This document shows positions 1-64,000 of a stretch of DNA of 64,000 nucleotides, one piece after another (the stretch's first letter is position 1; each line of letters starts with the position of its first letter). The notes under the pieces are model-generated. The model did no database searches and was not told the origin of the DNA. It worked only from the letters and a program-made list of their open reading frames with translations. Made by a program: the position numbers and the translations under genes. Location of the stretch: IMG/VR virus record IMGVR_UViG_3300022682_000066, positions 1 through 64,000 of that record; one strand, written 5' to 3'. This DNA is from a virus.

Positions 1-113
1 ACGAGCCACGGCTTGCATAGTTTGATATCAGGGCTCCAATAAACGGGGTCTTCTTTTTCTTTGCCCCAGAGGAACATCTTTTCTTTTGGTGTTAATCGAG
101 AATTTATTGCCAT
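1..113 (-). CDS. Partial hypothetical protein (N-terminus)
   Basis: The ATG at 113 is preceded on the minus strand by a strong GGAGAGGG ribosome site, and the frame stays open to the window edge. The 37 visible residues begin MAINSRLTPKEKMFLWGKEK and include DPVYWSPDIKLCKPWL. I do not recognise the family and most of the gene lies outside the window. It follows a hairpin terminator of the upstream minus-strand gene, so it may have its own promoter or depend on read-through. Confidence 0.6.
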   Translation of the reverse strand, partial: MAINSRLTPKEKMFLWGKEKEDPVYWSPDIKLCKPWL

Positions 114-121
114 GCCCTCTC

Positions 122-155
122 CAAGAGAAAACCGGGGGCCGTGAAAGCCCCCGGT
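122..155 (-). terminator. Rho-independent terminator
   Basis: A perfect 8-bp GC stem (CCGGGGGC at 132-139, GCCCCCGG at 147-154, 7-nt loop) is followed on the minus strand by TTTTCTCTT. It sits just after the stop codon at 165 and before the start codon at 113, so it ends the minus-strand run that comes from 7 kb. Confidence 0.75.
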
Positions 156-164
156 GTGAAAGGT

Positions 165-458
165 CTAGGAAATGCCGTCGGAGACCTCGTCCCAGTCGTC
201 GTCTTCCGGTTCGTAGGATTCTGGCTGGACTATAGGTCCGTTCGGCAGGCGTTTCGTGGATTTTGGGGAGATTGCGAGACGGCCCACTTCGTACCAGGTC
301 TCGAAGGGGCGTTGCTGGTTGTCGATACCCTGGATCATGACCCGTGGGCCGGCGTCTGCATACAAGCAGACCGCCATGATGATTCCGCTGATGCCGGTAA
401 TGGTGTCTTTTCCCTTGTTTCCGAGCAGTTCGTGGGCATGGACATTTCTTCTATCCAT
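165..458 (-). CDS. Conserved small phage protein, unknown function
   Basis: 97 residues; ATG at 458 has an upstream GGAGG on the minus strand. The N-terminal half (HELLGNKGKDTITGISGI) resembles a widespread family of small phage proteins with the pattern KDxITGFxGI, predicted to be small beta-rich folds. The C-terminus is acidic (EPEDDDWDEVSDG). No catalytic motif is visible. Last gene before the terminator at 122-155. Confidence 0.7.
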   Translation of the reverse strand: MDRRNVHAHELLGNKGKDTITGISGIIMAVCLYADAGPRVMIQGIDNQQRPFETWYEVGRLAISPKSTKRLPNGPIVQPESYEPEDDDWDEVSDGIS

Positions 459-483
459 TGTGTTGTCCTCCGAGGTTAGGTGG

Positions 484-675
484 TTAGTTGGGGACGATTG
501 CTAATCCGAGGAAAGCCAGTATTGCACAAGCCAGCAGGAGAAGTATTGCCGATAAGATACCGACGATTTCCTCCTGGTTCTTGTGGATGGTTTGGGTCGT
601 TCTTGCTCGCCATTGCCGGAAGTGAATTTTCCAACAAAACTGCATGGCCTTGATAAGACGGAAGATTTTATTCAC
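484..675 (-). CDS. Small single-pass membrane protein (GTG start)
   Basis: A longer frame opens at 717 but overlaps the upstream gene by 50 bases. The GTG at 675 has AGGAGGT three bases upstream, so I choose it: 63 residues. A basic, aromatic N-terminal part (IRLIKAMQFCWKIHF-like) is followed by one clear transmembrane helix near the C-terminus (IVGILSAILLLLACAILAFL). Function unknown. Confidence 0.6.
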   Translation of the reverse strand: MNKIFRLIKAMQFCWKIHFRQWRARTTQTIHKNQEEIVGILSAILLLLACAILAFLGLAIVPN

Positions 676-996
676 GGGACCTCCTTTTGATATCTTCCGT
701 GGTTGGTATTTTGCCACCGCCGGTCCACCGCTTCCAGGTCTTTTTGTAGGCTAGGAAGTGATCGCATTGGTTGTTACAGCGAGCACAGATCAATATGTCG
801 ATCCATTGGTATTCGTCGGGGCCGTTGATGATGTACTTTGCTCGGTTGCATTCGCGGGGCGGGGCGAAGAGGTACCCGCCGAATTTGTGAGCATGGCTGG
901 GGGATTCCCAGGGGTTGCGTTTCATTCTACGAACCTTTCGTTTGTGTCCTCGGCGTACCGTTCGTTTTTTCGGTTTTCTGGTAACTGATCGTGCCA
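668..996 (-). CDS. Basic protein with zinc-ribbon-like cysteines, unknown
   Basis: 109 residues from the ATG at 996. A GTG two codons upstream (998-1003 region) is possible, but the ATG has the better spacing from AAGGA. The N-terminus is very basic (KPKKRTVRRGHKRKVRRMKR), suggesting nucleic acid binding. The C-terminal half has CARCNNQCDHF, a possible metal site. It starts within a few bases of the thyX stop codon, so the two are probably translationally coupled. Family not recognised. Confidence 0.6.
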
Positions 997-999
997 TTG

Positions 1000-1761
1000 T
1001 CACTGTTCCTTGTGCTCGACCAGGTTACCGAACACCGCCGGGCACCGTTCTGCGAACTCTTCCAGCACTGGCAGCATGAGGGCTTGCATTTGCGGATGGG
1101 GTCTGCCGGTGGTGCCTATGGCACGCAGCTTGAAGATGTGCCGCCACTCGCGGAAGTTGGCGGTGACGACGATCTCGGTTTTGAGGGAGTTAGGCAGCAC
1201 TTCGCGGGCCTGCTGGGGCTGCCAGCCCAATGAGAGCAGCTTGTTGTATTGCCGCTCGGCATGATGGCAGGCGGACAGAAATGCCTTGGTTGTCTTGTCT
1301 GCCGCATTGGTGATGGTCTTCGGACTGATGTAGTCGTCAAAACGATCAGCGAACCACACCGGCCTGATGAACGCGATGTCGTCGCCGCCGTAGTTGACGT
1401 AGCGTGTGGACTCCTGCCCGAAGGCGCAGAGCCGGTGCCGGACCAGTTCATGGGTGACGCCCCGGTTGGTGATGAACTTCACCGTGGCCGAGGCATGCTC
1501 GATCATGGCCTCATGGCCGCGCTTGATGAGCATGCGGGCGAAGCGAGGCGCGGAGCCTTCCTGTCTCCCGGTGCCGAGACACTTCGGACAATCGCGCGAA
1601 CCTGTCACTATCCCGGGTCCGAGAACGTCGAACCCCTCGCAGTCACAATCCTGGTCCGTCGTGATGTGATCCTCGGACTTGTAGCAAGTCCGACCGGCGA
1701 TCTCGATGCGCTCGATGCCGTCCATGTGCAGGATTTCGTGCCCCTGTTCGGTGATCTTCAT
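1000..1761 (-). CDS. thyX: Flavin-dependent thymidylate synthase ThyX with Cys-rich insertion
   Basis: 253 residues; ATG at 1761 has GGGAGGAG upstream. ThyX makes dTMP from dUMP using FAD/NADPH and methylene-tetrahydrofolate. The ThyX signature is seen as RHR at residues 108-110 followed by CAFGQESTRY (family form RHRxxSxxxxSxRY, with Cys at the first Ser position). The N-terminal MKITEQGHEIL and IKRGHEAMIEH blocks also fit. Residues of about 36-70, with C39, C41, C58 and C61 (CPKCLGTG), form an insertion not expected in the family; it resembles half of a DnaJ-type zinc centre. Supplies nucleotides for phage DNA synthesis. Confidence 0.92.
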   Translation of the reverse strand: MKITEQGHEILHMDGIERIEIAGRTCYKSEDHITTDQDCDCEGFDVLGPGIVTGSRDCPKCLGTGRQEGSAPRFARMLIKRGHEAMIEHASATVKFITNRGVTHELVRHRLCAFGQESTRYVNYGGDDIAFIRPVWFADRFDDYISPKTITNAADKTTKAFLSACHHAERQYNKLLSLGWQPQQAREVLPNSLKTEIVVTANFREWRHIFKLRAIGTTGRPHPQMQALMLPVLEEFAERCPAVFGNLVEHKEQ

Positions 1762-1785
1762 TGATACTCCTCCCTTATTTTGCAG

Positions 1786-1857
1786 TTACGACTTCGGCTT
1801 CACGCCACTGGCTTTCCACGTCTCCCAACCGACGATTATATCGAAACGGTCCATCAT
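1786..1857 (-). CDS. 23-residue ORF sharing the start of the 2302-2760 gene
   Basis: Starts MMDRFDI behind a strong GGAGGAGG site, then reads IVGWETWKASGVKPKS and stops 24 bases before thyX. The ribosome site, start codon and first seven codons are identical to those of the coiled-coil gene at 2302-2760 because both lie in a 49-bp direct repeat. It is either a remnant of a gene cut by recombination or a real leader peptide; I favour the remnant. Confidence 0.35.
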   Translation of the reverse strand: MMDRFDIIVGWETWKASGVKPKS

Positions 1858-1885
1858 TCCTCCTCCCCGCGCAGGGCTTGGCGGG
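1837..1885. repeat. 49-bp direct repeat, copy 1
   Basis: Identical to 2740-2788. Each copy spans the last codons of one gene (RQALRGEEE stop), a ribosome binding site and the first codons of the next (MMDRFDI). Copy 1 is the real end of the 1854-2309 gene joined to a short ORF. Confidence 0.9.
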
Positions 1886-2309
1886 CAATGTCGTCAGGAT
1901 GATTTTTCGCATCCCACGCAATATAAGGGCCACCAGGAACGTCGCACAGAACCGTCCAGTTGAGTGGGTCTGCTAAAAGTTCCAACGCCTTGCGGTATCG
2001 CTCTGCCCTTTCATTAACAAACCGGAGGGCACCTTCGTGAACGTATGGTTGCGGAAGGCCGCCACGCTTCCTGCACTCTGAAAGCTCGGACTCCAACTCA
2101 ACCACCCGCTCCATCAGGGCGGGTACGACACTTAACAAAAATTCAACGCGCTCCACGTCAACAAGTGCTTTTTTCCAGTCAACGTGTGGGTCTGCATCAC
2201 AGTCGTGATCATCAAGCAGGTGCTTCACGGCCTCTGACAACAGACGGACCACAAGGTGCCCAGGCGTAGCCGCGTCCAGGGCGTCGCGGATTTCTTTCAG
2301 GTCAGGCAT
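1854..2309 (-). CDS. Phage hypothetical protein with coiled coil
   Basis: 151 residues. Contains a predicted helical coiled-coil segment (LMERVVELESELSECRKR) and a C-terminal block (ERYRKALELLADPLNW ... DDIARQALRGEEE) of a style common in small phage accessory proteins. No enzyme motif seen. Its start overlaps the upstream gene end by 8 bases. The last codons lie in a 49-bp direct repeat. Confidence 0.65.
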   Translation of the reverse strand: MPDLKEIRDALDAATPGHLVVRLLSEAVKHLLDDHDCDADPHVDWKKALVDVERVEFLLSVVPALMERVVELESELSECRKRGGLPQPYVHEGALRFVNERAERYRKALELLADPLNWTVLCDVPGGPYIAWDAKNHPDDIARQALRGEEE

Positions 2310-2760
2310 CTAATTTCTCCCTGTGCTTGGCGAGGAAGGCCAGGGCCTTTGTGACCTCACTGTCAAGCGCATCGGCAATGGCTACCAGCGGGGGCAGGCT
2401 GCAAATGCCATGCACTAGCGTGTTGACGGATGTAATCGCCTCGTTCAGTTCAGCGCGGAGGGTGGTGTTTTCCTCCTCAAGCTTGGTGATGTGGTTGCGG
2501 AGGTCGTTACATAATCTCTCAGAGAATCTCCGCTCACCTACTAACATTCCACGCTGATTTTTGTTCTTCTCCACCAGATCCTCCACCCGCCCCACCAGGG
2601 CGCGGAGGGTACTGATAGCCTCACGTTCGGCCTCAAGCTCGGTGATGCGCTGCTGACAATCAGAAAACCGGATATACTTTCCGTTTGATTTGTGGACCAG
2701 AAATGCACAATTCCCGCCGTATTCTGTATCTTTTACTTCTATATCGAAACGGTCCATCAT
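2302..2760 (-). CDS. Phage hypothetical protein, coiled coil
   Basis: 152 residues beginning MMDRFDIEVKDTEYGG. The middle is strongly heptad-like (CQQRITELEAEREAI; LRNHITKLEEENTTLRAEL), consistent with a dimeric coiled coil. Function unknown. The ribosome site and start lie in the second copy of the 49-bp repeat, and a strong promoter of the TAGAAA type lies about 45 bases upstream (2803-2830). Confidence 0.65.
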   Translation of the reverse strand: MMDRFDIEVKDTEYGGNCAFLVHKSNGKYIRFSDCQQRITELEAEREAISTLRALVGRVEDLVEKNKNQRGMLVGERRFSERLCNDLRNHITKLEEENTTLRAELNEAITSVNTLVHGICSLPPLVAIADALDSEVTKALAFLAKHREKLDA

Positions 2761-2788
2761 TCCTCCTCCCCGCGCAGGGCTTGGCGGG
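2740..2788. repeat. 49-bp direct repeat, copy 2
   Basis: Exact second copy of 1837-1885. Upstream of the start at 2760 it leaves an orphan coding end (TRQALRGEEE stop) with no gene in front of it, the expected scar of a recombination or tandem duplication event. Confidence 0.9.
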
Positions 2789-2802
2789 TTACTTGTTCTC
2801 CC

Positions 2803-2830
2803 ATTATACGGTATGAGTGTTGGGTTTCTA
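2803..2830 (-). promoter_or_regulatory. Phage promoter, TAGAAA/TATAAT type
   Basis: On the minus strand: TAGAAA (2830-2825), 16-bp spacer ending CG, TATAAT (2808-2803). The same arrangement occurs at 48853-48880, 59182-59209 and 60349-60376. It overlaps the end of the SNF2 gene and reads into the 2302-2760 gene. Confidence 0.7.
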
Positions 2831-4954
2831 TGCAGCCTGCTTGAGGCGGCGTTTGAGAAGGGCGGTTAGCAACGCGGATGTTTTGACGTCCTTTCCGTCC
2901 AGGATGCTGGTCACTATCTTGTTCTTCTCGTCGATTAATTCGGCGATTTCTTCTTCGATAGTGCGCTCGGCAATAAGGTAGTAGGCCATTACCTTGTCAG
3001 CTTCCTGTCCAATTCGGTGAACTCGATCTTCCGCTTGGTGATGCTTGCTCGGTGTCCAGGCGAGTTCTAAGGTGCAGGTGTCAGAAGCAGCCGTAAGGGT
3101 GATTCCTACTCCGGCCGCATGAAGGTTTCCGATGAATAAGCGGATGCCGTCGTCTTCTTGGAAACGGTCGATCGCAGTTTGCCTGTCTTTTTGTTTGGTG
3201 CGTCCGTCGAGGGTGACTGCAATGTCGCCGAAGGCCTCTTTGAGTGTGTCGATTGTTTTGTGATGGACTGCAAAGACAACGAGCTTCTTACCCGAGGTGT
3301 CCAGATAGTCGTTAATCCAATCGATTGCCGCTTTGAGCTTGCCTTCGACAGCGATTTGTTTCAGGGTGTTGGTCTGTACCAGTGCTCCTGCCATTATTAA
3401 GCTCTTAAGGGAATCCTTACCCTTGTTTTCGTGCAGCCATATCGCGAAGTTTTTCTCGGCTTTTTCGTATTCCTTTCGGTTGTCGATTTCGAGGACGGTG
3501 ACGCTTCTCCGCTTGGGTGGGAGGTCTTTGAGTACGTCCTTCTTAAGTCGTCGGATCATGACATGCTTGACGAGTTTGTGGAGCTCTTCTACATTCGAGG
3601 CCCCCTTGAAGTCCCAGCCGTACCCGTTGTTGGCGGCTCCGCAGAAGCGTTGGGCGTAGTCCCAGAAGTTGGGGAAAAGTCCGGGGGCAATGAGGTTGAG
3701 TGCAGGGAAGAATTCGACAGGGCGATTTTCAATAGGAGTGCCGGAGAGCCCGAATATGTGAGGCACACCGCTGCAGATGTTTCTTACTGCTTGCGTTCGT
3801 TGGGCCTTTCGGTCCTTGATCATTTGGACTTCATCGAGAACGACAACCTTTGCCTTGGGGAGGAAATCTTCCCAGCCTGTGCCGGGACTGATTTCGGTGG
3901 TTTTGCGTCCCAGCGCATCTTTGATGGTCTTCCGTTTGTTGGCGAGAATGTCGTAGTTGATGATGATGATCGGGCCGTGGCCAAGGAAGCTCTTAGAGAC
4001 CTGGTGCTTCCGCCATTGCTCCTTGTTCTTCCCCTTGGGTCTGCCGTTGATGACGTAGAGGTCGGGGGCTTGGGTCCAGGTTTGGGCTTCCCGTGCCCAG
4101 TTGATTTTGAGGGTTGCCGGCACAATGATGATTGCCGGGCGGGCTTCCTTGTGGATTTCGAGCCAAGCGAGCGCCTGGGGTGTTTTCCCGAGGCCCATTT
4201 CGTCCCCGATAATGGCGTTACCTTCCTTGGCATGCACGAACTTGACGCCGTCTCGTTGATAGTCGTACAGGGTATTCGGGAGTTCCAGGCGGATGCGGTC
4301 GAGTTGAACATCTTCGATCAATCGATCGTACTTTTCCTGCACGTTCTTATCTATCTCGAAGTCGAGTTCGATCAGTCGCTGCACGGCTTGAACAGAGAAT
4401 GCAACTTCCCAATACCGCTTGGCCTTGATCCAGCGGCGGCGGGGGAGGCGCTTGATTTCGGCGAGGAGGGTGGCGTCGAAGGGGAAGGTGACTTTGATCT
4501 TCGTCCCGGCCCCGTCTACGAACGAGACCTGCTTGGTCGGTGCAGGTTGGTCGGTCTTTTTGCGGGTGTTCATCGGGTGGTTGCGGGGGATTGCAACCCG
4601 TTCGGTTGTGGGGTATTCGTTCATGATGCAGGACTTGGGCACCCAGCCGTCGACGATGATGTCATACACCATCTTCTTGAGCTGCTCGGCGTGGGCTTCG
4701 GTGAAGCCGTAGGGACCGAGAACCGACTCGTCCCAGTAATGACCTCCGCACTCGGGGCCGATTCCGACGAGTCGGGAGACGGGGTGGGTGAGACTCCGCC
4801 CGCAACGAATACAACGTACCGCCCCTTCCACAGAGCCGTGTCCATAGAGGTACACGGCTTTCGCGGTTTCGCGCAGTACGGTGGCCACGACGTTGGTGGG
4901 GATGTTCTTCGCGCGAGCGAAGCCGACACGGATTTCATATCGTTTGACTTGCAT
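2828..4954 (-). CDS. SNF2-family helicase, SMARCAL1/HARP-like
   Basis: 708 residues from the ATG at 4954 (AAGGAG upstream); an in-frame extension to 5047 lacks a ribosome site. Domains: an N-terminal Cys cluster (C48xxC51 ... C69, like the DUF6011-type treble clef); a HARP-like segment around 142-202; SNF2 motor with Walker A GDEMGLGKT (about 250), motif II VVLDEVQ (DEVQ instead of DEAH/DESH), motif III LSGTPIEN; helicase C with HRIGQ near residue 650. Family knowledge: such enzymes are ATP-driven DNA translocases that anneal or remodel forked DNA. A role in fork restart during phage replication is inference. Confidence 0.88.
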   Translation of the reverse strand: MQVKRYEIRVGFARAKNIPTNVVATVLRETAKAVYLYGHGSVEGAVRCIRCGRSLTHPVSRLVGIGPECGGHYWDESVLGPYGFTEAHAEQLKKMVYDIIVDGWVPKSCIMNEYPTTERVAIPRNHPMNTRKKTDQPAPTKQVSFVDGAGTKIKVTFPFDATLLAEIKRLPRRRWIKAKRYWEVAFSVQAVQRLIELDFEIDKNVQEKYDRLIEDVQLDRIRLELPNTLYDYQRDGVKFVHAKEGNAIIGDEMGLGKTPQALAWLEIHKEARPAIIIVPATLKINWAREAQTWTQAPDLYVINGRPKGKNKEQWRKHQVSKSFLGHGPIIIINYDILANKRKTIKDALGRKTTEISPGTGWEDFLPKAKVVVLDEVQMIKDRKAQRTQAVRNICSGVPHIFGLSGTPIENRPVEFFPALNLIAPGLFPNFWDYAQRFCGAANNGYGWDFKGASNVEELHKLVKHVMIRRLKKDVLKDLPPKRRSVTVLEIDNRKEYEKAEKNFAIWLHENKGKDSLKSLIMAGALVQTNTLKQIAVEGKLKAAIDWINDYLDTSGKKLVVFAVHHKTIDTLKEAFGDIAVTLDGRTKQKDRQTAIDRFQEDDGIRLFIGNLHAAGVGITLTAASDTCTLELAWTPSKHHQAEDRVHRIGQEADKVMAYYLIAERTIEEEIAELIDEKNKIVTSILDGKDVKTSALLTALLKRRLKQAA

Positions 4955-5001
4955 GGTGTTCTCCTTTGTCCCTTTTGTGGGGTTGGAGTTTGTGGTGCGT
5001 T

Positions 5002-5496
5002 CTATAGGTATTTGACGGCTTGACGTATCTCGCGCAGGGCTCCCCATGTCCGGCCGGGAGGTAGTTCGCTTCTACGAGCGAGTTCCCCCCGTGCAACGCG
5101 GACTTTGATGCCTGTGTGTTTGGCAGTTGCCGCGGCTAGTATTTCGTCGGGGCTATTGAATAGGATTGTGAGAATTGTACGAGCATCTTCCGACAATCGA
5201 TTGATTGTCTCTCGGAAGATGCAGATGCGCTCAGGGTCGTGGCGCAGATCAGCCACAGAATGCCAGAACTCCTCAGGGGCCTGCACTGTCCTTGTTTGCT
5301 TACGGCACCAGTGAATCAAGTAGTTCTTCACGCTGACGTAAAGCCAGGAGTGGAATTTGGCCTCGCTGTTTTTGCGGTATTTGTGTTCGATCTCGTAAGA
5401 GCGGGCTACCGCCTCGTTGAGTATCTCGTCGGCTTCAAGGTTGTAGCTCGCTGCTAGGCTGTTTGCCAGGCGGGCGAAAAAGCGTCTGCGATCCAT
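5002..5496 (-). CDS. Sigma-70-like (ECF-type) protein
   Basis: 164 residues from the ATG at 5496; a TTG at 5523 would extend it but overlaps the neighbouring gene. The central part (EAKFHSWLYVSVKNYLIHWCRK) matches the region-2 pattern of sigma-70 factors (FxxWLYxIxxNxxxDxxR), where -10 DNA and core polymerase are bound. A second helical part (ETINRLSEDARTILTILF) is placed like region 4, but its end is divergent. It may redirect host RNA polymerase to phage promoters; the TAGAAA-type promoters are candidates. Confidence 0.6.
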   Translation of the reverse strand: MDRRRFFARLANSLAASYNLEADEILNEAVARSYEIEHKYRKNSEAKFHSWLYVSVKNYLIHWCRKQTRTVQAPEEFWHSVADLRHDPERICIFRETINRLSEDARTILTILFNSPDEILAAATAKHTGIKVRVARGELARRSELPPGRTWGALREIRQAVKYL

Positions 5497-5501
5497 ATGC
5501 T

Positions 5502-5819
5502 CTACCGCCCTTCCCAACCCCAATGAGCCTCAACGACGAGGGTCAGGGGCTTGGGCTGTCGTTCTAGGAAGTGCATCACGTGAGCACGGAAGCGACCGTC
5601 CTTTCTGAACAGGTTGTTGGGGTCGAACAGACCGATGTCTGCGATCAAGCGAATGCCGTCTTTGCTCTCGTATGCGATGATACGAAGGGTTTTCTGGTTG
5701 TCCCCCACCCAGTCAGGGATGTCGGGGTCTTTGTGTTGAAGGACTTCTTTTGCTGTGCGGGCGACTTCGAGCGGTCGCTTGTACTGTCTCACAAAGCGAA
5801 GCCAGGGCTTGGTTGCCAT
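5502..5819 (-). CDS. Hypothetical phage protein
   Basis: 105 residues from the ATG at 5819, chosen because AAGGAGATC lies just upstream; the frame is open to 5927 without a good site. Sequence MATKPWLRFVRQYKRPLEVA... with a likely beta-rich core (LRIIAYESKDGIRLIADIGLF). No family recognised. Lies between the sigma-like gene and small early genes. Confidence 0.6.
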   Translation of the reverse strand: MATKPWLRFVRQYKRPLEVARTAKEVLQHKDPDIPDWVGDNQKTLRIIAYESKDGIRLIADIGLFDPNNLFRKDGRFRAHVMHFLERQPKPLTLVVEAHWGWEGR

Positions 5820-5820
5820 T

Positions 5821-6078
5821 TTAGATCTCCTTGTAGAAGTTGAAATCTTCGATTCTGTCGGTCGGGACGAAGCCTTCGCGGTAGACTTCGGCGAAGGCCA
5901 GGCGGACGCAACGGTCGCCACTGCCATTGTCGTACCGTCCTTCGTGAACGACGACTGCGTGGTTGTGCGTGGTGGCTGACCCGACGCTACCAGTTGCCAG
6001 TGCCATGACGATTGTTTCGTCGATGAGCTCCGGAGAGCTGTCCTTGTGTGCGTACCAACGGGTTACCTTGCGAGGCAT
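5821..6078 (-). CDS. Hypothetical phage protein
   Basis: 85 residues with GGAGGAGATCC-type site upstream of the ATG at 6078. Starts MPRKVTRWYAHKDS. No motif recognised. The stop codon is two bases from the start of the next gene, so it belongs to the same early operon. Confidence 0.6.
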   Translation of the reverse strand: MPRKVTRWYAHKDSSPELIDETIVMALATGSVGSATTHNHAVVVHEGRYDNGSGDRCVRLAFAEVYREGFVPTDRIEDFNFYKEI

Positions 6079-6093
6079 TGGATCTCCTCCTTG

Positions 6094-6387
6094 TTAGTAG
6101 ATGCGAGCCTCGATGATGTCGAAGATGGTGTTGACGCCCTTCTCGGTGAGCCAGAAGATGTCGGCAGGCTCTCCATTCACTCCGTCCATATCCATGTAGC
6201 CCATGCCCTTCTGCTCCAGGCTGGAGATAAGGCCCCCGGCTTGCTGGGCGTTCCAGCCGAATTCGGCCATGATCTCGCGGACGCCGCCATTGCTGAAGTT
6301 GTCGCTCAGCTGATTCTCGCGGTTGTCGTAGTTGAGGCAGATTTCCAGGAAGCGGATTTCGTTGTCGGTCAGATTGATATTACTCAT
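6094..6387 (-). CDS. Small winged-helix-like protein
   Basis: 97 residues. Reads LTDNEIRFLEICLNYDNRE, GGVREIMAEFGWNAQQAGGLISSLEQKGM, and ends with WLTEKGVNTIFDIIEARIY. The order helix, helix, AGGLISSLEQKGM recognition-type helix and beta wing resembles MarR-like winged-helix proteins, so a DNA-binding role is plausible but unproven. AAAGGAGC lies upstream of the start. Confidence 0.6.
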   Translation of the reverse strand: MSNINLTDNEIRFLEICLNYDNRENQLSDNFSNGGVREIMAEFGWNAQQAGGLISSLEQKGMGYMDMDGVNGEPADIFWLTEKGVNTIFDIIEARIY

Positions 6388-6415
6388 TGTATGCTCCTTT
6401 CGTTTTCTTGTGTCG

Positions 6416-6670
6416 TTAGAAAGATTCGCGGAAGGCTTGCTCGAAGGGAATGATTCCCATTGTGCGCTCTCGATCTTCGTCGGCGCGGGCTTCCCAATAG
6501 CCTCTATCCTCTAGGTGGCGTTCGTAAGCCTCCTCGGCAGCAATGTCTGCCATTTGTTCGTCGGCAAGCATTTCTGCTTCTTGTTGACTGCCGGGGTCTT
6601 CAAATCCGAGGGCATTGGCTTCGTTGGCCAGGGGTGTGTAAATCTCATGATAGAATTGAAGGGTGTTCAT
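6416..6670 (-). CDS. Acidic hypothetical protein
   Basis: 84 residues, rich in Glu, Asp and Ala (QQEAEMLADEQMADIAAEEAYERHLEDRG), predicted helical. Function unknown. Its start is preceded by AGGAGAACATC, the same leader sequence used by several neighbouring early genes. Confidence 0.6.
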   Translation of the reverse strand: MNTLQFYHEIYTPLANEANALGFEDPGSQQEAEMLADEQMADIAAEEAYERHLEDRGYWEARADEDRERTMGIIPFEQAFRESF

Positions 6671-6679
6671 GATGTTCTC

Positions 6680-6895
6680 CTAGCAGAAGTGAAACATTTC
6701 TTCGTGGGCGGGGTCGATGCCTAGCTCGAGGGCACGTTCGTAAAGGACGTAATCCTCCAGCACAACCAGTTCCGAGATATGGTATGTCGTTACCGTACCG
6801 TCGGGGAGCTCGACAGCCTGGAATTCGCTATCGGGGTTCATCGAAATACCTGCCGCGTAGACTTCTGCCACGTTAGGGTCGATCAGAACGTACAT
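6680..6895 (-). CDS. Hypothetical early protein
   Basis: 71 residues from the ATG at 6895, with AAGGAGAACATC upstream; an open extension to 7099 runs through a hairpin leader and is probably not translated. Begins MYVLIDPNVAEVYAAG. It is the first gene behind the promoter at 7198-7226. No family recognised. Confidence 0.6.
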   Translation of the reverse strand: MYVLIDPNVAEVYAAGISMNPDSEFQAVELPDGTVTTYHISELVVLEDYVLYERALELGIDPAHEEMFHFC

Positions 6896-6987
6896 GATGT
6901 TCTCCTTTGTCTCGAATATTGTGAGGTCGGAAAATGTTTTCTGGTTGAGAGTCGCAGACCAGCTAACTGCTCCCGTACGTTTCGGCC

Positions 6988-7004
6988 GCCTCCCCGAAGG
7001 AGGC
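6988..7004 (-). promoter_or_regulatory. Leader hairpin with TTCG loop
   Basis: GCCTCC/GGAGGC stem; on the minus strand the loop reads C-TTCG-G, an extra-stable tetraloop. It lies in the leader between the promoter at 7.2 kb and the start codon at 6895. No T-run follows, so it is more likely an mRNA-stabilising or folding element than a terminator. Confidence 0.45.
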
Positions 7005-7197
7005 TGATCAGCGTCGATGGTATCTATTTGCCCGCCCGCTGACTGGGTGTTCGGATTGTGGTTGCTGTGCGCGGTGTGCGAAGCCGCCCCCTGGGTCACC
7101 TTATCAAACCTAGCTAGGGTTACGCTTGGAGCCTTGCCGGCGTTTCACTTCCGGGTGATGCTCTCCGACCTCCCGACGGGCCTTGTGCGTCAGCTTA

Positions 7198-7226
7198 CAT
7201 ATAGTACATCTGGTATGCGGAGTCAA
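7198..7226 (-). promoter_or_regulatory. Sigma-70-like promoter, leftward
   Basis: Minus strand: TTGACT (7226-7221), 17-bp spacer, TATATG (7203-7198). It is close to the bacterial consensus and would drive the 6895 to 113 gene series, probably as an early promoter read by host polymerase. It differs clearly from the four TAGAAA-type promoters. Confidence 0.6.
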
Positions 7227-7409
7227 GCCTTTTACCTTAAAAAAGGTGAAAAAAGTTTTGTGGTATTTTATGGCTTCAAAGCGTTGCTATCATTACGCCT
7301 ATGCCTAGCACGAACCCCCATATCCAGGAAAAACCATATACATGCCTCCCCCGCAGCCCATATATATGCTCGCGTCGGGGGCCAGCTATCAAAGGAGAGG
7401 TCGAAATCA

Positions 7410-8114
7410 ATGTCAAAGAAGCGTAGAGTGAATCGAAAGGCCGCATCCGGCCCTCGTCGTGCGAAGCCACACCGCACGACACCCCTGCCTAACAAGCCCG
7501 AGATCAGACTCGACGATGACAAGCTGACTCCCCGCCAGCAACTCTTTGCTCAAGAGTATATCGTGGACCTCAACGGAACCCAGGCCGCTCTCCGTGCCGG
7601 CTACAAACCCAGCACCGCCCATCAAGCAGCCTGCGTCAATCTTCAAAAAGGCCATGTTCTCAAAGCGATCAAAGACGCAATGGACGCACGGGCAGCCCGT
7701 ACAGCAATTACCGCGGATCGGGTACTACGCGAGTTAGGACGGATTGGCTTTTGTGATCCAAAGGCCTTTTACGACGACACGGGTGATGTACGGGCGGTAG
7801 GCTCTTTGGGTCGGGATCACCGGGCGGCTATACAGCAAATGAAAATTCACGTTGAGAAGAGTGAAGACGGGGAGGCCGCAGTCTACGTCAAGTCAATCAA
7901 GTTCCACTCCAAGCTGAAGGCTCTGGAGATGATCGCCAAGCACCTCGGGATCATGCAGGAGCGGTTCGAGCTCATTGAACGCAGTGAACACACCCACACC
8001 TTCAAGTTGGACTACACGGACTTGAGTCAGGAGGAGATGCAGGTCCTGCTCAAGCTGATCGGCGCCAAGTATCTCTCGGAGGAGGACGTATGTCCAAACC
8101 TGCCACGGCAGTAG
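7410..8114 (+). CDS. terS: Terminase small subunit
   Basis: 234 residues from the ATG at 7410 (AAAGGAGAGG upstream); the frame is open to 7017 but the leading part is intergenic-like. After a basic N-terminus, residues about 38-60 read LTPRQQLFAQEYIVDLNGTQ then AALRAGY, the signature of the Terminase_2 family helix-turn-helix. This subunit recognises phage DNA and feeds it to the large subunit. It overlaps the large-subunit gene by 25 bases. Confidence 0.9.
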   Translation: MSKKRRVNRKAASGPRRAKPHRTTPLPNKPEIRLDDDKLTPRQQLFAQEYIVDLNGTQAALRAGYKPSTAHQAACVNLQKGHVLKAIKDAMDARAARTAITADRVLRELGRIGFCDPKAFYDDTGDVRAVGSLGRDHRAAIQQMKIHVEKSEDGEAAVYVKSIKFHSKLKALEMIAKHLGIMQERFELIERSEHTHTFKLDYTDLSQEEMQVLLKLIGAKYLSEEDVCPNLPRQ

Positions 8115-9745
8115 CTGAAACGCTGAACAGAGGGGAGATCCTGAACGGACTGCTCTCCCAGGCGATCCAGACCCCGGAAGAAGTTCAAGCCGAGGCCTGT
8201 CGTCGTTCTCTGTTTACGTTTGTGCAGGTTTTCTGGTCAACGATTATTCAGACAGCGCCTGTCTGGAATTGGCATATCGCGTATCTCTGTCGTGTGATAC
8301 AGGACACGATCACTCGTGCGGCGCAGGGCCTCCCCAAGGAACACGATGTTCTGATCAATATCCCTCCTGGTACAACCAAGTCCACCCTCGTTACTCAGAT
8401 GGCGCCTGCTTGGGCGTGGACGAGGTGGGCGTGGTTGCGGTTTATTTGCGGTAGCTATTCCGGAGATCTTTCAACGGAGCATGGCGGTCTTTGCAAAGAC
8501 ATCGTTGAGTCTGCTCAATACAGGGCCTTATTCCCTGACATCAAGATCCGCGTCAATCACGATGCCCGTTCCAATTTCAGAATCGCAGATATCAAGACTT
8601 ACAATCCCGATACCCAGCAGATCGAGATTATTCGGGGCGGCCAGCGGACATCTTGTTCCGTAGGCGGTACCGTTACAGGTAAGCACGCTCACGTCATCCT
8701 CGTCGATGACCCGCTGAATCCAAAGCAGGCGGCTTCTGAGATACAGACCGAGACGGCCAACAACTGGTTGGACAGCACACTTTCCACGCGAAAGGTCGAT
8801 AAGGCCGTCGTCCCCACTATCCAGGTGATGCAGCGCCTGGCGGAGAACGATTGCTCCGGTCACTGGCTTCAGAAGGACGGTAAACGCCTTCTTCATATTT
8901 GTTTGCCGGGTTTCATTCGAGACGATCGTTTCAAGTCGGACGCCGAGGAAGATGAGGGGCCTGTTGAGTATGAGGTCACGCCCGCCATTCTGAAAAACTA
9001 TTACAAGGATAATTTGCTTGATCCAGTCCGCATGCCGTGGGATGTGATCGATGAAATGTATATCGACTTTGGTCCTCTGAGTTTCGCCGGGCAAGTGGGG
9101 CAGGACCCGAGCCCGCCCGAAGGCGGCATGTTTAAGATTAACCGTCTCAGAAAGCGTATTGTTGACGTCCCGCCTTTCAAGATCAAGCAGGTCGTTCGTT
9201 ATTGGGACAAGGCTGGCACAGAGGGTGGCGGGGCGTTCACTGCGGGTGGGCAGCTCGCTGAAATGGAGAACGGCGGTTTCCTCATCATGCACATGGTGAA
9301 GGGACAGTGGGGTCCGGACACTCGCGAAGCGAAGATGCGCCAGATTGCTGATAACGACGGCCCTGGTGTTCGTACTTGGGTGGAGCAGGAGCCCGGGAGC
9401 GGCGGCAAAGACAGTACACTCTCCAGTATTCGTAATCTTGTCGGTCACGCAGTTTACGCCGACCGGCCTACAGGGGACAAGGTTGTCAGGGCGGATCCCC
9501 TGGCTGCTCAAGTCAATATCGGAAACGTCTGGATGCTTCGGGGCGACTGGAATGAAGCCCTTCTCGACGAGATGCGGCTCTTTCCCCTGAGCAAGTACAA
9601 GGACCAGATAGACTCCTTGTCTGGCGCCTACGCCAAGCTCTTGCAGGGGCGTAGGGCTGGGGCGTTGCGGACTCAGGCAGAGATTAGCATGAGCCAGAAG
9701 AGTCGGGGAGCCAAGAGGAAAGCCAAGCGGAGGAATCGCAAGTGA
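8090..9745 (+). CDS. terL: Terminase large subunit
   Basis: 551 residues. ATPase part: Walker A-like NIPPGTTKST near residue 88, Walker B VILVDDP near 203 (with DDPLNP typical of this phage terminase class). Nuclease part begins at about RYWDKAGTE (near 370), the first acidic motif of the RNase H-like fold. The C-terminus is very basic (GAKRKAKRRNRK). It packages DNA into the prohead and cuts concatemers. Overlaps terS and the portal gene. Confidence 0.93.
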   Translation: MSKPATAVAETLNRGEILNGLLSQAIQTPEEVQAEACRRSLFTFVQVFWSTIIQTAPVWNWHIAYLCRVIQDTITRAAQGLPKEHDVLINIPPGTTKSTLVTQMAPAWAWTRWAWLRFICGSYSGDLSTEHGGLCKDIVESAQYRALFPDIKIRVNHDARSNFRIADIKTYNPDTQQIEIIRGGQRTSCSVGGTVTGKHAHVILVDDPLNPKQAASEIQTETANNWLDSTLSTRKVDKAVVPTIQVMQRLAENDCSGHWLQKDGKRLLHICLPGFIRDDRFKSDAEEDEGPVEYEVTPAILKNYYKDNLLDPVRMPWDVIDEMYIDFGPLSFAGQVGQDPSPPEGGMFKINRLRKRIVDVPPFKIKQVVRYWDKAGTEGGGAFTAGGQLAEMENGGFLIMHMVKGQWGPDTREAKMRQIADNDGPGVRTWVEQEPGSGGKDSTLSSIRNLVGHAVYADRPTGDKVVRADPLAAQVNIGNVWMLRGDWNEALLDEMRLFPLSKYKDQIDSLSGAYAKLLQGRRAGALRTQAEISMSQKSRGAKRKAKRRNRK

Positions 9746-11175
9746 GTACTAAACGAGTCGTTAGACGGCGCAACCCAGTAGCCGTTACCGCAGATGCCAA
9801 TGCCAAGAAGCAAAAGCGTGCTGCCCTTAAGACGATGACCTCTGCACTGGTGATGCGGAGTAAGCTCGCGTCCGGGTTCAGTCAAAGCTTCGACGGTGAG
9901 CGTGATCTCTACACAGCCTTGGGCTACCCGTCTGCCTTGACCTACAAGCATTTCTGGCAGCGGTACCGCAGGCAGGATATCTGCAAGCGTATCGTCGAAG
10001 CATACCCCGACGCGACTTGGCGCGGTTACCCCGATGTCTATGATGCCGATGCTCCGGAAGAGTCGAGTTTTACCACACAGTGGGGTCGCCTCGCCAGAGA
10101 CTTGAAGGTGTACCACTATTTCAATCGGGTGGACGTTCTTGCCGGAGTCGGTAGCTACGCCGTTCTGCTTATCGGTTTTCGGGAGACTGCCCCGGTCGAT
10201 ATGAGCAGGCCTCCCAACAACCCGAGCGAAGTCATTTATCTGAGCCCCTATTCTGAGGAAAACGCACAGATCGACAGTTACGACAATGACCCGACGAGCC
10301 CCCGCTATGGACTTCCTGAGCGATACAAGCTCACAATGGCGATCGAAGGCACCCACGCACCGTCGGGCAGCCGGACCCAGCTTGTCCATTGGACTCGGTG
10401 TATTCATGTTGCTGAGGGTCTGCTTGAGGATGAGATCTTCGGGACCCCGCGACTTGAGGCTGTGTTCAACCGTATTGAGGACCTGGCTCGTGTCGTCGGC
10501 GGTAGCGCCGAGATGTTCTGGAAGGGGGCTTTCCCCGGATACGGCTTCATTGCCAAGGACGGGGCTACTTGGGACGATCAAACGATTGAGGATTTCACGG
10601 ACGAGGTGGAAGAGTACTTCCACGGTCTGAAGAGATTCCTCAGAATGTCCGATACCGAGATCCATGATTTCGCGATGCAAGTCGCCAACCCGAAGAACCA
10701 TTTCGACGTTTTGCTCACGCTGGTGGCAGGCACGACTGGAATCCCGCAGCGCATCCTGACTGGTTCGGAGCGAGGCGAGCTCGCCAGTAACCAGGATGAG
10801 GACAACTGGGACAACCGTGTGGAGGAGCGCCGTATCGACTTCGCCGAGCCTACTATCATTCGCCCGTTCGTCGATCGCTTGGGCGGCTTCGGTATCCTAG
10901 ACGTGCCGGAGAATTACATCGTGGACTGGCCCGACTTGCAATCCCTATCGGAACGGGATCAGGCTGATATCGGCCTGGTTCGTGCCAAGACGGTAGCCGA
11001 GTATGTGCGGTCGGGCGGCGAGTCTCTCCTGCCCCCGCTGGAATTCTTGACAAGGGTTATGAATGTGCCTGCTGAAGAGGCACCGGGTATTCTGGAACAG
11101 GCGTATGCGCTCCTTGTGGAGGAGGAGGTTTCTTCCATAGAAGGCGGGGAATCTAATTCCGAAGAGGAGGGGTAG
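9742..11175 (+). CDS. Portal protein (DUF1073 type)
   Basis: 477 residues, GTG start overlapping the terL stop (GTGA), with GGAGG upstream. The sequence LYTALGYPSALTYKHFWQRY, DICKRIVEAYPDATWRGYP and IPQRILTGSERGELASNQDE is typical of the DUF1073/anti-portal family. It forms the dodecameric ring at the head vertex through which DNA enters and leaves, and docks the terminase. Position directly after terL agrees. Confidence 0.9.
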   Translation: MSTKRVVRRRNPVAVTADANAKKQKRAALKTMTSALVMRSKLASGFSQSFDGERDLYTALGYPSALTYKHFWQRYRRQDICKRIVEAYPDATWRGYPDVYDADAPEESSFTTQWGRLARDLKVYHYFNRVDVLAGVGSYAVLLIGFRETAPVDMSRPPNNPSEVIYLSPYSEENAQIDSYDNDPTSPRYGLPERYKLTMAIEGTHAPSGSRTQLVHWTRCIHVAEGLLEDEIFGTPRLEAVFNRIEDLARVVGGSAEMFWKGAFPGYGFIAKDGATWDDQTIEDFTDEVEEYFHGLKRFLRMSDTEIHDFAMQVANPKNHFDVLLTLVAGTTGIPQRILTGSERGELASNQDEDNWDNRVEERRIDFAEPTIIRPFVDRLGGFGILDVPENYIVDWPDLQSLSERDQADIGLVRAKTVAEYVRSGGESLLPPLEFLTRVMNVPAEEAPGILEQAYALLVEEEVSSIEGGESNSEEEG

Positions 11176-11180
11176 GCGTC

Positions 11181-11774
11181 ATGGCGGACTATCGTTTCGA
11201 TCTCGTCCCGTTGGTTTGTTACCGAACGGGCAAGTTGAAGGTGACTCAGCAGAACGAATGCACGCTGCAAAGCGGTACGTCTTTTCTCGCGCAGTATTAC
11301 AACAAGGCGCTCGGTGCCGGTTCCTCCATTTCCCTGCTTTTCGTTACGCCAAACAACGACGACCTGACTGTCACGATGGAAGTGGGGTTCAGCGGGAGCA
11401 AGGCCGGGGAGATGGTCATTTGGGAAGCTCCGGCCGCTACTGCCGCTGCGAACCCCGTTGATGCGATTTGTCTCAATCGGAAGAACCCTACCGTGGCGAC
11501 TTGTGTCGTGACGCATACGCCTACGGGGGTGGATACCTCTGGAGCAACCAAGCTCAAGGATGACATTTTCGGTTCCGTTGGCGGAAACCCGAGTCAAGAT
11601 GACACAGGCGGTGGCGGGGTGTCCAGAAACCGCCGAATGCTCAAGCCTAATACCAAGTACCTTATCACCCTGACCAACGATGACAGCACGGACCCCGGTG
11701 CATTTGAGCTGGATATCTACTGGGACGAGATCGAATATCCGAACGATACCTATTACGCCAAGGAACTCGCGTAA
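11181..11774 (+). CDS. Probable beta-rich structural protein
   Basis: 197 residues, rich in Thr, Gly and short hydrophobic strands, with a Gly/Asp-rich loop (NPSQDDTGGGGVSRNRR) and strands at the end (TKYLITLTNDD; GAFELDIYWDEIEY). No known motif. Its place between portal and the MuF-type head gene suggests a virion or assembly component, but function is not established. Confidence 0.6.
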   Translation: MADYRFDLVPLVCYRTGKLKVTQQNECTLQSGTSFLAQYYNKALGAGSSISLLFVTPNNDDLTVTMEVGFSGSKAGEMVIWEAPAATAAANPVDAICLNRKNPTVATCVVTHTPTGVDTSGATKLKDDIFGSVGGNPSQDDTGGGGVSRNRRMLKPNTKYLITLTNDDSTDPGAFELDIYWDEIEYPNDTYYAKELA

Positions 11775-13756
11775 TGTGCAACGTCTGTGATCATAAGGTC
11801 CCCCTGAGAAACGGCCAGCGGCTACGCCAGGACAGCCGTTCGAGCCGTACGGTGCGGGGCGGGTCTGGGCAACCTTCCCGCACCACCCTCAGGAGTGTGG
11901 TTCGTGCCAATGCGGTGCTTCGCATGGACCCCACGCGGACCACACTCCTCCGGCGGGCCTTTGTTGCAGACGTCACTCGTCGTTTCCGACGCCTTACAAG
12001 TGCGATTACCGAGGTCGTTGATAAGCGGGATGTCTTCGGGCTTCGTGACGCTGTTCCTAATCGGCTGGTATTCAGTGCGGCCCTCCCGGAGGCTCGTGCC
12101 TACGCTTTCCAGACCACGAGCCGGAAGGTCGAGTCTTTCCTTGCTTGGATGGACGAAATGGTCGAAGACGAGATCCTTCAAGTGACTACGCGAACGGGCG
12201 GGCGGCCCGGTATCGATTCACATTGGTCGGATGTCTACGTTCGGCAGGCGTACCAACGCGGGGTGGATCGTGCTCAAACAGAGCTGGGTAAGGTCGGATA
12301 CGAGATTCCTGACGCCGGGATTGAGGGCTTGTTCAATCAGCCCGTACATGCTGATCGTCTCGGCGTGCTGTTTACCAGGACGTTCCATGACCTGAAGGGG
12401 ATCACAGGGGGCATGAGCAACCAGATTGCTCGTGTGCTCACCCAGGGGATGGCGGAAGGGAAGAACCCGTTGGAAATTGCACGGATTCTCAATCGGACAA
12501 TCAAAGGCGGGAAGGGGTTGCCCCCGATCCAGGTGCGCGGCGGCGCGACAATGTCGCCTCTTCAGCGAGCGAAGACTCTAGCCCGGACAGAAATCATTCG
12601 CGCACACCATGTCGCTACGATTGCCGAGTACGAACGGGCAGGCATAGACGGTGTCAAGGTTCAAGCCGAGTGGGGAACGGCTGGTGACGATCGAGTGTGC
12701 GAGCAATGTGCTAGTCTGGAAGGTACAATTTATACTCTGGACGAGATCCGCGCGTTGATTCCGGCGCACCCCAATTGTCGGTGCGTGGCGTTGCCTGTGT
12801 TGCCTGATGAAGGAGAAGCCGCTCCAGACGTGCCGATTGCTGATCCAGTTGCAGCGTCGATTACGGATCGGGGCTTGCGCGGACACTATCTTGCGGAGAA
12901 GGCGGATCATGTGACGTGGCTCGCTTCGTTGGATCCGACGATGGTTGCCAATGCACGGACATTCATGGCGGAGATTCGTAAGCAGGCTGCTCGTCTGCCT
13001 GGTAAAGTGGATTACGCTTTGAAAGACGCTATGAAGCGGGACTACCTCAGATTCCGGGCGGAGTTGAAGACGCGATTGGGCAAGATGGACCTTCCTGAAT
13101 TCAACGCAGCGTCTTACGATCAACCCTGGAGCGTCTCTTCGATGGAAAAGGGGCTTTTTGATTGGCAGCAAGATTCGGTGAAGAAAGGGCCGATGACGAT
13201 TCGTGCTATTGCCACTGAAGTCGAACAAGGGATTACTCCCTTCAAGAAGCTCGAGGGGTTGGTACAGTCAATTGACGCTGAATACGGTTATACCGCGGAC
13301 GAGTTGTTCATGGTAGCGGATACGATCGACGCCCAGCAGTCGTATGTGTCGTTGCGGGCGCTCAATCAGGCGTACATGGACTATATCGGGATGCCCAAAA
13401 CGGTCACGTTGTATCGGGGTACTGAAGGGTTGGTTGGGCAACGATATGCTCAATTGATTAAGCAGGCACTCGATAACCCTGGGAGCCCTTCTAGAAACAA
13501 GTTCTTTGTCGAGAATATGCCTTTGTCGGGATACTCCAAATATGAAAAGCAGGCAGATCGGTTTGGGTATCGCCATAAAGGCATTACTGTTCGGATCAAG
13601 GTCCCTCGGGAGGATATCGTTGTTCATGAGGATCTCCTGAGTGGGGCGAATTCTGAATATTGGGGCGAAGGGGAGTCAATTGTTCTCGGTAAGAAGCGGC
13701 AGATTCCTTTGAAGGATATCAAGACCTGGGAAAAGCCGGAGTTCGGTGAATTATGA
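11774..13756 (+). CDS. MuF/SPP1 gp7-like head protein fused to an ADP-ribosyltransferase-like domain
   Basis: 660 residues. Residues of about 180-345 form a MuF domain: RAKTLARTEIIRAHH, then WGTAGDDRVCEQCASLEG and HPNCRC, the family hallmark. Such proteins are packaged in the head in few copies. A helical linker follows (360-530). The C-terminal part has LYRGT with R548, a Ser in MPLSGYS (S585 or S588), and E632-G-E634 (WGEGES), matching the R-S-ExE pattern of ADP-ribosyltransferases. MuF proteins with C-terminal toxin domains are a known theme; here the effector may be injected with the DNA to modify a host target. The target is unknown. Confidence 0.85.
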   Translation: MCNVCDHKVPLRNGQRLRQDSRSSRTVRGGSGQPSRTTLRSVVRANAVLRMDPTRTTLLRRAFVADVTRRFRRLTSAITEVVDKRDVFGLRDAVPNRLVFSAALPEARAYAFQTTSRKVESFLAWMDEMVEDEILQVTTRTGGRPGIDSHWSDVYVRQAYQRGVDRAQTELGKVGYEIPDAGIEGLFNQPVHADRLGVLFTRTFHDLKGITGGMSNQIARVLTQGMAEGKNPLEIARILNRTIKGGKGLPPIQVRGGATMSPLQRAKTLARTEIIRAHHVATIAEYERAGIDGVKVQAEWGTAGDDRVCEQCASLEGTIYTLDEIRALIPAHPNCRCVALPVLPDEGEAAPDVPIADPVAASITDRGLRGHYLAEKADHVTWLASLDPTMVANARTFMAEIRKQAARLPGKVDYALKDAMKRDYLRFRAELKTRLGKMDLPEFNAASYDQPWSVSSMEKGLFDWQQDSVKKGPMTIRAIATEVEQGITPFKKLEGLVQSIDAEYGYTADELFMVADTIDAQQSYVSLRALNQAYMDYIGMPKTVTLYRGTEGLVGQRYAQLIKQALDNPGSPSRNKFFVENMPLSGYSKYEKQADRFGYRHKGITVRIKVPREDIVVHEDLLSGANSEYWGEGESIVLGKKRQIPLKDIKTWEKPEFGEL

Positions 13757-13947
13757 TAGAACGTGATGTCAGAGCAGTGGATGTCGACGAGAACGGGGAT
13801 ACCGTGTTCGATTTGGCTGCTGATGCAGCTAACGCGGATTGGATTCGTGCAGCCCGTTTGCGGGAGCGAGCGGACGCTGGTGACGAGGAAGCTCTGGCGA
13901 AGCTCGAGACTTTGTTCAACACCTCGATGGTGGAGGTAGTGCGGTAA
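13753..13947 (+). CDS. Small acidic protein next to the MuF-ART gene
   Basis: 64 residues; its ATG overlaps the previous stop (ATGA), so it is translationally coupled to the MuF-ART gene. Acidic and probably helical (LAADAANADWIRAARLRERADAGDEEALAKLETLF). No family recognised. Position and coupling make an immunity or chaperone partner of the ART domain possible, but this is inference only. Confidence 0.55.
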   Translation: MIERDVRAVDVDENGDTVFDLAADAANADWIRAARLRERADAGDEEALAKLETLFNTSMVEVVR

Positions 13948-14693
13948 TGGATAAGCCGATTGAATACCCCGTGTGTTTCGTCCACATGCTGCGGACCGGC
14001 GGAACCAGCCTTTCTCGCATGGTGCGGGATGTGCTTGGGGACCAGTGTATACATCGGACGCATCAGGCCGAGCTCATCCGCGACATCCTGATTGCCGACA
14101 GGAGCAGGAACAGGCTCTGGATCGGAGGGCACTTCCTCGCAAAGCAGTGGCGGCGATTTGTTGGGACCCACCAACTCGTCACGTTCCTGCGTCACCCGGC
14201 AACGCGAATCAAAAGCTACTATCGACTCATCCTCGACTCGCCCCAGCACGGACAGCACGAGCGCGTTCGTAAGATGACTTTCCGCGAGTTTGTTCTGGAC
14301 AACAAGGAGACCAACGGGATGATTCAACGTCTGCTTGGTCGTAAGGTGGTGGGGTTCGATCGAGCGGCCGTGGACGAGGCGATGCTGGTGCTGAAGCAAT
14401 TCGCCTACGTGGGTATCTTTGAAGAATTCTACTCCGATGTGAAGGATCTTTTTTCAAAGGTTGGTCTCACACCTCCCTCCGTGGTCACCTACGCCAATTG
14501 GACCGACCCTTCCCGGCATCCGGAAACCGAGAGCATGGCCTCTTTTGAAATTGAGGAGGTCAACGCTTCTGATGTGGTGCTCTGGTCCAGTGTTCGATAC
14601 CAGGGGGAGGGTTGCAAACGGTATGCCGGGAATGACCGTCCCGAGGAAACCGCTGCTCTGGATGAAAAAACGGCACGAATTCGAGGCTCGTAA
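13947..14693 (+). CDS. Sulfotransferase-family protein
   Basis: 248 residues. The N-terminal VHMLRTGGTSLSRMV matches the 5'-phosphosulfate loop of sulfotransferases (family form HIPKTGGTS), and TFLRHPATRIKSYYR matches the 3'-phosphate site (family form FLRdPxxRxxSxY). These enzymes move sulfate from PAPS to sugars or proteins. Overlaps the previous gene by one base. Substrate unknown; with a second sulfotransferase and glycosyltransferases downstream, a virion or host glycan is the best guess. Confidence 0.75.
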   Translation: MDKPIEYPVCFVHMLRTGGTSLSRMVRDVLGDQCIHRTHQAELIRDILIADRSRNRLWIGGHFLAKQWRRFVGTHQLVTFLRHPATRIKSYYRLILDSPQHGQHERVRKMTFREFVLDNKETNGMIQRLLGRKVVGFDRAAVDEAMLVLKQFAYVGIFEEFYSDVKDLFSKVGLTPPSVVTYANWTDPSRHPETESMASFEIEEVNASDVVLWSSVRYQGEGCKRYAGNDRPEETAALDEKTARIRGS

Positions 14694-14823
14694 CCTATTG
14701 GAATAAGAAGTGAATCCATCCTAAAGAAAAAGGCGTATTAGGATATATGAAAAAGGCTCAATGGCAAGACAGGCAGCATAGAACGCCAATGATAGGAAAG
14801 TAAGAAAAAACCGGAGATCAGCT
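14694..14823 (+). promoter_or_regulatory. 130-bp gap before the protease-scaffold gene
   Basis: The only gap over 100 bases in the late region. A/T-rich compared with its surroundings (CCTAAAGAAAAAGG, GGATATATG, AAGTAAGAAAAAACC). It could hold a promoter for the abundant head genes, with TATATG at about 14743 as a candidate -10, but no convincing -35 was found. CCGGAGATC precedes the ATG at 14824. Confidence 0.35.
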
Positions 14824-16476
14824 ATGCCGACACCCAGAACTCGCCAATCGAAACCCCGGACCCCATTAGGCTGCCCGACGGGAAGCCGCCAGCAGGTCAC
14901 GTTCAATTTTGAGTCCTACTCGACTCGTCGAGAGACGTTCGAGGGACGGGAGTATCTGGTGGTGCCCGTTGTGATGATGGTCGAGGGCGTCCACCACGGA
15001 TCCGCCGGCCCGATGCTTTACACCGCCGAGGAGTTGGCCAAGTTTCCTGGTGCGTGGGACGGCCGCCCGGTTCCGATTTTCCATCCGGAGCAGGACGGCT
15101 ATCAGATTTCGTGCAACCAACCCGACGTCCTCGAGCAACAAACAGTCGGCTGGTTGTTCAATACTTCGTTCAATGGGGGCAAGCTCAGGTCGGAGGCATG
15201 GATTGATGTTGAGAAGTGTGAGCGCGTGAGCTCCGCGACTCTTCTTGCCCTCCGGAACGGGCACCCCATGGACGTGAGCACCGGGTTGTGGTCCGAGGAT
15301 ATGGAAGTCCAAGGGACCTGGAATGGTGAGCACTATACATCAATCGCTCAGCACATTCGCCCCGATCATCTTGCCTTGCTTCCCGGAGGCCAAGGGGCCT
15401 GCGGGTGGGCGGACGGCTGCGGTGTGCGAGCAAACCAGCGGAAGGAGGAACAGATGGTGCGAGACGGTAACGGCAGCGCATCCAATTCGTGGTTGAGGAG
15501 GCTCGCCGCGTCGATGGGATTCGCTTCGCATGAGAAACCCGCCCCGGAAAGCCGGATGGTGGAGAACGCAATGAGCTATCAGGACATCTCCCGGTCGCTC
15601 CAGCGTCTGGTCGACAGCTGGGACGGGCAGGGAAAGGTTCACTTCGTCAAAGCAGTCTATGACGATTACTTCGTCTACGAGATTGCGGCGGAGAGCGAAA
15701 GCCAGAGCGGGCTGTTCCGTCAGGACTACTCCATCAACGAGGAATCGGGCGAGGTCACTCTGTCGGGCGAAAACCAGCGCGTGATTGAGCAGCGGGACTT
15801 TGTCGCAGTCAATGCCGACGAAGAAAACGCATCTGCCGCCGAAGCCGATGAGGCCGGCGATAACCCTGAAAATGTTCACCACAACAAGGAGGAATCCGAA
15901 ATGAAAGTGAACAAGCAGATCCAGGCAATGGTGGACGGTCTCATCAAGAATGAGGCAACCCCGTTCACCGAAAATGACGAGGAGCATCTCAAGGGCTTCA
16001 GCGAGTGCGTCCTCAAGGCCCTCTCCGAGCGGTACGCGGCTTCCGAAGAGTCCGAGGGAACCGTGGGAACCGAGGGAACCGGCAACGAGGCTTCCGAGGC
16101 TCCCACGGCGTCCAAGGACACCGAGGACACCTCCGGCAAGGACCCCCAGGCTCCCGTGGCTTCCGCGGACGCCGAGGGAACCGTCACCATGAAGGTGGAC
16201 GACCTGCAGAAGCTCGTGGACAACGCGGTCTCCCAGCGGCTCGAGAACGACCAGAAGGCCGAGATCATCGAGCAGCTGAAGGCCAACAAGTGCGATATCG
16301 AGGACACCGCGCTCCAGGGCATGAACGTCCCGACGCTGGAGAAGATGCTCCAGTTGTACCAGCCGGACTTTTCCGGCCGCGGTACCTACCGCACCCAGGC
16401 CGGCGCCGATTTCAAGGACAACGCGGCTCCGAAGATGCCGGGCGTGGTCATGGCCGAAGAGTCCAAGACTCAGTAG
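14824..16476 (+). CDS. Prohead protease (DUF2213 type) fused to scaffold
   Basis: 550 residues. The N-terminal 200 residues fit DUF2213-type head maturation proteases: LVVPVVMMVEGVHHG, PVPIFHPEQ, MDVSTGLW, and IRPDHLALLPGGQGACGWAD with the likely catalytic His and Ser/Gly region. The rest is acidic and helical, with a Glu/Thr/Ala-rich linker (about 395-445) and a helical end, as expected of a scaffold. Strong internal ribosome sites precede in-frame ATGs at 15454 and 15901, so shorter scaffold-only forms are probably made. Confidence 0.85.
   Translation: MPTPRTRQSKPRTPLGCPTGSRQQVTFNFESYSTRRETFEGREYLVVPVVMMVEGVHHGSAGPMLYTAEELAKFPGAWDGRPVPIFHPEQDGYQISCNQPDVLEQQTVGWLFNTSFNGGKLRSEAWIDVEKCERVSSATLLALRNGHPMDVSTGLWSEDMEVQGTWNGEHYTSIAQHIRPDHLALLPGGQGACGWADGCGVRANQRKEEQMVRDGNGSASNSWLRRLAASMGFASHEKPAPESRMVENAMSYQDISRSLQRLVDSWDGQGKVHFVKAVYDDYFVYEIAAESESQSGLFRQDYSINEESGEVTLSGENQRVIEQRDFVAVNADEENASAAEADEAGDNPENVHHNKEESEMKVNKQIQAMVDGLIKNEATPFTENDEEHLKGFSECVLKALSERYAASEESEGTVGTEGTGNEASEAPTASKDTEDTSGKDPQAPVASADAEGTVTMKVDDLQKLVDNAVSQRLENDQKAEIIEQLKANKCDIEDTALQGMNVPTLEKMLQLYQPDFSGRGTYRTQAGADFKDNAAPKMPGVVMAEESKTQ
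15454..15456 (+). promoter_or_regulatory. Possible in-frame internal start
   Basis: GGAAGGAGGAACAG immediately precedes this ATG, which is in frame with the protease gene and lies just after the protease domain. Translation would give a 340-residue scaffold form lacking the protease. Confidence 0.4.
15901..16476 (+). CDS. Nested scaffold protein (internal start)
   Basis: AAGGAGGAATCCGAA leads into an in-frame ATG at 15901, giving a 191-residue product that begins MKVNKQIQAMVDGLIKNE and holds the acidic linker and C-terminal helices only. Phage lambda makes its scaffold Nu3 in the same way from inside the C protease gene. This form should be the abundant scaffold, while the full-length fusion carries the protease into the prohead. 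Confidence 0.6.
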   Translation: MKVNKQIQAMVDGLIKNEATPFTENDEEHLKGFSECVLKALSERYAASEESEGTVGTEGTGNEASEAPTASKDTEDTSGKDPQAPVASADAEGTVTMKVDDLQKLVDNAVSQRLENDQKAEIIEQLKANKCDIEDTALQGMNVPTLEKMLQLYQPDFSGRGTYRTQAGADFKDNAAPKMPGVVMAEESKTQ

Positions 16477-16509
16477 GCTGCAACATCAGGACTCAAGGAG
16501 GAAACTGAT

Positions 16510-16980
16510 ATGAGTTCCTACAAGACTGTTATCGTCAAGGGGAATCCCCTTACGAAAGAGGCCGAAGCTGGCGAAGCGATCACTCCGGGTCACCTCGTCA
16601 CCCTCGATTCCAGCAATGAGCTGATCAAGCATGCCACGGCGGGCGGGAACGCCATTCCGCGGTTCGCGATCGAGAACAGCGACATCGGCGATGACGTCGA
16701 CGATGCCTACGCGGACGGCGACAACGCCAAATACGTGGTGGCCCGGCGGGGCGATGAGATTCAGGCGCTGCTCGCAGCCAGCCAGACCATCGTGATCGGT
16801 GATGCGCTGGTTTCCAACGGCGATGGTACCCTGAAGAAGTACTCGGCCGAAACCATCACCCTCGCCACCGGCACCGAGACCCTGGACGAAACGATCTACG
16901 ACACCACTATCGTGGGCTACGCCCTGGAGGCCAACGCTTCCTCTTCCGCGGGTGACAAGCTCCTGATCGAGGCCGCGTAG
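16510..16980 (+). CDS. Capsid decoration/cement-like protein
   Basis: 156 residues directly upstream of the major capsid gene. Beta-rich with EAGEAITPGHLVTLDSSNELIKHA and a later DALVSNGDGTLKKYSAETI block, features of DUF2190-like structural cement and decoration proteins. GGAGGAAAC ribosome site. Expected to bind the outside of the capsid at high copy. Confidence 0.7.
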   Translation: MSSYKTVIVKGNPLTKEAEAGEAITPGHLVTLDSSNELIKHATAGGNAIPRFAIENSDIGDDVDDAYADGDNAKYVVARRGDEIQALLAASQTIVIGDALVSNGDGTLKKYSAETITLATGTETLDETIYDTTIVGYALEANASSSAGDKLLIEAA

Positions 16981-17010
16981 GCAAAACTGAACCTGAGAAG
17001 GAGGAATACC

Positions 17011-18045
17011 ATGAAAGGCCATGCCAATCTCAGTTCGCCGATGGGGTTCGTCGGTAACGGTGGGGGTGCCCCTCACCTGATCGCCAACTTCGTCGCGAAC
17101 GACTTCGACGTCAACGCGCTCCGGACGAACGCTCTCCTGCAGAAGGACGAGTGGATCCTGCTGGACGATGCCGTTATCGGTGTCGCCCGACAGCGGCTCG
17201 CAGGCATTGCGGACCTTCGTGCCCGCAACCTGGTTCACAACCTGGGCGGGCTGGGCGTGCTCACTTCCGAGTGGGAGAACGTTTCCAGCATGACTGAGGC
17301 CGATGTGGACATGGGTGGCGAAACCCCGGGTCGCGAAGACACCGTCGGGTTCGATACCCAGGGCGTCCCGGTGCCCATCATCCACAAGGGCTACCGTCTG
17401 AACATCCGGCGCCTGATGGCGTCCCGCCGGTCGGGGCAGTCCATCGACACCATCCAGGCGGTCGAGGCCTCGCGGAAGGTCGCGCTGAAGCTCGAGGACA
17501 TCCTGTTCAACGGCTACAGCATCAAGAATGACGGCTACACCGTCTACGGCTACACCAACTACCCCTATCGCCTGCGGACCAATATCGGCACGGCGTGGGA
17601 CGCTACGAACCCGACCCCGTACGAGGACGTTCTCCACATGGTCGAGACTGCCGCCGACGCGGGCTTCTACGGCCCGTTCTACCTGTACGTCCCGTCCAAC
17701 TACTGGGCGGCCCTGCAGGAAGACTACGACGACTACAAGGACGGCACTCACATCGACCGTATCCTTCGCATCCGCGAAGTCGCGGAGGTCAAGGTGTCGG
17801 ATGTGATCGCCGAAACGGAGGTCGTGCTCGTGCAGATGTCCCCCGATGTGGTGGACCTCGCCATGGGCCAGGACATCAGCAACGTCGAGTGGAACAGCCT
17901 CGGCGGCCTGGTCCAGCACATGAAGGTCATGGGCGCCATGGTTCCGCGTCTCAAGTATGCGGAATACGAAGGCGATGCCGGCGGCGAAGTCACCGGTATC
18001 GTTCATGCCTTCGAAGCCAGCGCCTCCTCCACCACCACGGCCTAG
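17011..18045 (+). CDS. Major capsid protein
   Basis: 344 residues with an AAGGAGGAATACC site. Position after protease, scaffold and decoration genes and the sequence (VGVARQRLAGIADLRARNLVHNLGGLG; ALKLEDILFNGY; FYLYVPSNYWAALQEDY; EVVLVQMSPDVVDLAMGQD) fit the HK97-fold, encapsulin-like group of phage capsids. The very C-terminus ends in a Ser/Thr run (SASSTTTA), like several tail proteins here. High GC and strong codon bias agree with high expression. Confidence 0.88.
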   Translation: MKGHANLSSPMGFVGNGGGAPHLIANFVANDFDVNALRTNALLQKDEWILLDDAVIGVARQRLAGIADLRARNLVHNLGGLGVLTSEWENVSSMTEADVDMGGETPGREDTVGFDTQGVPVPIIHKGYRLNIRRLMASRRSGQSIDTIQAVEASRKVALKLEDILFNGYSIKNDGYTVYGYTNYPYRLRTNIGTAWDATNPTPYEDVLHMVETAADAGFYGPFYLYVPSNYWAALQEDYDDYKDGTHIDRILRIREVAEVKVSDVIAETEVVLVQMSPDVVDLAMGQDISNVEWNSLGGLVQHMKVMGAMVPRLKYAEYEGDAGGEVTGIVHAFEASASSTTTA

Positions 18046-18081
18046 CAGTAGGTAGTGGTAAACTCGAAGAAGGAGTCTGTT

Positions 18082-18513
18082 ATGGCCAAAACCGACAGGA
18101 AGGAATACCGGCTGAAACGTGGGCGGTACAACCGTCGTATGGGAGGGGAGGTCGCTCTGCTTCGGCCTGGCGACCGCTTCTTCCCCACCGGAGTCGAGGT
18201 TGCTCGGCTCGGAGATCAGATCGAGCCCACGGGCCGGCTGCACTCCGAAGTCGTCGAGGCGGCGGAATCGCCGAAGAAGCCCTCGCGCAAGGTGGCGCGG
18301 GTGTCCGCCCCTGCCAAGTCCCCCAAAACGGCTGACGCGGCCCCGAAGGAAGCGGAGAATCCCGCTCCGGCGCCCGCTGCCAAGGGGGAGAAGGCCGGGA
18401 AGCTCCTCGTTACGGAGGCTCTCCAGGGCGGATGGTTCGTCTTGTCCGACGGTCGCAAGATCCACGGCAAGAAGGCCCTCGAGAAGGTCCTGAAGGAGGA
18501 GGGTGATGGCTAG
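18082..18513 (+). CDS. Ala/Pro/Lys-rich protein after the capsid gene
   Basis: 143 residues from the ATG at 18082 (AAGGAG upstream). An N-terminal block (RMGGEVALLRPGDRFFPTG) is followed by a low-complexity Ala/Pro/Lys linker (about 55-105) and a small C-terminal unit (GGWFVLSDGRKIHGKKALEKVLKEEGDG). Probably a minor virion or connector-associated protein; family not recognised. Confidence 0.6.
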   Translation: MAKTDRKEYRLKRGRYNRRMGGEVALLRPGDRFFPTGVEVARLGDQIEPTGRLHSEVVEAAESPKKPSRKVARVSAPAKSPKTADAAPKEAENPAPAPAAKGEKAGKLLVTEALQGGWFVLSDGRKIHGKKALEKVLKEEGDG

Positions 18514-18886
18514 GGTCACGGCAGACGAGGTGAAAGAGATTCTGGAAGTCTCAGCTGATGTGCTGGCGACCACCCCAGACCTCACTCCGTTCATTACCTC
18601 TGCGAACCTCTTGGTTACGGATTTGCTTGGCACGTCCAGCTTGTCCAGTGACCAACTCAAAGAGATTGAGCGGTGGTTAGCGGCCCACTTCGTCGCAATC
18701 CGAGACCCGCGCCGTTCCTACGAGCGAGCAGGATCCGTCGGCGAGGGGTTCCAGCACCGGTTGGGGTTGAGGCTTGAAGTCACGACATACGGACAACAGG
18801 CTATCGCACTCGACACGACTGGAACCCTCGCCGATGTCAACGAAACTGGCGGAAAGCGTTCCGCTATGGTGAAGGCGTTGAAATGA
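18506..18886 (+). CDS. Head-tail connector (adaptor) protein
   Basis: 126 residues from the ATG at 18506 (AAGGAGGAGG upstream). All-helical pattern TADEVKEILEVSADVLATTPDLTPFITSANLLV..., with ERWLAAHFVAIRDPR, typical of gp6/gp15-like adaptor proteins that bind under the portal. Overlaps its neighbours on both sides. Assignment is by fold pattern and gene order. Confidence 0.65.
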   Translation: MARVTADEVKEILEVSADVLATTPDLTPFITSANLLVTDLLGTSSLSSDQLKEIERWLAAHFVAIRDPRRSYERAGSVGEGFQHRLGLRLEVTTYGQQAIALDTTGTLADVNETGGKRSAMVKALK

Positions 18887-19242
18887 GCATCATCACACGA
18901 ATGCTGAAACAGACCGCTACTTACTGGCCTGCCAGTCCCGATGGTTACGGGGGTTTCGTTTTTGGAGCTCCCGCAGCCATCGACTGCCGCTGGGAGGACA
19001 GAGCAGAGCGGTTCACAACTGAAGACGGACGGGAGGAGGTCTCCCAATCCGTGGTGTATGTAGACCGGGACTTGGAGGTTGGCGACTACATTGCTCTGGG
19101 CGACTATTCAATGTCAACGTCGACCACGACCACCGGGGAGGAACCCTCGTTCACTCCTCCGGCGGGAGCCAGACCCATTCGCGCATTCGGCAAGTTGCCG
19201 AATCTGCGGAATACCGAGTACCTGAGGACAGCATGGCTCTAA
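18883..19242 (+). CDS. Probable head-tail stopper/joining protein
   Basis: 119 residues, beta-rich (QTATYWPASPDGYGGFVFGAPAAIDCRWED; SVVYVDRDLEVGDYIALGDY), as in stopper proteins of the lambda FII/SPP1 gp16 group. It carries an inserted low-complexity loop STSTTTTGEEPS, one of many Ser/Thr tracts in this virion. Start overlaps the previous stop (ATGA). Confidence 0.65.
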   Translation: MSIITRMLKQTATYWPASPDGYGGFVFGAPAAIDCRWEDRAERFTTEDGREEVSQSVVYVDRDLEVGDYIALGDYSMSTSTTTTGEEPSFTPPAGARPIRAFGKLPNLRNTEYLRTAWL

Positions 19243-19595
19243 CAGGAATGGCTACGGTGATCAAGAATATGACGGCCGAGATGCAGCGGGTTCAAGAGCG
19301 TACCCGAGGTGGGATGCACCGCGCAGTTCTAACCGTTAAGCGAGCAAGCATGAAGCAGACTCCGGTGGATACCGGTAATCTGATGCACAGCCACGACACC
19401 GAGGTCTTTTCCCAGGGCATGACGATCATTGGCGAGATCCGCGTCACTGCAGATTACGCGGTTTACGTTCATGAGATGCCCGAGAGCTATAACTTCAGGC
19501 GCCCTGGTTCGGGTCCGAAGTTCCTTGAAAAAGCACTGTATGAGAACCAGCAGAAAGTGATAGACATATTGGCTCGAGCCGGGAGGATTCGATGA
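19233..19595 (+). CDS. HK97 gp10-like neck/tail completion protein
   Basis: 120 residues. ASMKQTPVDTGNLMHSHDTEV followed by ADYAVYVHEM and a C-terminal PKFLEKAL helix is the standard pattern of HK97 gp10-like proteins (TPVDTGxL ... YAxYVE). It acts at the head-tail junction. Overlaps both neighbours. Confidence 0.82.
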   Translation: MALTGMATVIKNMTAEMQRVQERTRGGMHRAVLTVKRASMKQTPVDTGNLMHSHDTEVFSQGMTIIGEIRVTADYAVYVHEMPESYNFRRPGSGPKFLEKALYENQQKVIDILARAGRIR

Positions 19596-19984
19596 ATTCC
19601 GTTGCTGAAGACCTTAAGGACCTTCTTGTTGCGGAAGGGGTTGCTACTTTCGAGAGTAACCTGTTTTTCGACTTGCTTCCTGATCGCCCCGACCTTTGTG
19701 CCGCTGTGCGCGAGACTGGTAGCTGGCGTATGCCAGAAGCTAACACTGGTATCGAGTACCCTACGGCGCAGGTATTGGTCCGGGGCGGGGCCAACAATAT
19801 CCTGGGTGCCAGGGATTTCATGCAGAGCATCTACGCGGCTATTCGCGATGCTCTCCCACAAACGATAAACTCGACCTGGTATGGCGGGTTCTGGGTAGCC
19901 TCAGGACCGGCAAGCATCGGTCGGGATGAACGGCAGAGGCCCGTATATAGCGTCAACTTCCGCATCATGCGGGGCGACGAATAA
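19592..19984 (+). CDS. Tail terminator-like (minor capsid) protein
   Basis: 130 residues. Order after gp10-like and before tail tube, plus the pattern LKDLLVAEGVATFESNLFFDLLPDRPD ... YPTAQVLVRG ... ARDFMQSIYAAIRDAL ... YSVNFRIMR, fits tail terminator proteins that cap the tail tube and bind the neck. Confidence 0.72.
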   Translation: MNSVAEDLKDLLVAEGVATFESNLFFDLLPDRPDLCAAVRETGSWRMPEANTGIEYPTAQVLVRGGANNILGARDFMQSIYAAIRDALPQTINSTWYGGFWVASGPASIGRDERQRPVYSVNFRIMRGDE

Positions 19985-19996
19985 GGAGGAAACACC

Positions 19997-20437
19997 ATGG
20001 CTTCCAATGCCTTTTCTGGCGTCGGAACTTCGCTGTACCGGAACGACCCGGCGACGGGTTGGGGCACGATCTCCGAGGTGAACAACATCAGCGGTCCCAC
20101 CATGACCAGGGACTTCATCGATGTGACCAGTCTCGATTCGATCGAGGGGTACCGCGAGTTCATCACCGGTTTCCGGGATGCCGGGGAGGTCACGTTCGAC
20201 ATGAACATGACCAATGCCAACTACGATCAGCTGGTGGTGGATTTCGAGTCCAACACCAAACGCGAGTACAAGATCGTCCTGCCGGATGACGACGAGTCCA
20301 CTCTGTCGTTCTCCGGTCTGGTCACTGGCATTCCCCTGAACATCCCCATGGATGACAAGGTCACCGTGAGCGTGACCATCAAACTGTCGGGGCCGACCGA
20401 CTTCTACGCCGGCTCGACCACGACCACCACGTCCTAG
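19997..20437 (+). CDS. Major tail tube protein
   Basis: 146 residues behind AAGGAGGAAAC. GVGTSLYRND, TSLDSIEGYREFITGFRDAGEVTFDMN and LSFSGLVTGIPLNIPMDDKVTVSVTIKLSGP match lambda V-like tube proteins. It ends in GSTTTTTS, a Thr/Ser tail of the same kind as on the capsid and fibre proteins. The tube exterior would display such tails at high copy. Confidence 0.87.
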   Translation: MASNAFSGVGTSLYRNDPATGWGTISEVNNISGPTMTRDFIDVTSLDSIEGYREFITGFRDAGEVTFDMNMTNANYDQLVVDFESNTKREYKIVLPDDDESTLSFSGLVTGIPLNIPMDDKVTVSVTIKLSGPTDFYAGSTTTTTS

Positions 20438-20456
20438 TGGTGTTAGGAGAGGTGTG

Positions 20457-21734
20457 ATGGAACATAAGCCGAAGATCGGCATTCTGACGCACTTCAATTC
20501 GTACCAGGCCGGGTACGCTCTTTCCGTCGGATGGAATGAGCGTGCCCGGCTACTGGAATACCACGAGCAGGACTTTGACTTCTTGGTCAACGAGACCTGT
20601 CCGGAGGGGTTGTATCCCCACCAGTTGAATGTGCTCGGCCGTATGCCCAAAGACAAACCTTTCGAAAAACGTGCCCGTTTCTTTCGCAAGAATTATCGTC
20701 AGGTACTTGAGCCTTACGATGTGATCTTGACAGCAGATCTGATCTACCAGCGGAAGAATAATTTCCTAGCGTGGAATCAAGCCATGCGCTGGGTGAATGA
20801 AGATTTCAAAGTTCGTGGTATGAATAAGCGTTGGTTCCATTGGATCCACTCTGCTTTCACGAACAGAGATACCCGCGCCGGGTATCCTGACAATTTGCGT
20901 TTTCAGCCGATGGACAATTCCACGTTGGTCTACATGAACGAAAGTGAAAAGACCGGGCTTGCTGCTATGTACGGTGTCAAGCCTGAGCAGGTTGCTTGCG
21001 TTTTCAACCCCAAGGACTTCCGCTCGTTTCACAATTTCCATCCGTATGCGTGGGAGATCACGAAGCTGATGGACTTTGCGAACAAGGACTACATTCAACT
21101 CATGCCGTTCTGCACGACTCGTGGCGATGCCAAGGGTGTGCTGGAAGCGATTGAGGTTGCAGCGACCCTCAAGCGGATGGGCAAGAAGGTTGCGTTGGTA
21201 CTTGCCAACGCAAACGCTCGGCGACAGGGAGGCGAGATTGCGAAGAAGAACCACATGATGGAGAAGCTGGGTCTTGTTCGGTGCCGCCCGTCAGACGGTC
21301 CCGGACAGAAAGCCGATTACATCTGGACGTCCGATCTCGTTGAGCGCCAGGGGCCGTTGCCGCGCGAAGCGGTGGCAAATCTGTTCCTTTGCTCCAACTA
21401 CTTTGTCTTTGGTAGCTGGCGTGAGGTCTGTCCCAACGTGCTGCTGGAGGCTCGTATCAACGGTAACTTCGTTGTCGTTAATCAGAATACCGCTCCGTTA
21501 GTTGAGTTTGCGGGGCCTTTTTCTGGGACGTTTTCTGCCCCGTCGAAGATGCCGGGTGTCCCTGATCATGCACCTGGGGAGATGCGTCGAAAGGCTATGC
21601 GTCAATACGATTATGAGCAGATCGCGAAGGCGGTTATCGAGAAAGCCCCCAGCCGGAAGCATCTCTGGGCGTTCAGCTTTGAGCAAATCTGGCACAAGCA
21701 ACTGCGTCCGCTTATCTACGGAGACTGGCAATGA
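20457..21734 (+). CDS. Glycosyltransferase, GT4-like
   Basis: 425 residues from the ATG at 20457 (GGAGAGG upstream; a GTG one codon earlier is possible). The C-terminal half has the GT-B layout: a Rossmann part (KKVALVLANANARR), then LFLCSNYFVFGSWREVCPNVLLEARINGNFVVVNQN, which corresponds to the nucleotide-sugar binding E-x7-E-type region of family 4. It transfers a sugar to an unknown acceptor. First of a four-gene cassette set between tail tube and tail chaperone genes. Confidence 0.78.
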   Translation: MEHKPKIGILTHFNSYQAGYALSVGWNERARLLEYHEQDFDFLVNETCPEGLYPHQLNVLGRMPKDKPFEKRARFFRKNYRQVLEPYDVILTADLIYQRKNNFLAWNQAMRWVNEDFKVRGMNKRWFHWIHSAFTNRDTRAGYPDNLRFQPMDNSTLVYMNESEKTGLAAMYGVKPEQVACVFNPKDFRSFHNFHPYAWEITKLMDFANKDYIQLMPFCTTRGDAKGVLEAIEVAATLKRMGKKVALVLANANARRQGGEIAKKNHMMEKLGLVRCRPSDGPGQKADYIWTSDLVERQGPLPREAVANLFLCSNYFVFGSWREVCPNVLLEARINGNFVVVNQNTAPLVEFAGPFSGTFSAPSKMPGVPDHAPGEMRRKAMRQYDYEQIAKAVIEKAPSRKHLWAFSFEQIWHKQLRPLIYGDWQ

Positions 21735-22255
21735 TTGTGAAGCAGGTCACCGCACGAAGGGACCCTCCGCAGGTTTACGTGGTGCTAGGTATGCACCGCT
21801 CGGCCACCAGTGCGGCGGCCTTTGCTTTGCATCAGATCGGGATTGAAATGAACGGCGGTAAGTTCCATTGCGAGGATCTCGATATCATGCGCCTGAACGA
21901 TAGGATCCTCAAAGCCGCCGGGGGCACCTGGGATACACCTCCTCGTCGTTCTGCCATTCTCGGCGTTGAGCAGCTTTTCCGCGATGAGATAGCATACCTA
22001 GTAGCCCTACGGTACAAACAGGCAAGACAGGCTGAGGGAAAGTGGGGGTTCAAGGATCCGCGCGTTTGCTTGACTTACGATTTGTGGCGCCCCAGCCTTG
22101 TCAAGCCCATCCTGTTGGTGATGTACCGCGATGTTGAACAAGTGGCTGCCAGCTTGCGAAAACGGAACGGGTTCTCGATTGATTTTGGAATTGCGTTGGC
22201 ACAAGAGTACAACCGACGTATTTCTGGAATTCTCGAAAGGGAGGGGTTGTGTTGA
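21731..22255 (+). CDS. Sulfotransferase-like protein
   Basis: 174 residues; start overlaps the previous stop (ATGA). GMHRSATSAAAFAL fits the 5'-phosphosulfate loop (GMHRSGTS in the family), WGFKDPRVCLTY and VMYRDVEQVAASLRKRNG fit the core and 3'-phosphate binding region. It is shorter than most sulfotransferases but has both binding motifs. Expected to use PAPS; acceptor unknown. Confidence 0.72.
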   Translation: MIVKQVTARRDPPQVYVVLGMHRSATSAAAFALHQIGIEMNGGKFHCEDLDIMRLNDRILKAAGGTWDTPPRRSAILGVEQLFRDEIAYLVALRYKQARQAEGKWGFKDPRVCLTYDLWRPSLVKPILLVMYRDVEQVAASLRKRNGFSIDFGIALAQEYNRRISGILEREGLC

Positions 22256-23040
22256 TGCTCGCCAAAGAGCTGAACGATCTGCACTTGGGGCGGACTGTTT
22301 ACGTGGTCGGTGCCGGCCCGCAGCTTTGCGATCTGTCCTCCGATCAGATTGAGGCTCTTGCGTTTCGTCCGAGTATCGGGCTCAACGGCGTGCCCCATAA
22401 GGTCCCGACCTCGTTCTTTTTGAGCGGGTATATGTGCATGTGCCTTCTCGCAATGCAGGAATATCAGCGATTGGGGAGGGTGGACGATACGGTTATTCTG
22501 AATCTCAAAATCGGGAAGGTGTCCCATTTCTGGCATCAGGGGTTCTACCGGGTGCAGAAACAGCGGTTTGATCCTGAGCACGGGCTTCCCAGCGGCTTCC
22601 AGTCCCGCCCGCGTCTCTGTACGAATAAGAACGGGGCACTTGCCGCCACTCACCTTGCCCATATTCTCGGTGCTTCGAAGATTGCGTTTGTCGGGGTCGA
22701 GTTTTCTTCTGGGGTGCATTATTATCACGTTGATCAGAAGATCAACGAACGTATCTACAAGGATGTGTTGAAGCTCCGGAAGCGTAGCCCGCGGCATCAC
22801 CGGACGATGGCTCGTCTTGAACAGCAATTTCGTCCGCGGCCGGAGCCCGTTGACCGGAATCGTGAGTCTGCCTTCTTGCCGGGTGGTGGGGTGGATAAGA
22901 TATTGAAGACACTTTGGCATTACAAAATGATCTGTCAAGAGCGCGGTGTTGAATTTGTCAATACCGCAGAAAACTCTCGGCTTGGTGATATCGGCATTCC
23001 ATACAAGCCCCTTTCGGAGGTGCTCGATGAAGAAACTTGA
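22255..23040 (+). CDS. DUF115/GT42-like Rossmann protein
   Basis: 261 residues; ATG overlaps the previous stop by one base, AAGGGAGGGG upstream. VYVVGAGPQLCDLSSDQIEAL is the nucleotide-binding start seen in DUF115 proteins and GT42 sialyltransferase-like enzymes (form GxGPSL), and GALAATHLAHILGASKIAFVGVEF fits the second conserved block. It may transfer or process an activated sugar. Exact activity is not determinable. Confidence 0.6.
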   Translation: MLAKELNDLHLGRTVYVVGAGPQLCDLSSDQIEALAFRPSIGLNGVPHKVPTSFFLSGYMCMCLLAMQEYQRLGRVDDTVILNLKIGKVSHFWHQGFYRVQKQRFDPEHGLPSGFQSRPRLCTNKNGALAATHLAHILGASKIAFVGVEFSSGVHYYHVDQKINERIYKDVLKLRKRSPRHHRTMARLEQQFRPRPEPVDRNRESAFLPGGGVDKILKTLWHYKMICQERGVEFVNTAENSRLGDIGIPYKPLSEVLDEET

Positions 23041-23620
23041 TGTCGTGGGGATGATGGCGATCAGCGATTTCGAAATGGCCCCGGTGATGGTGGCTGATTT
23101 GTGCCAATACTGCACGAAAGTGATTCTGCGATTCGATGCGAACAGCGGGAACAAAAAGATATTCAAGGAATGCTGTGCTGCGGTGCCGGATAGTATCCCC
23201 TTACTCGGTATTCGCGGCCGTGAACGCTGGAATCGGTGGAATTGGCGGGAACAGCTTATTCGAGCCGCTGACCCGATCAAGCCGGATTACGTTCTCTTTC
23301 TCGACAGCGACGAGCAGTACGATCCGGAGAACTTCCGCCGGGACTTCGAGAATTTCGTTGCAGTGGACCGCGACCTCATGATGTTCGATTACGAAATGGT
23401 CACCGACGACGGGCGGCGTGTCCAGAAGTATCCTCGTGCCCGTCACTGTAAGGCTTTCAAGTGGATGCCCGGGATCGGCTATCGGCCCTATAAGGGGTTC
23501 GCCCGTCCCGTGATCCCCAAGCGAACTTTTGAAGCGTATAAGGCCGAGTCAAGGATCTACCATTACTGTTTCTACACGAAGGAAATGGAGCAGTGGAAAC
23601 TCAAGCACCTGCATAAGTAG
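23027..23620 (+). CDS. GT2-like glycosyltransferase
   Basis: 197 residues from the ATG at 23027 (CGGAGG upstream), overlapping the previous gene by 14 bases. MKKLDVVGMMAISDFE..., then PDYVLFLDSDEQYDPENF, a DxD-type nucleotide-sugar site of GT-A enzymes, here read as LDSDEQ. The fold is short compared with full GT2 enzymes. Fourth member of the glycan cassette. Confidence 0.68.
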   Translation: MKKLDVVGMMAISDFEMAPVMVADLCQYCTKVILRFDANSGNKKIFKECCAAVPDSIPLLGIRGRERWNRWNWREQLIRAADPIKPDYVLFLDSDEQYDPENFRRDFENFVAVDRDLMMFDYEMVTDDGRRVQKYPRARHCKAFKWMPGIGYRPYKGFARPVIPKRTFEAYKAESRIYHYCFYTKEMEQWKLKHLHK

Positions 23621-23637
23621 CAGGAAGGAGCAAGGCG

Positions 23638-24123
23638 ATGGAACAGAACGAAAAGGCTCTTGAAGTCAAGCAGGGGGAAGATCTCCAGGACGAGCAGGTT
23701 GCCGAGTCGCAGCCCAAGCAGCCCCAGAAGCACTATCCCACCAGGGAGGAGATTCTGAAGGCTCGCACCTGCAAAACCAAGGACATCTACGTCGAGGAAT
23801 TCGGCGGGTGGATTCGTATTCGCGAGCTCACTGCCGATGACCGAGATCGGTACGACATGTTCTTGTTCGAGAAGGGGCAGGCAAAGAGTCTGGAAGAACG
23901 CTGTGGTATGCGCGCCTATTTGGTGTGGCTTTGCACAGTGGATCCGAAGGGCCGCCGAATGTTCCTTTACAACGATCTGAAGCAGCTGGGTAAGAAGAGC
24001 TACTCTGCTCTCGGGAAGCTCTACAAGGCTGCCCAGGATATCTCGGGGCTCGGACCGAGAGGCGTTGAGGCGGCAAAGGAGGATTTCGTCAAAGGCCAGA
24101 GCGACGATTCCTTTTCCGACTAG
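23638..24123 (+). CDS. Tail assembly chaperone (G-like)
   Basis: 161 residues. A Gln/Glu-rich N-terminus is followed by the G-type core (IYVEEFGGWIRIRELTADDRDRYDMFLFE; CGMRAYLVWLCTVDPKGRRMF). It helps wrap the tape measure during tail assembly. A minus-one frameshift near the end (TCC TTT TCC GAC TAG at 24109-24123) would join it to the next frame, as in lambda G/GT. Confidence 0.8.
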   Translation: MEQNEKALEVKQGEDLQDEQVAESQPKQPQKHYPTREEILKARTCKTKDIYVEEFGGWIRIRELTADDRDRYDMFLFEKGQAKSLEERCGMRAYLVWLCTVDPKGRRMFLYNDLKQLGKKSYSALGKLYKAAQDISGLGPRGVEAAKEDFVKGQSDDSFSD

Positions 24124-24473
24124 CTCTGGCCCTAGGCAAATCCGTTGAAGAGTTGTTGGGGTCGATGACATCGAAGGAGTTGACAGAATGGAAGGCGTTT
24201 TACGAATTGGAGCCCTTTGGACGCACGGCCGAGGACATGCGGGGCGGCATCCTCGCCAGTCTGCTTGCGAACATTCACAGGGACCCCAAGAAGCGAAGCA
24301 AGCCTTATCTGGCAATGGACTTCATGCCCGATTACGATGGCTCGCGCAAACCTGCGCCGAAGAAACAAAGTGTTGAGCAGATGAGGGAAGCTCTGAAGGC
24401 GATTCATCAGGGTTCTAAGAAGAGTAAGAAGCCCAGGCGAGTTCGAGTAGCGAAAAAGCGAGGTAAGAAATGA
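24120..24473 (+). CDS. Tail assembly chaperone frameshift extension (GT-like, DUF4035)
   Basis: Open in the minus-one frame from 24069. Beyond the G stop codon it reads LALALGKSVEELLGSMTSKE then LTEWKAFYELEPFG, ADMRGGILASLLANIHRDPKK-like and MDFMPDY, the pattern of DUF4035 T-domains that bind the tape measure. No good separate start is seen (TTG 24153, ATG 24165 with weak sites), so synthesis by frameshift is likely. The C-terminus is strongly basic. Confidence 0.72.
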   Translation, partial: LALALGKSVEELLGSMTSKELTEWKAFYELEPFGRTAEDMRGGILASLLANIHRDPKKRSKPYLAMDFMPDYDGSRKPAPKKQSVEQMREALKAIHQGSKKSKKPRRVRVAKKRGKK

Positions 24474-27085
24474 ATATCGGGAATCTTGTTGCTCACCTGC
24501 GGTTAGACTCTAACGTGCTGCGGGCGGATCTGGCCCGAGCAGGGGCTTCTATGAAAGCCTTTGGTGCTCGTACCGATCGGATGCTCAACAACATGCAGAG
24601 TAGTATCATGTCCGTGCAGGGCGCCTTTGCCGCTCTCGGCATTGGCGTTGCTGTGCGGAGTGTTGTTAATGACTTCTCTGTGTTAGACAAGGGTTTGATT
24701 GGAATCCGTAAGACCACGAATATCACGGGACCGGCTCTCGAACAGTTGGGCAAAGATATTCAGAAAATTGGTCGTGAATTGCCGGTGCCTACGGCTGAGC
24801 TTTTAGAGATTGCTCAGGCTGCTGGACAGTTGGGTGTTCAGGGAGCGGATAATATTCTCAAATTCACCAATACAGTTGCGATGCTTGGTACCGCTTCTGA
24901 CTTGGCTGGTGCTGATGCAGCAATGACACTGGCACGACTGCTTGCCGTTACTGGGGAGTCAGCGGATCAAGTTGATGTTCTTGGTTCGGTTATCGTCGAA
25001 CTCGGTAACAATATGGCGGCAACTGAAAGTGAAATTGCTGAGGTTGGTACTGCGGTTGCACAGTCAACGGCAGCCTTCCAGGTATCTTCTGCGGAAGCCG
25101 TTGCGATGGGCGCCGCCATGCGATCGATGGGGATCCAATCTGAGATTGCTGGTACTGCGACTGGTCGGACACTTCGGATGATCGAGGATGCCATTGTGTC
25201 CGGTGGCGATAAGATGGAGAATCTTGTTGAGATCATGGGGATGGGGGCTGACGAAATTGCCCAGGCTTTTGAGGAACGTCCGATGGACGTTTTCCGTCAG
25301 TTCTTACGCGGTCTCAATGATATCGTGGTATCGGGCGGATCTGCGGCCAAGACGTTGGAAGTCTTTGGATTGCAGGACCAGCGACTGCTTCGTGTCCTGC
25401 CTACACTCGCTACGAATATCAATCAGGTCGATTTGGCGTTCAATCTTGCTTCTGAGGAGGTTAGTAAGAACACGGCACTCACAAAGGAAGCGATGGCCGC
25501 TTCTGAAAGTTTTGCTGGGCAGATGCAGATTATGGGTAACCGAATTGATGAAGTCGGTGCCAAGTTGGGAAAGACACTTGCTCCGGCACTTCTGACCGCC
25601 ACGGAGACTTTGATCAATTTCACGCATCACGGGTATCAGGCATTGCAGATGCTTGGTGAGATGATCGCCGGTAGGGTGGGGTTCTTTGATAAGGAAATGT
25701 GGAATGCTGATGCCGCAGATGCGTATCTTAACGATGAAGTCGCCCGTGCGAAGAAGTTGCTAGAAGAGTTGGAGAATAACAACATCGACGCGATGCGTGA
25801 CGGTATCTTCGACTTCAGGGCGATTAGTGTCGAGGATATTGAGGCACAGAAGAAGCAACTTCGAGACTTTATTCGAATGAATGAAGAGGCGGCGAGGGCT
25901 GCCAAAATCAACGAAAGTATTACGTCTTCTGCAGATGCAGTCGATTATCGTCCAGGCATGCCCGATCTTTCCAAAACCGGCGGTGGTGATGGTTCACCTC
26001 CCCCGCGTCCCGATCCGTTTGGTGGTCGTGATTTTGTCTTTGATGATGCCGAGTCTGAGGCTGCGAAGCAGAAGTCTCTGCTCGACCAACGGATGAATAT
26101 GTTACGGCAATGGGAAGATGCCGTTAATCGTTCGACTATGAACGAGGTTGATTACACTCGTTGGGCCGCTGATCAGGAGCTTGAGATTTTCAAGGAAAGC
26201 GAAGCCTGGTTGAATGCTTCGCAGACTGAGCGCGACAGCATTGTGGCGGCCCATGCCAAATACCGTGAGCAGGTTGTTCTCGATACTGAGGAGAATGTTG
26301 CTGAAGAGCGGAAGCGTCTCCTTGAGGATTTCAACGACGATTACATTCGCACAGTGGTCGGTCAGACGCAGGCCGAAATCATGGCGATCAATGAGCGGGC
26401 GGAAGAATTGCGGAAGGCAGCCCAGGGCAACGCCGAGGAGCTTATCAAAATTGCCGAGTGGCGTGAGTCTGAGATCACCCGTATCATGGAAGAGCACGAA
26501 GAGGACCGGCTCGAGAATTCCAAGCTCGCTGTGGACGGGATGAAGCGGGCGCTGCAAAGCTACGTTGAGGATGTGGAAGATCATGGTGCGATTATGGAAG
26601 CAGCGACGACCAAGGCTCTCAAGGGGATGAAGGATGCCCTTGTTGAGTTTGCTACCACTGGTAAGCTGGAGTTCAGTGATTTGGTGGATTCCGTTATTGC
26701 TGACATGACTCGAATGGCCGCCCAGCAAGTGACGGGTCAGCTTGCAGGAGGTTTTCTCGGTGGTATGGGCGGGGGAGGTCGTCGCGGAGGTGGTGGCGGG
26801 TTCCTCGGCGGCATCATGAATTTGTTCGGCTTCGTGCAGGGCGGCTCATTCCCAGTGAATGCTTCTACCAGCATGGGTACAGTGCCTGGTGTGGACAACC
26901 GACTGATCGCTTTCCGTGCTAGGGACGGTGAGGAAGTTTCCGTCACTCCACGGGGCGGGCAGAAGAGCGGTCAAGTCACGATGTATATCAATACACCGGA
27001 TGCGAACAGCTTCCGGCGTTCACAGAATCAGATTATGACGAAGGCAAGCCAGGCCTTGAGCCGGGCACAAGGGAGGAACGGGTAA
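24470..27085 (+). CDS. Tape measure protein
   Basis: 871 residues, the longest helical protein of the tail module. N-terminal TP901-type core (DKGLIGIRKTTNITGPALEQ ... AAGQLGVQGADNILKFTNTVAMLGTAS), Ala-rich helical stretches, a coiled middle (about 560-720), and a lambda H-like end (LKGMKDALVEFATTGKLEFSDLVDSV; Gly-rich GGMGGGGRRGGGGG; DNRLIAFRARDGEEVSVTPRG). Length predicts a tail of roughly 120-140 nm by the usual 1.5 angstrom per residue rule. Overlaps neighbours at both ends. Confidence 0.9.
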   Translation: MNIGNLVAHLRLDSNVLRADLARAGASMKAFGARTDRMLNNMQSSIMSVQGAFAALGIGVAVRSVVNDFSVLDKGLIGIRKTTNITGPALEQLGKDIQKIGRELPVPTAELLEIAQAAGQLGVQGADNILKFTNTVAMLGTASDLAGADAAMTLARLLAVTGESADQVDVLGSVIVELGNNMAATESEIAEVGTAVAQSTAAFQVSSAEAVAMGAAMRSMGIQSEIAGTATGRTLRMIEDAIVSGGDKMENLVEIMGMGADEIAQAFEERPMDVFRQFLRGLNDIVVSGGSAAKTLEVFGLQDQRLLRVLPTLATNINQVDLAFNLASEEVSKNTALTKEAMAASESFAGQMQIMGNRIDEVGAKLGKTLAPALLTATETLINFTHHGYQALQMLGEMIAGRVGFFDKEMWNADAADAYLNDEVARAKKLLEELENNNIDAMRDGIFDFRAISVEDIEAQKKQLRDFIRMNEEAARAAKINESITSSADAVDYRPGMPDLSKTGGGDGSPPPRPDPFGGRDFVFDDAESEAAKQKSLLDQRMNMLRQWEDAVNRSTMNEVDYTRWAADQELEIFKESEAWLNASQTERDSIVAAHAKYREQVVLDTEENVAEERKRLLEDFNDDYIRTVVGQTQAEIMAINERAEELRKAAQGNAEELIKIAEWRESEITRIMEEHEEDRLENSKLAVDGMKRALQSYVEDVEDHGAIMEAATTKALKGMKDALVEFATTGKLEFSDLVDSVIADMTRMAAQQVTGQLAGGFLGGMGGGGRRGGGGGFLGGIMNLFGFVQGGSFPVNASTSMGTVPGVDNRLIAFRARDGEEVSVTPRGGQKSGQVTMYINTPDANSFRRSQNQIMTKASQALSRAQGRNG

Positions 27086-27690
27086 TGGCAAGTTTCCACG
27101 AAGTGCGTCTCCCGGTGGATATTGAGGTTGGGGCAGTAGGAGGCCCGCAGTTCAATACGACCATCCTCGAGCTCTATTCTGGTTACGAGCAGCGCAATAT
27201 CAATTGGGAGAAGGTTCGCGGGCGTTGGGATCTTTCGTATGCAGTCCGCGGTATGGATGATATGGACGATCTGATAGCCTTTTTCTACGCAAGGCAGGGG
27301 AGGGCCTACGGATTCCGGTTCAAGGATTGGACAGACTACGAAATCGCCTCGATTCAGGCTATTGGGACTGGCGACGGGTCGACTACCGCGTTCCAAGCCT
27401 ACAAGCGATACAGTTCTGGCGGGCACTACTACGATCGCACCTTGTCCAAACTTGTGTCGGGGACCGTGACTGTTTACGAAGATGGTGTGCCGTCCGCTCC
27501 CCAGCCTACTGTTAATGTCAACACGGGAGTGATCACATTTGCCGCAGCACCAGCTCTCGGGGTGGTTGTCGGGCTTGTTTGTGAGTTTGATCTCCCGGTG
27601 CGGTTTGATATGGACCACTTGCAAGTCAGGGCGATCGGGATCGAACTTGAGTCCCTTCCACAAATCGACATCGTGGAGATTCGCGTATGA
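27085..27690 (+). CDS. Distal tail protein, DUF2460 (GTA gp12-like)
   Basis: 201 residues. RWDLSYAVRGMDDMDDLIAFF, ARQGRAYGFRFKDWTDYE, GDGSTTAFQAYKRYSSGG and ALGVVVGLVCEFDLPVRFD are the conserved blocks of DUF2460. It forms the ring joining tail tube to the tip hub. One-base overlap with the tape measure gene. Confidence 0.92.
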   Translation: MASFHEVRLPVDIEVGAVGGPQFNTTILELYSGYEQRNINWEKVRGRWDLSYAVRGMDDMDDLIAFFYARQGRAYGFRFKDWTDYEIASIQAIGTGDGSTTAFQAYKRYSSGGHYYDRTLSKLVSGTVTVYEDGVPSAPQPTVNVNTGVITFAAAPALGVVVGLVCEFDLPVRFDMDHLQVRAIGIELESLPQIDIVEIRV

Positions 27691-29300
27691 AGACGATAGA
27701 CTCTGCACTTCAATCGCATCTTGAAGAAGAAGTTACCACGCTTGCGACCTGCTGGCATATCACTCGGCAGGATGGTGTCGAGTTTTTCTTCACGGATCAT
27801 GATGTGGATTTGACTGTAGACGGTGACGACTACATCAGCGCCTACAGCTACAATCGAACCGCGATTGCGAATGATTCAAGTCTTGCAGTAGACAATCTCG
27901 ATCTTGTCGGTATTCTGGAATCCTCGGAGATTAGTGCCACCGAAATCCGGGCGGGGTTGTTCGATTATGCAGAGGTCGAAATCTTCCTTGTCAATTGGGC
28001 CGATCTTTCGCAGGGCATCCTGAAGATGCGGAAGGGGTATCTCGGTGAGGCGGTGCTGACTGAGACAGGCTTTTTCAAGGCTGAGCTTCGTGGTCTCACA
28101 CAGGTTTTGTCGCAACGCATCGTAGAGCTGTACTCGCCTTCTTGCCGTGCTGATCTCGGCGATGACCGTTGCGGTTTTGATCTTGAGGCTTCGGGGGTCT
28201 GGACTGCGGATACCGTGTATGCACTCGGCGCGACAGTCTACCCGACAGAGGATTCGCGAGACACGCCGTTCGTGCCTGAGTTTGTTGCCCTCACAAACCC
28301 TGGGGCGGAAACGAACGATTTCACAGGCTGGACCACTACAGGCTCTCCCACTACTCGTTCGGCGTGGGCCGGGCTGCTCCCGTTCTTAGGCGACTACTTT
28401 TTCTCGGGTAATGCGGCCAGCGGGTCGATGTATCAAGATGTGACAATTCCGGTGGATAGTACGTCGAGCAGTTCGTCTTCAAGCACAAGCTCGTCTACCA
28501 GTAGCAGTACCACAACGACTGCCGCTCCCGATCTTGAGAAGGCGACATTTGGTGCAATGCTCGCCCAGCCAGAGCTTTCAGGTGGGGACACCATCCGGAT
28601 GACACTTTATGCTCTCGACGCTTTGAATGCGGTGCTAGATTCCGAGACAACTGGGGACCTGACGATGGGTGCCGCTGACACCTGGGAGCGGCACGAAGTA
28701 GAGCTTGATCTCCCGGTTGATGCTGTGAAGGTGCGTTGTGAGGTATCCTGGGTCAAGGGGAGCACCGCGTTCGCGTATGCTGCTATTGATGCCGCTTACT
28801 TGTTCATCGGGGATACCGAAACTGTGGACAAGGGCGATTTGCTGTTTGAGTGTACGACAGCGGGGACCAGCGACAGTGCGGAGCCTACGTGGCCGGGGGT
28901 TGCTGGGGGCACTGTAACGGATAACACCGTTGTCTGGACTGCCCGAGATCAGAAGACGGCATTCTCGTCCGTCGCCACGTACATTGATCGAAAGACATTC
29001 ATCGGGGTCAATCTTTCGACGACGGACGATTTCTACAACGGTGGGTTGATTACCTGGATCACCGGAGACAATGCCGGCCGGTCGATGGAAGTGAAAGATT
29101 TCGATGGAGGCAACGGGCAGATCACACTTCATCTTCCACTTCCTTATGCGGCTCAAGCTGGAGACGTTTTCAAAATCTATCCGGGTTGTGATAAGCGTCT
29201 TGAAACGTGCCGGGATACGTTCGACAATATCCTCAATTTCAGGGGAGAGCCGTTCATCCCAGGTACAGACGAGTATTTGAGGTATCCCGATGCCAAGTAG
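27687..29300 (+). CDS. Tail tip hub, DUF2163/BR0599 (lambda gpL/GTA gp13-like), with large insertion
   Basis: 537 residues, about 240 longer than GTA gp13. Residues 1-170: DUF2163 (LATCWHITRQDG, FFFTDHDVDL, RAGLFDYAEVEIFLVNW). Residues about 435-537: BR0599 end (IYPGCDKRLETCRDTFDNIL then NFRGEPFIPG). C153-x8-C162 and C501-x6-C508 have the spacing of the four cysteines that hold an iron-sulfur cluster in lambda gpL. Between the pairs sits an insertion of about 260 residues: a beta-rich part with a Ser/Thr tract at 258-278 and a lectin-like jelly-roll pattern (GATFGAMLAQPEL... DTWERHEVELDLP). Confidence 0.88.
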   Translation: MKTIDSALQSHLEEEVTTLATCWHITRQDGVEFFFTDHDVDLTVDGDDYISAYSYNRTAIANDSSLAVDNLDLVGILESSEISATEIRAGLFDYAEVEIFLVNWADLSQGILKMRKGYLGEAVLTETGFFKAELRGLTQVLSQRIVELYSPSCRADLGDDRCGFDLEASGVWTADTVYALGATVYPTEDSRDTPFVPEFVALTNPGAETNDFTGWTTTGSPTTRSAWAGLLPFLGDYFFSGNAASGSMYQDVTIPVDSTSSSSSSSTSSSTSSSTTTTAAPDLEKATFGAMLAQPELSGGDTIRMTLYALDALNAVLDSETTGDLTMGAADTWERHEVELDLPVDAVKVRCEVSWVKGSTAFAYAAIDAAYLFIGDTETVDKGDLLFECTTAGTSDSAEPTWPGVAGGTVTDNTVVWTARDQKTAFSSVATYIDRKTFIGVNLSTTDDFYNGGLITWITGDNAGRSMEVKDFDGGNGQITLHLPLPYAAQAGDVFKIYPGCDKRLETCRDTFDNILNFRGEPFIPGTDEYLRYPDAK

Positions 29301-29715
29301 AAGTGATATTGTCGAAGCTGCTCGCATGTATCTCGATTGTCCTTGGCGTCATCAGGGGCGGTCGGAACAAGGAATTGATTGCGCTGGCGTGATTGTGTGC
29401 GCCTTGCGTGACGTCGGTTTGCCTGCTCCGGATCGGACCGACTATCAACGCCGCACCGCTGGGACGAGATTCATCAAGCATTTCGAAAAGCACGGTATCA
29501 GAATTTCGGTTGGGGAGATGCGTCCTGGAGATGTCGCGGTTTTTCGCGAGCCTGCATTTCCTTGCCATACCGCGTTGGTTAGCGAAAAGAACGGGCAACG
29601 CCATATGATTCACGGTCATCTTCGGCGGCGCAAGGTCGTTGAGGAACTGTTTGATGGATATTGGGAGCAATACTTGATCGCCGTGTTTCGTGTTCCGGGT
29701 CTTGAGGAGGACTAA
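29290..29715 (+). CDS. NlpC/P60 tail peptidase (GTA gp14-like)
   Basis: 141 residues. GIDCAGVIVCALRDVGLPAP carries the catalytic C31, and FPCHTALVSEKNG the catalytic H93; GDVAVF lies between them. The family cleaves peptidoglycan peptides and sits at the tail tip, opening the wall at infection. Overlaps the hub gene by 11 bases and the next start by one. Confidence 0.9.
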   Translation: MPSRSDIVEAARMYLDCPWRHQGRSEQGIDCAGVIVCALRDVGLPAPDRTDYQRRTAGTRFIKHFEKHGIRISVGEMRPGDVAVFREPAFPCHTALVSEKNGQRHMIHGHLRRRKVVEELFDGYWEQYLIAVFRVPGLEED

Positions 29716-32700
29716 TGGCTACTCTAGCAATCGCAGGGGCAGGCGCTCTCGGAAGTAGTGCTCTCGGGTTGGGTGCCGGGATCGGTTGGCTCGCCGGAAC
29801 CCTGATTGGGAACCTGCTCTTTCCTGCACCTTCGCAAGAGATCGTACAGCAAGGACCACGTCTTGGAGACCTTACGGTTTCTTCCTCTGCATTTGGCGCT
29901 CCAATTCCGATTCCGTATGGTACGGTTCGTGTGGCTGGTAACATGATCTGGAGTGAGGGGATCAAGGAGACCAAGCACAGCACCAGTACCAGTAGCGGCG
30001 GGGGCAAGGGCGGCGGCGGGGGCGGGGTCACGCAAACCTCAATTACATACACCTACTCTTGTTCGTTTGCGATGGCATTCGGCCAGGGTGAGGCTGACGA
30101 TGTGCTTCGTATTTGGGCGGACGGCAAGCTGCTTTACGATAAGACCGGTACGGGGCAGGTGGCTTCCCAGGAAGTGCGGTATCGGTTCTACCCTGGTAGT
30201 GAAACGCAGCTCGCTTCAAGTGTGATTGCCGCAGACAAGGGGGAGGATAATACCCCGGCGTTCAGGGGATTGTGCTACATCGTTTTTGAGGATCTCCAGC
30301 TTGCAAACTTTGGTAATCGGATTCCCAACATGACGGCGGAAATCACATTCGAGAAGACGCCGAGTTGCCCGGAGTTGGAATTCACTTTTACTTCTGGTGA
30401 GCCGGCTGGGTACGACATTTACTCTCTTATGGTGGATTCCCAGCGCGGGCGTGCCTACATTTCTGATAGTTCTGGGGATGACGATCATACCGGTTTCCGT
30501 GCTTTTGACTGGTGGAGTGGGCAGGAGATTCTCAAGGTTACCGCTGCTGATGCATTGAGCGCGGAAAGCATCGCAGATGGTGGGTTGTCTTGGCGGCTCG
30601 TTGGTATTGATTCTAACGGTGATCTCTATACCACGGTCGGTGCAACCAACCAGCGCCCACTCGTTAAAATCGATGGGAATAGTCTGCGTGAGACCGCCCG
30701 ATTCGGATCTACTGGTAGCGGGGTTTCTAACACGGATGATGCTCTTGTTGCAACCAAGGGCGTTTGCGAACTTCAAGTTATGAATATCACTGGGTTGGAG
30801 CGATTTCTCGTTGTAACGAGCTTTTTCAATGATGTTGCTGTTCTGACTGAAGGGATGGGGCATCTCGACAACTTTGAACTCGACGAAGCCACAACCGGTG
30901 GCGGTTGCATGGGGGACTTGGGTGAGGCGTGGGTTACCGGGTACAATTTGAACGGTACTCAGGTCGGGCTTTACAAGGTTACTGGAGAGCCCGGTATGAC
31001 CCTTTTCGGCGGAGTTGCCGTCGGGGTTGATATTGAGAAGATCGCCACCATTACACCTGCAAGCATCGGGGCTTCCGGTAAGATTCTGACCACGGGTCCC
31101 ATCTACGACGAGTCGGATGGCGGTGTCATCCTTTTCATTCACTCGGACGAGGCCAAGGCGTTTGTTGTCAAATACGTCGGGGACAGTCAGCTTTGGCTCA
31201 CAGAGCTCCCGGTTGGTACCCAAATTTACAGTCCTGTCCCGGCAACTGATCTTCGTTTTGGTGTTTACGCCTTTCTTGCCGGGAGCGTCTCTTATTTGAT
31301 CACTACCCGCGATGGGGAGTATACTACCGAAACCTGCTGGATCACCGGGGGCGGGGTCGGCTCGCAGTTCTTTTCTGCACTGGATAATACGATTACGAAG
31401 CTGGATAGCAATGGTCTGCGAAAGCACTATATCGGGCGCGGCAGCGGTAACGGTATCACGTTGTCCGATATCGTCGATGATATCTGCGACATTGCCGGGT
31501 TGGAATCCGGCGATTACAACACCGCAGCGTTGACCGACGAGGTTCGCGGTTATGTCATCCCACGTCAAACGGAAGCCCGTCGGGCTATTGAGCCGCTTGC
31601 AACGGCATTCCTCTTTGATGGCGTGGAGTCCGATTACGTTCTGAAGTTCGTCAAGCGAGGCGGATCAAGTATTGATGATCTCGACGAGGACGACCTGGTC
31701 GGTACTGGGGATAGCGGCAACCCGTGGGAAGAGTCCCGGACGCAGGAGGTCGAACTCCCCGAGCAGGTCAACGTCAACTTCATGGATGTAGATGCTGATT
31801 ACGAGCAGGGGACGCAGTTCGCCAAGCGTATTACAAATCCTCGCCCAACGATGTACTCGAAGAATGAGGTAACCACGGAATTGCCGATTGTTTTCAACGG
31901 GGACGAGGCAATTCAATTGGCAGAGACGTTGCTCTATAATGCCTGGCTTGAGCGTAGTCGCTACGCTTTCGCTCTTCCCTGGGAGTTCTTGAAGTTCGAC
32001 CCGACGGATATCTTCACCATGACGATTGATGATACAACGTACACGGTGCGGATTACCGCGGTGGATGTGGGCGTTGATTTCTTGATGGAGCTCGAAGGGC
32101 TTTCGGAGGATGCCGCACTCTATACTTCGACACTCGTAGCGGATTCCAATTATGGTTTTGAAAGTCAGCAGATCGTCGGATTGGGACCCACGCGCCTCTT
32201 CCTGCTCAATATCCCGCTTTTGCGCGACTACGATGATCTGGGAGGTGCCCGTTCGCGAATCTACTTCGCGATGGGTTCTTACATGCCTGCTGATAACCCC
32301 TGGCCGGGTGCAACACTTTATCAAAGTTCTGATTTGGAGATGTGGGATCGGTTGGTTCAGGGACCGGATGATATTGCCTGGGGTACAGTGGTGTCGGTGC
32401 TTGATGAACCCGACAGTTTATGGCGTACGGACGAGGATAGCGAAATCAAGGTCTACATGGCTCAGGGAGCAGACGCCCTTGAGAGTATTACTCAACTTCA
32501 GTTGGTAAACAATACCAACGCTGCCTTAGTCGGGGACGAGTTAGTCTGTTTCCGTGATGTGGCACAGAACGCCGATGGATCGTATTCCCTCACCGGTTTG
32601 CTACGTGGGCGTCGCGGGACGGATGTCGAGGCTGCGAGTCATGCAGTAGGGGAGATCTTTATCCTCTTGACAACGGCAACCGTGGAGTCCTTTGCGCTGG

Positions 32701-34007
32701 CCCTTGCTGACGTGAATACTGCGCTCTACTACAAGTCGCCAACCCATGGTACCTTGTTTGAGGAAGCTGCTTACGAATCATTCATTGGGACCGGCGAAGA
32801 CCTGAAACCTTATGCACCTGTTCAGCTGGATGCCAATTACGATGGAGACAATATCGACATCACGTGGGTGCGGCGGACCAGGGTTGCTGGTGAGTTGCGC
32901 GACGGATCGGGCACCGTTCCCATTGGTGAAGATAGCGAATCCTACGAAGTGGATATCTACGATTCAGCAGGTACCACAATCGTACGAACCCTGACTAGCA
33001 ATTCTCCTGAAGTCACTTACACAGCGGCTCAGCAATATGAGGATGGCTGGACTGGGGGCACCCTGAAATTCACAGTGTACCAGATTTCAGCAGCGATCGG
33101 GCGCGGTTTTGGTCGCACCGAGACAGTGGATATGGGTGCTACGTGGCCGGGTAGCAGCACTACGACCTCTCAGAGCACGAGTTCCACTACATCAGGTAGC
33201 ACGAGTTCCACTACGTCAACTCTGAGTCAAAGCACGTCCACTACCACTACGGGTTCAACGACGACCACAACAAGTGCAGTCCCAGAGATCAACTATAAGG
33301 GGGCTGGTACTGATGTGCAGGGGCAGGGTCTCACTGAAATTGACGTATCTTTTTACGGTTTGACCGCAGTTGGTGATCTGTGTCTTGCATTTATTACGCA
33401 CCGCGATACGTTGACGTATCCGCCGGGTTGGGAACCGGTGATGCAAAAGAAGACGTCTACTGGTCAGGGGGCAATTGATCAGTGGATCACAGTGCTTCGC
33501 AAGACGTACGAATCGGATGATGGTTCGCAAGCCAAGTTCAAGCAGGCGTCCGCTCTTGTTATGTGCGGCGTGATTGTTACACTTGAAGTCACAGAAGATG
33601 GCGTTCCGTTCATTGCCGATAAGGCTCGAGGGACTTATTCAGCCGGGGCGACGAACCCTGGGTTGCACCCCGCCGCAGGCGCGCAGGGTACTACATCTGG
33701 GCAGATTGTGCTCGCGGCGTCCTCTTGTGTGTACTCGGCTATTCTCCCCGGCACGACTACTTGGTCGCCGCCTTCAGGTATGACGCTGATTACGACAGCA
33801 ACCCAGCAGGCAAACCGGATGGCAGTCGCATACGATGACGCCCCCACGGGCGCCCCGCTTTCGGGCAACTTCTCTCACGGAACCAGTACTCACGACGGTG
33901 CAGAAATTGCACTGGTTGTCGGGGTGGCTGACTCAGGCGATACAGGCACTTCAACTTCGACCACGGTGTCGGGGGCCTTGGAGTCCACGACCACGACAAC
34001 GACCTAA
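29715..34007 (+). CDS. Large tail tip/receptor protein (GTA gp15/lambda J-like)
   Basis: 1430 residues. The N-terminus has a hydrophobic Gly/Ala segment, then SAFGAPIPIPYGTVRVAGNMIW and a Gly tract (GGGKGGGGGG), and TYTYSCSFAMAFGQGEADDVLRIWADGK, all typical of gp15-type proteins. A non-family insertion (about 220-530, beta-propeller-like, SLMVDSQRGRAYISDSSGDD) follows. Later blocks (DGSYSLTGLLRGRRGTDVEA) are standard. A Ser/Thr linker at about 1145-1190 leads to a C-terminal beta module and a second Thr/Ser tail (ESTTTTTT). Forms the baseplate cone and carries receptor-binding parts. Confidence 0.87.
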   Translation: MATLAIAGAGALGSSALGLGAGIGWLAGTLIGNLLFPAPSQEIVQQGPRLGDLTVSSSAFGAPIPIPYGTVRVAGNMIWSEGIKETKHSTSTSSGGGKGGGGGGVTQTSITYTYSCSFAMAFGQGEADDVLRIWADGKLLYDKTGTGQVASQEVRYRFYPGSETQLASSVIAADKGEDNTPAFRGLCYIVFEDLQLANFGNRIPNMTAEITFEKTPSCPELEFTFTSGEPAGYDIYSLMVDSQRGRAYISDSSGDDDHTGFRAFDWWSGQEILKVTAADALSAESIADGGLSWRLVGIDSNGDLYTTVGATNQRPLVKIDGNSLRETARFGSTGSGVSNTDDALVATKGVCELQVMNITGLERFLVVTSFFNDVAVLTEGMGHLDNFELDEATTGGGCMGDLGEAWVTGYNLNGTQVGLYKVTGEPGMTLFGGVAVGVDIEKIATITPASIGASGKILTTGPIYDESDGGVILFIHSDEAKAFVVKYVGDSQLWLTELPVGTQIYSPVPATDLRFGVYAFLAGSVSYLITTRDGEYTTETCWITGGGVGSQFFSALDNTITKLDSNGLRKHYIGRGSGNGITLSDIVDDICDIAGLESGDYNTAALTDEVRGYVIPRQTEARRAIEPLATAFLFDGVESDYVLKFVKRGGSSIDDLDEDDLVGTGDSGNPWEESRTQEVELPEQVNVNFMDVDADYEQGTQFAKRITNPRPTMYSKNEVTTELPIVFNGDEAIQLAETLLYNAWLERSRYAFALPWEFLKFDPTDIFTMTIDDTTYTVRITAVDVGVDFLMELEGLSEDAALYTSTLVADSNYGFESQQIVGLGPTRLFLLNIPLLRDYDDLGGARSRIYFAMGSYMPADNPWPGATLYQSSDLEMWDRLVQGPDDIAWGTVVSVLDEPDSLWRTDEDSEIKVYMAQGADALESITQLQLVNNTNAALVGDELVCFRDVAQNADGSYSLTGLLRGRRGTDVEAASHAVGEIFILLTTATVESFALALADVNTALYYKSPTHGTLFEEAAYESFIGTGEDLKPYAPVQLDANYDGDNIDITWVRRTRVAGELRDGSGTVPIGEDSESYEVDIYDSAGTTIVRTLTSNSPEVTYTAAQQYEDGWTGGTLKFTVYQISAAIGRGFGRTETVDMGATWPGSSTTTSQSTSSTTSGSTSSTTSTLSQSTSTTTTGSTTTTTSAVPEINYKGAGTDVQGQGLTEIDVSFYGLTAVGDLCLAFITHRDTLTYPPGWEPVMQKKTSTGQGAIDQWITVLRKTYESDDGSQAKFKQASALVMCGVIVTLEVTEDGVPFIADKARGTYSAGATNPGLHPAAGAQGTTSGQIVLAASSCVYSAILPGTTTWSPPSGMTLITTATQQANRMAVAYDDAPTGAPLSGNFSHGTSTHDGAEIALVVGVADSGDTGTSTSTTVSGALESTTTTTT
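33150..33282 (+). repeat. Ser/Thr-coding low-complexity tract
   Basis: About 44 codons made almost only of Ser and Thr (AGC, TCC, ACT, ACG, ACC) with a few Gly and Gln, containing repeated units such as AGCACGAGTTCCACTAC. It links the tail tip protein to its C-terminal module. Similar tracts lie at about 28455-28526, 36382-36441 and at several gene ends. Confidence 0.8.
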
Positions 34008-34021
34008 GGAGGTTAGATGCA

Positions 34022-34738
34022 ATGGCGACCACAAATCTGAATATCACTGAAGTCGCTGCTTCCCAGAATAACAAGGAAGTGACGATCAACGATGCACTCG
34101 AAGCGTTGGACCAGGGGACCCAGGGGTCCAAGGCCCAAACCATTACCGGTGCCACTTCTCTTTCTGCAGCGGATTTCACCGGGTACTTCGCTCAAATTCT
34201 CGGCGGTTCCCCTGCAGCGGCCTTCACATTGAACGTCCCCGCCACGAAGCGGTTGTTCCTGATTGCTAACAACACGGGGCAAACCGCAACCGTTCAAGTG
34301 ACGGGTGGTGGAGGAGATAGCGTTACCGTCGCCAATGGTGCTATCAAGTTGCTTTACTGCGACGGGGCAGACATTGATGAAGCCGGGGGCGGGGGAAGTG
34401 CCGAAACAACTGTGAGTAACAAAACGGACAATTACACCGTCACTGCCGGCGATCTCGGCGCCCTCCTTTTCATGGACAAGGCCACAGCAAATACGGTTTC
34501 ACTGCCTGATGATGCAACGGAAGACCTTGCTATCGGGTTTACGGTTAATGTTGCTCAGAAGGGAGTGGGTGCCACTTCATTTGCGGCTCTCGGGGTGGGC
34601 ACGATCCTTACTCCGGATACCTCCATTTTGCGCGGGCAGTATTCTATCGCTGGCGCGGTCAAGGTGGCGGCGAATACGTGGTTGCTGTTTGGTGATCTCA
34701 CCTCCTCTGCATCCAGCACGAGCACCACAACGTCTTAG
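34022..34738 (+). CDS. Virion fibre/decoration-like protein
   Basis: 238 residues behind AAGGAGG. MATTNLNITEVAASQNNKEV followed by TINDALEALDQ is a start commonly seen in phage fibre-like proteins. Then come two beta-rich repeats (AAFTLNVPATKRLFLIANNTG; NTVSLPDDATEDLAIGFTVNV). Ends SSASSTSTTTS, again a Thr/Ser tail. Probably a tail fibre or tip component; function not proven. Confidence 0.68.
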   Translation: MATTNLNITEVAASQNNKEVTINDALEALDQGTQGSKAQTITGATSLSAADFTGYFAQILGGSPAAAFTLNVPATKRLFLIANNTGQTATVQVTGGGGDSVTVANGAIKLLYCDGADIDEAGGGGSAETTVSNKTDNYTVTAGDLGALLFMDKATANTVSLPDDATEDLAIGFTVNVAQKGVGATSFAALGVGTILTPDTSILRGQYSIAGAVKVAANTWLLFGDLTSSASSTSTTTS

Positions 34739-34746
34739 GAGAAGCC

Positions 34747-37137
34747 ATGCTGCTCAATCAAGGTGTTCTTTCTGCAGGAAAAGTCGTAGCTGCATCGACA
34801 GGACCGAACAATCCTGGGTCGAAAGCTCCGTACCCGATTCCGGCAACCTACGCCTACTTATACGATGCTACGAACCTGTGGGCTTTGTACGACAAGGCCG
34901 GAGATACCCAATGCGGAAATGAAGAAGCAGCGAGTATCATCAAGACAATCACAGCTATTTTGGTCTATGAATATAAATCCGGCGTAATGACATCAGAAAC
35001 GGTGACCGTAACGGCTGCGGATATCAAAACGGGTAGCACCGCCAATCTCCAAGACGGGGATATTTTGACTTGGGAAGATTTACTGCACGGCATAATGGTG
35101 CCGAGCGGAAATGATGCCGCCTACTGTGCTGCCAGGATTATCGGGGACGAAGTCTATGCCGCTGCTGGGAACACTGGTACGTCCGGCGTGACGCGGTTTG
35201 TGGAATTGATGAATTCCAAGGCGACCGCACTTGGGATGGCAAACTCTGTGTTCGTGTCCCCAAGTGGCGTCAACGCTACCGGGAACAAGACGACCACTCA
35301 CGATATGTGCTTGGCCGGGGCCGAATGTTTCGGAACACCGTATCTTGCTGAAGTTTCCATGCAACCTTCTTGGGAAATGACCATCACTGGACCAAATGCC
35401 AGGACGTACACGGTTGACAACGCTTGTGCCTTTGCTAATGGCCCTAGCTTCAATCAAAGCGGTGAGGTCGATAAGCGAGTAATTGGGTGCAAGAATGGCG
35501 ATCTTGTTATCGGTGCTTCCCATTCTTCTGTGGCAATGTGGCAGACGCCGAATGGTACAAGAATTGTCGGCTGCATCATAAAGTCCCCTTCTGGGTACAA
35601 TCGGAATCTGGACATGCACTCTCTTTATTTCGGGGCACTCAACGAGTACAACTACTTATCTGAAGGTATGCAGTGGGCGGATGATCCGCATTTGGACGAT
35701 GTCGTCGTTTTGACCGGTGCTGAATACGGCTTCGTTGACGAAAGCCCCGTGGGCAGGACCTTGTCCAATCAAGGTGGTGTGTCGTTGAGCACATCGCGCT
35801 CGATGATTCAGGGTCGTGAATACTACTTCGACGGAGTGGACGGGCGTATCGAAGCCGCCGATGCTGCTGATTTGAGCCCTGGTTCTCAGGATTTCTGCAT
35901 CGAGGCTTGGGTGCGTGGGGATGGTACCGACCCTTCTGAGCAGTATGCAGTGATTGCAAGTAAATGGGACGCTACTGGAAATCAAAAAGAATTTGAGCTT
36001 GTTTACGATCACGTGATCAACAAAATAAGTGCCTATTTTTCTTTGAACGGGTCCACACATCAAGTAATTCACATTGACGTGGGGATTTACTTCGCGATTG
36101 GTAGGCCGCATCACATCGCAATGGTACGGAACGGGACCAAGATTTCCTTGTACGTGAATGGGGAGAAGGATCCCGACGATGATGTTGATGTCGGTACCGA
36201 CGCACTGTTCTCCGGGACCGCCCCCTTTATGATCGGCGCCAGGGCTTCTGGTGGTGCCGGCACCTACGATGGGCAATTCCGCGGGTATATCGACGAGGTT
36301 CGTTTTACGATTGGTAATGCACGCTACACCGACGACATGTTCACTGTAGACGCCCGCCCGTTCTCGAGGGGTGACACGAATATTTCAACGACGAGTACTT
36401 CTACTTCAACGACTACAACTGGTTCCACGACTACGACTACCACGCAGTCTTTCCCGAATCTTACAATCGTTGCTTGGGAACAAACACGAAGCGCCGTGGG
36501 GCCGTCGTCGTTGGCATGCAATTTCCCCACTGGGACGGCTACAGGGGACGAAGTGTTTGCCTTTGTGATGCATTCTTCAGCCCTGACCAGTATTCCGGCA
36601 GGATGGGAGAAGATCACGAAGCAACAGAACGTTGGTGTTACCTACGATCGATGGTGTACCGTTTTCCGCAAGACGTATGTGTCGGGGGACGGTTCTAGCG
36701 TGACATTCTCCCAGACAACTGCAACGGGGCGGATGGTTGTCAGTCTCGTTACGATGCGGGCTTCTGATGGCGGCATTATCTACACCAGAGATATCAACGC
36801 TTCTAACGGGACAGGGTCTTCCAATCCGCAGAGCATGGCGCTTCCGTCAGGGTGCAGGGGCACTGGTGGTGAGCAGCTCTTTATCGCTGCTGCTTGGGAT
36901 GCCTACGCTCTTGTTGCCGGGAACACCACGTACACAGCACCATCCAGTTGGACCTTGCAATCTCCTGCGAGTGTGGAGCAGAATAGAATGGCTGTCGCGA
37001 CATTGGATCCGGCCACTACAGATGCCGATGCTTCAGGAAGCTTCACCCAATCGGGCGGATCACATGATTTTGGTACACTCGTGTTCATTATTGGTGCTGC
37101 TGATTCGGCGGATTCGTCGACGACCACAACGTCTTAG
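34747..37137 (+). CDS. Tail fibre with D,D-carboxypeptidase-like and LamG-like domains
   Basis: 796 residues in three parts. (1) 30-300: peptidase S11/penicillin-binding fold with S63-I-I-K66 (ASIIKTITAIL), S120-G-N122 (MVPSGNDAAY) and K249-N-G251 in place of the usual KTG. Such enzymes cut the terminal D-Ala of peptidoglycan stems. (2) About 350-545: LamG/concanavalin-like lectin fold (YYFDGVDGRIEAADAADLSP; HHIAMVRNGTKISLYVNGE). (3) After a Ser/Thr linker, a module paralogous to the end of the 29715-34007 protein, and the tail SSTTTTS. Probably a receptor-binding protein that also acts on the cell wall. Confidence 0.78.
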   Translation: MLLNQGVLSAGKVVAASTGPNNPGSKAPYPIPATYAYLYDATNLWALYDKAGDTQCGNEEAASIIKTITAILVYEYKSGVMTSETVTVTAADIKTGSTANLQDGDILTWEDLLHGIMVPSGNDAAYCAARIIGDEVYAAAGNTGTSGVTRFVELMNSKATALGMANSVFVSPSGVNATGNKTTTHDMCLAGAECFGTPYLAEVSMQPSWEMTITGPNARTYTVDNACAFANGPSFNQSGEVDKRVIGCKNGDLVIGASHSSVAMWQTPNGTRIVGCIIKSPSGYNRNLDMHSLYFGALNEYNYLSEGMQWADDPHLDDVVVLTGAEYGFVDESPVGRTLSNQGGVSLSTSRSMIQGREYYFDGVDGRIEAADAADLSPGSQDFCIEAWVRGDGTDPSEQYAVIASKWDATGNQKEFELVYDHVINKISAYFSLNGSTHQVIHIDVGIYFAIGRPHHIAMVRNGTKISLYVNGEKDPDDDVDVGTDALFSGTAPFMIGARASGGAGTYDGQFRGYIDEVRFTIGNARYTDDMFTVDARPFSRGDTNISTTSTSTSTTTTGSTTTTTTQSFPNLTIVAWEQTRSAVGPSSLACNFPTGTATGDEVFAFVMHSSALTSIPAGWEKITKQQNVGVTYDRWCTVFRKTYVSGDGSSVTFSQTTATGRMVVSLVTMRASDGGIIYTRDINASNGTGSSNPQSMALPSGCRGTGGEQLFIAAAWDAYALVAGNTTYTAPSSWTLQSPASVEQNRMAVATLDPATTDADASGSFTQSGGSHDFGTLVFIIGAADSADSSTTTTS

Positions 37138-37146
37138 GAGGACTAG

Positions 37147-37404
37147 ATGTCCGCACAAGATCCACTTGATCTGCTTCATGCCGATCTTATCGCACTTGGG
37201 CAGCAAGTAGATAAGAATCGACGGGACATCTACGATCATAAGATTGAGGATGCAAAGATTCATAGTCGTCAGTCAGTATATTTTTGGTTGGTTTGGTTAG
37301 TGTTTGGCTTTCTTTTCTCGGTATTAACTGGGGCAACCGGATACGCTTTGCGCGTTTTGTTCGATCTTGTATTAGAATCTGCCGCAGGAGGAGTTCTACC
37401 GTGA
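37147..37404 (+). CDS. Small membrane protein, holin-like
   Basis: 85 residues: a charged N-terminus (KNRRDIYDHKIEDAKIHSR), then a long hydrophobic stretch (VYFWLVWLVFGFLFSVLTG then ATGYALRVLFDLVL) that can form one or two membrane helices. Small size, coupling to the next gene (4-base overlap) and place before lysis-type genes make it a holin candidate. Confidence 0.55.
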   Translation: MSAQDPLDLLHADLIALGQQVDKNRRDIYDHKIEDAKIHSRQSVYFWLVWLVFGFLFSVLTGATGYALRVLFDLVLESAAGGVLP

Positions 37405-38120
37405 TCAAGGTATTAAAGACGCTGGCGTTTGGGGAAGCCTTCGTTGAAGACCAAATGGACGATTCTGACCCGTCGGTTATTAATGATTTTCAGGAACGGG
37501 TGGCGGAGAATATTCAAAAAGCGAAGCTGGAACGCGAATTGCTTCAGCAGCATTTGGCAATTCTTGAATCTACTGCAAACGAAGCTGGTGGGATGCTTTG
37601 GCGTAAGGATGCGGATCACTGCTATCTCTACGCTAATCGGTATCATTGCAGGCACTTCTTCGGATTGCCGGCTCATTGTATCGGCATGATTCGCGGTAAG
37701 TCCGACCTCGAGCTTGCCAACGACTACATTGAGCGAACCGGGGAATGGCACGGGTTTGCCGATCTTTGTTGGAGAACCGACAATCACGCACGGGATTTAC
37801 GAAAGCGGGCGGTGTATGTCGAGGTCGGAGTAATCGGCCGGGAGGAGCGCGTTCTTAAGGTAATCAAGACGCCTCTGTTCCGCGATGGTATTTTTATCGG
37901 CACGGTCGGCTTCGCCATGGATTTGACATTCGATTGTGCAGGCGTTTTTGCTACTATCGAAATTGGAATCCAGAATGGGGCGGTGGAGCCTTTGGAAGAT
38001 CAGATTTACTGGATCAAGGATCCGGATACTTGTGGGCTTGATCGTCGGCGCGGGCAGCACGTTTTGACCTGGGCCAGAGAAATGGCTGCGAAGTTTACGA
38101 AGGAGATAAACCATGAGTAA
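37401..38120 (+). CDS. PAS-domain protein
   Basis: 239 residues from the GTG at 37401 (GGAGGAG upstream); the longer frame from 37284 overlaps the membrane gene. A helical N-terminus (DFQERVAENIQKAKLERELLQQH) leads to a PAS fold: GGMLWRKDADHCYLYANRYH, GKSDLELANDYIE, VLKVIKTPLFRDGIFIGTVGFAMDLT. PAS domains bind small ligands or mediate dimerisation. No output domain follows. Its role among fibre and lysis genes is unclear; sensing or regulation of lysis or host signalling is speculation. Confidence 0.7.
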   Translation: MIKVLKTLAFGEAFVEDQMDDSDPSVINDFQERVAENIQKAKLERELLQQHLAILESTANEAGGMLWRKDADHCYLYANRYHCRHFFGLPAHCIGMIRGKSDLELANDYIERTGEWHGFADLCWRTDNHARDLRKRAVYVEVGVIGREERVLKVIKTPLFRDGIFIGTVGFAMDLTFDCAGVFATIEIGIQNGAVEPLEDQIYWIKDPDTCGLDRRRGQHVLTWAREMAAKFTKEINHE

Positions 38121-38646
38121 AGGGTTCTGGTACAAAATTGTTGCAGGAGTAAAGCAGCTTCTTACACCGCTTCCGTCGGCACCACCACCTTTGAAGATTG
38201 TGGTACTCCGGCGCACCCATGCGAGCATTGCTGGTACTTTCGGTACCCTGGAGATGCCGTCTGGGCAGGTCTTTGCTTCGGCCGAACCGCCCTGGCTCGG
38301 TAATGCCGTTGGGGATTCTTGTATCCCTCCTGGGTTTGATGAGGGCTCGATACGGTATGTATGTCGTCTTGTGCAATCTCCCAAGTTCGGGCGAACGTAC
38401 ATGGTTACCAATGTTCCCGGCCGGTCCCATATTCTGTTTCATGCTGGTAACTGGGCTGGGCACGAAGGGCAAGGACTCAAAACTGATACTGACGGTTGTA
38501 TTCTTCTTGGCGTTGGGACTGGTGCCCTTGAGGGGCAAAAGGCGTTGCTTTACAGTCGTCGTGCTATGAGAGCATTCTTCGAAGAGCTCGATTGGGAGCC
38601 CTTCGCTCTGCATATACAATGGGCCCCCGAGGCCTTGGACTTCTAA
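38113..38646 (+). CDS. DUF5675 family protein
   Basis: 177 residues. TFGTLEMPSGQVFASAEPPW, GNAVGDSCIPPG, and GRSHILFHAGNWAGHEGQGL with TDGCILLG match the DUF5675 pattern (HxGN ... GCI), found in phages and linked to cell wall or lysis genes; the conserved His and Cys may be catalytic. An N-terminal hydrophobic-amphipathic segment (FWYKIVAGVKQLLTPLP) precedes the domain. Confidence 0.75.
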   Translation: MSKGFWYKIVAGVKQLLTPLPSAPPPLKIVVLRRTHASIAGTFGTLEMPSGQVFASAEPPWLGNAVGDSCIPPGFDEGSIRYVCRLVQSPKFGRTYMVTNVPGRSHILFHAGNWAGHEGQGLKTDTDGCILLGVGTGALEGQKALLYSRRAMRAFFEELDWEPFALHIQWAPEALDF

Positions 38647-38660
38647 CAAGGAGCAAGACA

Positions 38661-39281
38661 ATGGACCAGGGCACTTTGAGCTGGATTGTCGAGAACTGGG
38701 TCCCTCTGGGGCTTGCGGCTTTTATCTTCCTCGAGAAGATCGTAAAGCTGAGCCCTACCAAGTGGGACGATCTCCTGATCGACGGGCTGCGGGCGATTTT
38801 CCGCAAGGGCGGGGCCAAAACCGTCCTCGTCGTCCCCGTACTGGGCCTGCTGATGCTTTCCGCCTGCGCCACTGTGGACTACGTTCCGCCCGAGGCGTGC
38901 AACTGCACCGGGAACCTCGAGGAGTGCGATAGCCGCATTCTTGGGGTTGTCCCCGATGCCAATGGGGCGGATCTCGTTTTGCAACTCGCTAACCTGTCGG
39001 CTCTCGAAGCCGGTGCGTATACGAAGGAGGATGCGCTGGAAGTGATCTCGGAAATCGAGGCCTTCCTGGCTGCCAGTGAAACCTGGGCAACCCTGGTGTC
39101 TTACGTGGCAGCCAAATTGAGTTACGCCAATGCTGCCGCTGGTATGATCATTTTCGCGCAATCCGGTTACCTGCAGGCCCTCAATGTCCAGGAGGTGATC
39201 AGTCCCTGCGATATTGCAATTCTGAATCGTCATCTGGGCAAGCAAAAGGCGGTGATCAACGCCTTTGTTGAGCCCGACTAA
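38661..39281 (+). CDS. Holin-like segment joined to a lipoprotein
   Basis: 206 residues from the ATG at 38661 (AAGGAGC upstream). Residues 1-50 hold one membrane helix (WVPLGLAAFIFLEKIV) and KWDDLLIDGLRAIF, as in small phage membrane proteins. Residues of about 52-70 are a second hydrophobic segment ending in the lipobox LLMLSAC, followed by a Cys-rich and then helical domain (about 70-206). It looks like a fusion of a small membrane protein and a spanin-like or other lipoprotein; no separate start codon was found before the lipobox. Confidence 0.6.
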   Translation: MDQGTLSWIVENWVPLGLAAFIFLEKIVKLSPTKWDDLLIDGLRAIFRKGGAKTVLVVPVLGLLMLSACATVDYVPPEACNCTGNLEECDSRILGVVPDANGADLVLQLANLSALEAGAYTKEDALEVISEIEAFLAASETWATLVSYVAAKLSYANAAAGMIIFAQSGYLQALNVQEVISPCDIAILNRHLGKQKAVINAFVEPD

Positions 39282-39838
39282 TGGCGATTCACTTGTACCG
39301 TCCAGGGGATTTGATCCTCTGTCACAGTCCCGGGTGGCTTCCAGCGGCAATTCGTTGGGCCACCCGGCGACGTGGTGAACCGATTACATACGCGAACCAT
39401 ACCGCCGGTTTCGTGGATTCGGAAACCATTGTCGAAGCTCTCTGGAAAGTCGAACGAAAGCCATATCGAGGAAGCATGCCAGAGCCACATCAAGTTTGGC
39501 GTCGGAAGGACCTGACACCGACGGAACGACTTAAGGTTGCTCTCTGTGCCGAGCAGTATGTGGGGAGGCAATACGGGGTCTTGAAGTTGTTTGCACATCT
39601 TGGAGATGCCGTTCTCGAGAAGCTATTCGGCAGGGATGTCTATATCGTTCGCAGGCTCGCTTTTTTGGACAGATACCCGATCTGTTCTTGGGTGTGGGCT
39701 TGGGCATACGATAAGGCACTCAACATCCGTTTTCGCGGACTGCATCCGCGCTTTGTCACACCTGACGATATGTGGGATCATGTTCGAGAGAACCCCGGGT
39801 GGGTCAAGGTAAGTGAAACGGGCAAGTGGGCTGGCTAA
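39281..39838 (+). CDS. YiiX/NlpC-P60-like papain-fold peptidase
   Basis: 185 residues. GDLILCHSPGWLPAAIRWAT, YANHTAGFV (likely catalytic His) and RYPICSWVWAWAYDKA (likely catalytic Cys) give the circularly permuted papain-like order of YiiX/DUF830 proteins. Last gene of the late operon, so an endolysin or amidase role is reasonable. Its ATG overlaps the previous stop. Confidence 0.68.
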   Translation: MAIHLYRPGDLILCHSPGWLPAAIRWATRRRGEPITYANHTAGFVDSETIVEALWKVERKPYRGSMPEPHQVWRRKDLTPTERLKVALCAEQYVGRQYGVLKLFAHLGDAVLEKLFGRDVYIVRRLAFLDRYPICSWVWAWAYDKALNIRFRGLHPRFVTPDDMWDHVRENPGWVKVSETGKWAG

Positions 39839-39841
39839 TAA

Positions 39842-39872
39842 GAAGGGGGAGGACTGTCTCCCCCTTTTTTTT
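39842..39872 (+). terminator. Strong Rho-independent terminator of the late operon
   Basis: Stem AAGGGGGAG (39843-39851) with CTCCCCCTT (39858-39866), 6-base loop, then a T-run to 39872. It lies directly after the last rightward gene, where rightward and leftward transcription converge. Confidence 0.92.
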
Positions 39873-39893
39873 GGCTGAATGGTTTTCTTCGCT

Positions 39894-40205
39894 TCAGTAA
39901 AGTTGTTCCGTCGGAGCGAAAATTGAATCGTTGAATTCTGTTTCTACTATTACCTGTATATACGCCACGAGTAATTTGGAAATAGCATCATCTGCGAACG
40001 TTCGCCGGACTGCATCCTCGTTAATGAAGCGGTCGTGTGTTGCTTCAAACAAGTCCCGAATAACCGATTCGGCATACTTTTTGAAGAGCCACCGGTCTAC
40101 GGCGCGTTGGACGAGGTACTCATTGGAGTACAGCCCCAAATATACACGCATTTGCCGGACGCGGTAGCGCAGCCACTCGCGAATCATGTAGAATCGGCGT
40201 TTCAT
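39894..40205 (-). CDS. Basic hypothetical protein
   Basis: 103 residues from the ATG at 40205 (GGAGGATC upstream). Starts MKRRFYMIREWLRYRVRQMR, a basic amphipathic helix, then mixed helical sequence (RAVDRWLFKKYAESVIRDLF). Last gene of the leftward replication region. Family unknown. Confidence 0.58.
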   Translation of the reverse strand: MKRRFYMIREWLRYRVRQMRVYLGLYSNEYLVQRAVDRWLFKKYAESVIRDLFEATHDRFINEDAVRRTFADDAISKLLVAYIQVIVETEFNDSIFAPTEQLY

Positions 40206-40456
40206 TAAAGATCCTCCATGGTATAATGCTCGGGGCAACATTCCCCGACTTCCTCGTCGATAACCCCTTCTTCGTGGCGATGACGACCGCAGATACCGCA
40301 GATATACGCCCGCCCTTCTTGGAGCTCGTTCATCTTGCGAATGTATCGCCGGGTCACGAACCAAGCGATTCCCAAAGCAACACAAACGGCAATCACAACG
40401 ATTGGTAGAATTCGCCAAACGAAAAACGAACTCCAGATTGAGAGTGTTTCTATCAT
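40205..40456 (-). CDS. Membrane-anchored zinc-ribbon-like protein
   Basis: 83 residues from the ATG at 40456. One transmembrane helix (ILPIVVIAVCVALGIAWFV), then a cytoplasmic-type tail with YICGICGRHRHEEG and GECCPEH, likely a small zinc site. Its stop overlaps the next start. Function unknown. Confidence 0.6.
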   Translation of the reverse strand: MIETLSIWSSFFVWRILPIVVIAVCVALGIAWFVTRRYIRKMNELQEGRAYICGICGRHRHEEGVIDEEVGECCPEHYTMEDL

Positions 40457-40490
40457 ACCAACCACCTTCCTTTCTTGGTTGCTGTTTGTG

Positions 40491-40817
40491 CTATTGGCCT
40501 CCCCCATGCTTACGGACATCCGCCAGAGACGGCGCCGCGATTCCGGATTTTTTCGCCTTGCTCGCAGCGGCAACTTGTGTCCAGAAATTCGCGAGGTGCT
40601 TATTCGCAGGGTAGGTTGTCAGGACATGACGCTCGTGCGGGGCTTTGATTTTGGTAGCGCAGGTATGGCGTTCGTTCAGTAACGGCGTTCCGCCGCCACC
40701 GTCTTGGTTCATGACAACCGGTTCCTCCCAGAATTCGTTCATCTCGTTGTAGACAACGGTCCCGCCCAGGGCCATGATGGCAACCATCACTCGACTTTTC
40801 GAATCTGCCTTTTTCAT
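40491..40817 (-). CDS. Hypothetical protein with N-terminal hydrophobic segment
   Basis: 108 residues: MKKADSKSRVMVAIMALGGT resembles a weak signal or anchor, followed by polar sequence with a Gly run (NQDGGGGTPLL) and a basic end. AGGAGG upstream of the ATG. No family seen. Confidence 0.52.
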   Translation of the reverse strand: MKKADSKSRVMVAIMALGGTVVYNEMNEFWEEPVVMNQDGGGGTPLLNERHTCATKIKAPHERHVLTTYPANKHLANFWTQVAAASKAKKSGIAAPSLADVRKHGGGQ

Positions 40818-40826
40818 AACAACCTC

Positions 40827-41240
40827 CTAGTTGTGATTTGTTTTATAGATTTCTCGAAGCAGAAGCAGCACTCGGGTGGGTACCGCTTTCGTTCGATTCT
40901 GTTCATGAGGAGGCCATACCTCGAGGATCCAAACTCCGGATGGGCTGTTTATCTCATAAACCATTTCTTTGCCATCCCCTTCGGGTTTGACATTCAATGT
41001 GAGCGCATCCGGATTACCGATCACCATATTTACGACATCATGAATGATCTCGAGTCGGCCGGTTGATGTTTCGATAACGACCGTGGTGGTTTCTTCCCCG
41101 AAGGCTTCATTTGGTGTGCAGCCCACAAGGGCCCAGACCAGGATAATGATCCCCAGTACGAAGAGTAACGCGGTGAGGATGGTGTCAGCCCACCAGCGAA
41201 TTGCTGAACTGGGTTGATGCCATTTCTTGTGATTACTCAT
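40827..41240 (-). CDS. Putative lipoprotein
   Basis: 137 residues from the ATG at 41240 (GGAGGCCCC upstream). A hydrophobic segment (ILTALLFVLGIIILVWALVG) ends in a lipobox-like ALVGC followed by TPNEAF. The exported part is beta-rich (TTTVVIETSTGRLEIIHDVV; MVYEINSPSGVWILEVWPP). Could take part in host lysis or superinfection effects; not determinable. Confidence 0.58.
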   Translation of the reverse strand: MSNHKKWHQPSSAIRWWADTILTALLFVLGIIILVWALVGCTPNEAFGEETTTVVIETSTGRLEIIHDVVNMVIGNPDALTLNVKPEGDGKEMVYEINSPSGVWILEVWPPHEQNRTKAVPTRVLLLLREIYKTNHN

Positions 41241-41425
41241 TCGGGGCCTCCTTCGTTTTCCAGGCGGGACCAGTCCAGCTCGGGTTTGATTTTCGGCATT
41301 TCTTTGCCGCGTAGTTTTTGACACATATCATAAGCTGCTTCTTCATTCATATGGTTTTGTTCTTTGGCGGCTTCTTCGCGCAGCTTCTGGCGCGTTTCCC
41401 AATTAGGGTACGGTACTTTTTTCAT
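41237..41425 (-). CDS. Small charged protein
   Basis: 62 residues, Lys/Glu-rich helix (RQKLREEAAKEQNHMNEEAAY), overlapping both neighbours by a start/stop overlap. Function unknown. Confidence 0.52.
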   Translation of the reverse strand: MKKVPYPNWETRQKLREEAAKEQNHMNEEAAYDMCQKLRGKEMPKIKPELDWSRLENEGGPE

Positions 41426-41652
41426 TAGAATTTCCAGCTAATTCCGAGAAAGATTTGGGATACTTTGATATCTTTCATGGTCGATATCCCGATTTCTCGA
41501 AGGTTTGGGACGTTTTCAATATCAATGTTTACCTCGTAACCGAGACGACGAACTGTTTCAATTTTGTGTTCCAGTAATTTGGCTGTTTCTTGAAGGTCTT
41601 TGATTTGGTCCTTATGCTCTTTGGGGAAGGATGGTTGTTGTTTATTACTCAT
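41425..41652 (-). CDS. Small coiled-coil protein
   Basis: 75 residues; HKDQIKDLQETAKLLEHKIETVRR is a likely coiled coil, then a short beta-like end. Overlaps the Rad50 C-half gene start/stop on one side. Could be an accessory of the Rad50-type complex, but nothing in the sequence proves it. Confidence 0.5.
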   Translation of the reverse strand: MSNKQQPSFPKEHKDQIKDLQETAKLLEHKIETVRRLGYEVNIDIENVPNLREIGISTMKDIKVSQIFLGISWKF

Positions 41653-42239
41653 AAACCCACCTCTACAATTTTGTCAGCACCTTGAATGAGTTCAGGACTG
41701 TGACTGACCATTAGTATTTGGACCCCAAGTCGATGGGAGAGTTCTCGCAGCATGAGCGCACCCTTGATCGGCATTTCTTTTCCTTTGAGATACTTGAGTG
41801 GCTCGTCGAGTATGAGCAGGTTGCGCGTTCGTGGTTGGCGTATCGACCACATAGTCATCTGAAGGGCCAACGCGGCGATGTCTACTGCGCCTCCTCCGGC
41901 CGCATCCATCGGTGCGATTTTCAGCCTGTCGCGCTCGAAATAAATGTGGGCTTGGGTTGCGGTCCCCTTCGTTTCGAAATCCAAAGACAGGGTATAGGGC
42001 TCCTGCAGAACTCCGGCCAGTGCGAGTGTCGCGAGCTCGGAAACGCGGTACTCCAGTTGTTTTTGGGTTTGTCGTGCTACAGATTGGATTACCTCGAGGG
42101 CTTTTTTCTGATTCTCAAGGCGCCGTTCTTGCTTTCTTTGTTTCCGCTTGGTATGCTTCAAGTCTTCGAGATTCCTATCTCGTTGACCTTTGAGACGTTC
42201 AATTTGAGCGCGAGCAGCGGTTATTCTTGTGTCTGTCAT
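41649..42239 (-). CDS. Rad50/SbcC C-terminal half (split)
   Basis: 196 residues. About 70 residues of coiled coil (RKQRKQERRLENQKKALEVI), then the C-terminal ATPase lobe: signature-like region PMDAAGGGAVDIAALALQM, Walker B and D-loop NLLILDEPLKYL, H-loop LMVSHSPEL. It lacks the Walker A lobe, which is encoded separately at 43592-44506. Together the two would form the ABC-type ATPase that works with the SbcD nuclease at DNA ends. Confidence 0.82.
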   Translation of the reverse strand: MTDTRITAARAQIERLKGQRDRNLEDLKHTKRKQRKQERRLENQKKALEVIQSVARQTQKQLEYRVSELATLALAGVLQEPYTLSLDFETKGTATQAHIYFERDRLKIAPMDAAGGGAVDIAALALQMTMWSIRQPRTRNLLILDEPLKYLKGKEMPIKGALMLRELSHRLGVQILMVSHSPELIQGADKIVEVGL

Positions 42240-42475
42240 TGCAGCGTCTCTTCAATGTCAGCAAGCATATCATGAAGTTCATCCTCGAGGCCTTCGGCTT
42301 CTTTTCGGAGAGCTTCGATTTTCTTCTTTGCCTTTGCGATGGACGGCACTCCGAGATTTTGCAACTGCTCCAATGCGCTGTCTCGACGTCCTTTGAGGAT
42401 TGCAATTTGTTCTTTGCTATCCTCGATATCTTCTTTCAATCGTATCAGATGTGCTCTCTTCTTTTGGTTTGCCAT
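42236..42475 (-). CDS. Coiled-coil protein in the split rad50 operon
   Basis: 79 residues, almost all heptad-like (IRLKEDIEDSKEQIAILKGRR; KKIEALRKEAEGLEDELHDM). Its stop overlaps the Rad50 C-half start by four bases. It may supply the missing second arm of the split coiled coil, which is inference. Confidence 0.6.
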   Translation of the reverse strand: MANQKKRAHLIRLKEDIEDSKEQIAILKGRRDSALEQLQNLGVPSIAKAKKKIEALRKEAEGLEDELHDMLADIEETLQ

Positions 42476-42477
42476 TA

Positions 42478-43377
42478 TTACCTCACAATCGCTTCTTGGA
42501 TTATCTTTTTAATCGGGCTTGCTACTTTGTTGGTTGCGAGAAATTCGTCCATATTCTTTTCGAATGACAACCCAACTTCATATTCTCGATCGAGTCTTGC
42601 AATAAATTCGTTGATACGTTTGTCGAGTTCTTGTTTAGGGTCTATGTGGTCCCTTGTAACAACACCCTTTTTGATCGGATAATATATGGGTTCCACTGTG
42701 TTGGTCTTTTTATACCAGGCGTAGATGCGTGGGCGGTGTTTGATCTGATCAGCGGTTCTACGCATCATTGAGCCGGGGTTTACAAGAAGCCGCCCGTCAC
42801 GATGCTTGTAGGTAAACGGTTTGTGGTTATCCCCTGTGATGATCAACTTGTAAGCTGACAGTTTATTCATAAGCCAACTTACACGAGCTTCTTTGGGGCA
42901 TCCAGGCCAAGGAGCCCGGCCCATATATGTGAAGCGATGAAGTACGGCAACGTCTCCTACAGTTGGTAGTGGTTGAGCCCAACTGCTTCCTGCGAGGAGA
43001 AAATGTTTGTTGACTTTCGTGACTTTTTTCGGCTCGAGAATTGACGTCTTCCCGGCAGATACGAGGATACCTAATGCCGAGCGCAGTAGTTGATCGTAGG
43101 AATGCCCGGGCAGGTCGTGCTGCCCGGCCACCCCATAGAAATTCGGAAGGGAGACCAGTGCCGCTACGATTACTTCAAGAGACTGTCGGTTGGGCCTGTC
43201 AAAAACGTCCCCGGCAATCACAAGCGGCACTGGTCGGTCCCAACGCTTCTGGACTTTGCCCAGAAATTTGATCTTGCGGATCATCGCTGCTCGGAAATCA
43301 TCCGTGCGGCAAAGCGGTTGGCGGTCGTCGATGTGTGTGTCCGCCGCAATGAGGAGGTCGGGGCGTCTCACACCCAA
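42478..43377 (-). CDS. sbcD: SbcD/Mre11-like nuclease
   Basis: 299 residues. Metallophosphoesterase motifs in order: ADTHIDDR (DxH), GDVFDR, GQHDLPGH (GNHD-type), ITGDNHKPF and NPGSMMRR. Family knowledge: with SbcC/Rad50 it cuts DNA ends and hairpins. Lies between the two halves of the split Rad50, in one operon. Confidence 0.88.
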   Translation of the reverse strand: MGVRRPDLLIAADTHIDDRQPLCRTDDFRAAMIRKIKFLGKVQKRWDRPVPLVIAGDVFDRPNRQSLEVIVAALVSLPNFYGVAGQHDLPGHSYDQLLRSALGILVSAGKTSILEPKKVTKVNKHFLLAGSSWAQPLPTVGDVAVLHRFTYMGRAPWPGCPKEARVSWLMNKLSAYKLIITGDNHKPFTYKHRDGRLLVNPGSMMRRTADQIKHRPRIYAWYKKTNTVEPIYYPIKKGVVTRDHIDPKQELDKRINEFIARLDREYEVGLSFEKNMDEFLATNKVASPIKKIIQEAIVR

Positions 43378-43571
43378 CCCTCTCTTATGAGAAATTCTTC
43401 CTCAACGGAAAATGAAATCTCGTCGTCGACAGAGAATTCAGAGTCGTCCCAGTCTTGGATGCACATTTTCGGAATGAAGCCCTTCTTACCAGTACCATCG
43501 ACACAAAGTACCGCTCCTGCGCTGATGTACTCTATTGTGACGTCGATTTCGTAGTAGTTTCTTTCAGACAT
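43368..43571 (-). CDS. Small acidic beta-rich protein
   Basis: 67 residues; DVTIEYISAGAVLCVDGTGKKGFIPKMCIQDW resembles a small beta-barrel. Lies between the Rad50 N-half and SbcD genes, overlapping the latter by 10 bases. Function unknown. Confidence 0.5.
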   Translation of the reverse strand: MSERNYYEIDVTIEYISAGAVLCVDGTGKKGFIPKMCIQDWDDSEFSVDDEISFSVEEEFLIREGWV

Positions 43572-43591
43572 ATTTGCCTCCTTGACGGTTT

Positions 43592-44506
43592 TTATTTGGA
43601 AACCCTACCGCATAGTGGGCACGGGGCCCCTTCCAATGCGGTGTGTAATTCTTCTTCAGCGGAAGCGATACGTTTTTTGTGATTTGCAATCTCTTCTTCT
43701 AGGTCTGTGATTCGAAGACTTGCCAGATGCAGTTCTTGAATTTGTTTACGGCACGTTTCTAGTGTGTGGTATTGCTTTAGTGCCGTATCTACCAATGCTT
43801 CTAGGGCGTTTGGGAATTTCTTTCGTGCGGATCGTAATAGGGTTTCTTGTTCCTGCAGGTACTGTGTTGCCTGATACAATTGGGCGGCTTTACTATGCAA
43901 ACCCTGCACTCGTTTCTGGTGTGACTCGGCCTTTGCCATTTTCATGTCAAGTTTGTCTAGCCCGTCGTAACGAGTAAGTGTTTCTTCAAGATACTCTATT
44001 TGGCTGTCATTCGCCCGTATATTGGATTGCGTCTCCCGCACTTGCCCGCTCACTGTACTAATGGCGTGATCGATTATGTCGAGATTGGCGATGTTATTGA
44101 GTTCCTTTGCGACTTGTCCCGGTGTTTTTGAAAGTAAGAAGGCCGGGTCCCCTTGGAACAGAAAGTTGAGTCGGTCGAGTCGCAGGGTGTTTCGAATTTC
44201 ATCCGGTACGCCTCTACCAAACGATTTGAATTGCTCTTTGTTGAGTGTGTAATAATTTGCCTTGTCTGTGCGTACACGACGGAGGACATCCCCTTCTTCC
44301 GTTTTGATAGTAACCGAGGTGCGCCCTCCCCAAGAACTGCGAAACGCATCTCCAGCAGGTTCGTTGAAAACAAGCCAACGCAAAGCACGGATAATTGCAG
44401 TTTTTCCTGCATCGGAGGGACCTACTATGACGTTGACCCCTTCGTCAAGTTCGATGTCTAGCTTTTTATGAGCCTGGAAGTTGCGAATGGAGATGCTTTC
44501 GAACAT
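43592..44506 (-). CDS. Rad50/SbcC N-terminal half with zinc hook at its end
   Basis: 304 residues. Walker A lobe: ISIRNFQAHKKLDIELDEG and VGPSDAGKTAIIRAL, Q-loop FLFQGDPAFLL. A coiled coil runs from about 145 to 290, and the chain ends in C296-P-L-C299-G, a Rad50 zinc hook CxxC. The second coil arm and the Walker B lobe are on another gene (41649-42239). A normal Rad50/SbcC would continue in one chain. Confidence 0.85.
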   Translation of the reverse strand: MFESISIRNFQAHKKLDIELDEGVNVIVGPSDAGKTAIIRALRWLVFNEPAGDAFRSSWGGRTSVTIKTEEGDVLRRVRTDKANYYTLNKEQFKSFGRGVPDEIRNTLRLDRLNFLFQGDPAFLLSKTPGQVAKELNNIANLDIIDHAISTVSGQVRETQSNIRANDSQIEYLEETLTRYDGLDKLDMKMAKAESHQKRVQGLHSKAAQLYQATQYLQEQETLLRSARKKFPNALEALVDTALKQYHTLETCRKQIQELHLASLRITDLEEEIANHKKRIASAEEELHTALEGAPCPLCGRVSK

Positions 44507-44922
44507 CAGCCCTTCCTCCGAACGACACGGCGCTGCTTTGGCCCTCCCAATGCAAGGCGGCTTTCTTCTGCGAGCCGGGTTGCTCTTGCAGTTGCAGTTC
44601 GTTTTTCCTCAGCCTTTTTTCGAGCCTCATGTCCGGCTTTGATTGCTTTTTGGCGTATTTTCTCGAAGTCAGAAGAGATGCTCCCGTCAACAGTCCAGAT
44701 GGGCATCCAATGACTAATGTGCCGATCGTATGAAAGAGCGTGCGGCTTGTGGAAGGCGTCTTTTCCAAGTTCCGTTTGGGCGTGGAGCCTGGCGAGGCAA
44801 GATGTCCAGATGTAGATTCGTTTTGTATGATGATTAAAGACCAAGATGTCTTCTTCAGTTGCTGGCGGCAACTTATCCTTAATGCGAATCCACATCTTCA
44901 CAAAAAGCGGCTTCCGCTTCAT
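44506..44922 (-). CDS. DUF551-containing protein
   Basis: 138 residues. MWIRIKDKLPPATEEDILVF ... RHISHWMPIWTVDG fits DUF551 (WIxxxDxLPxxxxxVLVx ... ITHWxPLP). The C-terminal third is a charged helix (KAGHEARKKAEEKRTATARA). Found in many phages; function unknown. Confidence 0.72.
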   Translation of the reverse strand: MKRKPLFVKMWIRIKDKLPPATEEDILVFNHHTKRIYIWTSCLARLHAQTELGKDAFHKPHALSYDRHISHWMPIWTVDGSISSDFEKIRQKAIKAGHEARKKAEEKRTATARATRLAEESRLALGGPKQRRVVRRKG

Positions 44923-45464
44923 TAGTCAACCCCCATATGAATACGCCGGGCCTTTTCAGCCATGAGAGCAGCATCAGCTCGTCCGTCTTTCCACCCACCC
45001 TTCGGACCTGAGAATTGCTGACGGTTATCAGGCCACATTCGAAAGACCGCAACTTTGGCTCTAGTTTTGGCGTCGGGGCCGTCGCTGCGAACAACCAGTC
45101 CCTTTTGCCAGCTTTGTGGTGCGAGAAGTTGGTACGGAATTCGCAGTATGGTAAGCAGGCAGTGCCAGATACCACAGTTCTGTCCAAAGGTGAACATGGA
45201 TTTCGCCCCGCGGGTTTGTGCTTGACCGAATTTGTTGATTGCCGGTCGGGGTATGACACGTTCAAGAACAGCGAAGACGATATCGTATTGAGCGCGCCAC
45301 TGTAAGAGTTCGTGGTAGATTTCCAGCGGATCGTTTGTGCGGGGCCAGTCGTATAGAAAGAGATCCGCGCCTGGGACCAAAAGGCATGCGGCGCCGGACT
45401 TGCCGGGGTCTATTCCCACAAAGGCTTCCGGTTTGATTTTTCGTCTTACCTTTCTTGCACTCAT
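44922..45464 (-). CDS. RuvC-like Holliday junction resolvase
   Basis: 180 residues from the ATG at 45464 (GGGAGG upstream). RNase H fold: FVGIDPGKSGAACLL, YDIVFAVLERVI, SMFTFGQNCGIWHCLL, and the final acidic pair in GRADAALMAEKARR. Resolves branched recombination and replication intermediates. Overlaps the RecA-like gene by four bases. Confidence 0.82.
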   Translation of the reverse strand: MSARKVRRKIKPEAFVGIDPGKSGAACLLVPGADLFLYDWPRTNDPLEIYHELLQWRAQYDIVFAVLERVIPRPAINKFGQAQTRGAKSMFTFGQNCGIWHCLLTILRIPYQLLAPQSWQKGLVVRSDGPDAKTRAKVAVFRMWPDNRQQFSGPKGGWKDGRADAALMAEKARRIHMGVD

Positions 45465-46609
45465 TTGAACCTCCCGGGTCTTCCGGAAAGCAGGCTGTTT
45501 TCGACGTCTGTCCAAGCTGTTTGGGCTACCTGCTGAAGTTTGCGGTGTAGTCCTTTGGATTCGATATAGTTGATCAATTGATCGCGAGTGGCTTCCACTT
45601 TCAATTCTTTTGCACGAATCTTTTGTTTCGTTTTGTGCCACCACTTGGACTTGAGCAGGTAGTCGATAATCGAGCCAACATCATCAAGACCCGGCCGATC
45701 GTAGAAAATATCGAACTCGACTGTACGGATTTTCCCAGTGATGGAGTTTTTATCCATTTCCACTTTCGTTGTGACACCGATCTTGTATTTGATGTTCCGC
45801 TTGGTTTTGGTCTTGGTTTGGACTTTGTGCAGAACAGGACGTATATGACTGGCAAAGAATGGCGCGTTGCCCCCGCTGGTGCGCCACTGCTTGGCAAACG
45901 CTTGCCCTCCGATATTCGTTCTGAGTTGTTGGACGATGATTACGAGACTCTGAGTATCTTTCACCTTCCCTTTAATCAATCGGAGCACTCGGCCGATGAT
46001 ACCGGCCTTGCGTCCGGCAAATGCTTCAGCGACCTTCTTTGCGGCATCATCCGATTTGATCCGGGCCATTGCTGCGGCTTGTTCTTTGTCGAGCTCTTCT
46101 CGTGTGGTGAGAACATCTAAAGAGTCGCAGATGTAGATAAAGGGCTTCCCGGCTTTCGTGAGTGTCTTGATATTGTCGCCCAGGTCTTCGACGGTATCGG
46201 AAATACCCAGTGGCGGGTCTGAAATACGCTTTGCCAGACGCTTCCCGAATAGATAAGGAATATCGAATTCTTGGCGCCGTTCGATATCATCGAAAATCAA
46301 GGCATAATCCTTGAACCGTTTTTCTTGAGCACATGCCGCAAGAGTGGAAAGACAAAGAAAGGTCTTGCCGCTTGCCGAAGCTCCTGGCAAGGTAACGATG
46401 TTGCCCAGGGGCCAGCCGCCCGCTATCCGATCAGAACAAGCGAGATTCAGCAGAGTGGATCCGGTCGGGGCTAACGTATCGGGAGAAACCTCCCGAGGCG
46501 TTTCTGGCCGATGTGAGCGTTTCTGTATCGCTTCGGCTACGTCCGCCGGGGAGGTCTTTCGGACGACCTTTCTATCCGATTTGCGGGCGACTGCCCTGCG
46601 CCTGGTCAT
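45461..46609 (-). CDS. RecA-like recombinase
   Basis: 382 residues. TGSTLLNLACSDRIAGGWPL, Walker A LPGASASGKTFLCL, acidic YALIFDDIERR, IYICDSLDVL (Walker B), SLVIIVQQLRTNI and a SGGNAPFFASH block follow the order of phage RecA/UvsX-type recombinases, which pair single strands with duplex DNA. The C-terminal part is basic. Sits with SSB, UvsY-like and RuvC-like genes in a recombination module. Confidence 0.85.
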   Translation of the reverse strand: MTRRRAVARKSDRKVVRKTSPADVAEAIQKRSHRPETPREVSPDTLAPTGSTLLNLACSDRIAGGWPLGNIVTLPGASASGKTFLCLSTLAACAQEKRFKDYALIFDDIERRQEFDIPYLFGKRLAKRISDPPLGISDTVEDLGDNIKTLTKAGKPFIYICDSLDVLTTREELDKEQAAAMARIKSDDAAKKVAEAFAGRKAGIIGRVLRLIKGKVKDTQSLVIIVQQLRTNIGGQAFAKQWRTSGGNAPFFASHIRPVLHKVQTKTKTKRNIKYKIGVTTKVEMDKNSITGKIRTVEFDIFYDRPGLDDVGSIIDYLLKSKWWHKTKQKIRAKELKVEATRDQLINYIESKGLHRKLQQVAQTAWTDVENSLLSGRPGRFK

Positions 46610-46805
46610 TCAGGAACTCCTTGTATTTGGTCTTTTCGATATAAAACCGCCCACGCGGGACCGGTTGAAAGACCATATCGGGTCTCGCTTTCGCCCAAGT
46701 CCGGACCCATCCGAGAAATGTGGGACGGGCCACGTAGATGTTGAGTTGTTCTTCAAGCATCCGTTGGGCTTCATTGGTGTCGATGCGTTCTGTTTTGCCT
46801 GCCAT
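46572..46805 (-). CDS. Small HTH-like protein
   Basis: 77 residues. IDTNEAQRMLEEQLNIYVARPT then FLGWVRTWAKARP looks like a MerR/excisionase-type helix-turn-helix reading head, with RGRFYIEKTKYKEFL as a wing. Overlaps the start of the RecA-like gene by 38 bases. DNA-binding role is likely, target unknown. Confidence 0.6.
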   Translation of the reverse strand: MAGKTERIDTNEAQRMLEEQLNIYVARPTFLGWVRTWAKARPDMVFQPVPRGRFYIEKTKYKEFLNDQAQGSRPQIG

Positions 46806-46816
46806 AAGAGCCTCCT

Positions 46817-46844
46817 AAAAGTGGGGGAGGTCGCCCTCCCCCAC
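46817..46844 (-). terminator. Terminator after the SSB gene
   Basis: 10-bp GC stem GTGGGGGAGG (46821-46830) with CCTCCCCCAC (46835-46844), followed on the minus strand by TTTTAGG. Ends most transcription from the SSB gene before the HTH and RecA-like genes, perhaps partially. Confidence 0.7.
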
Positions 46845-46852
46845 ATTGCGAT

Positions 46853-48154
46853 CTAAACGCCTTCCTTGGCGTCCGAGCAGGCAGCCCAGGTTTCTTCGTC
46901 ACATTCGTTGCAGTCGTCAACTTCGTCCGTGTCGGCGCCGAACTTGTGACCGTAGGGGCATTTTCCCTTCTTGCCCTTCGAGGGCTTCGAGGCCTTCTTG
47001 CCCTTCTTGCCCTTCGTGGTCTTCTTGCCCTTCGTGGTCTTCTTGCCCTTCTTCGGCTTTTTGGGAGGTTCGGGTTCCTCGTCTTCGTCGTCCTCGTCGT
47101 CGTCGAGATCCTCGTCCTCGTCCTCGTCGTCGTCGAGATCCTCGTCGAAGTCGTCCTCCTCCTCGTCGTCCTCCTCCTCGTCGTCCTCCTCCTCGTCGTC
47201 TTCGTCGTCGTCGTCTTCGTCGTCGAGATCCTCGTCGTCCTCGTCGTCGAGATCTTCGTATTCCTCGTCGTCCTCGTCGTCGAGATCTTCGTCGTCGAGA
47301 TCCTCGTCCTCGTCTTCGTCAGACTCGGGGATTTCGAAGAACATTTTTTCGAGGTCCTTGTACGATTCGATTCGGAGAGCTGTGCTCAGGTCGAACACTT
47401 CTTCGAGGATTTCGTCGTCCAGGGGTTCGCGGCGTTTGGCGAAGTCGATTCGGTTGACATCCCAGAACGAGCCGAACGAGCTGGTCTCCTCGACGAACCG
47501 ACAGTTGAGATCGAAGCCCTTGGTGTCCGGGAGGTAGAAACTCGCCCAGAATTCGTCGCCTTCCTGGATTTCCATGTCCAGCTGTTTGCCGAAAAGGTGG
47601 TAGCTGGCATCCCAGAGGAAGACCTTCTCCGACTTGTGGTCGTAGATGAAGTAGAGTTCGCGGTCCTTCTGGCGAATATCGGAGATCAAGGACTTGTTCT
47701 CGGCGTAGTCCTGCTTGAGCCGATTGACTTCTTCACAAATCGGGCAGGGTTTGCCGACCGATTGGAGGCAAACGACCTTCCGGTTTTGGGGGCCGATATT
47801 GGCGTGCTGCATGAACGATCGACGATACCAAAGCTGACCCGGCTCGATACCGTCCGGATGGTTGGATTCTTCGACGATGTAGGGAAGGACGCTGAACTTG
47901 GTCCGCTCTCGGGGCTTCCAGACCTCCATATCCGAGACGAGGGTCCAGCTGCCGCTTCGTTCCCGTTTCCGAGCCGCAGCCCGTTCACGAGCTCGATTGG
48001 CTGCGTCCTTCCGTGCAGTCTTGGAAGCCGTTTGCTTGATGCGTTCTGCAACCGACGCTTTTTTCTTTTTGCTGGTCTTGCTTGCCTTGGGCCGGGTCTT
48101 CTTGCTGCCGTCGGCTTTGTTCGTCTTCTTCGTTCCCTTCTTTCCCTTTGCCAT
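46853..48154 (-). CDS. ssb: gp32-like single-stranded DNA-binding protein with long acidic tail
   Basis: 433 residues. Residues 1-65: Lys/Arg/Ala-rich arm. Core 70-290: TKFSVLPYIVEESNHP, GQLWYRRSFMQHANIG, then C129, C137 and C140 in KPCPICEE; H117 with the three Cys gives an HCCC zinc set spaced much like T4 gp32. Residues of about 310-385: nearly pure Asp/Glu. Then a Lys-rich block (KKGKKTTKGKKTTKGKKGKK) and a second Cys cluster (CPYGHKFG ... CNECDEETWAAC). Acidic tails recruit replication proteins and keep DNA off; the added basic and Cys tail is unusual. Confidence 0.85.
   Translation of the reverse strand: MAKGKKGTKKTNKADGSKKTRPKASKTSKKKKASVAERIKQTASKTARKDAANRARERAAARKRERSGSWTLVSDMEVWKPRERTKFSVLPYIVEESNHPDGIEPGQLWYRRSFMQHANIGPQNRKVVCLQSVGKPCPICEEVNRLKQDYAENKSLISDIRQKDRELYFIYDHKSEKVFLWDASYHLFGKQLDMEIQEGDEFWASFYLPDTKGFDLNCRFVEETSSFGSFWDVNRIDFAKRREPLDDEILEEVFDLSTALRIESYKDLEKMFFEIPESDEDEDEDLDDEDLDDEDDEEYEDLDDEDDEDLDDEDDDDEDDEEEDDEEEDDEEEDDFDEDLDDDEDEDEDLDDDEDDEDEEPEPPKKPKKGKKTTKGKKTTKGKKGKKASKPSKGKKGKCPYGHKFGADTDEVDDCNECDEETWAACSDAKEGV
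47080..47330 (-). repeat. GAC/GAG codon repeat (acidic tract of SSB)
   Basis: Imperfect triplet repeat on the minus strand of GAC, GAT, GAG and GAA codons, read as CTCGTCGTC-type units on the plus strand. Likely to vary in length by slippage or recombination. Confidence 0.85.
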
Positions 48155-48211
48155 GTCGATCTCCTTATTTAGGTTTGGGTTACCGTCCTAATTTGGACCT
48201 ATGCCAGGCAT

Positions 48212-48240
48212 ATGATACGAGTCGGGTTGCGGCATACAAC
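48212..48240 (-). promoter_or_regulatory. Possible promoter for SSB
   Basis: TATCAT (48217-48212) preceded by CTCG, like the CG-TATAAT of the four phage promoters, with TTGTAT at the -35 position. It lacks the TAGAAA box, so confidence is low. It sits in the 143-bp gap between the UvsY-like gene and the SSB start. Confidence 0.35.
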
Positions 48241-48297
48241 CAGAACAAGGCGTACCAACTGCCCACAAACCAGTCGATTACACAGTATCCAAAGAAA

Positions 48298-48834
48298 TCA
48301 GGCACGAGTCACAGTCCTCCTTTTCGCCGCAGCCTTTTTGGATTTTTCCACCACGGCCTTGTGTAATGCCTGTTGAGCCTTTTCCGAGAAACGTATTTCT
48401 TCAGGCAGGTTTCTGGGCTCCTTTGGCTTCGCAAAGTATTCTTGGTTCATGAGAAGAACGAGGTTCTCAAGTGCTGCCTTGCGCTGGTGAAATGCGAAGA
48501 CGCCCCCGTCGAGAAGGTCCAAAATGAATTCAGCTTGGATTTGACGCTCCTTCGCTTTGCGGTACTCGGGGTGGGCCCGGACCCAGGCATCCACGTTGGG
48601 CCCTGTGGGGTTGACTCCGATAAGATCTGCACCACCCCGGCCAGCCTTAAGCACGAGTTCTGAACGAGTGGTTTTCACTCGTTCGTGCATTCGCTTGGCT
48701 GTTTTGGCGGCGAGAGCCTTCATTCGGGAATACTTCTGGAATAGTTGTGGTTGCAGCGCCCACTCCACATCGAGTGCTTCTGTGTCGATGCTCAAATCCT
48801 CGTCGTATTGACGTTCAATGTCTTTCTGGTGCAT
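48298..48834 (-). CDS. UvsY-like/phage recombination-mediator-type protein
   Basis: 178 residues. LSIDTEALDVEWALQPQLFQ then KYSRMKALAAKTAKRMHERV, a middle V..HPEY segment and AFHQRKAALENLVLLMNQEY then FAKPKEP follow a pattern seen in many phage proteins next to SSB and RecA genes. Helical, basic C-terminus. A mediator role loading the recombinase on SSB-coated DNA is inferred from this gene order. Driven by the promoter at 48853-48880. Confidence 0.6.
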   Translation of the reverse strand: MHQKDIERQYDEDLSIDTEALDVEWALQPQLFQKYSRMKALAAKTAKRMHERVKTTRSELVLKAGRGGADLIGVNPTGPNVDAWVRAHPEYRKAKERQIQAEFILDLLDGGVFAFHQRKAALENLVLLMNQEYFAKPKEPRNLPEEIRFSEKAQQALHKAVVEKSKKAAAKRRTVTRA

Positions 48835-48852
48835 ATGGACCCCCTATTTATC

Positions 48853-48880
48853 GTTATACGAATTGTGTTTGTTTTTTCTA
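48853..48880 (-). promoter_or_regulatory. Phage promoter, TAGAAA/TATAAC type
   Basis: TAGAAA (48880-48875), 16-bp spacer ending CG, TATAAC (48858-48853). Overlaps the last codon of the clamp loader gene and reads into the UvsY-like and SSB genes. Confidence 0.65.
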
Positions 48881-49801
48881 TATAACCATCGCGTTGTAAC
48901 AGGCTGTCACGAGTCCGGCTTTTCCTGTGTTGTAGAAAGGTTCCAAGAATTGCGACATAATGAGGTAGGCATCTTCCTTTCCGTTAAGCAGTACCTTGCG
49001 GTAGTATTCCAAAACGATACGCCGGATTGTTTCAGGGTCTTCCTTGTCCAGTTTCTTGAGGAGCCCTGCCACTTCGGGCCATTTCACATTGGGCTTCATA
49101 AGAAGACGACATAACGCGATTGCCAAGTCTTCTTTTTCGACAATACGCCCAACAGCGGCTTCCATTTCGTCTTCTTCAAGCCCTTGCAGTTGATCCAGTA
49201 CAGCAAGGGCCAGCCCAGGACTACCGTTGCTTTCGACGAGCATCTTCTTGATCACCGATCGTGGAAGATCGAGATCGGCAGATTTCGAGACTTCAAGAAT
49301 GAGATGCCTCATTTCTGAAGCGTCTAAAGGCTCCACCGGGAAATGGCCTACGCGCCGTCGCAAAGCCGCCGTAAGTTTCTCCGGCGCAGTAGTGGCTAGG
49401 ATGATCCAGGTTTTGGCGGGCGGGTACTCCAGCATCTTGAGGAACCCCTCTTGCGCGTCCGGAGTCAGCTTGTGGCATTCGTCAAGGAACCAAACCCGCA
49501 CACCGCCGAGAGGTCGGTACTGGCTTTGCCTTCGGATATCCCGGATCATTTCAATGCCCCGAAAATCTGACGAGTTGAGTTCATGGTAGTCGGTCGAGGC
49601 TTCCCCGTCTTTTCCGATTGCCCCAAGAGCGCGAGCCATTATCCGTCCCAGTGTTGTTTTGCCACAACCCGGCGGGCCATGAAGCAAAATTGCACGGTTG
49701 GGGCTTTCTTTCGAAATTAGCTTCTGAAGCCCGTTTACCGTTTCGGCGTTGCCGTATACCCCGTCAAACGAGGTAGGCCGAAAATCCGTATGCAATGGCA
49801 T
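48878..49801 (-). CDS. Clamp loader AAA+ subunit (DnaX/RFC-like)
   Basis: 307 residues from the ATG at 49801 (AGGATTC upstream). RPTSFDGVYGNAETVNGLQK, Walker A LLHGPPGCGKTTLGRIM, Walker B VWFLDECHKLT, sensor 1 TWIILATTAPEKL, arginine-finger area LRRRVGHFPVEPL. It loads the sliding clamp encoded at 52500-53621. The Cys zinc module of bacterial DnaX is missing. Confidence 0.85.
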   Translation of the reverse strand: MPLHTDFRPTSFDGVYGNAETVNGLQKLISKESPNRAILLHGPPGCGKTTLGRIMARALGAIGKDGEASTDYHELNSSDFRGIEMIRDIRRQSQYRPLGGVRVWFLDECHKLTPDAQEGFLKMLEYPPAKTWIILATTAPEKLTAALRRRVGHFPVEPLDASEMRHLILEVSKSADLDLPRSVIKKMLVESNGSPGLALAVLDQLQGLEEDEMEAAVGRIVEKEDLAIALCRLLMKPNVKWPEVAGLLKKLDKEDPETIRRIVLEYYRKVLLNGKEDAYLIMSQFLEPFYNTGKAGLVTACYNAMVI

Positions 49802-49818
49802 TAGAATCCTCCTTCGTG

Positions 49819-51216
49819 TTACTGGATCGGGTATTCTTTCGCGGTGTTCCACGAACCATTGACAGGACCCACATCGGCTTCGACTTCTAAAGGCACCTTG
49901 ATCCACTTCCAAGCCTTGGGCAGGTCCTCTGTCATCACGCGCTGTGCAGTCCGTAATACGTGATCCACTTCGTCGGGGTGAAAATCGAAAACGATCGAGT
50001 CGTGAATTTGCCCGATAAGTAGCGTCTTCCATCGTTCCCGAGTTGCAATTTGGGTCAATCGGATGAATGACCAAAGCAGCATGTGAAATGCGCTGCCTTG
50101 CACCGCGAAGTTAATCACTTGGTTTCGCTTCATGAATCCCTTGAACATGAACCCGGTTAGCGATTGGAATTGTCCGTGTTTCAAGTAATTACGATACCAG
50201 GTGTTGCGCCAATTGTTGTAGACCGGGAATCGTTCGTTCCAGAAACGATGTTCGACCTCTGCCATATGGTCTTCAAAGTCTAATTGAGTGTGGATACCCT
50301 GTGTCGCAAGATGCTCGGGTAGTAAGATACCATCAGAGGTTTTAAGGTTGTCCAAGTGGATCATTGCCCACATATTTTCAGCGATGCTTTTGTAGTAGTC
50401 TCCGTAGAAGGCCGGAAAGACGAATCCGTTCTTACCACAGTGACGAAGGGTCTTATAGCAGCCAGTGCCTTTTGGACCCAGTTGTTCTTCTGTGAGATGA
50501 TAACATTCCATGGCCATATCGCGATGCATATCACGATTCGGATTTGTGAGTTCATCATACATCGCTGGATCTAGATGATAACAGTATGCCGCGCGGATTT
50601 CCGCACCGGAGAAGTCGACTTCCCCTAGTAATCGATCATGCCGCGGTATAAGTGACCGACGAACAATATTCATAATCTCTTTGATGCGTTTGGGAAAGTT
50701 GTGGAAGTTGGGATCGAACGAACTGGAACGGAAGGTTTGTACTGTATTGAGTGCGAAGCTTGGATGGATAAACCATTGATCCCCTTGTTGCACAGCTTCA
50801 CGAATGATAGACGCAAGAAACGTCCCTTTTGCTTTTTGTAAGCGATCCACAGCGATCAAATCGTCAATCTCGGGGAGTCCTAAAGCCTCGAGCGCATTTT
50901 GGCTTGTAGAGGGGTTGCCGTTTTCCGTGAAAACTTTGGCCTCGTGCCCCATTCTTTTGTAGATTATGTCCGCGAGCTGGTGGTTGCTATCCCAGTTCAT
51001 AGATGTTCCGTAATATTTCCGCCACAGCTTCGCGAGTTTCGTGTCTAGCAGACGTTCTCGTCGTCGCCGAATCTGTCTTGTAAGGTGTTTATCCTTGGCA
51101 AGGCAATAGTCCATATCAATAGCGATGCCGTTTTCAGTTGCTTGCGATAAAGCAAGTGTACCTTCTTGGAGCAAGGTGTAGGCTGCTTTATGCTTTGGTC
51201 GAATATTTACTTTCAT
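49819..51216 (-). CDS. Family A DNA polymerase (polymerase domain only)
   Basis: 465 residues. Motif A LGEVDFSGAEIRAAY, motif B region RHCGKNGFVFPAFYGDYY, motif C IGQIHDSIVFDF (HDS rather than HDE). The exonuclease part is absent and encoded on the upstream, fused UDG gene, which ends one base from this start. Main replicative polymerase of the phage. Confidence 0.9.
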   Translation of the reverse strand: MKVNIRPKHKAAYTLLQEGTLALSQATENGIAIDMDYCLAKDKHLTRQIRRRRERLLDTKLAKLWRKYYGTSMNWDSNHQLADIIYKRMGHEAKVFTENGNPSTSQNALEALGLPEIDDLIAVDRLQKAKGTFLASIIREAVQQGDQWFIHPSFALNTVQTFRSSSFDPNFHNFPKRIKEIMNIVRRSLIPRHDRLLGEVDFSGAEIRAAYCYHLDPAMYDELTNPNRDMHRDMAMECYHLTEEQLGPKGTGCYKTLRHCGKNGFVFPAFYGDYYKSIAENMWAMIHLDNLKTSDGILLPEHLATQGIHTQLDFEDHMAEVEHRFWNERFPVYNNWRNTWYRNYLKHGQFQSLTGFMFKGFMKRNQVINFAVQGSAFHMLLWSFIRLTQIATRERWKTLLIGQIHDSIVFDFHPDEVDHVLRTAQRVMTEDLPKAWKWIKVPLEVEADVGPVNGSWNTAKEYPIQ

Positions 51217-52493
51217 TACGACATCCTATGAATTCCTAGCTGTTTCATTTGTAGCAAGGCGAGTTTCATTTCGTAGATACTATCCAGCCCGTTGTAGGTA
51301 AGCAGTTCTTTGCGTCCCGGAGGGGTGGACACGAGTTCGCGTAACTTGTTGAATGCGTTTGCCCCGCTCTTTTTTGCAGCTTGTGGAGGTGATTCGATCC
51401 ATTGCTTCATGTGAGAATCGTAGTCGACCACCCCAAAGTTGATATACGCTTGGACTTTGAGACTCGTTATTTTGGGTCGGTTATCTATCATATGGGCTGC
51501 GAGTATGGAATCCCAGGCCCAATTGTTGACGGTGCCTACTTTTGTGCGACTCCAGATATTCTCAAAACTAATGTTATGAGCTCCCTTGCCTACTGTTTTT
51601 GTAGCGAGCAATCGGCGTAATTCTTGTATCCATTGATCTTGTTTCGCAAATGTAAAGGCACAAGTCTCAAGATTTGGCTTTGTAAACGAAGCCGTTACAA
51701 TTTGTTGACCGGGGGCATATGGGCGAAGTCCGGTGGTTTCCCAGTCAAATACAACGAATTCTTCTTGTAACGTACAAGTTTCGATAAAATGCTTGATGTC
51801 TTTTTGTTTTTGGGGCATCTGTATCAGGCCCTGTTCGTCTTCTGGTATTACCGGCGGCCCGTTAAGGATCGTCTTTATCGCATTATTGAGATCTTGTTGG
51901 AATAGAACTTCTACAATTGGTTGTTTGTACCCTCGTTCGCTTTTGCTTCGTAGCACATACGCCGGGTCGTAGGTCGGGCAAAACCAAGCCTTGAGATCGC
52001 GATCAGGAATTGTGAAACCCCTCCATCGCGAAACCCCCATTACTCCATTGCGATCGCCTTTCCAACGATGTTGCAGAATTGATAGGATTGGGGCGTTTCC
52101 GAAAGTGATTATTCCGTGCGGCTTCAGTTTTCTGATTGTACGCCAAAGATTAGGGCGGCAGTACCCAATTTCTTCTTTGCTTGGTGTTTTACCTTTCCTT
52201 GTTTTGCAGATTACGGCGTAGGTGTGCCAACAATCCACGTCTATGTTGATACCAAGTTGGGACAGAGCCCGTTTTAAGAGCCGCCCGCCACCGTCGCAGA
52301 CAGTCTTGTTTAGTTGATCCGCTTGTTTTCTTGGGGTCTCTCCCACGAGCAGAATCTTCTTACGGCCTTTGCCGTGGACTTCCATCTTTGGTGAGTTGCA
52401 ATGCTTGTGAAGGTTACAAGCGCCACAACCCGCGACTTTAGCTGCCGGGTCCGTTTGGACCGTGGTTTCCCCGTAATTGAAGAATCCTGTCAT
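51216..52493 (-). CDS. Uracil-DNA glycosylase-like domain fused to a 3'-5' exonuclease
   Basis: 425 residues. Residues 1-200: family-4-type UDG with iron-sulfur cysteines (GCGACNLHKHC), LLVGETPRKQAD and IITFGNAPILS; the usual HPA motif reads YDPAYVLRSK, with Asp for the catalytic His. Residues 240-425: DnaQ-like exonuclease, FVVFDWETTGL, GAHNISFENIW, AWDSILAAHMID and LTYNGLDSIYEMK (DEDDy set). The exonuclease probably proofreads for the polymerase encoded next; the glycosylase part may recognise rather than cut. Confidence 0.82.
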   Translation of the reverse strand: MTGFFNYGETTVQTDPAAKVAGCGACNLHKHCNSPKMEVHGKGRKKILLVGETPRKQADQLNKTVCDGGGRLLKRALSQLGINIDVDCWHTYAVICKTRKGKTPSKEEIGYCRPNLWRTIRKLKPHGIITFGNAPILSILQHRWKGDRNGVMGVSRWRGFTIPDRDLKAWFCPTYDPAYVLRSKSERGYKQPIVEVLFQQDLNNAIKTILNGPPVIPEDEQGLIQMPQKQKDIKHFIETCTLQEEFVVFDWETTGLRPYAPGQQIVTASFTKPNLETCAFTFAKQDQWIQELRRLLATKTVGKGAHNISFENIWSRTKVGTVNNWAWDSILAAHMIDNRPKITSLKVQAYINFGVVDYDSHMKQWIESPPQAAKKSGANAFNKLRELVSTPPGRKELLTYNGLDSIYEMKLALLQMKQLGIHRMS

Positions 52494-52499
52494 GGCAGT

Positions 52500-53621
52500 T
52501 TAGAAGGAGTTATCGTCCATGTCGGCGTCTAGGGCCTCGCTGGGGAAGGCCGGCCCCAAATCTTCATCAGGGTTGTCGTAGGCGGCGGTGTCGGCACTTT
52601 CTTCATCTTCCTTGTGGGGCATCTCGTGGACGTAGACGACTTGATGTATGAACTCACTGGTTTTGAAAATAATGGATCGTTTGCCCAGCATGATGCGGCC
52701 CTTGCTTTGCAACACATCACGAAGTAGGAATGGGTTGATGTAGAAGGAAACGTCCTTCGCACACCTGGCGGGTACTCGTCCGGCGAACCAGCCATCACTT
52801 CCCTCGGAACGGACTTTTGCTTTGTTGTCTGTGATTTTGATTTCAACGTACATTTCTGAGGCATGTTTGTCGTTCAGAAATACGTTGGCCGCTTCGAGGA
52901 TTTCGATCAATTTCTTCGTGAATTGGATGCGGGTGCCCTTCTTTTCTCGTGCCGGGGTTGTGTCGACGTAGGTTTCCTCGAATGTGCGACAGGAGAAGAT
53001 GACCTTGTTCTTGTTTCTGAAGTGCAGCCACCCATCCTGCCGGGCGTAGCTCAGAACATCGTACGCAAGCAGATTCGGGATATGGCGTGCAGGAATGAGG
53101 AAAGGTTTTTTGACTCCGGTTTCCATCGGGAAGGTCGTCAGCCGATAGGAATCCGTTGCTTCGACAAATTCTGGATGGACATGGACGCAGGTAATGAGTG
53201 GTCGCGACATGTCCTTGCTGGCGGTGAGTTGGCAGATGTCCAGTGCGTGAAGAATGGCTGTGTTGAATTTCTTGTACCGAGTAGGCAGCTCAATATCAAG
53301 CGGACGCTCGGACTTGTAAAGTCGCACCCCAGCCTTGAACCCCTTCCCGGTTACCCGCAGTTCGTTCTTGAGCACCTTGAGTTTGACATCTTTCGAATTG
53401 GTAGACAGTAGCAGGTTATAGAACGGCTTGGCCTCCACAGCGATCCCGTCCAGTGCCTCTGTAAGCTCGTCGGGCAGCGGAGCAGAGACGTAGACTTCGT
53501 CATTGAACGTGATCACGCGGCCTTTGCGGAACAGGAAAGCCGTTGAGAGCTCCACCACTTCTTTGGAAGAGAGCCCCGGCCGTACCGTTGTCAACAGATC
53601 AATCAATGCTTGACGATTCAT
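52500..53621 (-). CDS. Sliding clamp (DnaN-like)
   Basis: 373 residues from the ATG at 53621 (AGGAGGAAG upstream). MNRQALIDLLTTVRPGLSSK, TFNDEVYVSAPLP, ITCVHVHPEFVEATDSYRLT and NPFLLRDVLQSKGRIMLG follow the phage DnaN-like clamp pattern. It carries an extra acidic C-terminal tail (EDEESADTAAYDNPDEDLGP). Placed in the replisome operon with loader and polymerase. Confidence 0.8.
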   Translation of the reverse strand: MNRQALIDLLTTVRPGLSSKEVVELSTAFLFRKGRVITFNDEVYVSAPLPDELTEALDGIAVEAKPFYNLLLSTNSKDVKLKVLKNELRVTGKGFKAGVRLYKSERPLDIELPTRYKKFNTAILHALDICQLTASKDMSRPLITCVHVHPEFVEATDSYRLTTFPMETGVKKPFLIPARHIPNLLAYDVLSYARQDGWLHFRNKNKVIFSCRTFEETYVDTTPAREKKGTRIQFTKKLIEILEAANVFLNDKHASEMYVEIKITDNKAKVRSEGSDGWFAGRVPARCAKDVSFYINPFLLRDVLQSKGRIMLGKRSIIFKTSEFIHQVVYVHEMPHKEDEESADTAAYDNPDEDLGPAFPSEALDADMDDNSF

Positions 53622-53803
53622 TTCTTCCTCCTTGCACACCGCCGGGGGCGGGTCGTTTTCTTCATATTGTCGATCCTCCGCTTCGTACAGGAGGTGTAGA
53701 AGTAAGAGAGCAGCACACCGCCGCACTCATGGTATTCCCCAAGCAGTTCTTTAGTGAGTAGATCCTCGGCATAGCAGCCATTACCGGCCAAGTAAACGAT
53801 CAT
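53618..53803 (-). CDS. Small protein coupled to the DpdA-like gene
   Basis: 61 residues, start inside the DpdA-like gene end (23-base overlap) and stop overlapping the clamp start. MIVYLAGNGCYAEDLLTKEL with GGVLLSYFY looks like a Rossmann-type beginning, then ends in a basic tail (KKTTRPRRCARRKK). It may be the N-terminal remnant of a larger protein. Family not recognised. Confidence 0.5.
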   Translation of the reverse strand: MIVYLAGNGCYAEDLLTKELLGEYHECGGVLLSYFYTSCTKRRIDNMKKTTRPRRCARRKK

Positions 53804-54668
53804 CGAATAGCCCCTTTCGTATATGTTTTTTGAATGCCCATGGCCATTTTGGGAGGCTCTTTGCTAATCGCAGAAAGTACATGGCGTTCACGCGCAGGCG
53901 TTCTTTGGAATCGGTCTCGACCCCTTTGAGGGTAGACCCGCAACTCTCGATAAACGCCTCGACGTGGTCCTTGAAGCGCGGAGAAAGCACATCAAGTCCG
54001 TACGGGGGTACAGCCCGCTTGGACGACTTTTCCGACACGAAAATCAGGACGTAGTCCATGAAATCGAGTTTGCCTTTCTTGATTGTAGGAACCAGTACCT
54101 TACCGTAGATGCCGTGCTTGAGCCACGTTGTGCTGTCTACCGAATACCAGGGGTACCGCGCCATCAACTGCGGACTCGTTACAGCAAGGCCGTGAACTTT
54201 GCAGCGGGGCAATCCAGCATCGTCAGTCAGGTACAAAGACCAGAGCCGGTCGAGAATCGGAAGCGTTACCGAAACCGGGTTGGGAGTGATGCCGCCCAGC
54301 GCAATGTAATCATGTCCTTCGTCGATATACTTTTGAAGCCACTTGAGAGGCGTCCCCAAGTGAAAGATTGGGATGGCAGGTACACCACGGGCTTTTGCTT
54401 GCTTCATATTCTCGTAAGTGAGTGGTGCGTTGTTAATGATGTCGAAACAGGCACAAGCAGTGATATACCTTTCCTTTTTGAGGTACTTAAGATATTCGTC
54501 GTGATAGGTTTCGACTTCTTCTTGCTCAACCCATTCAAAGGAGTCTCGGTGCCGGTCTCCAAAACGGGAACCCATAGACTCGCTAGTCGGGTTGCTTTTG
54601 GTGAGTTTATTGTAGAATGTCGGAGCGCCACTGTCGACGAAGACGTTGAATTTCCTAGATACGGCCAT
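53781..54668 (-). CDS. dpdA: DpdA-like DNA transglycosylase (TGT family)
   Basis: 295 residues. FNVFVDSGAPTFYNKL, ACACFDIINNAPLTYENMKQ, PAIPIFHLGTPLKWLQKYI, YIALGGITPNP and WYSVDSTTWL are the blocks of phage DpdA/TGT-like proteins, with D12 placed as a TGT catalytic Asp. Family knowledge: these replace guanine in DNA by a 7-deazaguanine base. The gene start overlaps the glycosyltransferase stop by 14 bases. The base made here is not known from sequence. Confidence 0.82.
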   Translation of the reverse strand: MAVSRKFNVFVDSGAPTFYNKLTKSNPTSESMGSRFGDRHRDSFEWVEQEEVETYHDEYLKYLKKERYITACACFDIINNAPLTYENMKQAKARGVPAIPIFHLGTPLKWLQKYIDEGHDYIALGGITPNPVSVTLPILDRLWSLYLTDDAGLPRCKVHGLAVTSPQLMARYPWYSVDSTTWLKHGIYGKVLVPTIKKGKLDFMDYVLIFVSEKSSKRAVPPYGLDVLSPRFKDHVEAFIESCGSTLKGVETDSKERLRVNAMYFLRLAKSLPKWPWAFKKHIRKGLFDDRLLGR

Positions 54669-55689
54669 CGGGATAGATCTCCTTGAGCATATTCGGTATC
54701 GCTTGCTCGCCGGCTTTTTTCAGTTTATCCATCCCGTGCATGAGAAAGCGTTGGTATCGATGGTTGTCCGTTTCGTAAGCTGTTACAATTCGGAGGATCT
54801 TCTTCTTTAATTCAGTGAGTGTGTCGTATCGCATATCTGATGGATACATTTCCGGGTAAGACAGTCGATTCGGGACGAGCGGGATGCAACCGGAGAACCA
54901 GGCTTCTTGCATTGCGATTCCCCAGGTTTCTTGGACAGCACAAGAGACCGCGATAGCCGCCGTCCCCAGAAGAGCGTAGTATTGGCCCTTTGTCAGGCAC
55001 ACATTCTTGGTGTAGACCCAGCGCCATTGTTTTGGTAGTTGTGGTCGGAGGGACTGCATCACCGTTTCAAATACGGTAGGTTGTTTTTCTTCATCCAGCC
55101 GGTGAGGGAACACAATTACCGGTTCTCTCTGAAGGTGGGATTGGCTTTCGAGATTATCGGTATACAGCGGGAATCCGGTCACATGAGTATTTCTGCAGTA
55201 GCGTCTTCGTGTCAGAAGGGATTGATGGAACTTGGTTGCAAGAAAAATACCGTCGACTTCGTTGAACCAAGAAAGTTCACTGTTGAGTGCCCAGCGTTCC
55301 ATCCCCTGCTTCGTGAGAAAATCGTGAGGATCGTAGGTACCGGCATGAAGGCAACCGTAGATCCGGAGATCCATGTTGAGCCCGTCTCGTATGTAGAACA
55401 GCATTTCGAGTCCTGGAAACCATAAATCGTGGAAAAGCAGTACGTCCTTGTTCTTGATACGCCCGTCATGAATCATCTGACAGATTTTCCGAAGCTGGGA
55501 GGCTTTGTAGGCGTTCGTCCCTACTACATCAAGAAATGCTCCGTGTTCGATTGTATCCCCGAGAGGCTCTCCTTCAATGAATTCGAAAGGAATTGGACGA
55601 TTCGAAAGTTCCTTTTGAAACCAGGAAGCCCATTGTGCGGAGTAGCGTTCTTCGAGAGGTTCGATCGGAACCACGAATAGTTTACTCAT
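54655..55689 (-). CDS. Glycosyltransferase in the DNA-modification operon
   Basis: 344 residues. GT-B/GT4 pattern: LLFHDLWFPGLEMLFYIRDG, IYGCLHAGTYDPHDF, VIVFPHRLDEEKQPTVFETV, then SCAVQETWGIAMQEAWFSG followed by CIPLVPNRLSYPEMYP, the donor site region. Start and stop overlap the radical SAM and DpdA-like genes, so all three are translationally coupled. That coupling suggests it acts on the modified DNA base, as T4 glucosyltransferases do on hydroxymethylcytosine; this is inference. Confidence 0.78.
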   Translation of the reverse strand: MSKLFVVPIEPLEERYSAQWASWFQKELSNRPIPFEFIEGEPLGDTIEHGAFLDVVGTNAYKASQLRKICQMIHDGRIKNKDVLLFHDLWFPGLEMLFYIRDGLNMDLRIYGCLHAGTYDPHDFLTKQGMERWALNSELSWFNEVDGIFLATKFHQSLLTRRRYCRNTHVTGFPLYTDNLESQSHLQREPVIVFPHRLDEEKQPTVFETVMQSLRPQLPKQWRWVYTKNVCLTKGQYYALLGTAAIAVSCAVQETWGIAMQEAWFSGCIPLVPNRLSYPEMYPSDMRYDTLTELKKKILRIVTAYETDNHRYQRFLMHGMDKLKKAGEQAIPNMLKEIYPDGRI

Positions 55690-57004
55690 TGCCGACCTCC
55701 TCGATCAACCCAAGTCGTGCTTGGATTGCGATTGATACTGCGGCATCTCCAGGACGATTTGATTCAAACACCACCTGCGACACTCGGACTGGGCGGGTGA
55801 TCTCGAGTTGCGGGACCTTGTAAAGGTTGTGATAGTAGTTAGCTGCGTGCTTGGAAATAGGCACAGAGCCTATTGATGGGCTGGTTTCTTGGATAGTGCA
55901 GTCGAGGAAGCTGTTCGGGAGATACGACGGTACGAGCCGCAGTGGACGGCTGGTGAGGAAAACGCCTTCTTTCTTCAATGCTTCGTAATCGGCTGTGCCA
56001 TGGTACGGTTGAAAAAATTGCCCGAGTCCTCCCCAAGTCCCGTTGGTACGGATGCGACCATACAGCTCGTAGGGATCAAAGCCGTATTGCATGAGGAAGT
56101 CCCCGGTGGTTTTGATTGTGTTGATCGTCTCACCGGGGAAGAATGTCATCGTCAGCCAAAAGATATCGACTGGGGATTCGTCAGCCAATTGATGGTACTT
56201 TTCGATGTGGGGCTTCCCCATACTGGCACCGAGATCCTCGTCCGCTGTTTCAAGGCCTACTTCGATCAGCCGTACGGTTTTGGAGAGGGTGTCCCCTCCG
56301 TATGTGTGAAGGTATGAGAGGACTTTACTGACGCTGCCCAATGTGATGAAATTGAATTGGACATTGTACCTCTCGAGGAGCATTGCAGCATATTCGAGAA
56401 TGGCATGTGCTTTACTCGGTGAGAAGAAGAAATCTTCGTCGGTGAAATGGATATTGTAAACACCGGTCAGGGCACATTGCTTCAAGACGTCGTCGATCAC
56501 TTCAAGATCGAGTTCGATTCGTCTGCGATTGGTGTTGACCGTTGTGGGACAGAACGCACAACCGCGGGGACAGCCGTAGGAGGTGAATAACGGGTATACC
56601 TGCCCTTCGTATTTTTTGAGGTGCATGTCGCAATCGCTCAAGAGCAGATATTTGAAAGATTGGTAATGGCGTGGGTAGGTTCGCATCCCCAGCAGGATGT
56701 CTTCGTCAGGTACGATATATTTGTTGAACCCGCATTCATCGATCAGCGGGTAATATCCAAAGAAGTAGACTTCCTTATTCGGCAGGAATTTTTCCAGGAT
56801 GCGGCACATCTCGATCTGTGGGTAGGACCACAGCGCCACGTAAACCGGCTCCGTGTCCTCTACCGAGTCGAGTTGATCTAGTGTGAAGTTCTCGAAGAAA
56901 TGGCTGAGTTCGCCGTTTTCCGTTGCAGCCCCCGCAAACAGATAGGGAAGGTAACAAAAGCTGCCTCTATTAAATTCTGGGCTGGTGGGATCGATGATAA
57001 TCAT
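55682..57004 (-). CDS. Radical SAM enzyme of the DNA-modification operon
   Basis: 440 residues. FTSYGCPRGCAFCPTTVN holds C145-x3-C149-x2-C152, the iron-sulfur site, and VYNIHFTDEDFFFSPS and RLIEVGLETADEDLG fit the SAM-binding barrel. The N-terminal 130 residues resemble the B12-binding-like fold of class B enzymes (VALWSYPQIEMCRILEKF), without an obvious DxHxxG motif. Not QueE, which is separate. It may modify the deazaguanine side chain; the reaction is unknown. Confidence 0.8.
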   Translation of the reverse strand: MIIIDPTSPEFNRGSFCYLPYLFAGAATENGELSHFFENFTLDQLDSVEDTEPVYVALWSYPQIEMCRILEKFLPNKEVYFFGYYPLIDECGFNKYIVPDEDILLGMRTYPRHYQSFKYLLLSDCDMHLKKYEGQVYPLFTSYGCPRGCAFCPTTVNTNRRRIELDLEVIDDVLKQCALTGVYNIHFTDEDFFFSPSKAHAILEYAAMLLERYNVQFNFITLGSVSKVLSYLHTYGGDTLSKTVRLIEVGLETADEDLGASMGKPHIEKYHQLADESPVDIFWLTMTFFPGETINTIKTTGDFLMQYGFDPYELYGRIRTNGTWGGLGQFFQPYHGTADYEALKKEGVFLTSRPLRLVPSYLPNSFLDCTIQETSPSIGSVPISKHAANYYHNLYKVPQLEITRPVRVSQVVFESNRPGDAAVSIAIQARLGLIEEVGNE

Positions 57005-57291
57005 TGTTTGAGAAACCTCCGCTTGGATTGGATTACTTCAACAATTTTTCGATGATCCACTCGTTCTGCTCCGGCTTGAAAGGCTCGGAAGATGAAGGAG
57101 TCCATGACGTTGAAGTGCTCTTTCGCTTCACCCTTGTATTGCAGCTGGTTTTTTCGAAGCCCTATTCGTAATCCAAAACGGCGCAGTTCTCTCGTGCCGG
57201 CTTTGCCGTGCTTATCAGAAATCATGTGGGCCGTGTGGCGTACTCGTTTCCCGACCAGATATGCAGTCGTCGGGCTGATGAGGACACTCAT
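57001..57291 (-). CDS. DUF4031 protein
   Basis: 96 residues from the ATG at 57291. HTAHMISDKHGKAGTRELRRFG, LRIGLRKNQLQYKGEAKEHF and AFQAGAERVDHRK match DUF4031 (HMxAD...ELxxFAxxIGL...HFD...A...GA). Family function unknown. Start overlaps the T-fold gene stop, stop overlaps the radical SAM start (ATGA). Confidence 0.7.
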   Translation of the reverse strand: MSVLISPTTAYLVGKRVRHTAHMISDKHGKAGTRELRRFGLRIGLRKNQLQYKGEAKEHFNVMDSFIFRAFQAGAERVDHRKIVEVIQSKRRFLKQ

Positions 57292-57617
57292 CGCCAAACC
57301 TCGGCGCCGTTCTCGTTGTCTTCGGATACTGAAACCATGTCGATTTCGGGGAAAATGTCAAGCAGTTGGCGCCCGAGCATTTCGCAGGAGGTCTTTCCGA
57401 GGAAGCGTTCGGCGTATTCGCGCTGGATGTGCCTCTCGACTTTGTTTTTGAGTGAAATGAACTCGATATCGCGATTATCGTGATCAACGAATGCCCAAAT
57501 CTTCACATGGAAGACGTGCCGGTGTGGGTTTCGAAGAAATATGACTTCTTGCGGGGCTTCGGGCCAGTGATGGGTTGCTGCGAATTGCAGCGTAGCCCAT
57601 ACGAGATAACGTGCCAT
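57288..57617 (-). CDS. T-fold (QueD/PTPS-like) paralogue
   Basis: 109 residues. H16/H17 in FAATHHWPEAP and H32, H34 in NPHRHVFHVKIW are placed like the three zinc histidines of QueD/PTPS, and SCEMLGRQLLD with VSVSEDNENGAEV fit the substrate-binding end (PTxEN, Et). The catalytic Cys of QueD is missing. A second, true QueD lies at 59951-60331, so this copy probably has a changed reaction or binding role in the pathway. Confidence 0.65.
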   Translation of the reverse strand: MARYLVWATLQFAATHHWPEAPQEVIFLRNPHRHVFHVKIWAFVDHDNRDIEFISLKNKVERHIQREYAERFLGKTSCEMLGRQLLDIFPEIDMVSVSEDNENGAEVWR

Positions 57618-57621
57618 GATA

Positions 57622-58173
57622 TTACCTCAAAAGAGTGGTCATGAGTTCAGCACGAGCGGCTTGATCGGTCAAGAAAACACCCTTGAGGCTTTGGTACCCC
57701 ATGATGCTGTGCTGTTTTTGGACACCACGGCAAGCCATACAGAGGTGTTTGGCTTCGAGGATACATGCGGCACCTTTGGGGCGTAAATGTTCCATCAATG
57801 CCTCTGTAACCTGCTCGGCAATGCGCTCTTGTATTTGCAGGCGGCGGGCGTAGATATCGAGGATACGTGCGAGCTTGGAGACGCCGATCACCCGTTTGTG
57901 AGGGATGTAGGCAATTGAGGCCTGTCCGGTGAAGGGGAGCATGTGATGCTCACACATAGAGTAGAACTCGATATTCTTGAGATATACGAGTCCGGTGGCT
58001 TCCTTGCACTCAAAGGTTTTCAGTATTTTTGAAGGGCACTGTCGGTACCCTGCGTAAAGTTCGCCCCAGCTTCTGCGAACACGAGTTGGCGTTTCGATGA
58101 GGCCTTCCCGAGTAGGGTCTTCGCCGATTCGAAGGAGCATGGTACGAATGATTTCTTCTGATCTGATTGGCAT
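57622..58173 (-). CDS. folE: GTP cyclohydrolase I
   Basis: 183 residues. FYSMCEHHMLPFTGQASIAY (C74, H76, H77), RLQIQERIAEQVTEAL and HLCMACRGVQKQHS (C145) give the three zinc ligands with the family spacing. It converts GTP to dihydroneopterin triphosphate, the first step to 7-deazaguanines (and folate). With QueD and QueE this gives CDG. Confidence 0.93.
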   Translation of the reverse strand: MPIRSEEIIRTMLLRIGEDPTREGLIETPTRVRRSWGELYAGYRQCPSKILKTFECKEATGLVYLKNIEFYSMCEHHMLPFTGQASIAYIPHKRVIGVSKLARILDIYARRLQIQERIAEQVTEALMEHLRPKGAACILEAKHLCMACRGVQKQHSIMGYQSLKGVFLTDQAARAELMTTLLR

Positions 58174-58202
58174 GACAAAGGCCCCTTTGTGAAAGTAAAA
58201 CA

Positions 58203-58229
58203 GGGGAGGGGATGAAAGGTCCCCTCCCC
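58203..58229 (-). terminator. Terminator between the acidic protein and folE
   Basis: 10-bp stem GGGGAGGGGA (58203-58212) with TCCCCTCCCC (58220-58229), followed on the minus strand by TGTTTTAC. On the plus strand it is followed by GTTTTCG, so it is weakly bidirectional. Confidence 0.72.
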
Positions 58230-58250
58230 GTTTTCGTTCTGCGATTGCTG

Positions 58251-59123
58251 TTAGGTGTTGGCCTTCTTGCCCAGGTTGTAGTAGATGGTGGCGCGCTTCT
58301 TCATGTAGGCTTCGTCTTCGACCCCGCGCTCCTTGTAGAGCTTGATGAAGTGGGCGATGACCTGCTTCTTGGATTTGCCGTCCTTGACCATCTTGACGGC
58401 CATCTGCTCGAAGGATTCGCCCTTCTTGCCCCCGCCCCGGGCGGACTTGCCGGTACGCTTGGTGCCGGTGCTTTTCTTGACCTCGGGCTTGCCGACGATC
58501 TTCTGCATCTTGGCCTTGAGGTCCTTGGTGCCCTGCAGGCCCTTGAACTTGCTCAGGCCCTTGCGGAGACCCTTGAACTCGTCGTAGTCCTCGACGATAG
58601 CCTTGAGGTCGTCCAGCTTGCGGGTCGAGGCCACGTAGGCGGACAGATCGAGGTCGTCGTCCTCGTCGTCATCGTCGCCGCCGGCGCCGTCGTCGTCTTC
58701 GTCCTCGTCGGCGGCTTCGTCGTCGTCGGCGTCTTCGTCGTCTTCGTCGTCTTCGTCGTCCTCCTCGTCGTCGTCTTCGTCGTCGGCGTCTTCGTCGTCC
58801 TCGTCGTCGGGAGCCTCGGGCGCCTCGTCGTCGGGATCGTCGTCGCCGTCAGCTTCCGCCAGGTTGGCTTCGGGGTCGCAGCCCAGGGCGAGCAGCGTGG
58901 CCCAGGCTTCTTCGGAAAGGGCTTCCTCGTCGCTCGGGACGATCGCATGGAAGACTTCCTTGATTCCCTTGGCCAGTGTCTTGCTCTTGAGGTTCAGAGG
59001 GGGCTCGATGTCGATGATCTCGTTGAGCTCCTTGCCGAGTGCGACCAACTCCTTGAGGGTGGGCTTCTTCGAACCGGAGCTCTTTTTCGGAGCCGCTTTC
59101 TTGGTCTGGGTCTTCTTCGCCAT
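58251..59123 (-). CDS. Protein with Lys-rich ends and a central poly-Asp/Glu tract
   Basis: 290 residues. Lys/Ala-rich N-terminus (KKTQTKKAAPKKSSGSKK), a helical part (30-85), an acidic run of about 80 residues (90-165), a helical part (YVASTRKLDDLKAIVEDYDE), a Lys/Gly block, and a small C-terminal domain (FEQMAVKMVKDGKSKKQVIAHF). GC-rich, with its own promoter and terminator, so probably strongly expressed. It could be a DNA-compacting, histone-mimic or DNA-mimic protein; not recognised. Confidence 0.62.
   Translation of the reverse strand: MAKKTQTKKAAPKKSSGSKKPTLKELVALGKELNEIIDIEPPLNLKSKTLAKGIKEVFHAIVPSDEEALSEEAWATLLALGCDPEANLAEADGDDDPDDEAPEAPDDEDDEDADDEDDDEEDDEDDEDDEDADDDEAADEDEDDDGAGGDDDDEDDDLDLSAYVASTRKLDDLKAIVEDYDEFKGLRKGLSKFKGLQGTKDLKAKMQKIVGKPEVKKSTGTKRTGKSARGGGKKGESFEQMAVKMVKDGKSKKQVIAHFIKLYKERGVEDEAYMKKRATIYYNLGKKANT
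58640..58870 (-). repeat. GAC/GAG codon repeat (acidic tract)
   Basis: Triplet-type repeat encoding poly-Asp/Glu, the same kind as in the SSB gene at 47080-47330. The two tracts could recombine with each other. Confidence 0.85.
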
Positions 59124-59181
59124 TGCCGTTCTCCTTGTTTTTTGGGCATTTGCCCTCGTTAAAAGAATCTACTCGTGTATC

Positions 59182-59209
59182 ATTATACGAGCAAAGGTCC
59201 CTTTTTCTT
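59182..59209 (-). promoter_or_regulatory. Phage promoter, AAGAAA/TATAAT type
   Basis: AAGAAA (59209-59204), 16-bp spacer ending CG, TATAAT (59187-59182). Reads into the acidic protein gene with a leader of about 50 bases. Confidence 0.68.
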
Positions 59210-59218
59210 TTTAATTAT

Positions 59219-59947
59219 TCACGCCACCCCGAGGATTTTGTGAATTTGCACATTGAGCACAAGATTGAGCCCTTCCAGTTCCTCCCACTGCCGAAGCAAA
59301 GTCTGAGGGATATACCCTGTTTTGATTGCTTCCGTTTGACTGATTGCCCACCCGCAGCGAACTGAGTCGAAGGGGTACCGTTCCCGCATATCACTTATGA
59401 ACTTCAGGGCGTGAAGGACATCGCTGTATTCGTGACACACCAACTTGACCCAGGAACCCAGGGGCAGATCAGGAAGAATGCGACCTACGAGTGACTCGTT
59501 AGTCGAGCCGGGAAGGCCTTCGCCGCTTCCCGGTAATTTGTGATCTACAACCCAGGTCACTTTGCTCCCGATACCCCATTTGCCGTGTGGAGGCTCAACG
59601 GTACCGTTGGTTTCGATAATCACAGGACGATGCTGTTTGTCGGAAAGGTGAAAAACCACATCCCGCAATTCGTCCCAATTTTGCAGCAACGGTTCACCAC
59701 CAGTGATGAGAATTGGTGTAGGATGCGCGAGCGGAAACGGTGCTGGGACTGATAATGCCGCTACTCGCTCGAGTATTTCGGCCACACCCATTTCCTTCCC
59801 CTGGTGGTTTCCAAGAGCCTCAATAGCGTCACAATAGTGACATCGCAGGTTGCACCCTTGGAAGCGGATGATGATGATTGGTTCGCCTTGCAGCACACCG
59901 CCGCCGACTTCTCCGCTGAAACTTCTGGAGATGTTATGAACCCGCAT
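59219..59947 (-). CDS. queE: 7-carboxy-7-deazaguanine synthase
   Basis: 242 residues. Radical SAM site RFQGCNLRCHYCDA (C32, C36, C39), LITGGEPLLQ and PVIIETNGTVEPP match QueE. It forms 7-carboxy-7-deazaguanine (CDG) from 6-carboxytetrahydropterin. Three bases separate it from queD, upstream in the same operon. Confidence 0.92.
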   Translation of the reverse strand: MRVHNISRSFSGEVGGGVLQGEPIIIIRFQGCNLRCHYCDAIEALGNHQGKEMGVAEILERVAALSVPAPFPLAHPTPILITGGEPLLQNWDELRDVVFHLSDKQHRPVIIETNGTVEPPHGKWGIGSKVTWVVDHKLPGSGEGLPGSTNESLVGRILPDLPLGSWVKLVCHEYSDVLHALKFISDMRERYPFDSVRCGWAISQTEAIKTGYIPQTLLRQWEELEGLNLVLNVQIHKILGVA

Positions 59948-59950
59948 AAA

Positions 59951-60331
59951 TTACCCCCGTTTGTACTCGACCCAGGAGGTCGGGGTTTCGGTGATGCGGA
60001 TGCGGACCACCGCGTTGTGTAGCCGCTCGTCCAACGTGTTGTGCATCCAGCGGACGAGATTTTCGCAGGTAGGCGGTTGAAATTGGTCCGGGAGGATGTC
60101 GTTGAGATGCTGGTGATCAATAAGCTCAACGACTTCATTCACCACGGCTTTTATTTCCGAGAAATCCATGATCATTCCCGGGTAACATTGGTGAATTTTG
60201 TCCTTGGACACGGGATGTTCGACTTCAACTTCCATTCGGGCGTTGTGCCCGTGCAGGCGACGGCACTTGCCTTTGTAGTCGGGCAAAGAGTGCGAGTAAC
60301 AGAAATCGAAAACCTTGGTTGCAGTGAGCAT
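59951..60331 (-). CDS. queD: 6-carboxy-tetrahydropterin synthase
   Basis: 126 residues. FDFCYSHSLPDYKGKCRRLH then GHNARMEVEV has H14, C23, H28 and H30, the zinc and catalytic residues; MIMDFSEIKAVVNEVVELID then HQHLND and PPTCENLVRWM with RIRITETPTSWVEY complete the T-fold. Starts directly behind the promoter at 60349-60376 with AGGAGG. Confidence 0.93.
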   Translation of the reverse strand: MLTATKVFDFCYSHSLPDYKGKCRRLHGHNARMEVEVEHPVSKDKIHQCYPGMIMDFSEIKAVVNEVVELIDHQHLNDILPDQFQPPTCENLVRWMHNTLDERLHNAVVRIRITETPTSWVEYKRG

Positions 60332-60348
60332 AATAGACCTCCTGCCCC

Positions 60349-60376
60349 ATTATACGGGGCATCTGTTGGTTTTCTA
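60349..60376 (-). promoter_or_regulatory. Phage promoter, TAGAAA/TATAAT type
   Basis: TAGAAA (60376-60371), 16-bp spacer ending CG, TATAAT (60354-60349), then a very short leader with AGGAGG before the queD ATG at 60331. The TAGAAA box overlaps the last codons of the helicase gene. Confidence 0.72.
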
Positions 60377-61918
60377 GAAGCTTGTTATGATTGGTCGTCC
60401 TGTTTTTATGCTCTGTAGGACGGTTACAAAGTTGGTGGAATTTTGGTCATCTTCGCGCACCACAATAGCATTGACGCGCATTAAGCAGCGTTTCTTTTCT
60501 TGCGGTGTTTGATTGAGCCCGTACATTGCAGTCACATGACCTAGCTTTCGCTTGTCCTCGCTGAAGTTCCGCATGGAGAGCATCCATCGATCGTAGCTAT
60601 CAGCATCTGCTTGAGTTGGTGCAATAACCAGTGCATTTCGAACCTGGGATAGATTTCGCAACGCCATCCAACGATCGTTTTCTTCTTCCCTTTTCTTACT
60701 GCGGGTGGTTTCCGGCGCAAGGATATCCGCATAGTCTATCAGGATGACTTGCGGGACAAAGCCTTCTTCGGCTTCTAACCGCCTGCAAATAGCCTCGATG
60801 TCTTTGACCCTTACCGACCCCGTCGGATGGCAAGACAGGCGTAATTCTCCGCCAAGAGCGCGTTGGAATCTGGTGTTTAGGTCGATTGCCTCGTTAGCCG
60901 TGAGTGGTTCAATAAAAGCCCGCTCCCACCAGGAGATGCCCTCAAACTCGTGTGGGTGTCGTTGGCGGCAGTAAGTGCAGGGGTTGTAATGCTTCTCAGC
61001 TTCTTCAAAAGGCATGTAGACTGGTTCATCACGATCGCCGTCTTCTACAATCTCGATTTCCCCTCGGCGTTGCGTTCGGGAACACTCGCCGGTCTGGTTC
61101 TTCCAGCAGTCCAGCACGGGCACTAGCTGTTCACCGCAGAATTTCTCCCGATTGCTTCTTCCAGCAAAAGAGACGCTGAACCGTAAGGTTTGTTGAGGCT
61201 GGCTGAGATCGCCTGCTTGAACGAATAAGACCTTGCGCCTTGCTCTCAAAGCACGTTTGGCGTGCTCAATGAGCATCCATGTCTTACCGATTTTCTCTCT
61301 TCCGAGGAAGGAAACAAACGAATCTCGGGTTAATTGGTCGTTCATAAAGTGCCCTAAGGCACCAGGTAGTTCGTAGAGTGGCTTTGGTTGGTTTTGAAAC
61401 CCTTCCCGAATTGCTTGTTCGTCGGTTAATGGGTTGATCGGTCGTCCCGTGGCAGCGGTTACCTGCTTGAATTCTGTCCGAAGGGTTTCTGCTTCGTTGA
61501 GGTCGCCGTCTTCAACAGCAATTTGAATTCGTTCGGATAGCAGTCGCAAATTGGTTAACTGGAGACGTTCCGACATCTGCTTCTGCAGGTAGCTGGCGTT
61601 GATCCCTTCCCCAGCGTTTTCAAATTCTTGACTCAACCCTGCAAGAAAATCGCCGAGGTCATCCGCAAGTTCTGGCGGCAGGGCGTCATATTGCGTTGCG
61701 TAGATGTCTTGAATCGCTTTGCCTGGTGCTGCTTGATGTTCTTCGTAGTAGTCCACACACCAACGAAGAACCCGCTGCAAGAACTCCCCTTCTACGAGCT
61801 CCTCAGAAAAAGACGGAACGAGTCCCGATAGAAACTCGTTACTCACAATCGCGGCAGTAGCTACCCGGCGATCAAACATACCATCGTAGGTCCTGACTTT
61901 GAGATTGCGCTTCGCCAT
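60374..61918 (-). CDS. DnaB-like replicative helicase with Cys-rich insertion
   Basis: 514 residues. N-terminal domain 1-150; RecA-type motor with Walker A LGREKIGKTWM (about 205-215), Walker B VPQVILIDYADILAP, then ALVIAPTQ. Between the motifs lies an insertion (about 255-330) with C271-x7-C279 and C314-x2-C317, a likely zinc site not present in bacterial DnaB. The loader gene ends one base upstream. Confidence 0.83.
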   Translation of the reverse strand: MAKRNLKVRTYDGMFDRRVATAAIVSNEFLSGLVPSFSEELVEGEFLQRVLRWCVDYYEEHQAAPGKAIQDIYATQYDALPPELADDLGDFLAGLSQEFENAGEGINASYLQKQMSERLQLTNLRLLSERIQIAVEDGDLNEAETLRTEFKQVTAATGRPINPLTDEQAIREGFQNQPKPLYELPGALGHFMNDQLTRDSFVSFLGREKIGKTWMLIEHAKRALRARRKVLFVQAGDLSQPQQTLRFSVSFAGRSNREKFCGEQLVPVLDCWKNQTGECSRTQRRGEIEIVEDGDRDEPVYMPFEEAEKHYNPCTYCRQRHPHEFEGISWWERAFIEPLTANEAIDLNTRFQRALGGELRLSCHPTGSVRVKDIEAICRRLEAEEGFVPQVILIDYADILAPETTRSKKREEENDRWMALRNLSQVRNALVIAPTQADADSYDRWMLSMRNFSEDKRKLGHVTAMYGLNQTPQEKKRCLMRVNAIVVREDDQNSTNFVTVLQSIKTGRPIITSF

Positions 61919-62449
61919 TTAGGTATCCTCAGGCTTGAGTAGGACAGGCGTACACATCTGCCCTACTCGGCGGGCTAGCCGTTGTCCTGTGACATTTTGC
62001 AAGGCTTTGATTGCGTAATTGGTTGTGATGATTGTTTGACGTTGATCTCGGTATCTCCGGTCAATGATTAGGTCGAGTGTTTGAGTTGCCCACTCGGTGG
62101 TCTTGGTGTTCCCTAAATCATCCAACACGAGCAGCACCGTATTGGTATAACGATCGACGACATCCTTTTCTGTTGTCTCGGAATTAGGCGAATAGGACTG
62201 CCGGATCTCGAACAAAAGTTCGTTGACCGGTGTGAATAGACACGGTACGCTCAAATACCGTTCTTTGAACGTCATGAGTACCGCACAAGCAAGGTGGGTC
62301 TTCCCCACTCCGGGCGGGCCGTAGATGTAGAGTGAATCAGTTGGGCATACCTCCAAATCAAAATCTTCGAGGGAGGCGTCTACAAATTCAGCAGGTATGC
62401 CTGCTCGTTTGGCGATTCGATACTTCTGCTCTTTATTCAGAAATGCCAT
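61919..62449 (-). CDS. DnaC-like helicase loader
   Basis: 176 residues. AAA+ of DnaC/IstB type: SLYIYGPPGVGKTHLACAVL (Walker A), VLLVLDDLGNTKTTEW (Walker B), TIITTNYAIKAL (sensor 1), RLARRVGQM (arginine finger area). Places the helicase at the origin, as lambda P or DnaC do. Sits between initiator and helicase genes. Confidence 0.87.
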   Translation of the reverse strand: MAFLNKEQKYRIAKRAGIPAEFVDASLEDFDLEVCPTDSLYIYGPPGVGKTHLACAVLMTFKERYLSVPCLFTPVNELLFEIRQSYSPNSETTEKDVVDRYTNTVLLVLDDLGNTKTTEWATQTLDLIIDRRYRDQRQTIITTNYAIKALQNVTGQRLARRVGQMCTPVLLKPEDT

Positions 62450-62452
62450 ATG

Positions 62453-63385
62453 CTAGACTCCTTTGGTGGCTGCCCGCCGACCACGTTTAACTGTGACCTT
62501 TCGTGTCTTGCGTTCGTAATCATCAAAGTAGTCGTCAGGAAGTGCTTCAGGATCACTATTCCGTTTCTTGGGGCGTACGGTGTCCCGGCCTTCCCACATG
62601 CCAAAGATAATTTCAAACGGAGTAGAATTGCCCTTGCTGGGACGTTTGCGGGAGAGGTAGTCGCCGGGACGAGTTCGCAACACTTCGGCCCAGCCGGGGA
62701 AATCAGAGTTGGGGTCGGGGGCTTGGTCAAGTATCCATTTCAGAGCAGCACGGACATCTGCTGGGGCATAGCCGTCTTCAAGAATTTGCTGGATAGCGAT
62801 TGCACCCTTTTTGATCTTTTGGGGTGCCTTTGGGTTGAGCTTCCCATAAAGCATTTGGCTCATGTTCATTGCAGAACCACATGGTTGGTTCCTATCTTCT
62901 TTCTTTTTAGTTTTAGTTAATTTAGTTTTATTATACAGTTGGCCCCTCCCGGCCGGACTAGTTCTCCCCATCCTGCCGGACTTGTCATCCCCATCCGGCC
63001 GGACTAGTTCTCCCCATCCTGCCGGACTTGCTCTATGGCTCTTATGGTGGAGGTAAACCAGGATTTGTTCGTAATCGATTTTGAAGTGAATTCGAGCAGG
63101 TGTGCCTACTCGTTTGGTGAGGATCAGGTGAAGGTCTTTCAGTGTTTTGATTATCGTGCGTTGTGTTTTGTGTCCGATTCCCGTGTCTTTCAGCCGTGCT
63201 TGTTCCGTACGGTAAAACCAACCGTTGTGGTCGGTCAGATTTTCGTTGATGCTGATGAGGTATGAAAGAAAGAAAGCTGTTTCGGCCCCAAGTTTGCGAA
63301 CCAATACCTTGTTGACTGCCCAGTACCCGTCTGCGGATAGTGCTGCTCGACCGATTTCAGCGAGTGCTTGTTCTCTGCTCGACAT
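62453..63385 (-). CDS. Replication initiator (lambda O-like organisation)
   Basis: 310 residues. N-terminal winged-helix-type domain (YWAVNKVLVRKLGAETAFFL; TQRTIIKTLKDLHLI), a repetitive linker coded by 23-bp iterons (RASPAGWGELVRP ... GRTSPAGRGQL) and an AT-rich coded stretch (NKTKLTKTKKKED), and a C-terminal domain resembling the DnaD-like/lambda O C-part (YAPADVRAALKWILDQAPDP). The initiator gene is followed by loader and helicase, as lambda O-P. ATG at 63385 with AGGGGGTCC. Confidence 0.75.
   Translation of the reverse strand: MSSREQALAEIGRAALSADGYWAVNKVLVRKLGAETAFFLSYLISINENLTDHNGWFYRTEQARLKDTGIGHKTQRTIIKTLKDLHLILTKRVGTPARIHFKIDYEQILVYLHHKSHRASPAGWGELVRPDGDDKSGRMGRTSPAGRGQLYNKTKLTKTKKKEDRNQPCGSAMNMSQMLYGKLNPKAPQKIKKGAIAIQQILEDGYAPADVRAALKWILDQAPDPNSDFPGWAEVLRTRPGDYLSRKRPSKGNSTPFEIIFGMWEGRDTVRPKKRNSDPEALPDDYFDDYERKTRKVTVKRGRRAATKGV
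62900..63040. other. Candidate replication origin (iterons plus AT-rich element)
   Basis: Inside the initiator gene. Three 23-bp direct repeats in exact phase (62952-62974, 62975-62997, 62998-63020), core GCCGGACTNG ... CCCCATCC, and a fourth partial copy from 63021. Copies 1 and 3 are identical. On the other side an AT-rich stretch (about 62900-62940, CTTTTTAGTTTTAG-like) could unwind. Lambda ori has the same design inside its O gene. Confidence 0.7.
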
Positions 63386-63624
63386 AGGACCCCCTACTCA
63401 AAAGAATCCCGCTTCACGTGGAGCCTCGATGGCCGCCTGGGGAGTCGAGCAGGGCGACCTTCGGGGCCAACCGAGGCCGGAAAACGGCCATCGGAGGCTC
63501 CGCGAAAAACGGGATTGATTGAAATGCGACTCCCCTTCATCAAAGAGCGAACCTGGGTGGCTAACCCAGCAAAGACAAAGTGTACGCATATTTTGTAGGT
63601 GTTGTAAAGCATTTTCTTCCTACG
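63386..63624 (-). promoter_or_regulatory. Intergenic leader upstream of the initiator gene
   Basis: 239 bases between the primase stop and the initiator start. It contains the inverted repeat above and an A/T-rich part (about 63560-63620, GTACGCATATTTTGTAGG, TTTTCTTCC). No promoter matching the TAGAAA type was found; the weak ORF through it (63394-63612, minus) is unlikely to be real. Confidence 0.55.
63405..63516 (-). ncRNA. Large inverted repeat, possible structured leader RNA
   Basis: Outer stem AATCCCG (63405-63411) with CGGGATT (63510-63516); inner stem of 16 bp GGAGCCTCGATGGCCG (63420-63435) with a one-base-bulged partner (63485-63501); the 49-base interior is GC-rich with smaller hairpins. 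It fills the gap between the primase end and the initiator start. On the minus strand the outer arm is followed by CTTTTG, so it might attenuate transcription. Confidence 0.5.
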
Positions 63625-64000
63625 TTATTTTATTAGGTTCCGGATGAATTTGCGGTCCCGTTTAGACTGCTCCTCGATGTCCCCGTGCGAGAGGATCACC
63701 TCTTGAACGGTTAGTCCTCTTTGGGCGAGCTCTGCACAAATCTTCCAACTAGCTATGCGGGCTTGCTGCTCCCCACCGTCAAAGACAATAGACGCTCCTT
63801 TGAAATGTTTCGCAATGAGAGTGATCTGGGGCATACGGAAACCGATCCCAAAAAGGCTCATGGCTCCCGGCCCTAAGGGGAAGACGTCAAAAAAGCCTTC
63901 AACGAAGACGCCGTGTTCAACCCCGGCCGCAATCGCTTGGTCGAAGCCGCCAACGATGTCTTTGTGGTGAACGCTTTCTTGTTTTGCTTCACAGGCTTTG
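63625..64000 (-). CDS. DNA primase, Toprim domain (partial, C-terminal end)
   Basis: Open from the window edge to the stop at 63625; about 124 residues visible. GVEHGVFVEGFFDVFPLGPG contains the Toprim Glu (VEG), ASIVFDGGEQQARIASWKI the acidic DGG motif (in place of DxD), and VQEVILSHGD the last Toprim strand. This is DnaG/phage-primase-like and would make primers with the helicase. Its start and zinc region are outside the window. Confidence 0.78.
   Translation of the reverse strand, partial: KACEAKQESVHHKDIVGGFDQAIAAGVEHGVFVEGFFDVFPLGPGAMSLFGIGFRMPQITLIAKHFKGASIVFDGGEQQARIASWKICAELAQRGLTVQEVILSHGDIEEQSKRDRKFIRNLIK

Follow-up and report, generated by a model that had tools for sequence, protein, structure and literature searches.

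A phage 7-deazaguanine cassette with a QTMAN-like glycosyltransferase and an AprD4-like radical SAM enzyme

Gene content and family assignments

The DNA analyzed here, the window, is a stretch of 64,000 nucleotides of DNA from an uncultured phage (positions 1 to 64,000 of IMG/VR record IMGVR_UViG_3300022682_000066). It harbors on its minus strand a series of 7-deazaguanine genes that ends at a sliding clamp gene (Table 1). A preliminary description of this DNA had placed the genes at these positions and on this strand, and all were confirmed. It had further regarded the genes from folE to the clamp as mostly overlapping and as one translation unit. This was borne out: FolE and the T-fold gene are separated by a gap of 4 nt, followed by overlaps of 10 nt (T-fold/DUF4031), 4 nt (DUF4031/radical SAM), 8 nt (radical SAM/glycosyltransferase), 14 nt (glycosyltransferase/DpdA), and 23 nt (DpdA/small open reading frame [ORF]).

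Table 1. Features of the cassette in the window
Feature	Position	Strand	Length (aa)	Match or motif
QueD (6-carboxytetrahydropterin synthase)	59951..60331	-	126	PF01242 4.4e-33; phrog_2389
QueE (CDG synthase, radical SAM)	59219..59947	-	242	phrog_2076 6.2e-25; PF04055
Acidic ORF	58251..59123	-
FolE (GTP cyclohydrolase I)	57622..58173	-	183	PF01227 3.8e-66
T-fold protein (QueD-like, zinc-type)	57288..57617	-		phrog_17812 1.5e-18
DUF4031 protein	57001..57297	-	98	PF13223 2.2e-8
AprD4-like radical SAM enzyme	55682..57004	-	440	PF04055 8.5e-14; CxxxCxxC at residues 145-152
QTMAN-like GT-B/GT4 glycosyltransferase	54655..55689	-	344	GT-B model; EX7E motif E254/E262
DpdA1-type DNA guanine transglycosylase	53781..54668	-	295	phrog_887 2.6e-36
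Small ORF	53618..53803	-	61	overlaps DpdA and clamp start; no family match
Sliding clamp	start ~53726	-

The family matches support the earlier proposal that FolE, QueD, and QueE build 7-carboxy-7-deazaguanine (CDG), here without QueC, and QueD keeps the Cys, HGH, and DH motifs of its family alignment. QueC is typical of phage dpd systems but is dispensable in dCDG-type members. In the whole 64,815-base record, which may be incomplete, no QueC (PF06508) was found by a search that gave matches in control genomes; QueC was likewise absent from every other record carrying the T-fold protein, including all 76 well-covered T-fold loci. Conversely, the three QueC-bearing relatives all lack the T-fold protein, and locus L086 combines QueC with a glycosyltransferase and a radical SAM enzyme, again without it.

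The T-fold protein belongs to a family found in hundreds of viral contigs. It is distantly similar to QueD (hhalign E 1e-4, 57% probability) and to the PTPS-fold protein PH0634 (9e-4). Its zinc-type His triad (H16, H32, and H34) is invariant in 18 aligned sequences, whereas the catalytic Cys and the Asp-His pair present in the QueD alignment are missing from the T-fold alignment. Because T-fold protein and QueC are mutually exclusive, we infer that CDG is the substrate of the T-fold protein, which would stand in for QueC. In 2023, Cui et al. reportedly proposed DpdL as a CDG decarboxylase. If the T-fold protein only decarboxylated CDG, its product would have no acceptor hydroxyl, and a C-glycoside or another site of glycosylation would then be required.

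The window DpdA is 32% identical to DpdA of phage 9g over 211 aa (2e-32), and its D12, H159, and D178 are invariant in the alignment. Since its profile found only a marginal match in the PDB, a DNA-guanine transglycosylase (7ui4, E 0.47), the assignment is based on the PHROG and phage 9g matches. DpdA of the 9g type modifies DNA and does not substitute for Tgt (PMC6884629). The similarity thus favors the earlier suggestion that the enzyme can modify DNA, and points to a DNA-modifying type. The deazaguanine genes also lie directly before the sliding clamp gene, as they do in phage 9g. Both observations argue against the product going into tRNA, with the DpdA-like protein acting as a tRNA transglycosylase, the QTMAN-like enzyme glycosylating the tRNA base, and host translation being altered; this is very improbable, even though the substrate of QTMAN is tRNA and phrog_887 carries the PHROG label 'queuine tRNA-ribosyltransferase'.

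The glycosyltransferase model (pLDDT 89) has a clear GT-B fold and is matched by GT4 structures at Z of about 26; the EX7E motif is invariant in the alignment, and the PF00534 match falls below the Pfam cutoff. Single-sequence search found no solved homologue. When the profile of the cassette glycosyltransferase was compared with 20 QTMAN-bearing genomes, the top match was QTMAN in every one, down to 5e-14, and the best non-QTMAN match reached 8e-5. Among 100 Bacillota genomes, the only glycosyltransferase below 1e-3 was a close relative of the cassette enzyme itself. A reciprocal search of the window with a QTMAN profile picked the glycosyltransferase ORF only (1e-10), and hhalign aligned the two at 97.8% (E 1e-12). 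By these profile comparisons, the C-terminal catalytic half of the enzyme is specifically related to QTMAN (GTDC1), the tRNA-queuosine mannosyltransferase, whose acceptor is a 7-deazaguanine nucleoside within nucleic acid (PMC12518689). The QTMAN_N domain (PF12038), which forms the acceptor side of QTMAN, was not found in the glycosyltransferase; the link to QTMAN is consequently through the catalytic half, and we call the enzyme QTMAN-like rather than QTMAN. QTMAN is not among the PDB structures matching the model, which has no bearing either way.

AprD4 is the top structural match of the radical SAM model (pLDDT 89.6), with a Z of 22.6 over 358 aa and 14% identity across the alignment; the next match is at 18.2. 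It is also the best sequence match in the PDB (profile, 2.4e-10), and C145, C149, and C152 are invariant in the alignment. The protein scores 31 bits against NCBIfam NF033070 (AprD4), under the 500-bit cutoff, and for this reason it is classified as AprD4-like only. AprD4 is the sugar 1,2-diol dehydratase of apramycin biosynthesis and, with the reductase AprD3, dehydrates a diol of the pseudodisaccharide paromamine (PMC5461906). In the window, the genes from QueD to the clamp include no NADPH-dependent reductase resembling AprD3.

Recurrence and variation among viral contigs

The cassette was compared across 123 distinct viral contigs. In the first 20 contigs with the radical SAM enzyme, 2 of which end before DpdA, the order FolE, T-fold protein, radical SAM enzyme, glycosyltransferase, and DpdA recurs with proteins that are 40 to 50% identical. 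The same gene set, which the preliminary description had proposed to look for in related phages, is thus present there, and at this level of identity the recurring order indicates that the set is not a chance assembly. A DNA-level search of phages with the window gave no match, and the AprD4-like enzyme found none in about 50,000 phage records. DUF4031, which had been counted as part of the cassette, is not a conserved member: of all these loci, the window alone gave a match.

The remaining genes show a nested pattern. Radical SAM loci always contain the glycosyltransferase (27/27), and all 62 well-covered glycosyltransferase loci contain the T-fold protein. In the other direction, 14 of the 76 well-covered T-fold loci have no glycosyltransferase, and the T-fold protein also occurs alone with FolE/QueE; Cellulophaga phage phiST is a cultured example with the T-fold protein and no glycosyltransferase. 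The P. aeruginosa PAO1 jumbo phages Paride and PA5oct carry the glycosyltransferase and the T-fold protein, as does Synechococcus phage BUCT-ZZ01; in jumbo phages, this pair is also found without DpdA1 and without the radical SAM enzyme, and always inside a deazaguanine locus. The glycosyltransferase and radical SAM enzyme had initially been described as coupled to dpdA, with movement independent of dpdA named as evidence to the contrary. A coupling to deazaguanine loci is supported, and the radical SAM enzyme does not leave the glycosyltransferase; coupling to dpdA does not extend to the jumbo phages, where the glycosyltransferase and T-fold pair occurs without a DpdA1. The tightly bound pair is the T-fold protein and the glycosyltransferase, and the radical SAM enzyme is a tailoring layer that is absent or replaced in some loci. 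A glycosyltransferase of PhiXhv-15 has no deazaguanine genes nearby and was rejected as a cassette member.

This linkage bears on whether the DNA base is a simple deazaguanine (dCDG or 7-deazaguanine), with the glycosyltransferase and radical SAM enzyme being neighbors that serve, for example, host surface glycans. Such glycans are a frequent target of phage glycosyltransferases, and the 14 T-fold loci without a glycosyltransferase probably are carriers of simple deazaguanine. However, the T-fold linkage is complete (62/62) even though the sequences are highly divergent and the phages differ widely, and the glycosyltransferase is related to QTMAN and translationally coupled to DpdA. We consider a simple deazaguanine in the window phage quite unlikely.

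At 13 of 44 complete loci, the place of the AprD4-like enzyme is occupied by an unrelated SPASM radical SAM enzyme whose nearest match is BtrN (8e-18), an enzyme that oxidizes a cyclitol alcohol (PMC9012708). No locus has both kinds, and on the glycosyltransferase tree they were repeatedly exchanged (13 changes among three states). Neither kind is present at 11 of the 44 complete loci, and a radical SAM enzyme as an obligatory component was rejected on this ground.

The target of the radical SAM enzyme might be the base or its C7 substituent instead of the sugar, through B12-type methylation or formation of the acceptor hydroxyl, with the glycosyltransferase still acting on the inserted deazaguanine. 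The enzyme's fold also resembles the B12 radical SAM methyltransferases TsrM, CysS, and MgmA (Z of about 18) and MiaB (Z of about 16), PhpK is among its weak NCBIfam matches, and a hydroxyl created in this way would solve the acceptor problem. Against this, AprD4 exceeds the other matches by more than 4 Z units, and the SPASM substitute is nearest to a carbinol dehydrogenase. In addition, the radical SAM enzyme never occurs without the glycosyltransferase, yet the glycosyltransferase is frequently found without either radical SAM enzyme; the latter is therefore not required for making the acceptor. Action on the base is unlikely on these grounds.

Some relatives carry additional sugar genes. 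L076 harbors a MobA-like NTP transferase and a second glycosyltransferase, L081 a GT2-type glycosyltransferase, and the PA5oct group an epimerase. In PA5oct-type loci and that of Synechococcus phage BUCT-ZZ01, which lack DpdA1, phosphoribosyltransferases lie beside the glycosyltransferase. This suggests nucleotide routes, in which the free base or nucleotide is glycosylated before insertion, or the product is a small-molecule deazaguanine glycoside instead of DNA. For the window, with its DpdA-coupled cassette and no phosphoribosyltransferase from FolE to the clamp, such a route is highly unlikely.

A possible route to a glycosylated deazaguanine in DNA

Taken together, the gene set and its families suggest that the product of the cassette is a 7-deazaguanine in phage DNA that is glycosylated and then edited by radical chemistry, a reading that we place slightly above even odds (a probability of roughly 0.55). 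GTP would be converted to CDG by FolE, QueD, and QueE, as expected from their families. The T-fold protein would then convert CDG, as its mutual exclusion with QueC suggests, with decarboxylation or a conversion of the carboxylate as the candidate reactions. DpdA, by homology to its phage 9g counterpart, would swap guanine in DNA for the resulting base, to which the QTMAN-like enzyme would add a sugar from a sugar nucleotide, as QTMAN does on tRNA queuosine. In the last and weakest step, the AprD4-like enzyme might abstract hydrogen from a carbinol carbon of the sugar, leading to dehydration, oxidation, or epimerization. That the radical SAM enzyme edits the attached sugar in this manner is plausible, at somewhat less than even odds. 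The full sequence, in which the T-fold protein makes a new 7-deazaguanine, the QTMAN-like enzyme glycosylates it in DNA, and either radical SAM enzyme then gives a deoxy, keto, or epimerized sugar, is offered tentatively. The benefit to the phage is likely escape from restriction and other DNA-sensing defenses.

We found no report of a glycosylated deazaguanine in DNA, or of base modification in PA5oct, in the open-license papers searched. If the proposal is correct, it would provide the first example both of a glycosylated 7-deazaguanine in DNA and of a DNA-attached sugar being remodeled by radical chemistry. It would unite deazaguanine base replacement and DNA glycosylation, so far separate strategies, and extend them by radical chemistry on a sugar bound to nucleic acid. 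A further implication would be that catalytic domains of the QTMAN type may specialize in 7-deazaguanine acceptors, in RNA and DNA alike. Functional predictions follow for three as yet unassigned families, the QueC-replacing T-fold protein, the QTMAN-like phage glycosyltransferase, and the AprD4-like radical SAM enzyme, and the core claim can be tested in cultured jumbo phages having the glycosyltransferase and T-fold pair.

Relation to known systems

Among characterized enzymes, AprD4 shares its fold and CxxxCxxC motif with the window radical SAM enzyme, which lacks the AprD3 partner; BtrN-like SPASM/twitch enzymes replace it at the same place in relatives and are absent from the window. QTMAN has its catalytic half in common with the window glycosyltransferase, in which PF12038 is undetected, and nothing in the window cassette was recognized as providing a QueA/QueG-type cyclopentenediol acceptor. 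With the dpd pathway of phages 9g and CAjan (DpdA1, FolE, QueD, QueE, and QueC), the window shares FolE, QueD, QueE, a DpdA1-type enzyme, and the position of dpdA before the clamp. It differs in having neither QueC nor Gat-QueC and in adding the T-fold protein, glycosyltransferase, and radical SAM enzyme. Finally, although the base, the insertion step, and the enzyme families are all unlike those of T4 hydroxymethylcytosine glucosylation, the two systems would be alike in a separately made base and a later sugar, and some relatives of the cassette also resemble T4 in having extra glycosyltransferases.

Gene order of the cassette

The window covers 64,000 of the 64,815 bases of a tailed-phage record, which includes a tape measure gene and a Linocin/HK97-type capsid gene. 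Immediately ahead of the sliding clamp, genes for QueD, QueE, an acidic ORF, FolE, a T-fold protein, DUF4031, a radical SAM enzyme, a glycosyltransferase, a DpdA-like protein and a small ORF follow one another. The FolE and T-fold genes are separated by 4 nt, and the junctions from the T-fold gene downstream overlap by 10, 4, 8, 14 and 23 nt in turn. All of these genes are on the minus strand, and the preliminary description of the cassette and its mostly overlapping junctions is correct. The acidic protein, encoded between queE and folE, has a long Asp/Glu-rich stretch and matches low-complexity sequence only. Among the loci compared, DUF4031 lies inside the translation unit in this phage only.

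Features of the window and of the loci compared with it
Record	Feature	Position	Strand	Length
Window	T-fold protein		minus	109 aa
Window	Radical SAM enzyme		minus	440 aa
Window	Glycosyltransferase		minus	344 aa
Window	Small ORF beside the DpdA-like gene		minus	61 aa
Window	Asp/Glu-rich protein	58251-59123	minus	290 aa
Window	DUF4031 (phrog_4887)	57001-57297	minus
L024, jumbo-type phage	phrog_10773	6700-7971
L027, jumbo-type phage	phrog_10773	6346-7593
L032, jumbo-type phage	phrog_10773	5608-6918
L086, viral relative	Locus with QueC	165-5069
L097, Paenibacillus polymyxa ISL-58	Glycosyltransferase relative	7998-9017

Nested occurrence and the exclusion of QueC

Viral contigs were scanned for four families (DpdA, radical SAM, glycosyltransferase and T-fold), which yielded 123 distinct contigs whose loci were all annotated by profile. 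The glycosyltransferase was present in all 27 contigs with an AprD4-like radical SAM enzyme, and the T-fold protein in 62 of 62 glycosyltransferase loci having at least 4 kb on either side of a core gene; the glycosyltransferase was missing from 14 of 76 T-fold loci. Because cassette members served as queries in several scans, absolute frequencies are not free of bias, and the telling figures are conditional: how often a radical SAM locus has the glycosyltransferase, a glycosyltransferase locus the T-fold protein, and a T-fold locus QueC. This nesting implies layers, with the CDG genes followed by the T-fold protein, the glycosyltransferase and then the radical SAM enzyme, and suggests that their order reflects the order of reaction steps. 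The T-fold family (phrog_17812) is itself very common: one viral-contig scan matched no fewer than 585 contigs, and many of the matches listed are in large phages with the glycosyltransferase and without DpdA1.

QueC (PF06508) was found neither in the window's record nor in any record with the T-fold protein (0 of 76 well-covered T-fold loci), and the 3 of 43 records that carry it (L001, L003 and L086) are those without the T-fold protein. The T-fold protein is distantly akin to QueD (hhalign E 1e-4, 57% probability) and also matches a solved PTPS-fold protein (9e-4); the three histidines of the zinc-type site are retained, and the Cys and Asp-His that serve catalysis in QueD are missing. The simplest inference is that the T-fold protein acts on CDG in QueC's usual place. 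DpdL, to which the T-fold protein may correspond, has reportedly been proposed as a CDG decarboxylase (Cui et al. 2023). Were CDG merely decarboxylated, no hydroxyl would be left to carry an O-glycoside. L086, a single locus that lacks the T-fold protein, combines QueC with FolE, the glycosyltransferase, an AprD4-like radical SAM enzyme, a divergent DpdA and a phosphoribosyltransferase-like ORF; on its evidence, the glycosyltransferase and radical SAM enzyme can also sit on the QueC branch.

A QTMAN-like glycosyltransferase and two kinds of radical SAM enzyme

The glycosyltransferase is predicted (model pLDDT 89) to have a complete GT-B fold of the GT4 kind, matching BshA with Z 25.9 across 307 aa, and its EX7E motif is invariant. 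QTMAN, which mannosylates the 7-deazaguanine queuosine in tRNA (PMC12518689), carries the domain PF12038, which 77 of 296 Bacteroidota encode. In 20 of 20 bacterial genomes picked for carrying QTMAN, the phage profile had QTMAN as its top match (down to 5e-14), with other glycosyltransferases at 8e-5 at best; among 100 control Bacillota genomes, no match reached 1e-3 except the enzyme's own close Paenibacillus relative. Conversely, the QTMAN profile selects only the glycosyltransferase ORF in the window (1e-10). The alignment (hhalign 97.8%, 1e-12) spans the catalytic half, and the N-terminal, acceptor-side half does not align to QTMAN, so we call the phage enzyme QTMAN-like, not QTMAN. It would place a sugar on the base in DNA. 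A 38% relative lies on an 805-kb contig of P. polymyxa ISL-58, with no deazaguanine gene detected in the 17 kb surrounding it, possibly a new context for the family.

The modeled radical SAM enzyme of the window (pLDDT 89.6) has AprD4 as its top structural match (Z 22.6 across 358 aa; next 18.2, 18.0 and 17.8), as it does by sequence profile (2.4e-10). AprD4 dehydrates a sugar diol of paromamine together with the reductase AprD3 (PMC5461906); no AprD3-like partner was seen in the window's cassette. Relatives without the AprD4-like enzyme have, near the same position, a SPASM radical SAM enzyme (PF04055 and PF13186) whose closest solved relative is BtrN (8e-18), which oxidizes a cyclitol alcohol (PMC9012708). 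A locus counted as complete if it had the glycosyltransferase, DpdA and the T-fold protein; of 44 such loci, the AprD4-like enzyme is present in 20 and the SPASM enzyme in 13, with 11 having neither and none both. These three states require 13 changes on the glycosyltransferase tree, a quick tree with many weak branches, pointing to repeated exchange. The case for the sugar as the radical SAM substrate rests mainly on this alternation, next to a glycosyltransferase, of two unrelated families that are both nearest to enzymes acting on carbinols of carbohydrates or cyclitols. AAA_28 kinase-like genes lie between the glycosyltransferase and dpdA in some SPASM-type loci (L067, L072, L083 and L085). 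Relatives add more sugar-building functions next to the core: a MobA-like NTP transferase and second GT-B enzyme (L076), additional GT-B genes along with a GT2-type enzyme (L081), an epimerase (PA5oct group) and a second glycosyltransferase-like gene (BUCT-ZZ01). The genes with their coupling, families and folds, their co-occurrence, the exclusion of QueC and the alternation of radical SAM kinds are observed, and from there we infer all chemistry, the placement of the sugar on the base in DNA, the sugar's identity and protection from restriction.

DpdA and comparison with known phages

Several cultured phages (ACP17, the PA5oct group, Phosso, BUCT-ZZ01 and X1) have the T-fold and glycosyltransferase pair in a deazaguanine locus with different insertion genes, and they allow the extended pathway to be tested; the AprD4-like enzyme had no match among 50,697 phage records. 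In jumbo-type phages, phrog_10773, annotated in Xanthomonas phage X1 as queuine tRNA-ribosyltransferase, stands alongside the pair and may be their insertion enzyme. ParB-like genes lie downstream of dpdA in several relatives.

The DpdA-like protein falls within phrog_887 (2.6e-36), and D12, H159 and D178 are invariant among 17 relatives. Across 211 aa it shares 32% identity with phage 9g DpdA, which with Gat-QueC put deazaguanine into plasmid DNA and did not substitute for Tgt (PMC6884629). The cassette genuinely extends the phage deazaguanine pathway, is conserved and widespread, and owes its novelty to the combination of genes. In both 9g and the window, dpdA is directly ahead of the clamp. 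Between folE and dpdA, the lineage of the window carries the genes for the T-fold protein, the radical SAM enzyme and the glycosyltransferase.
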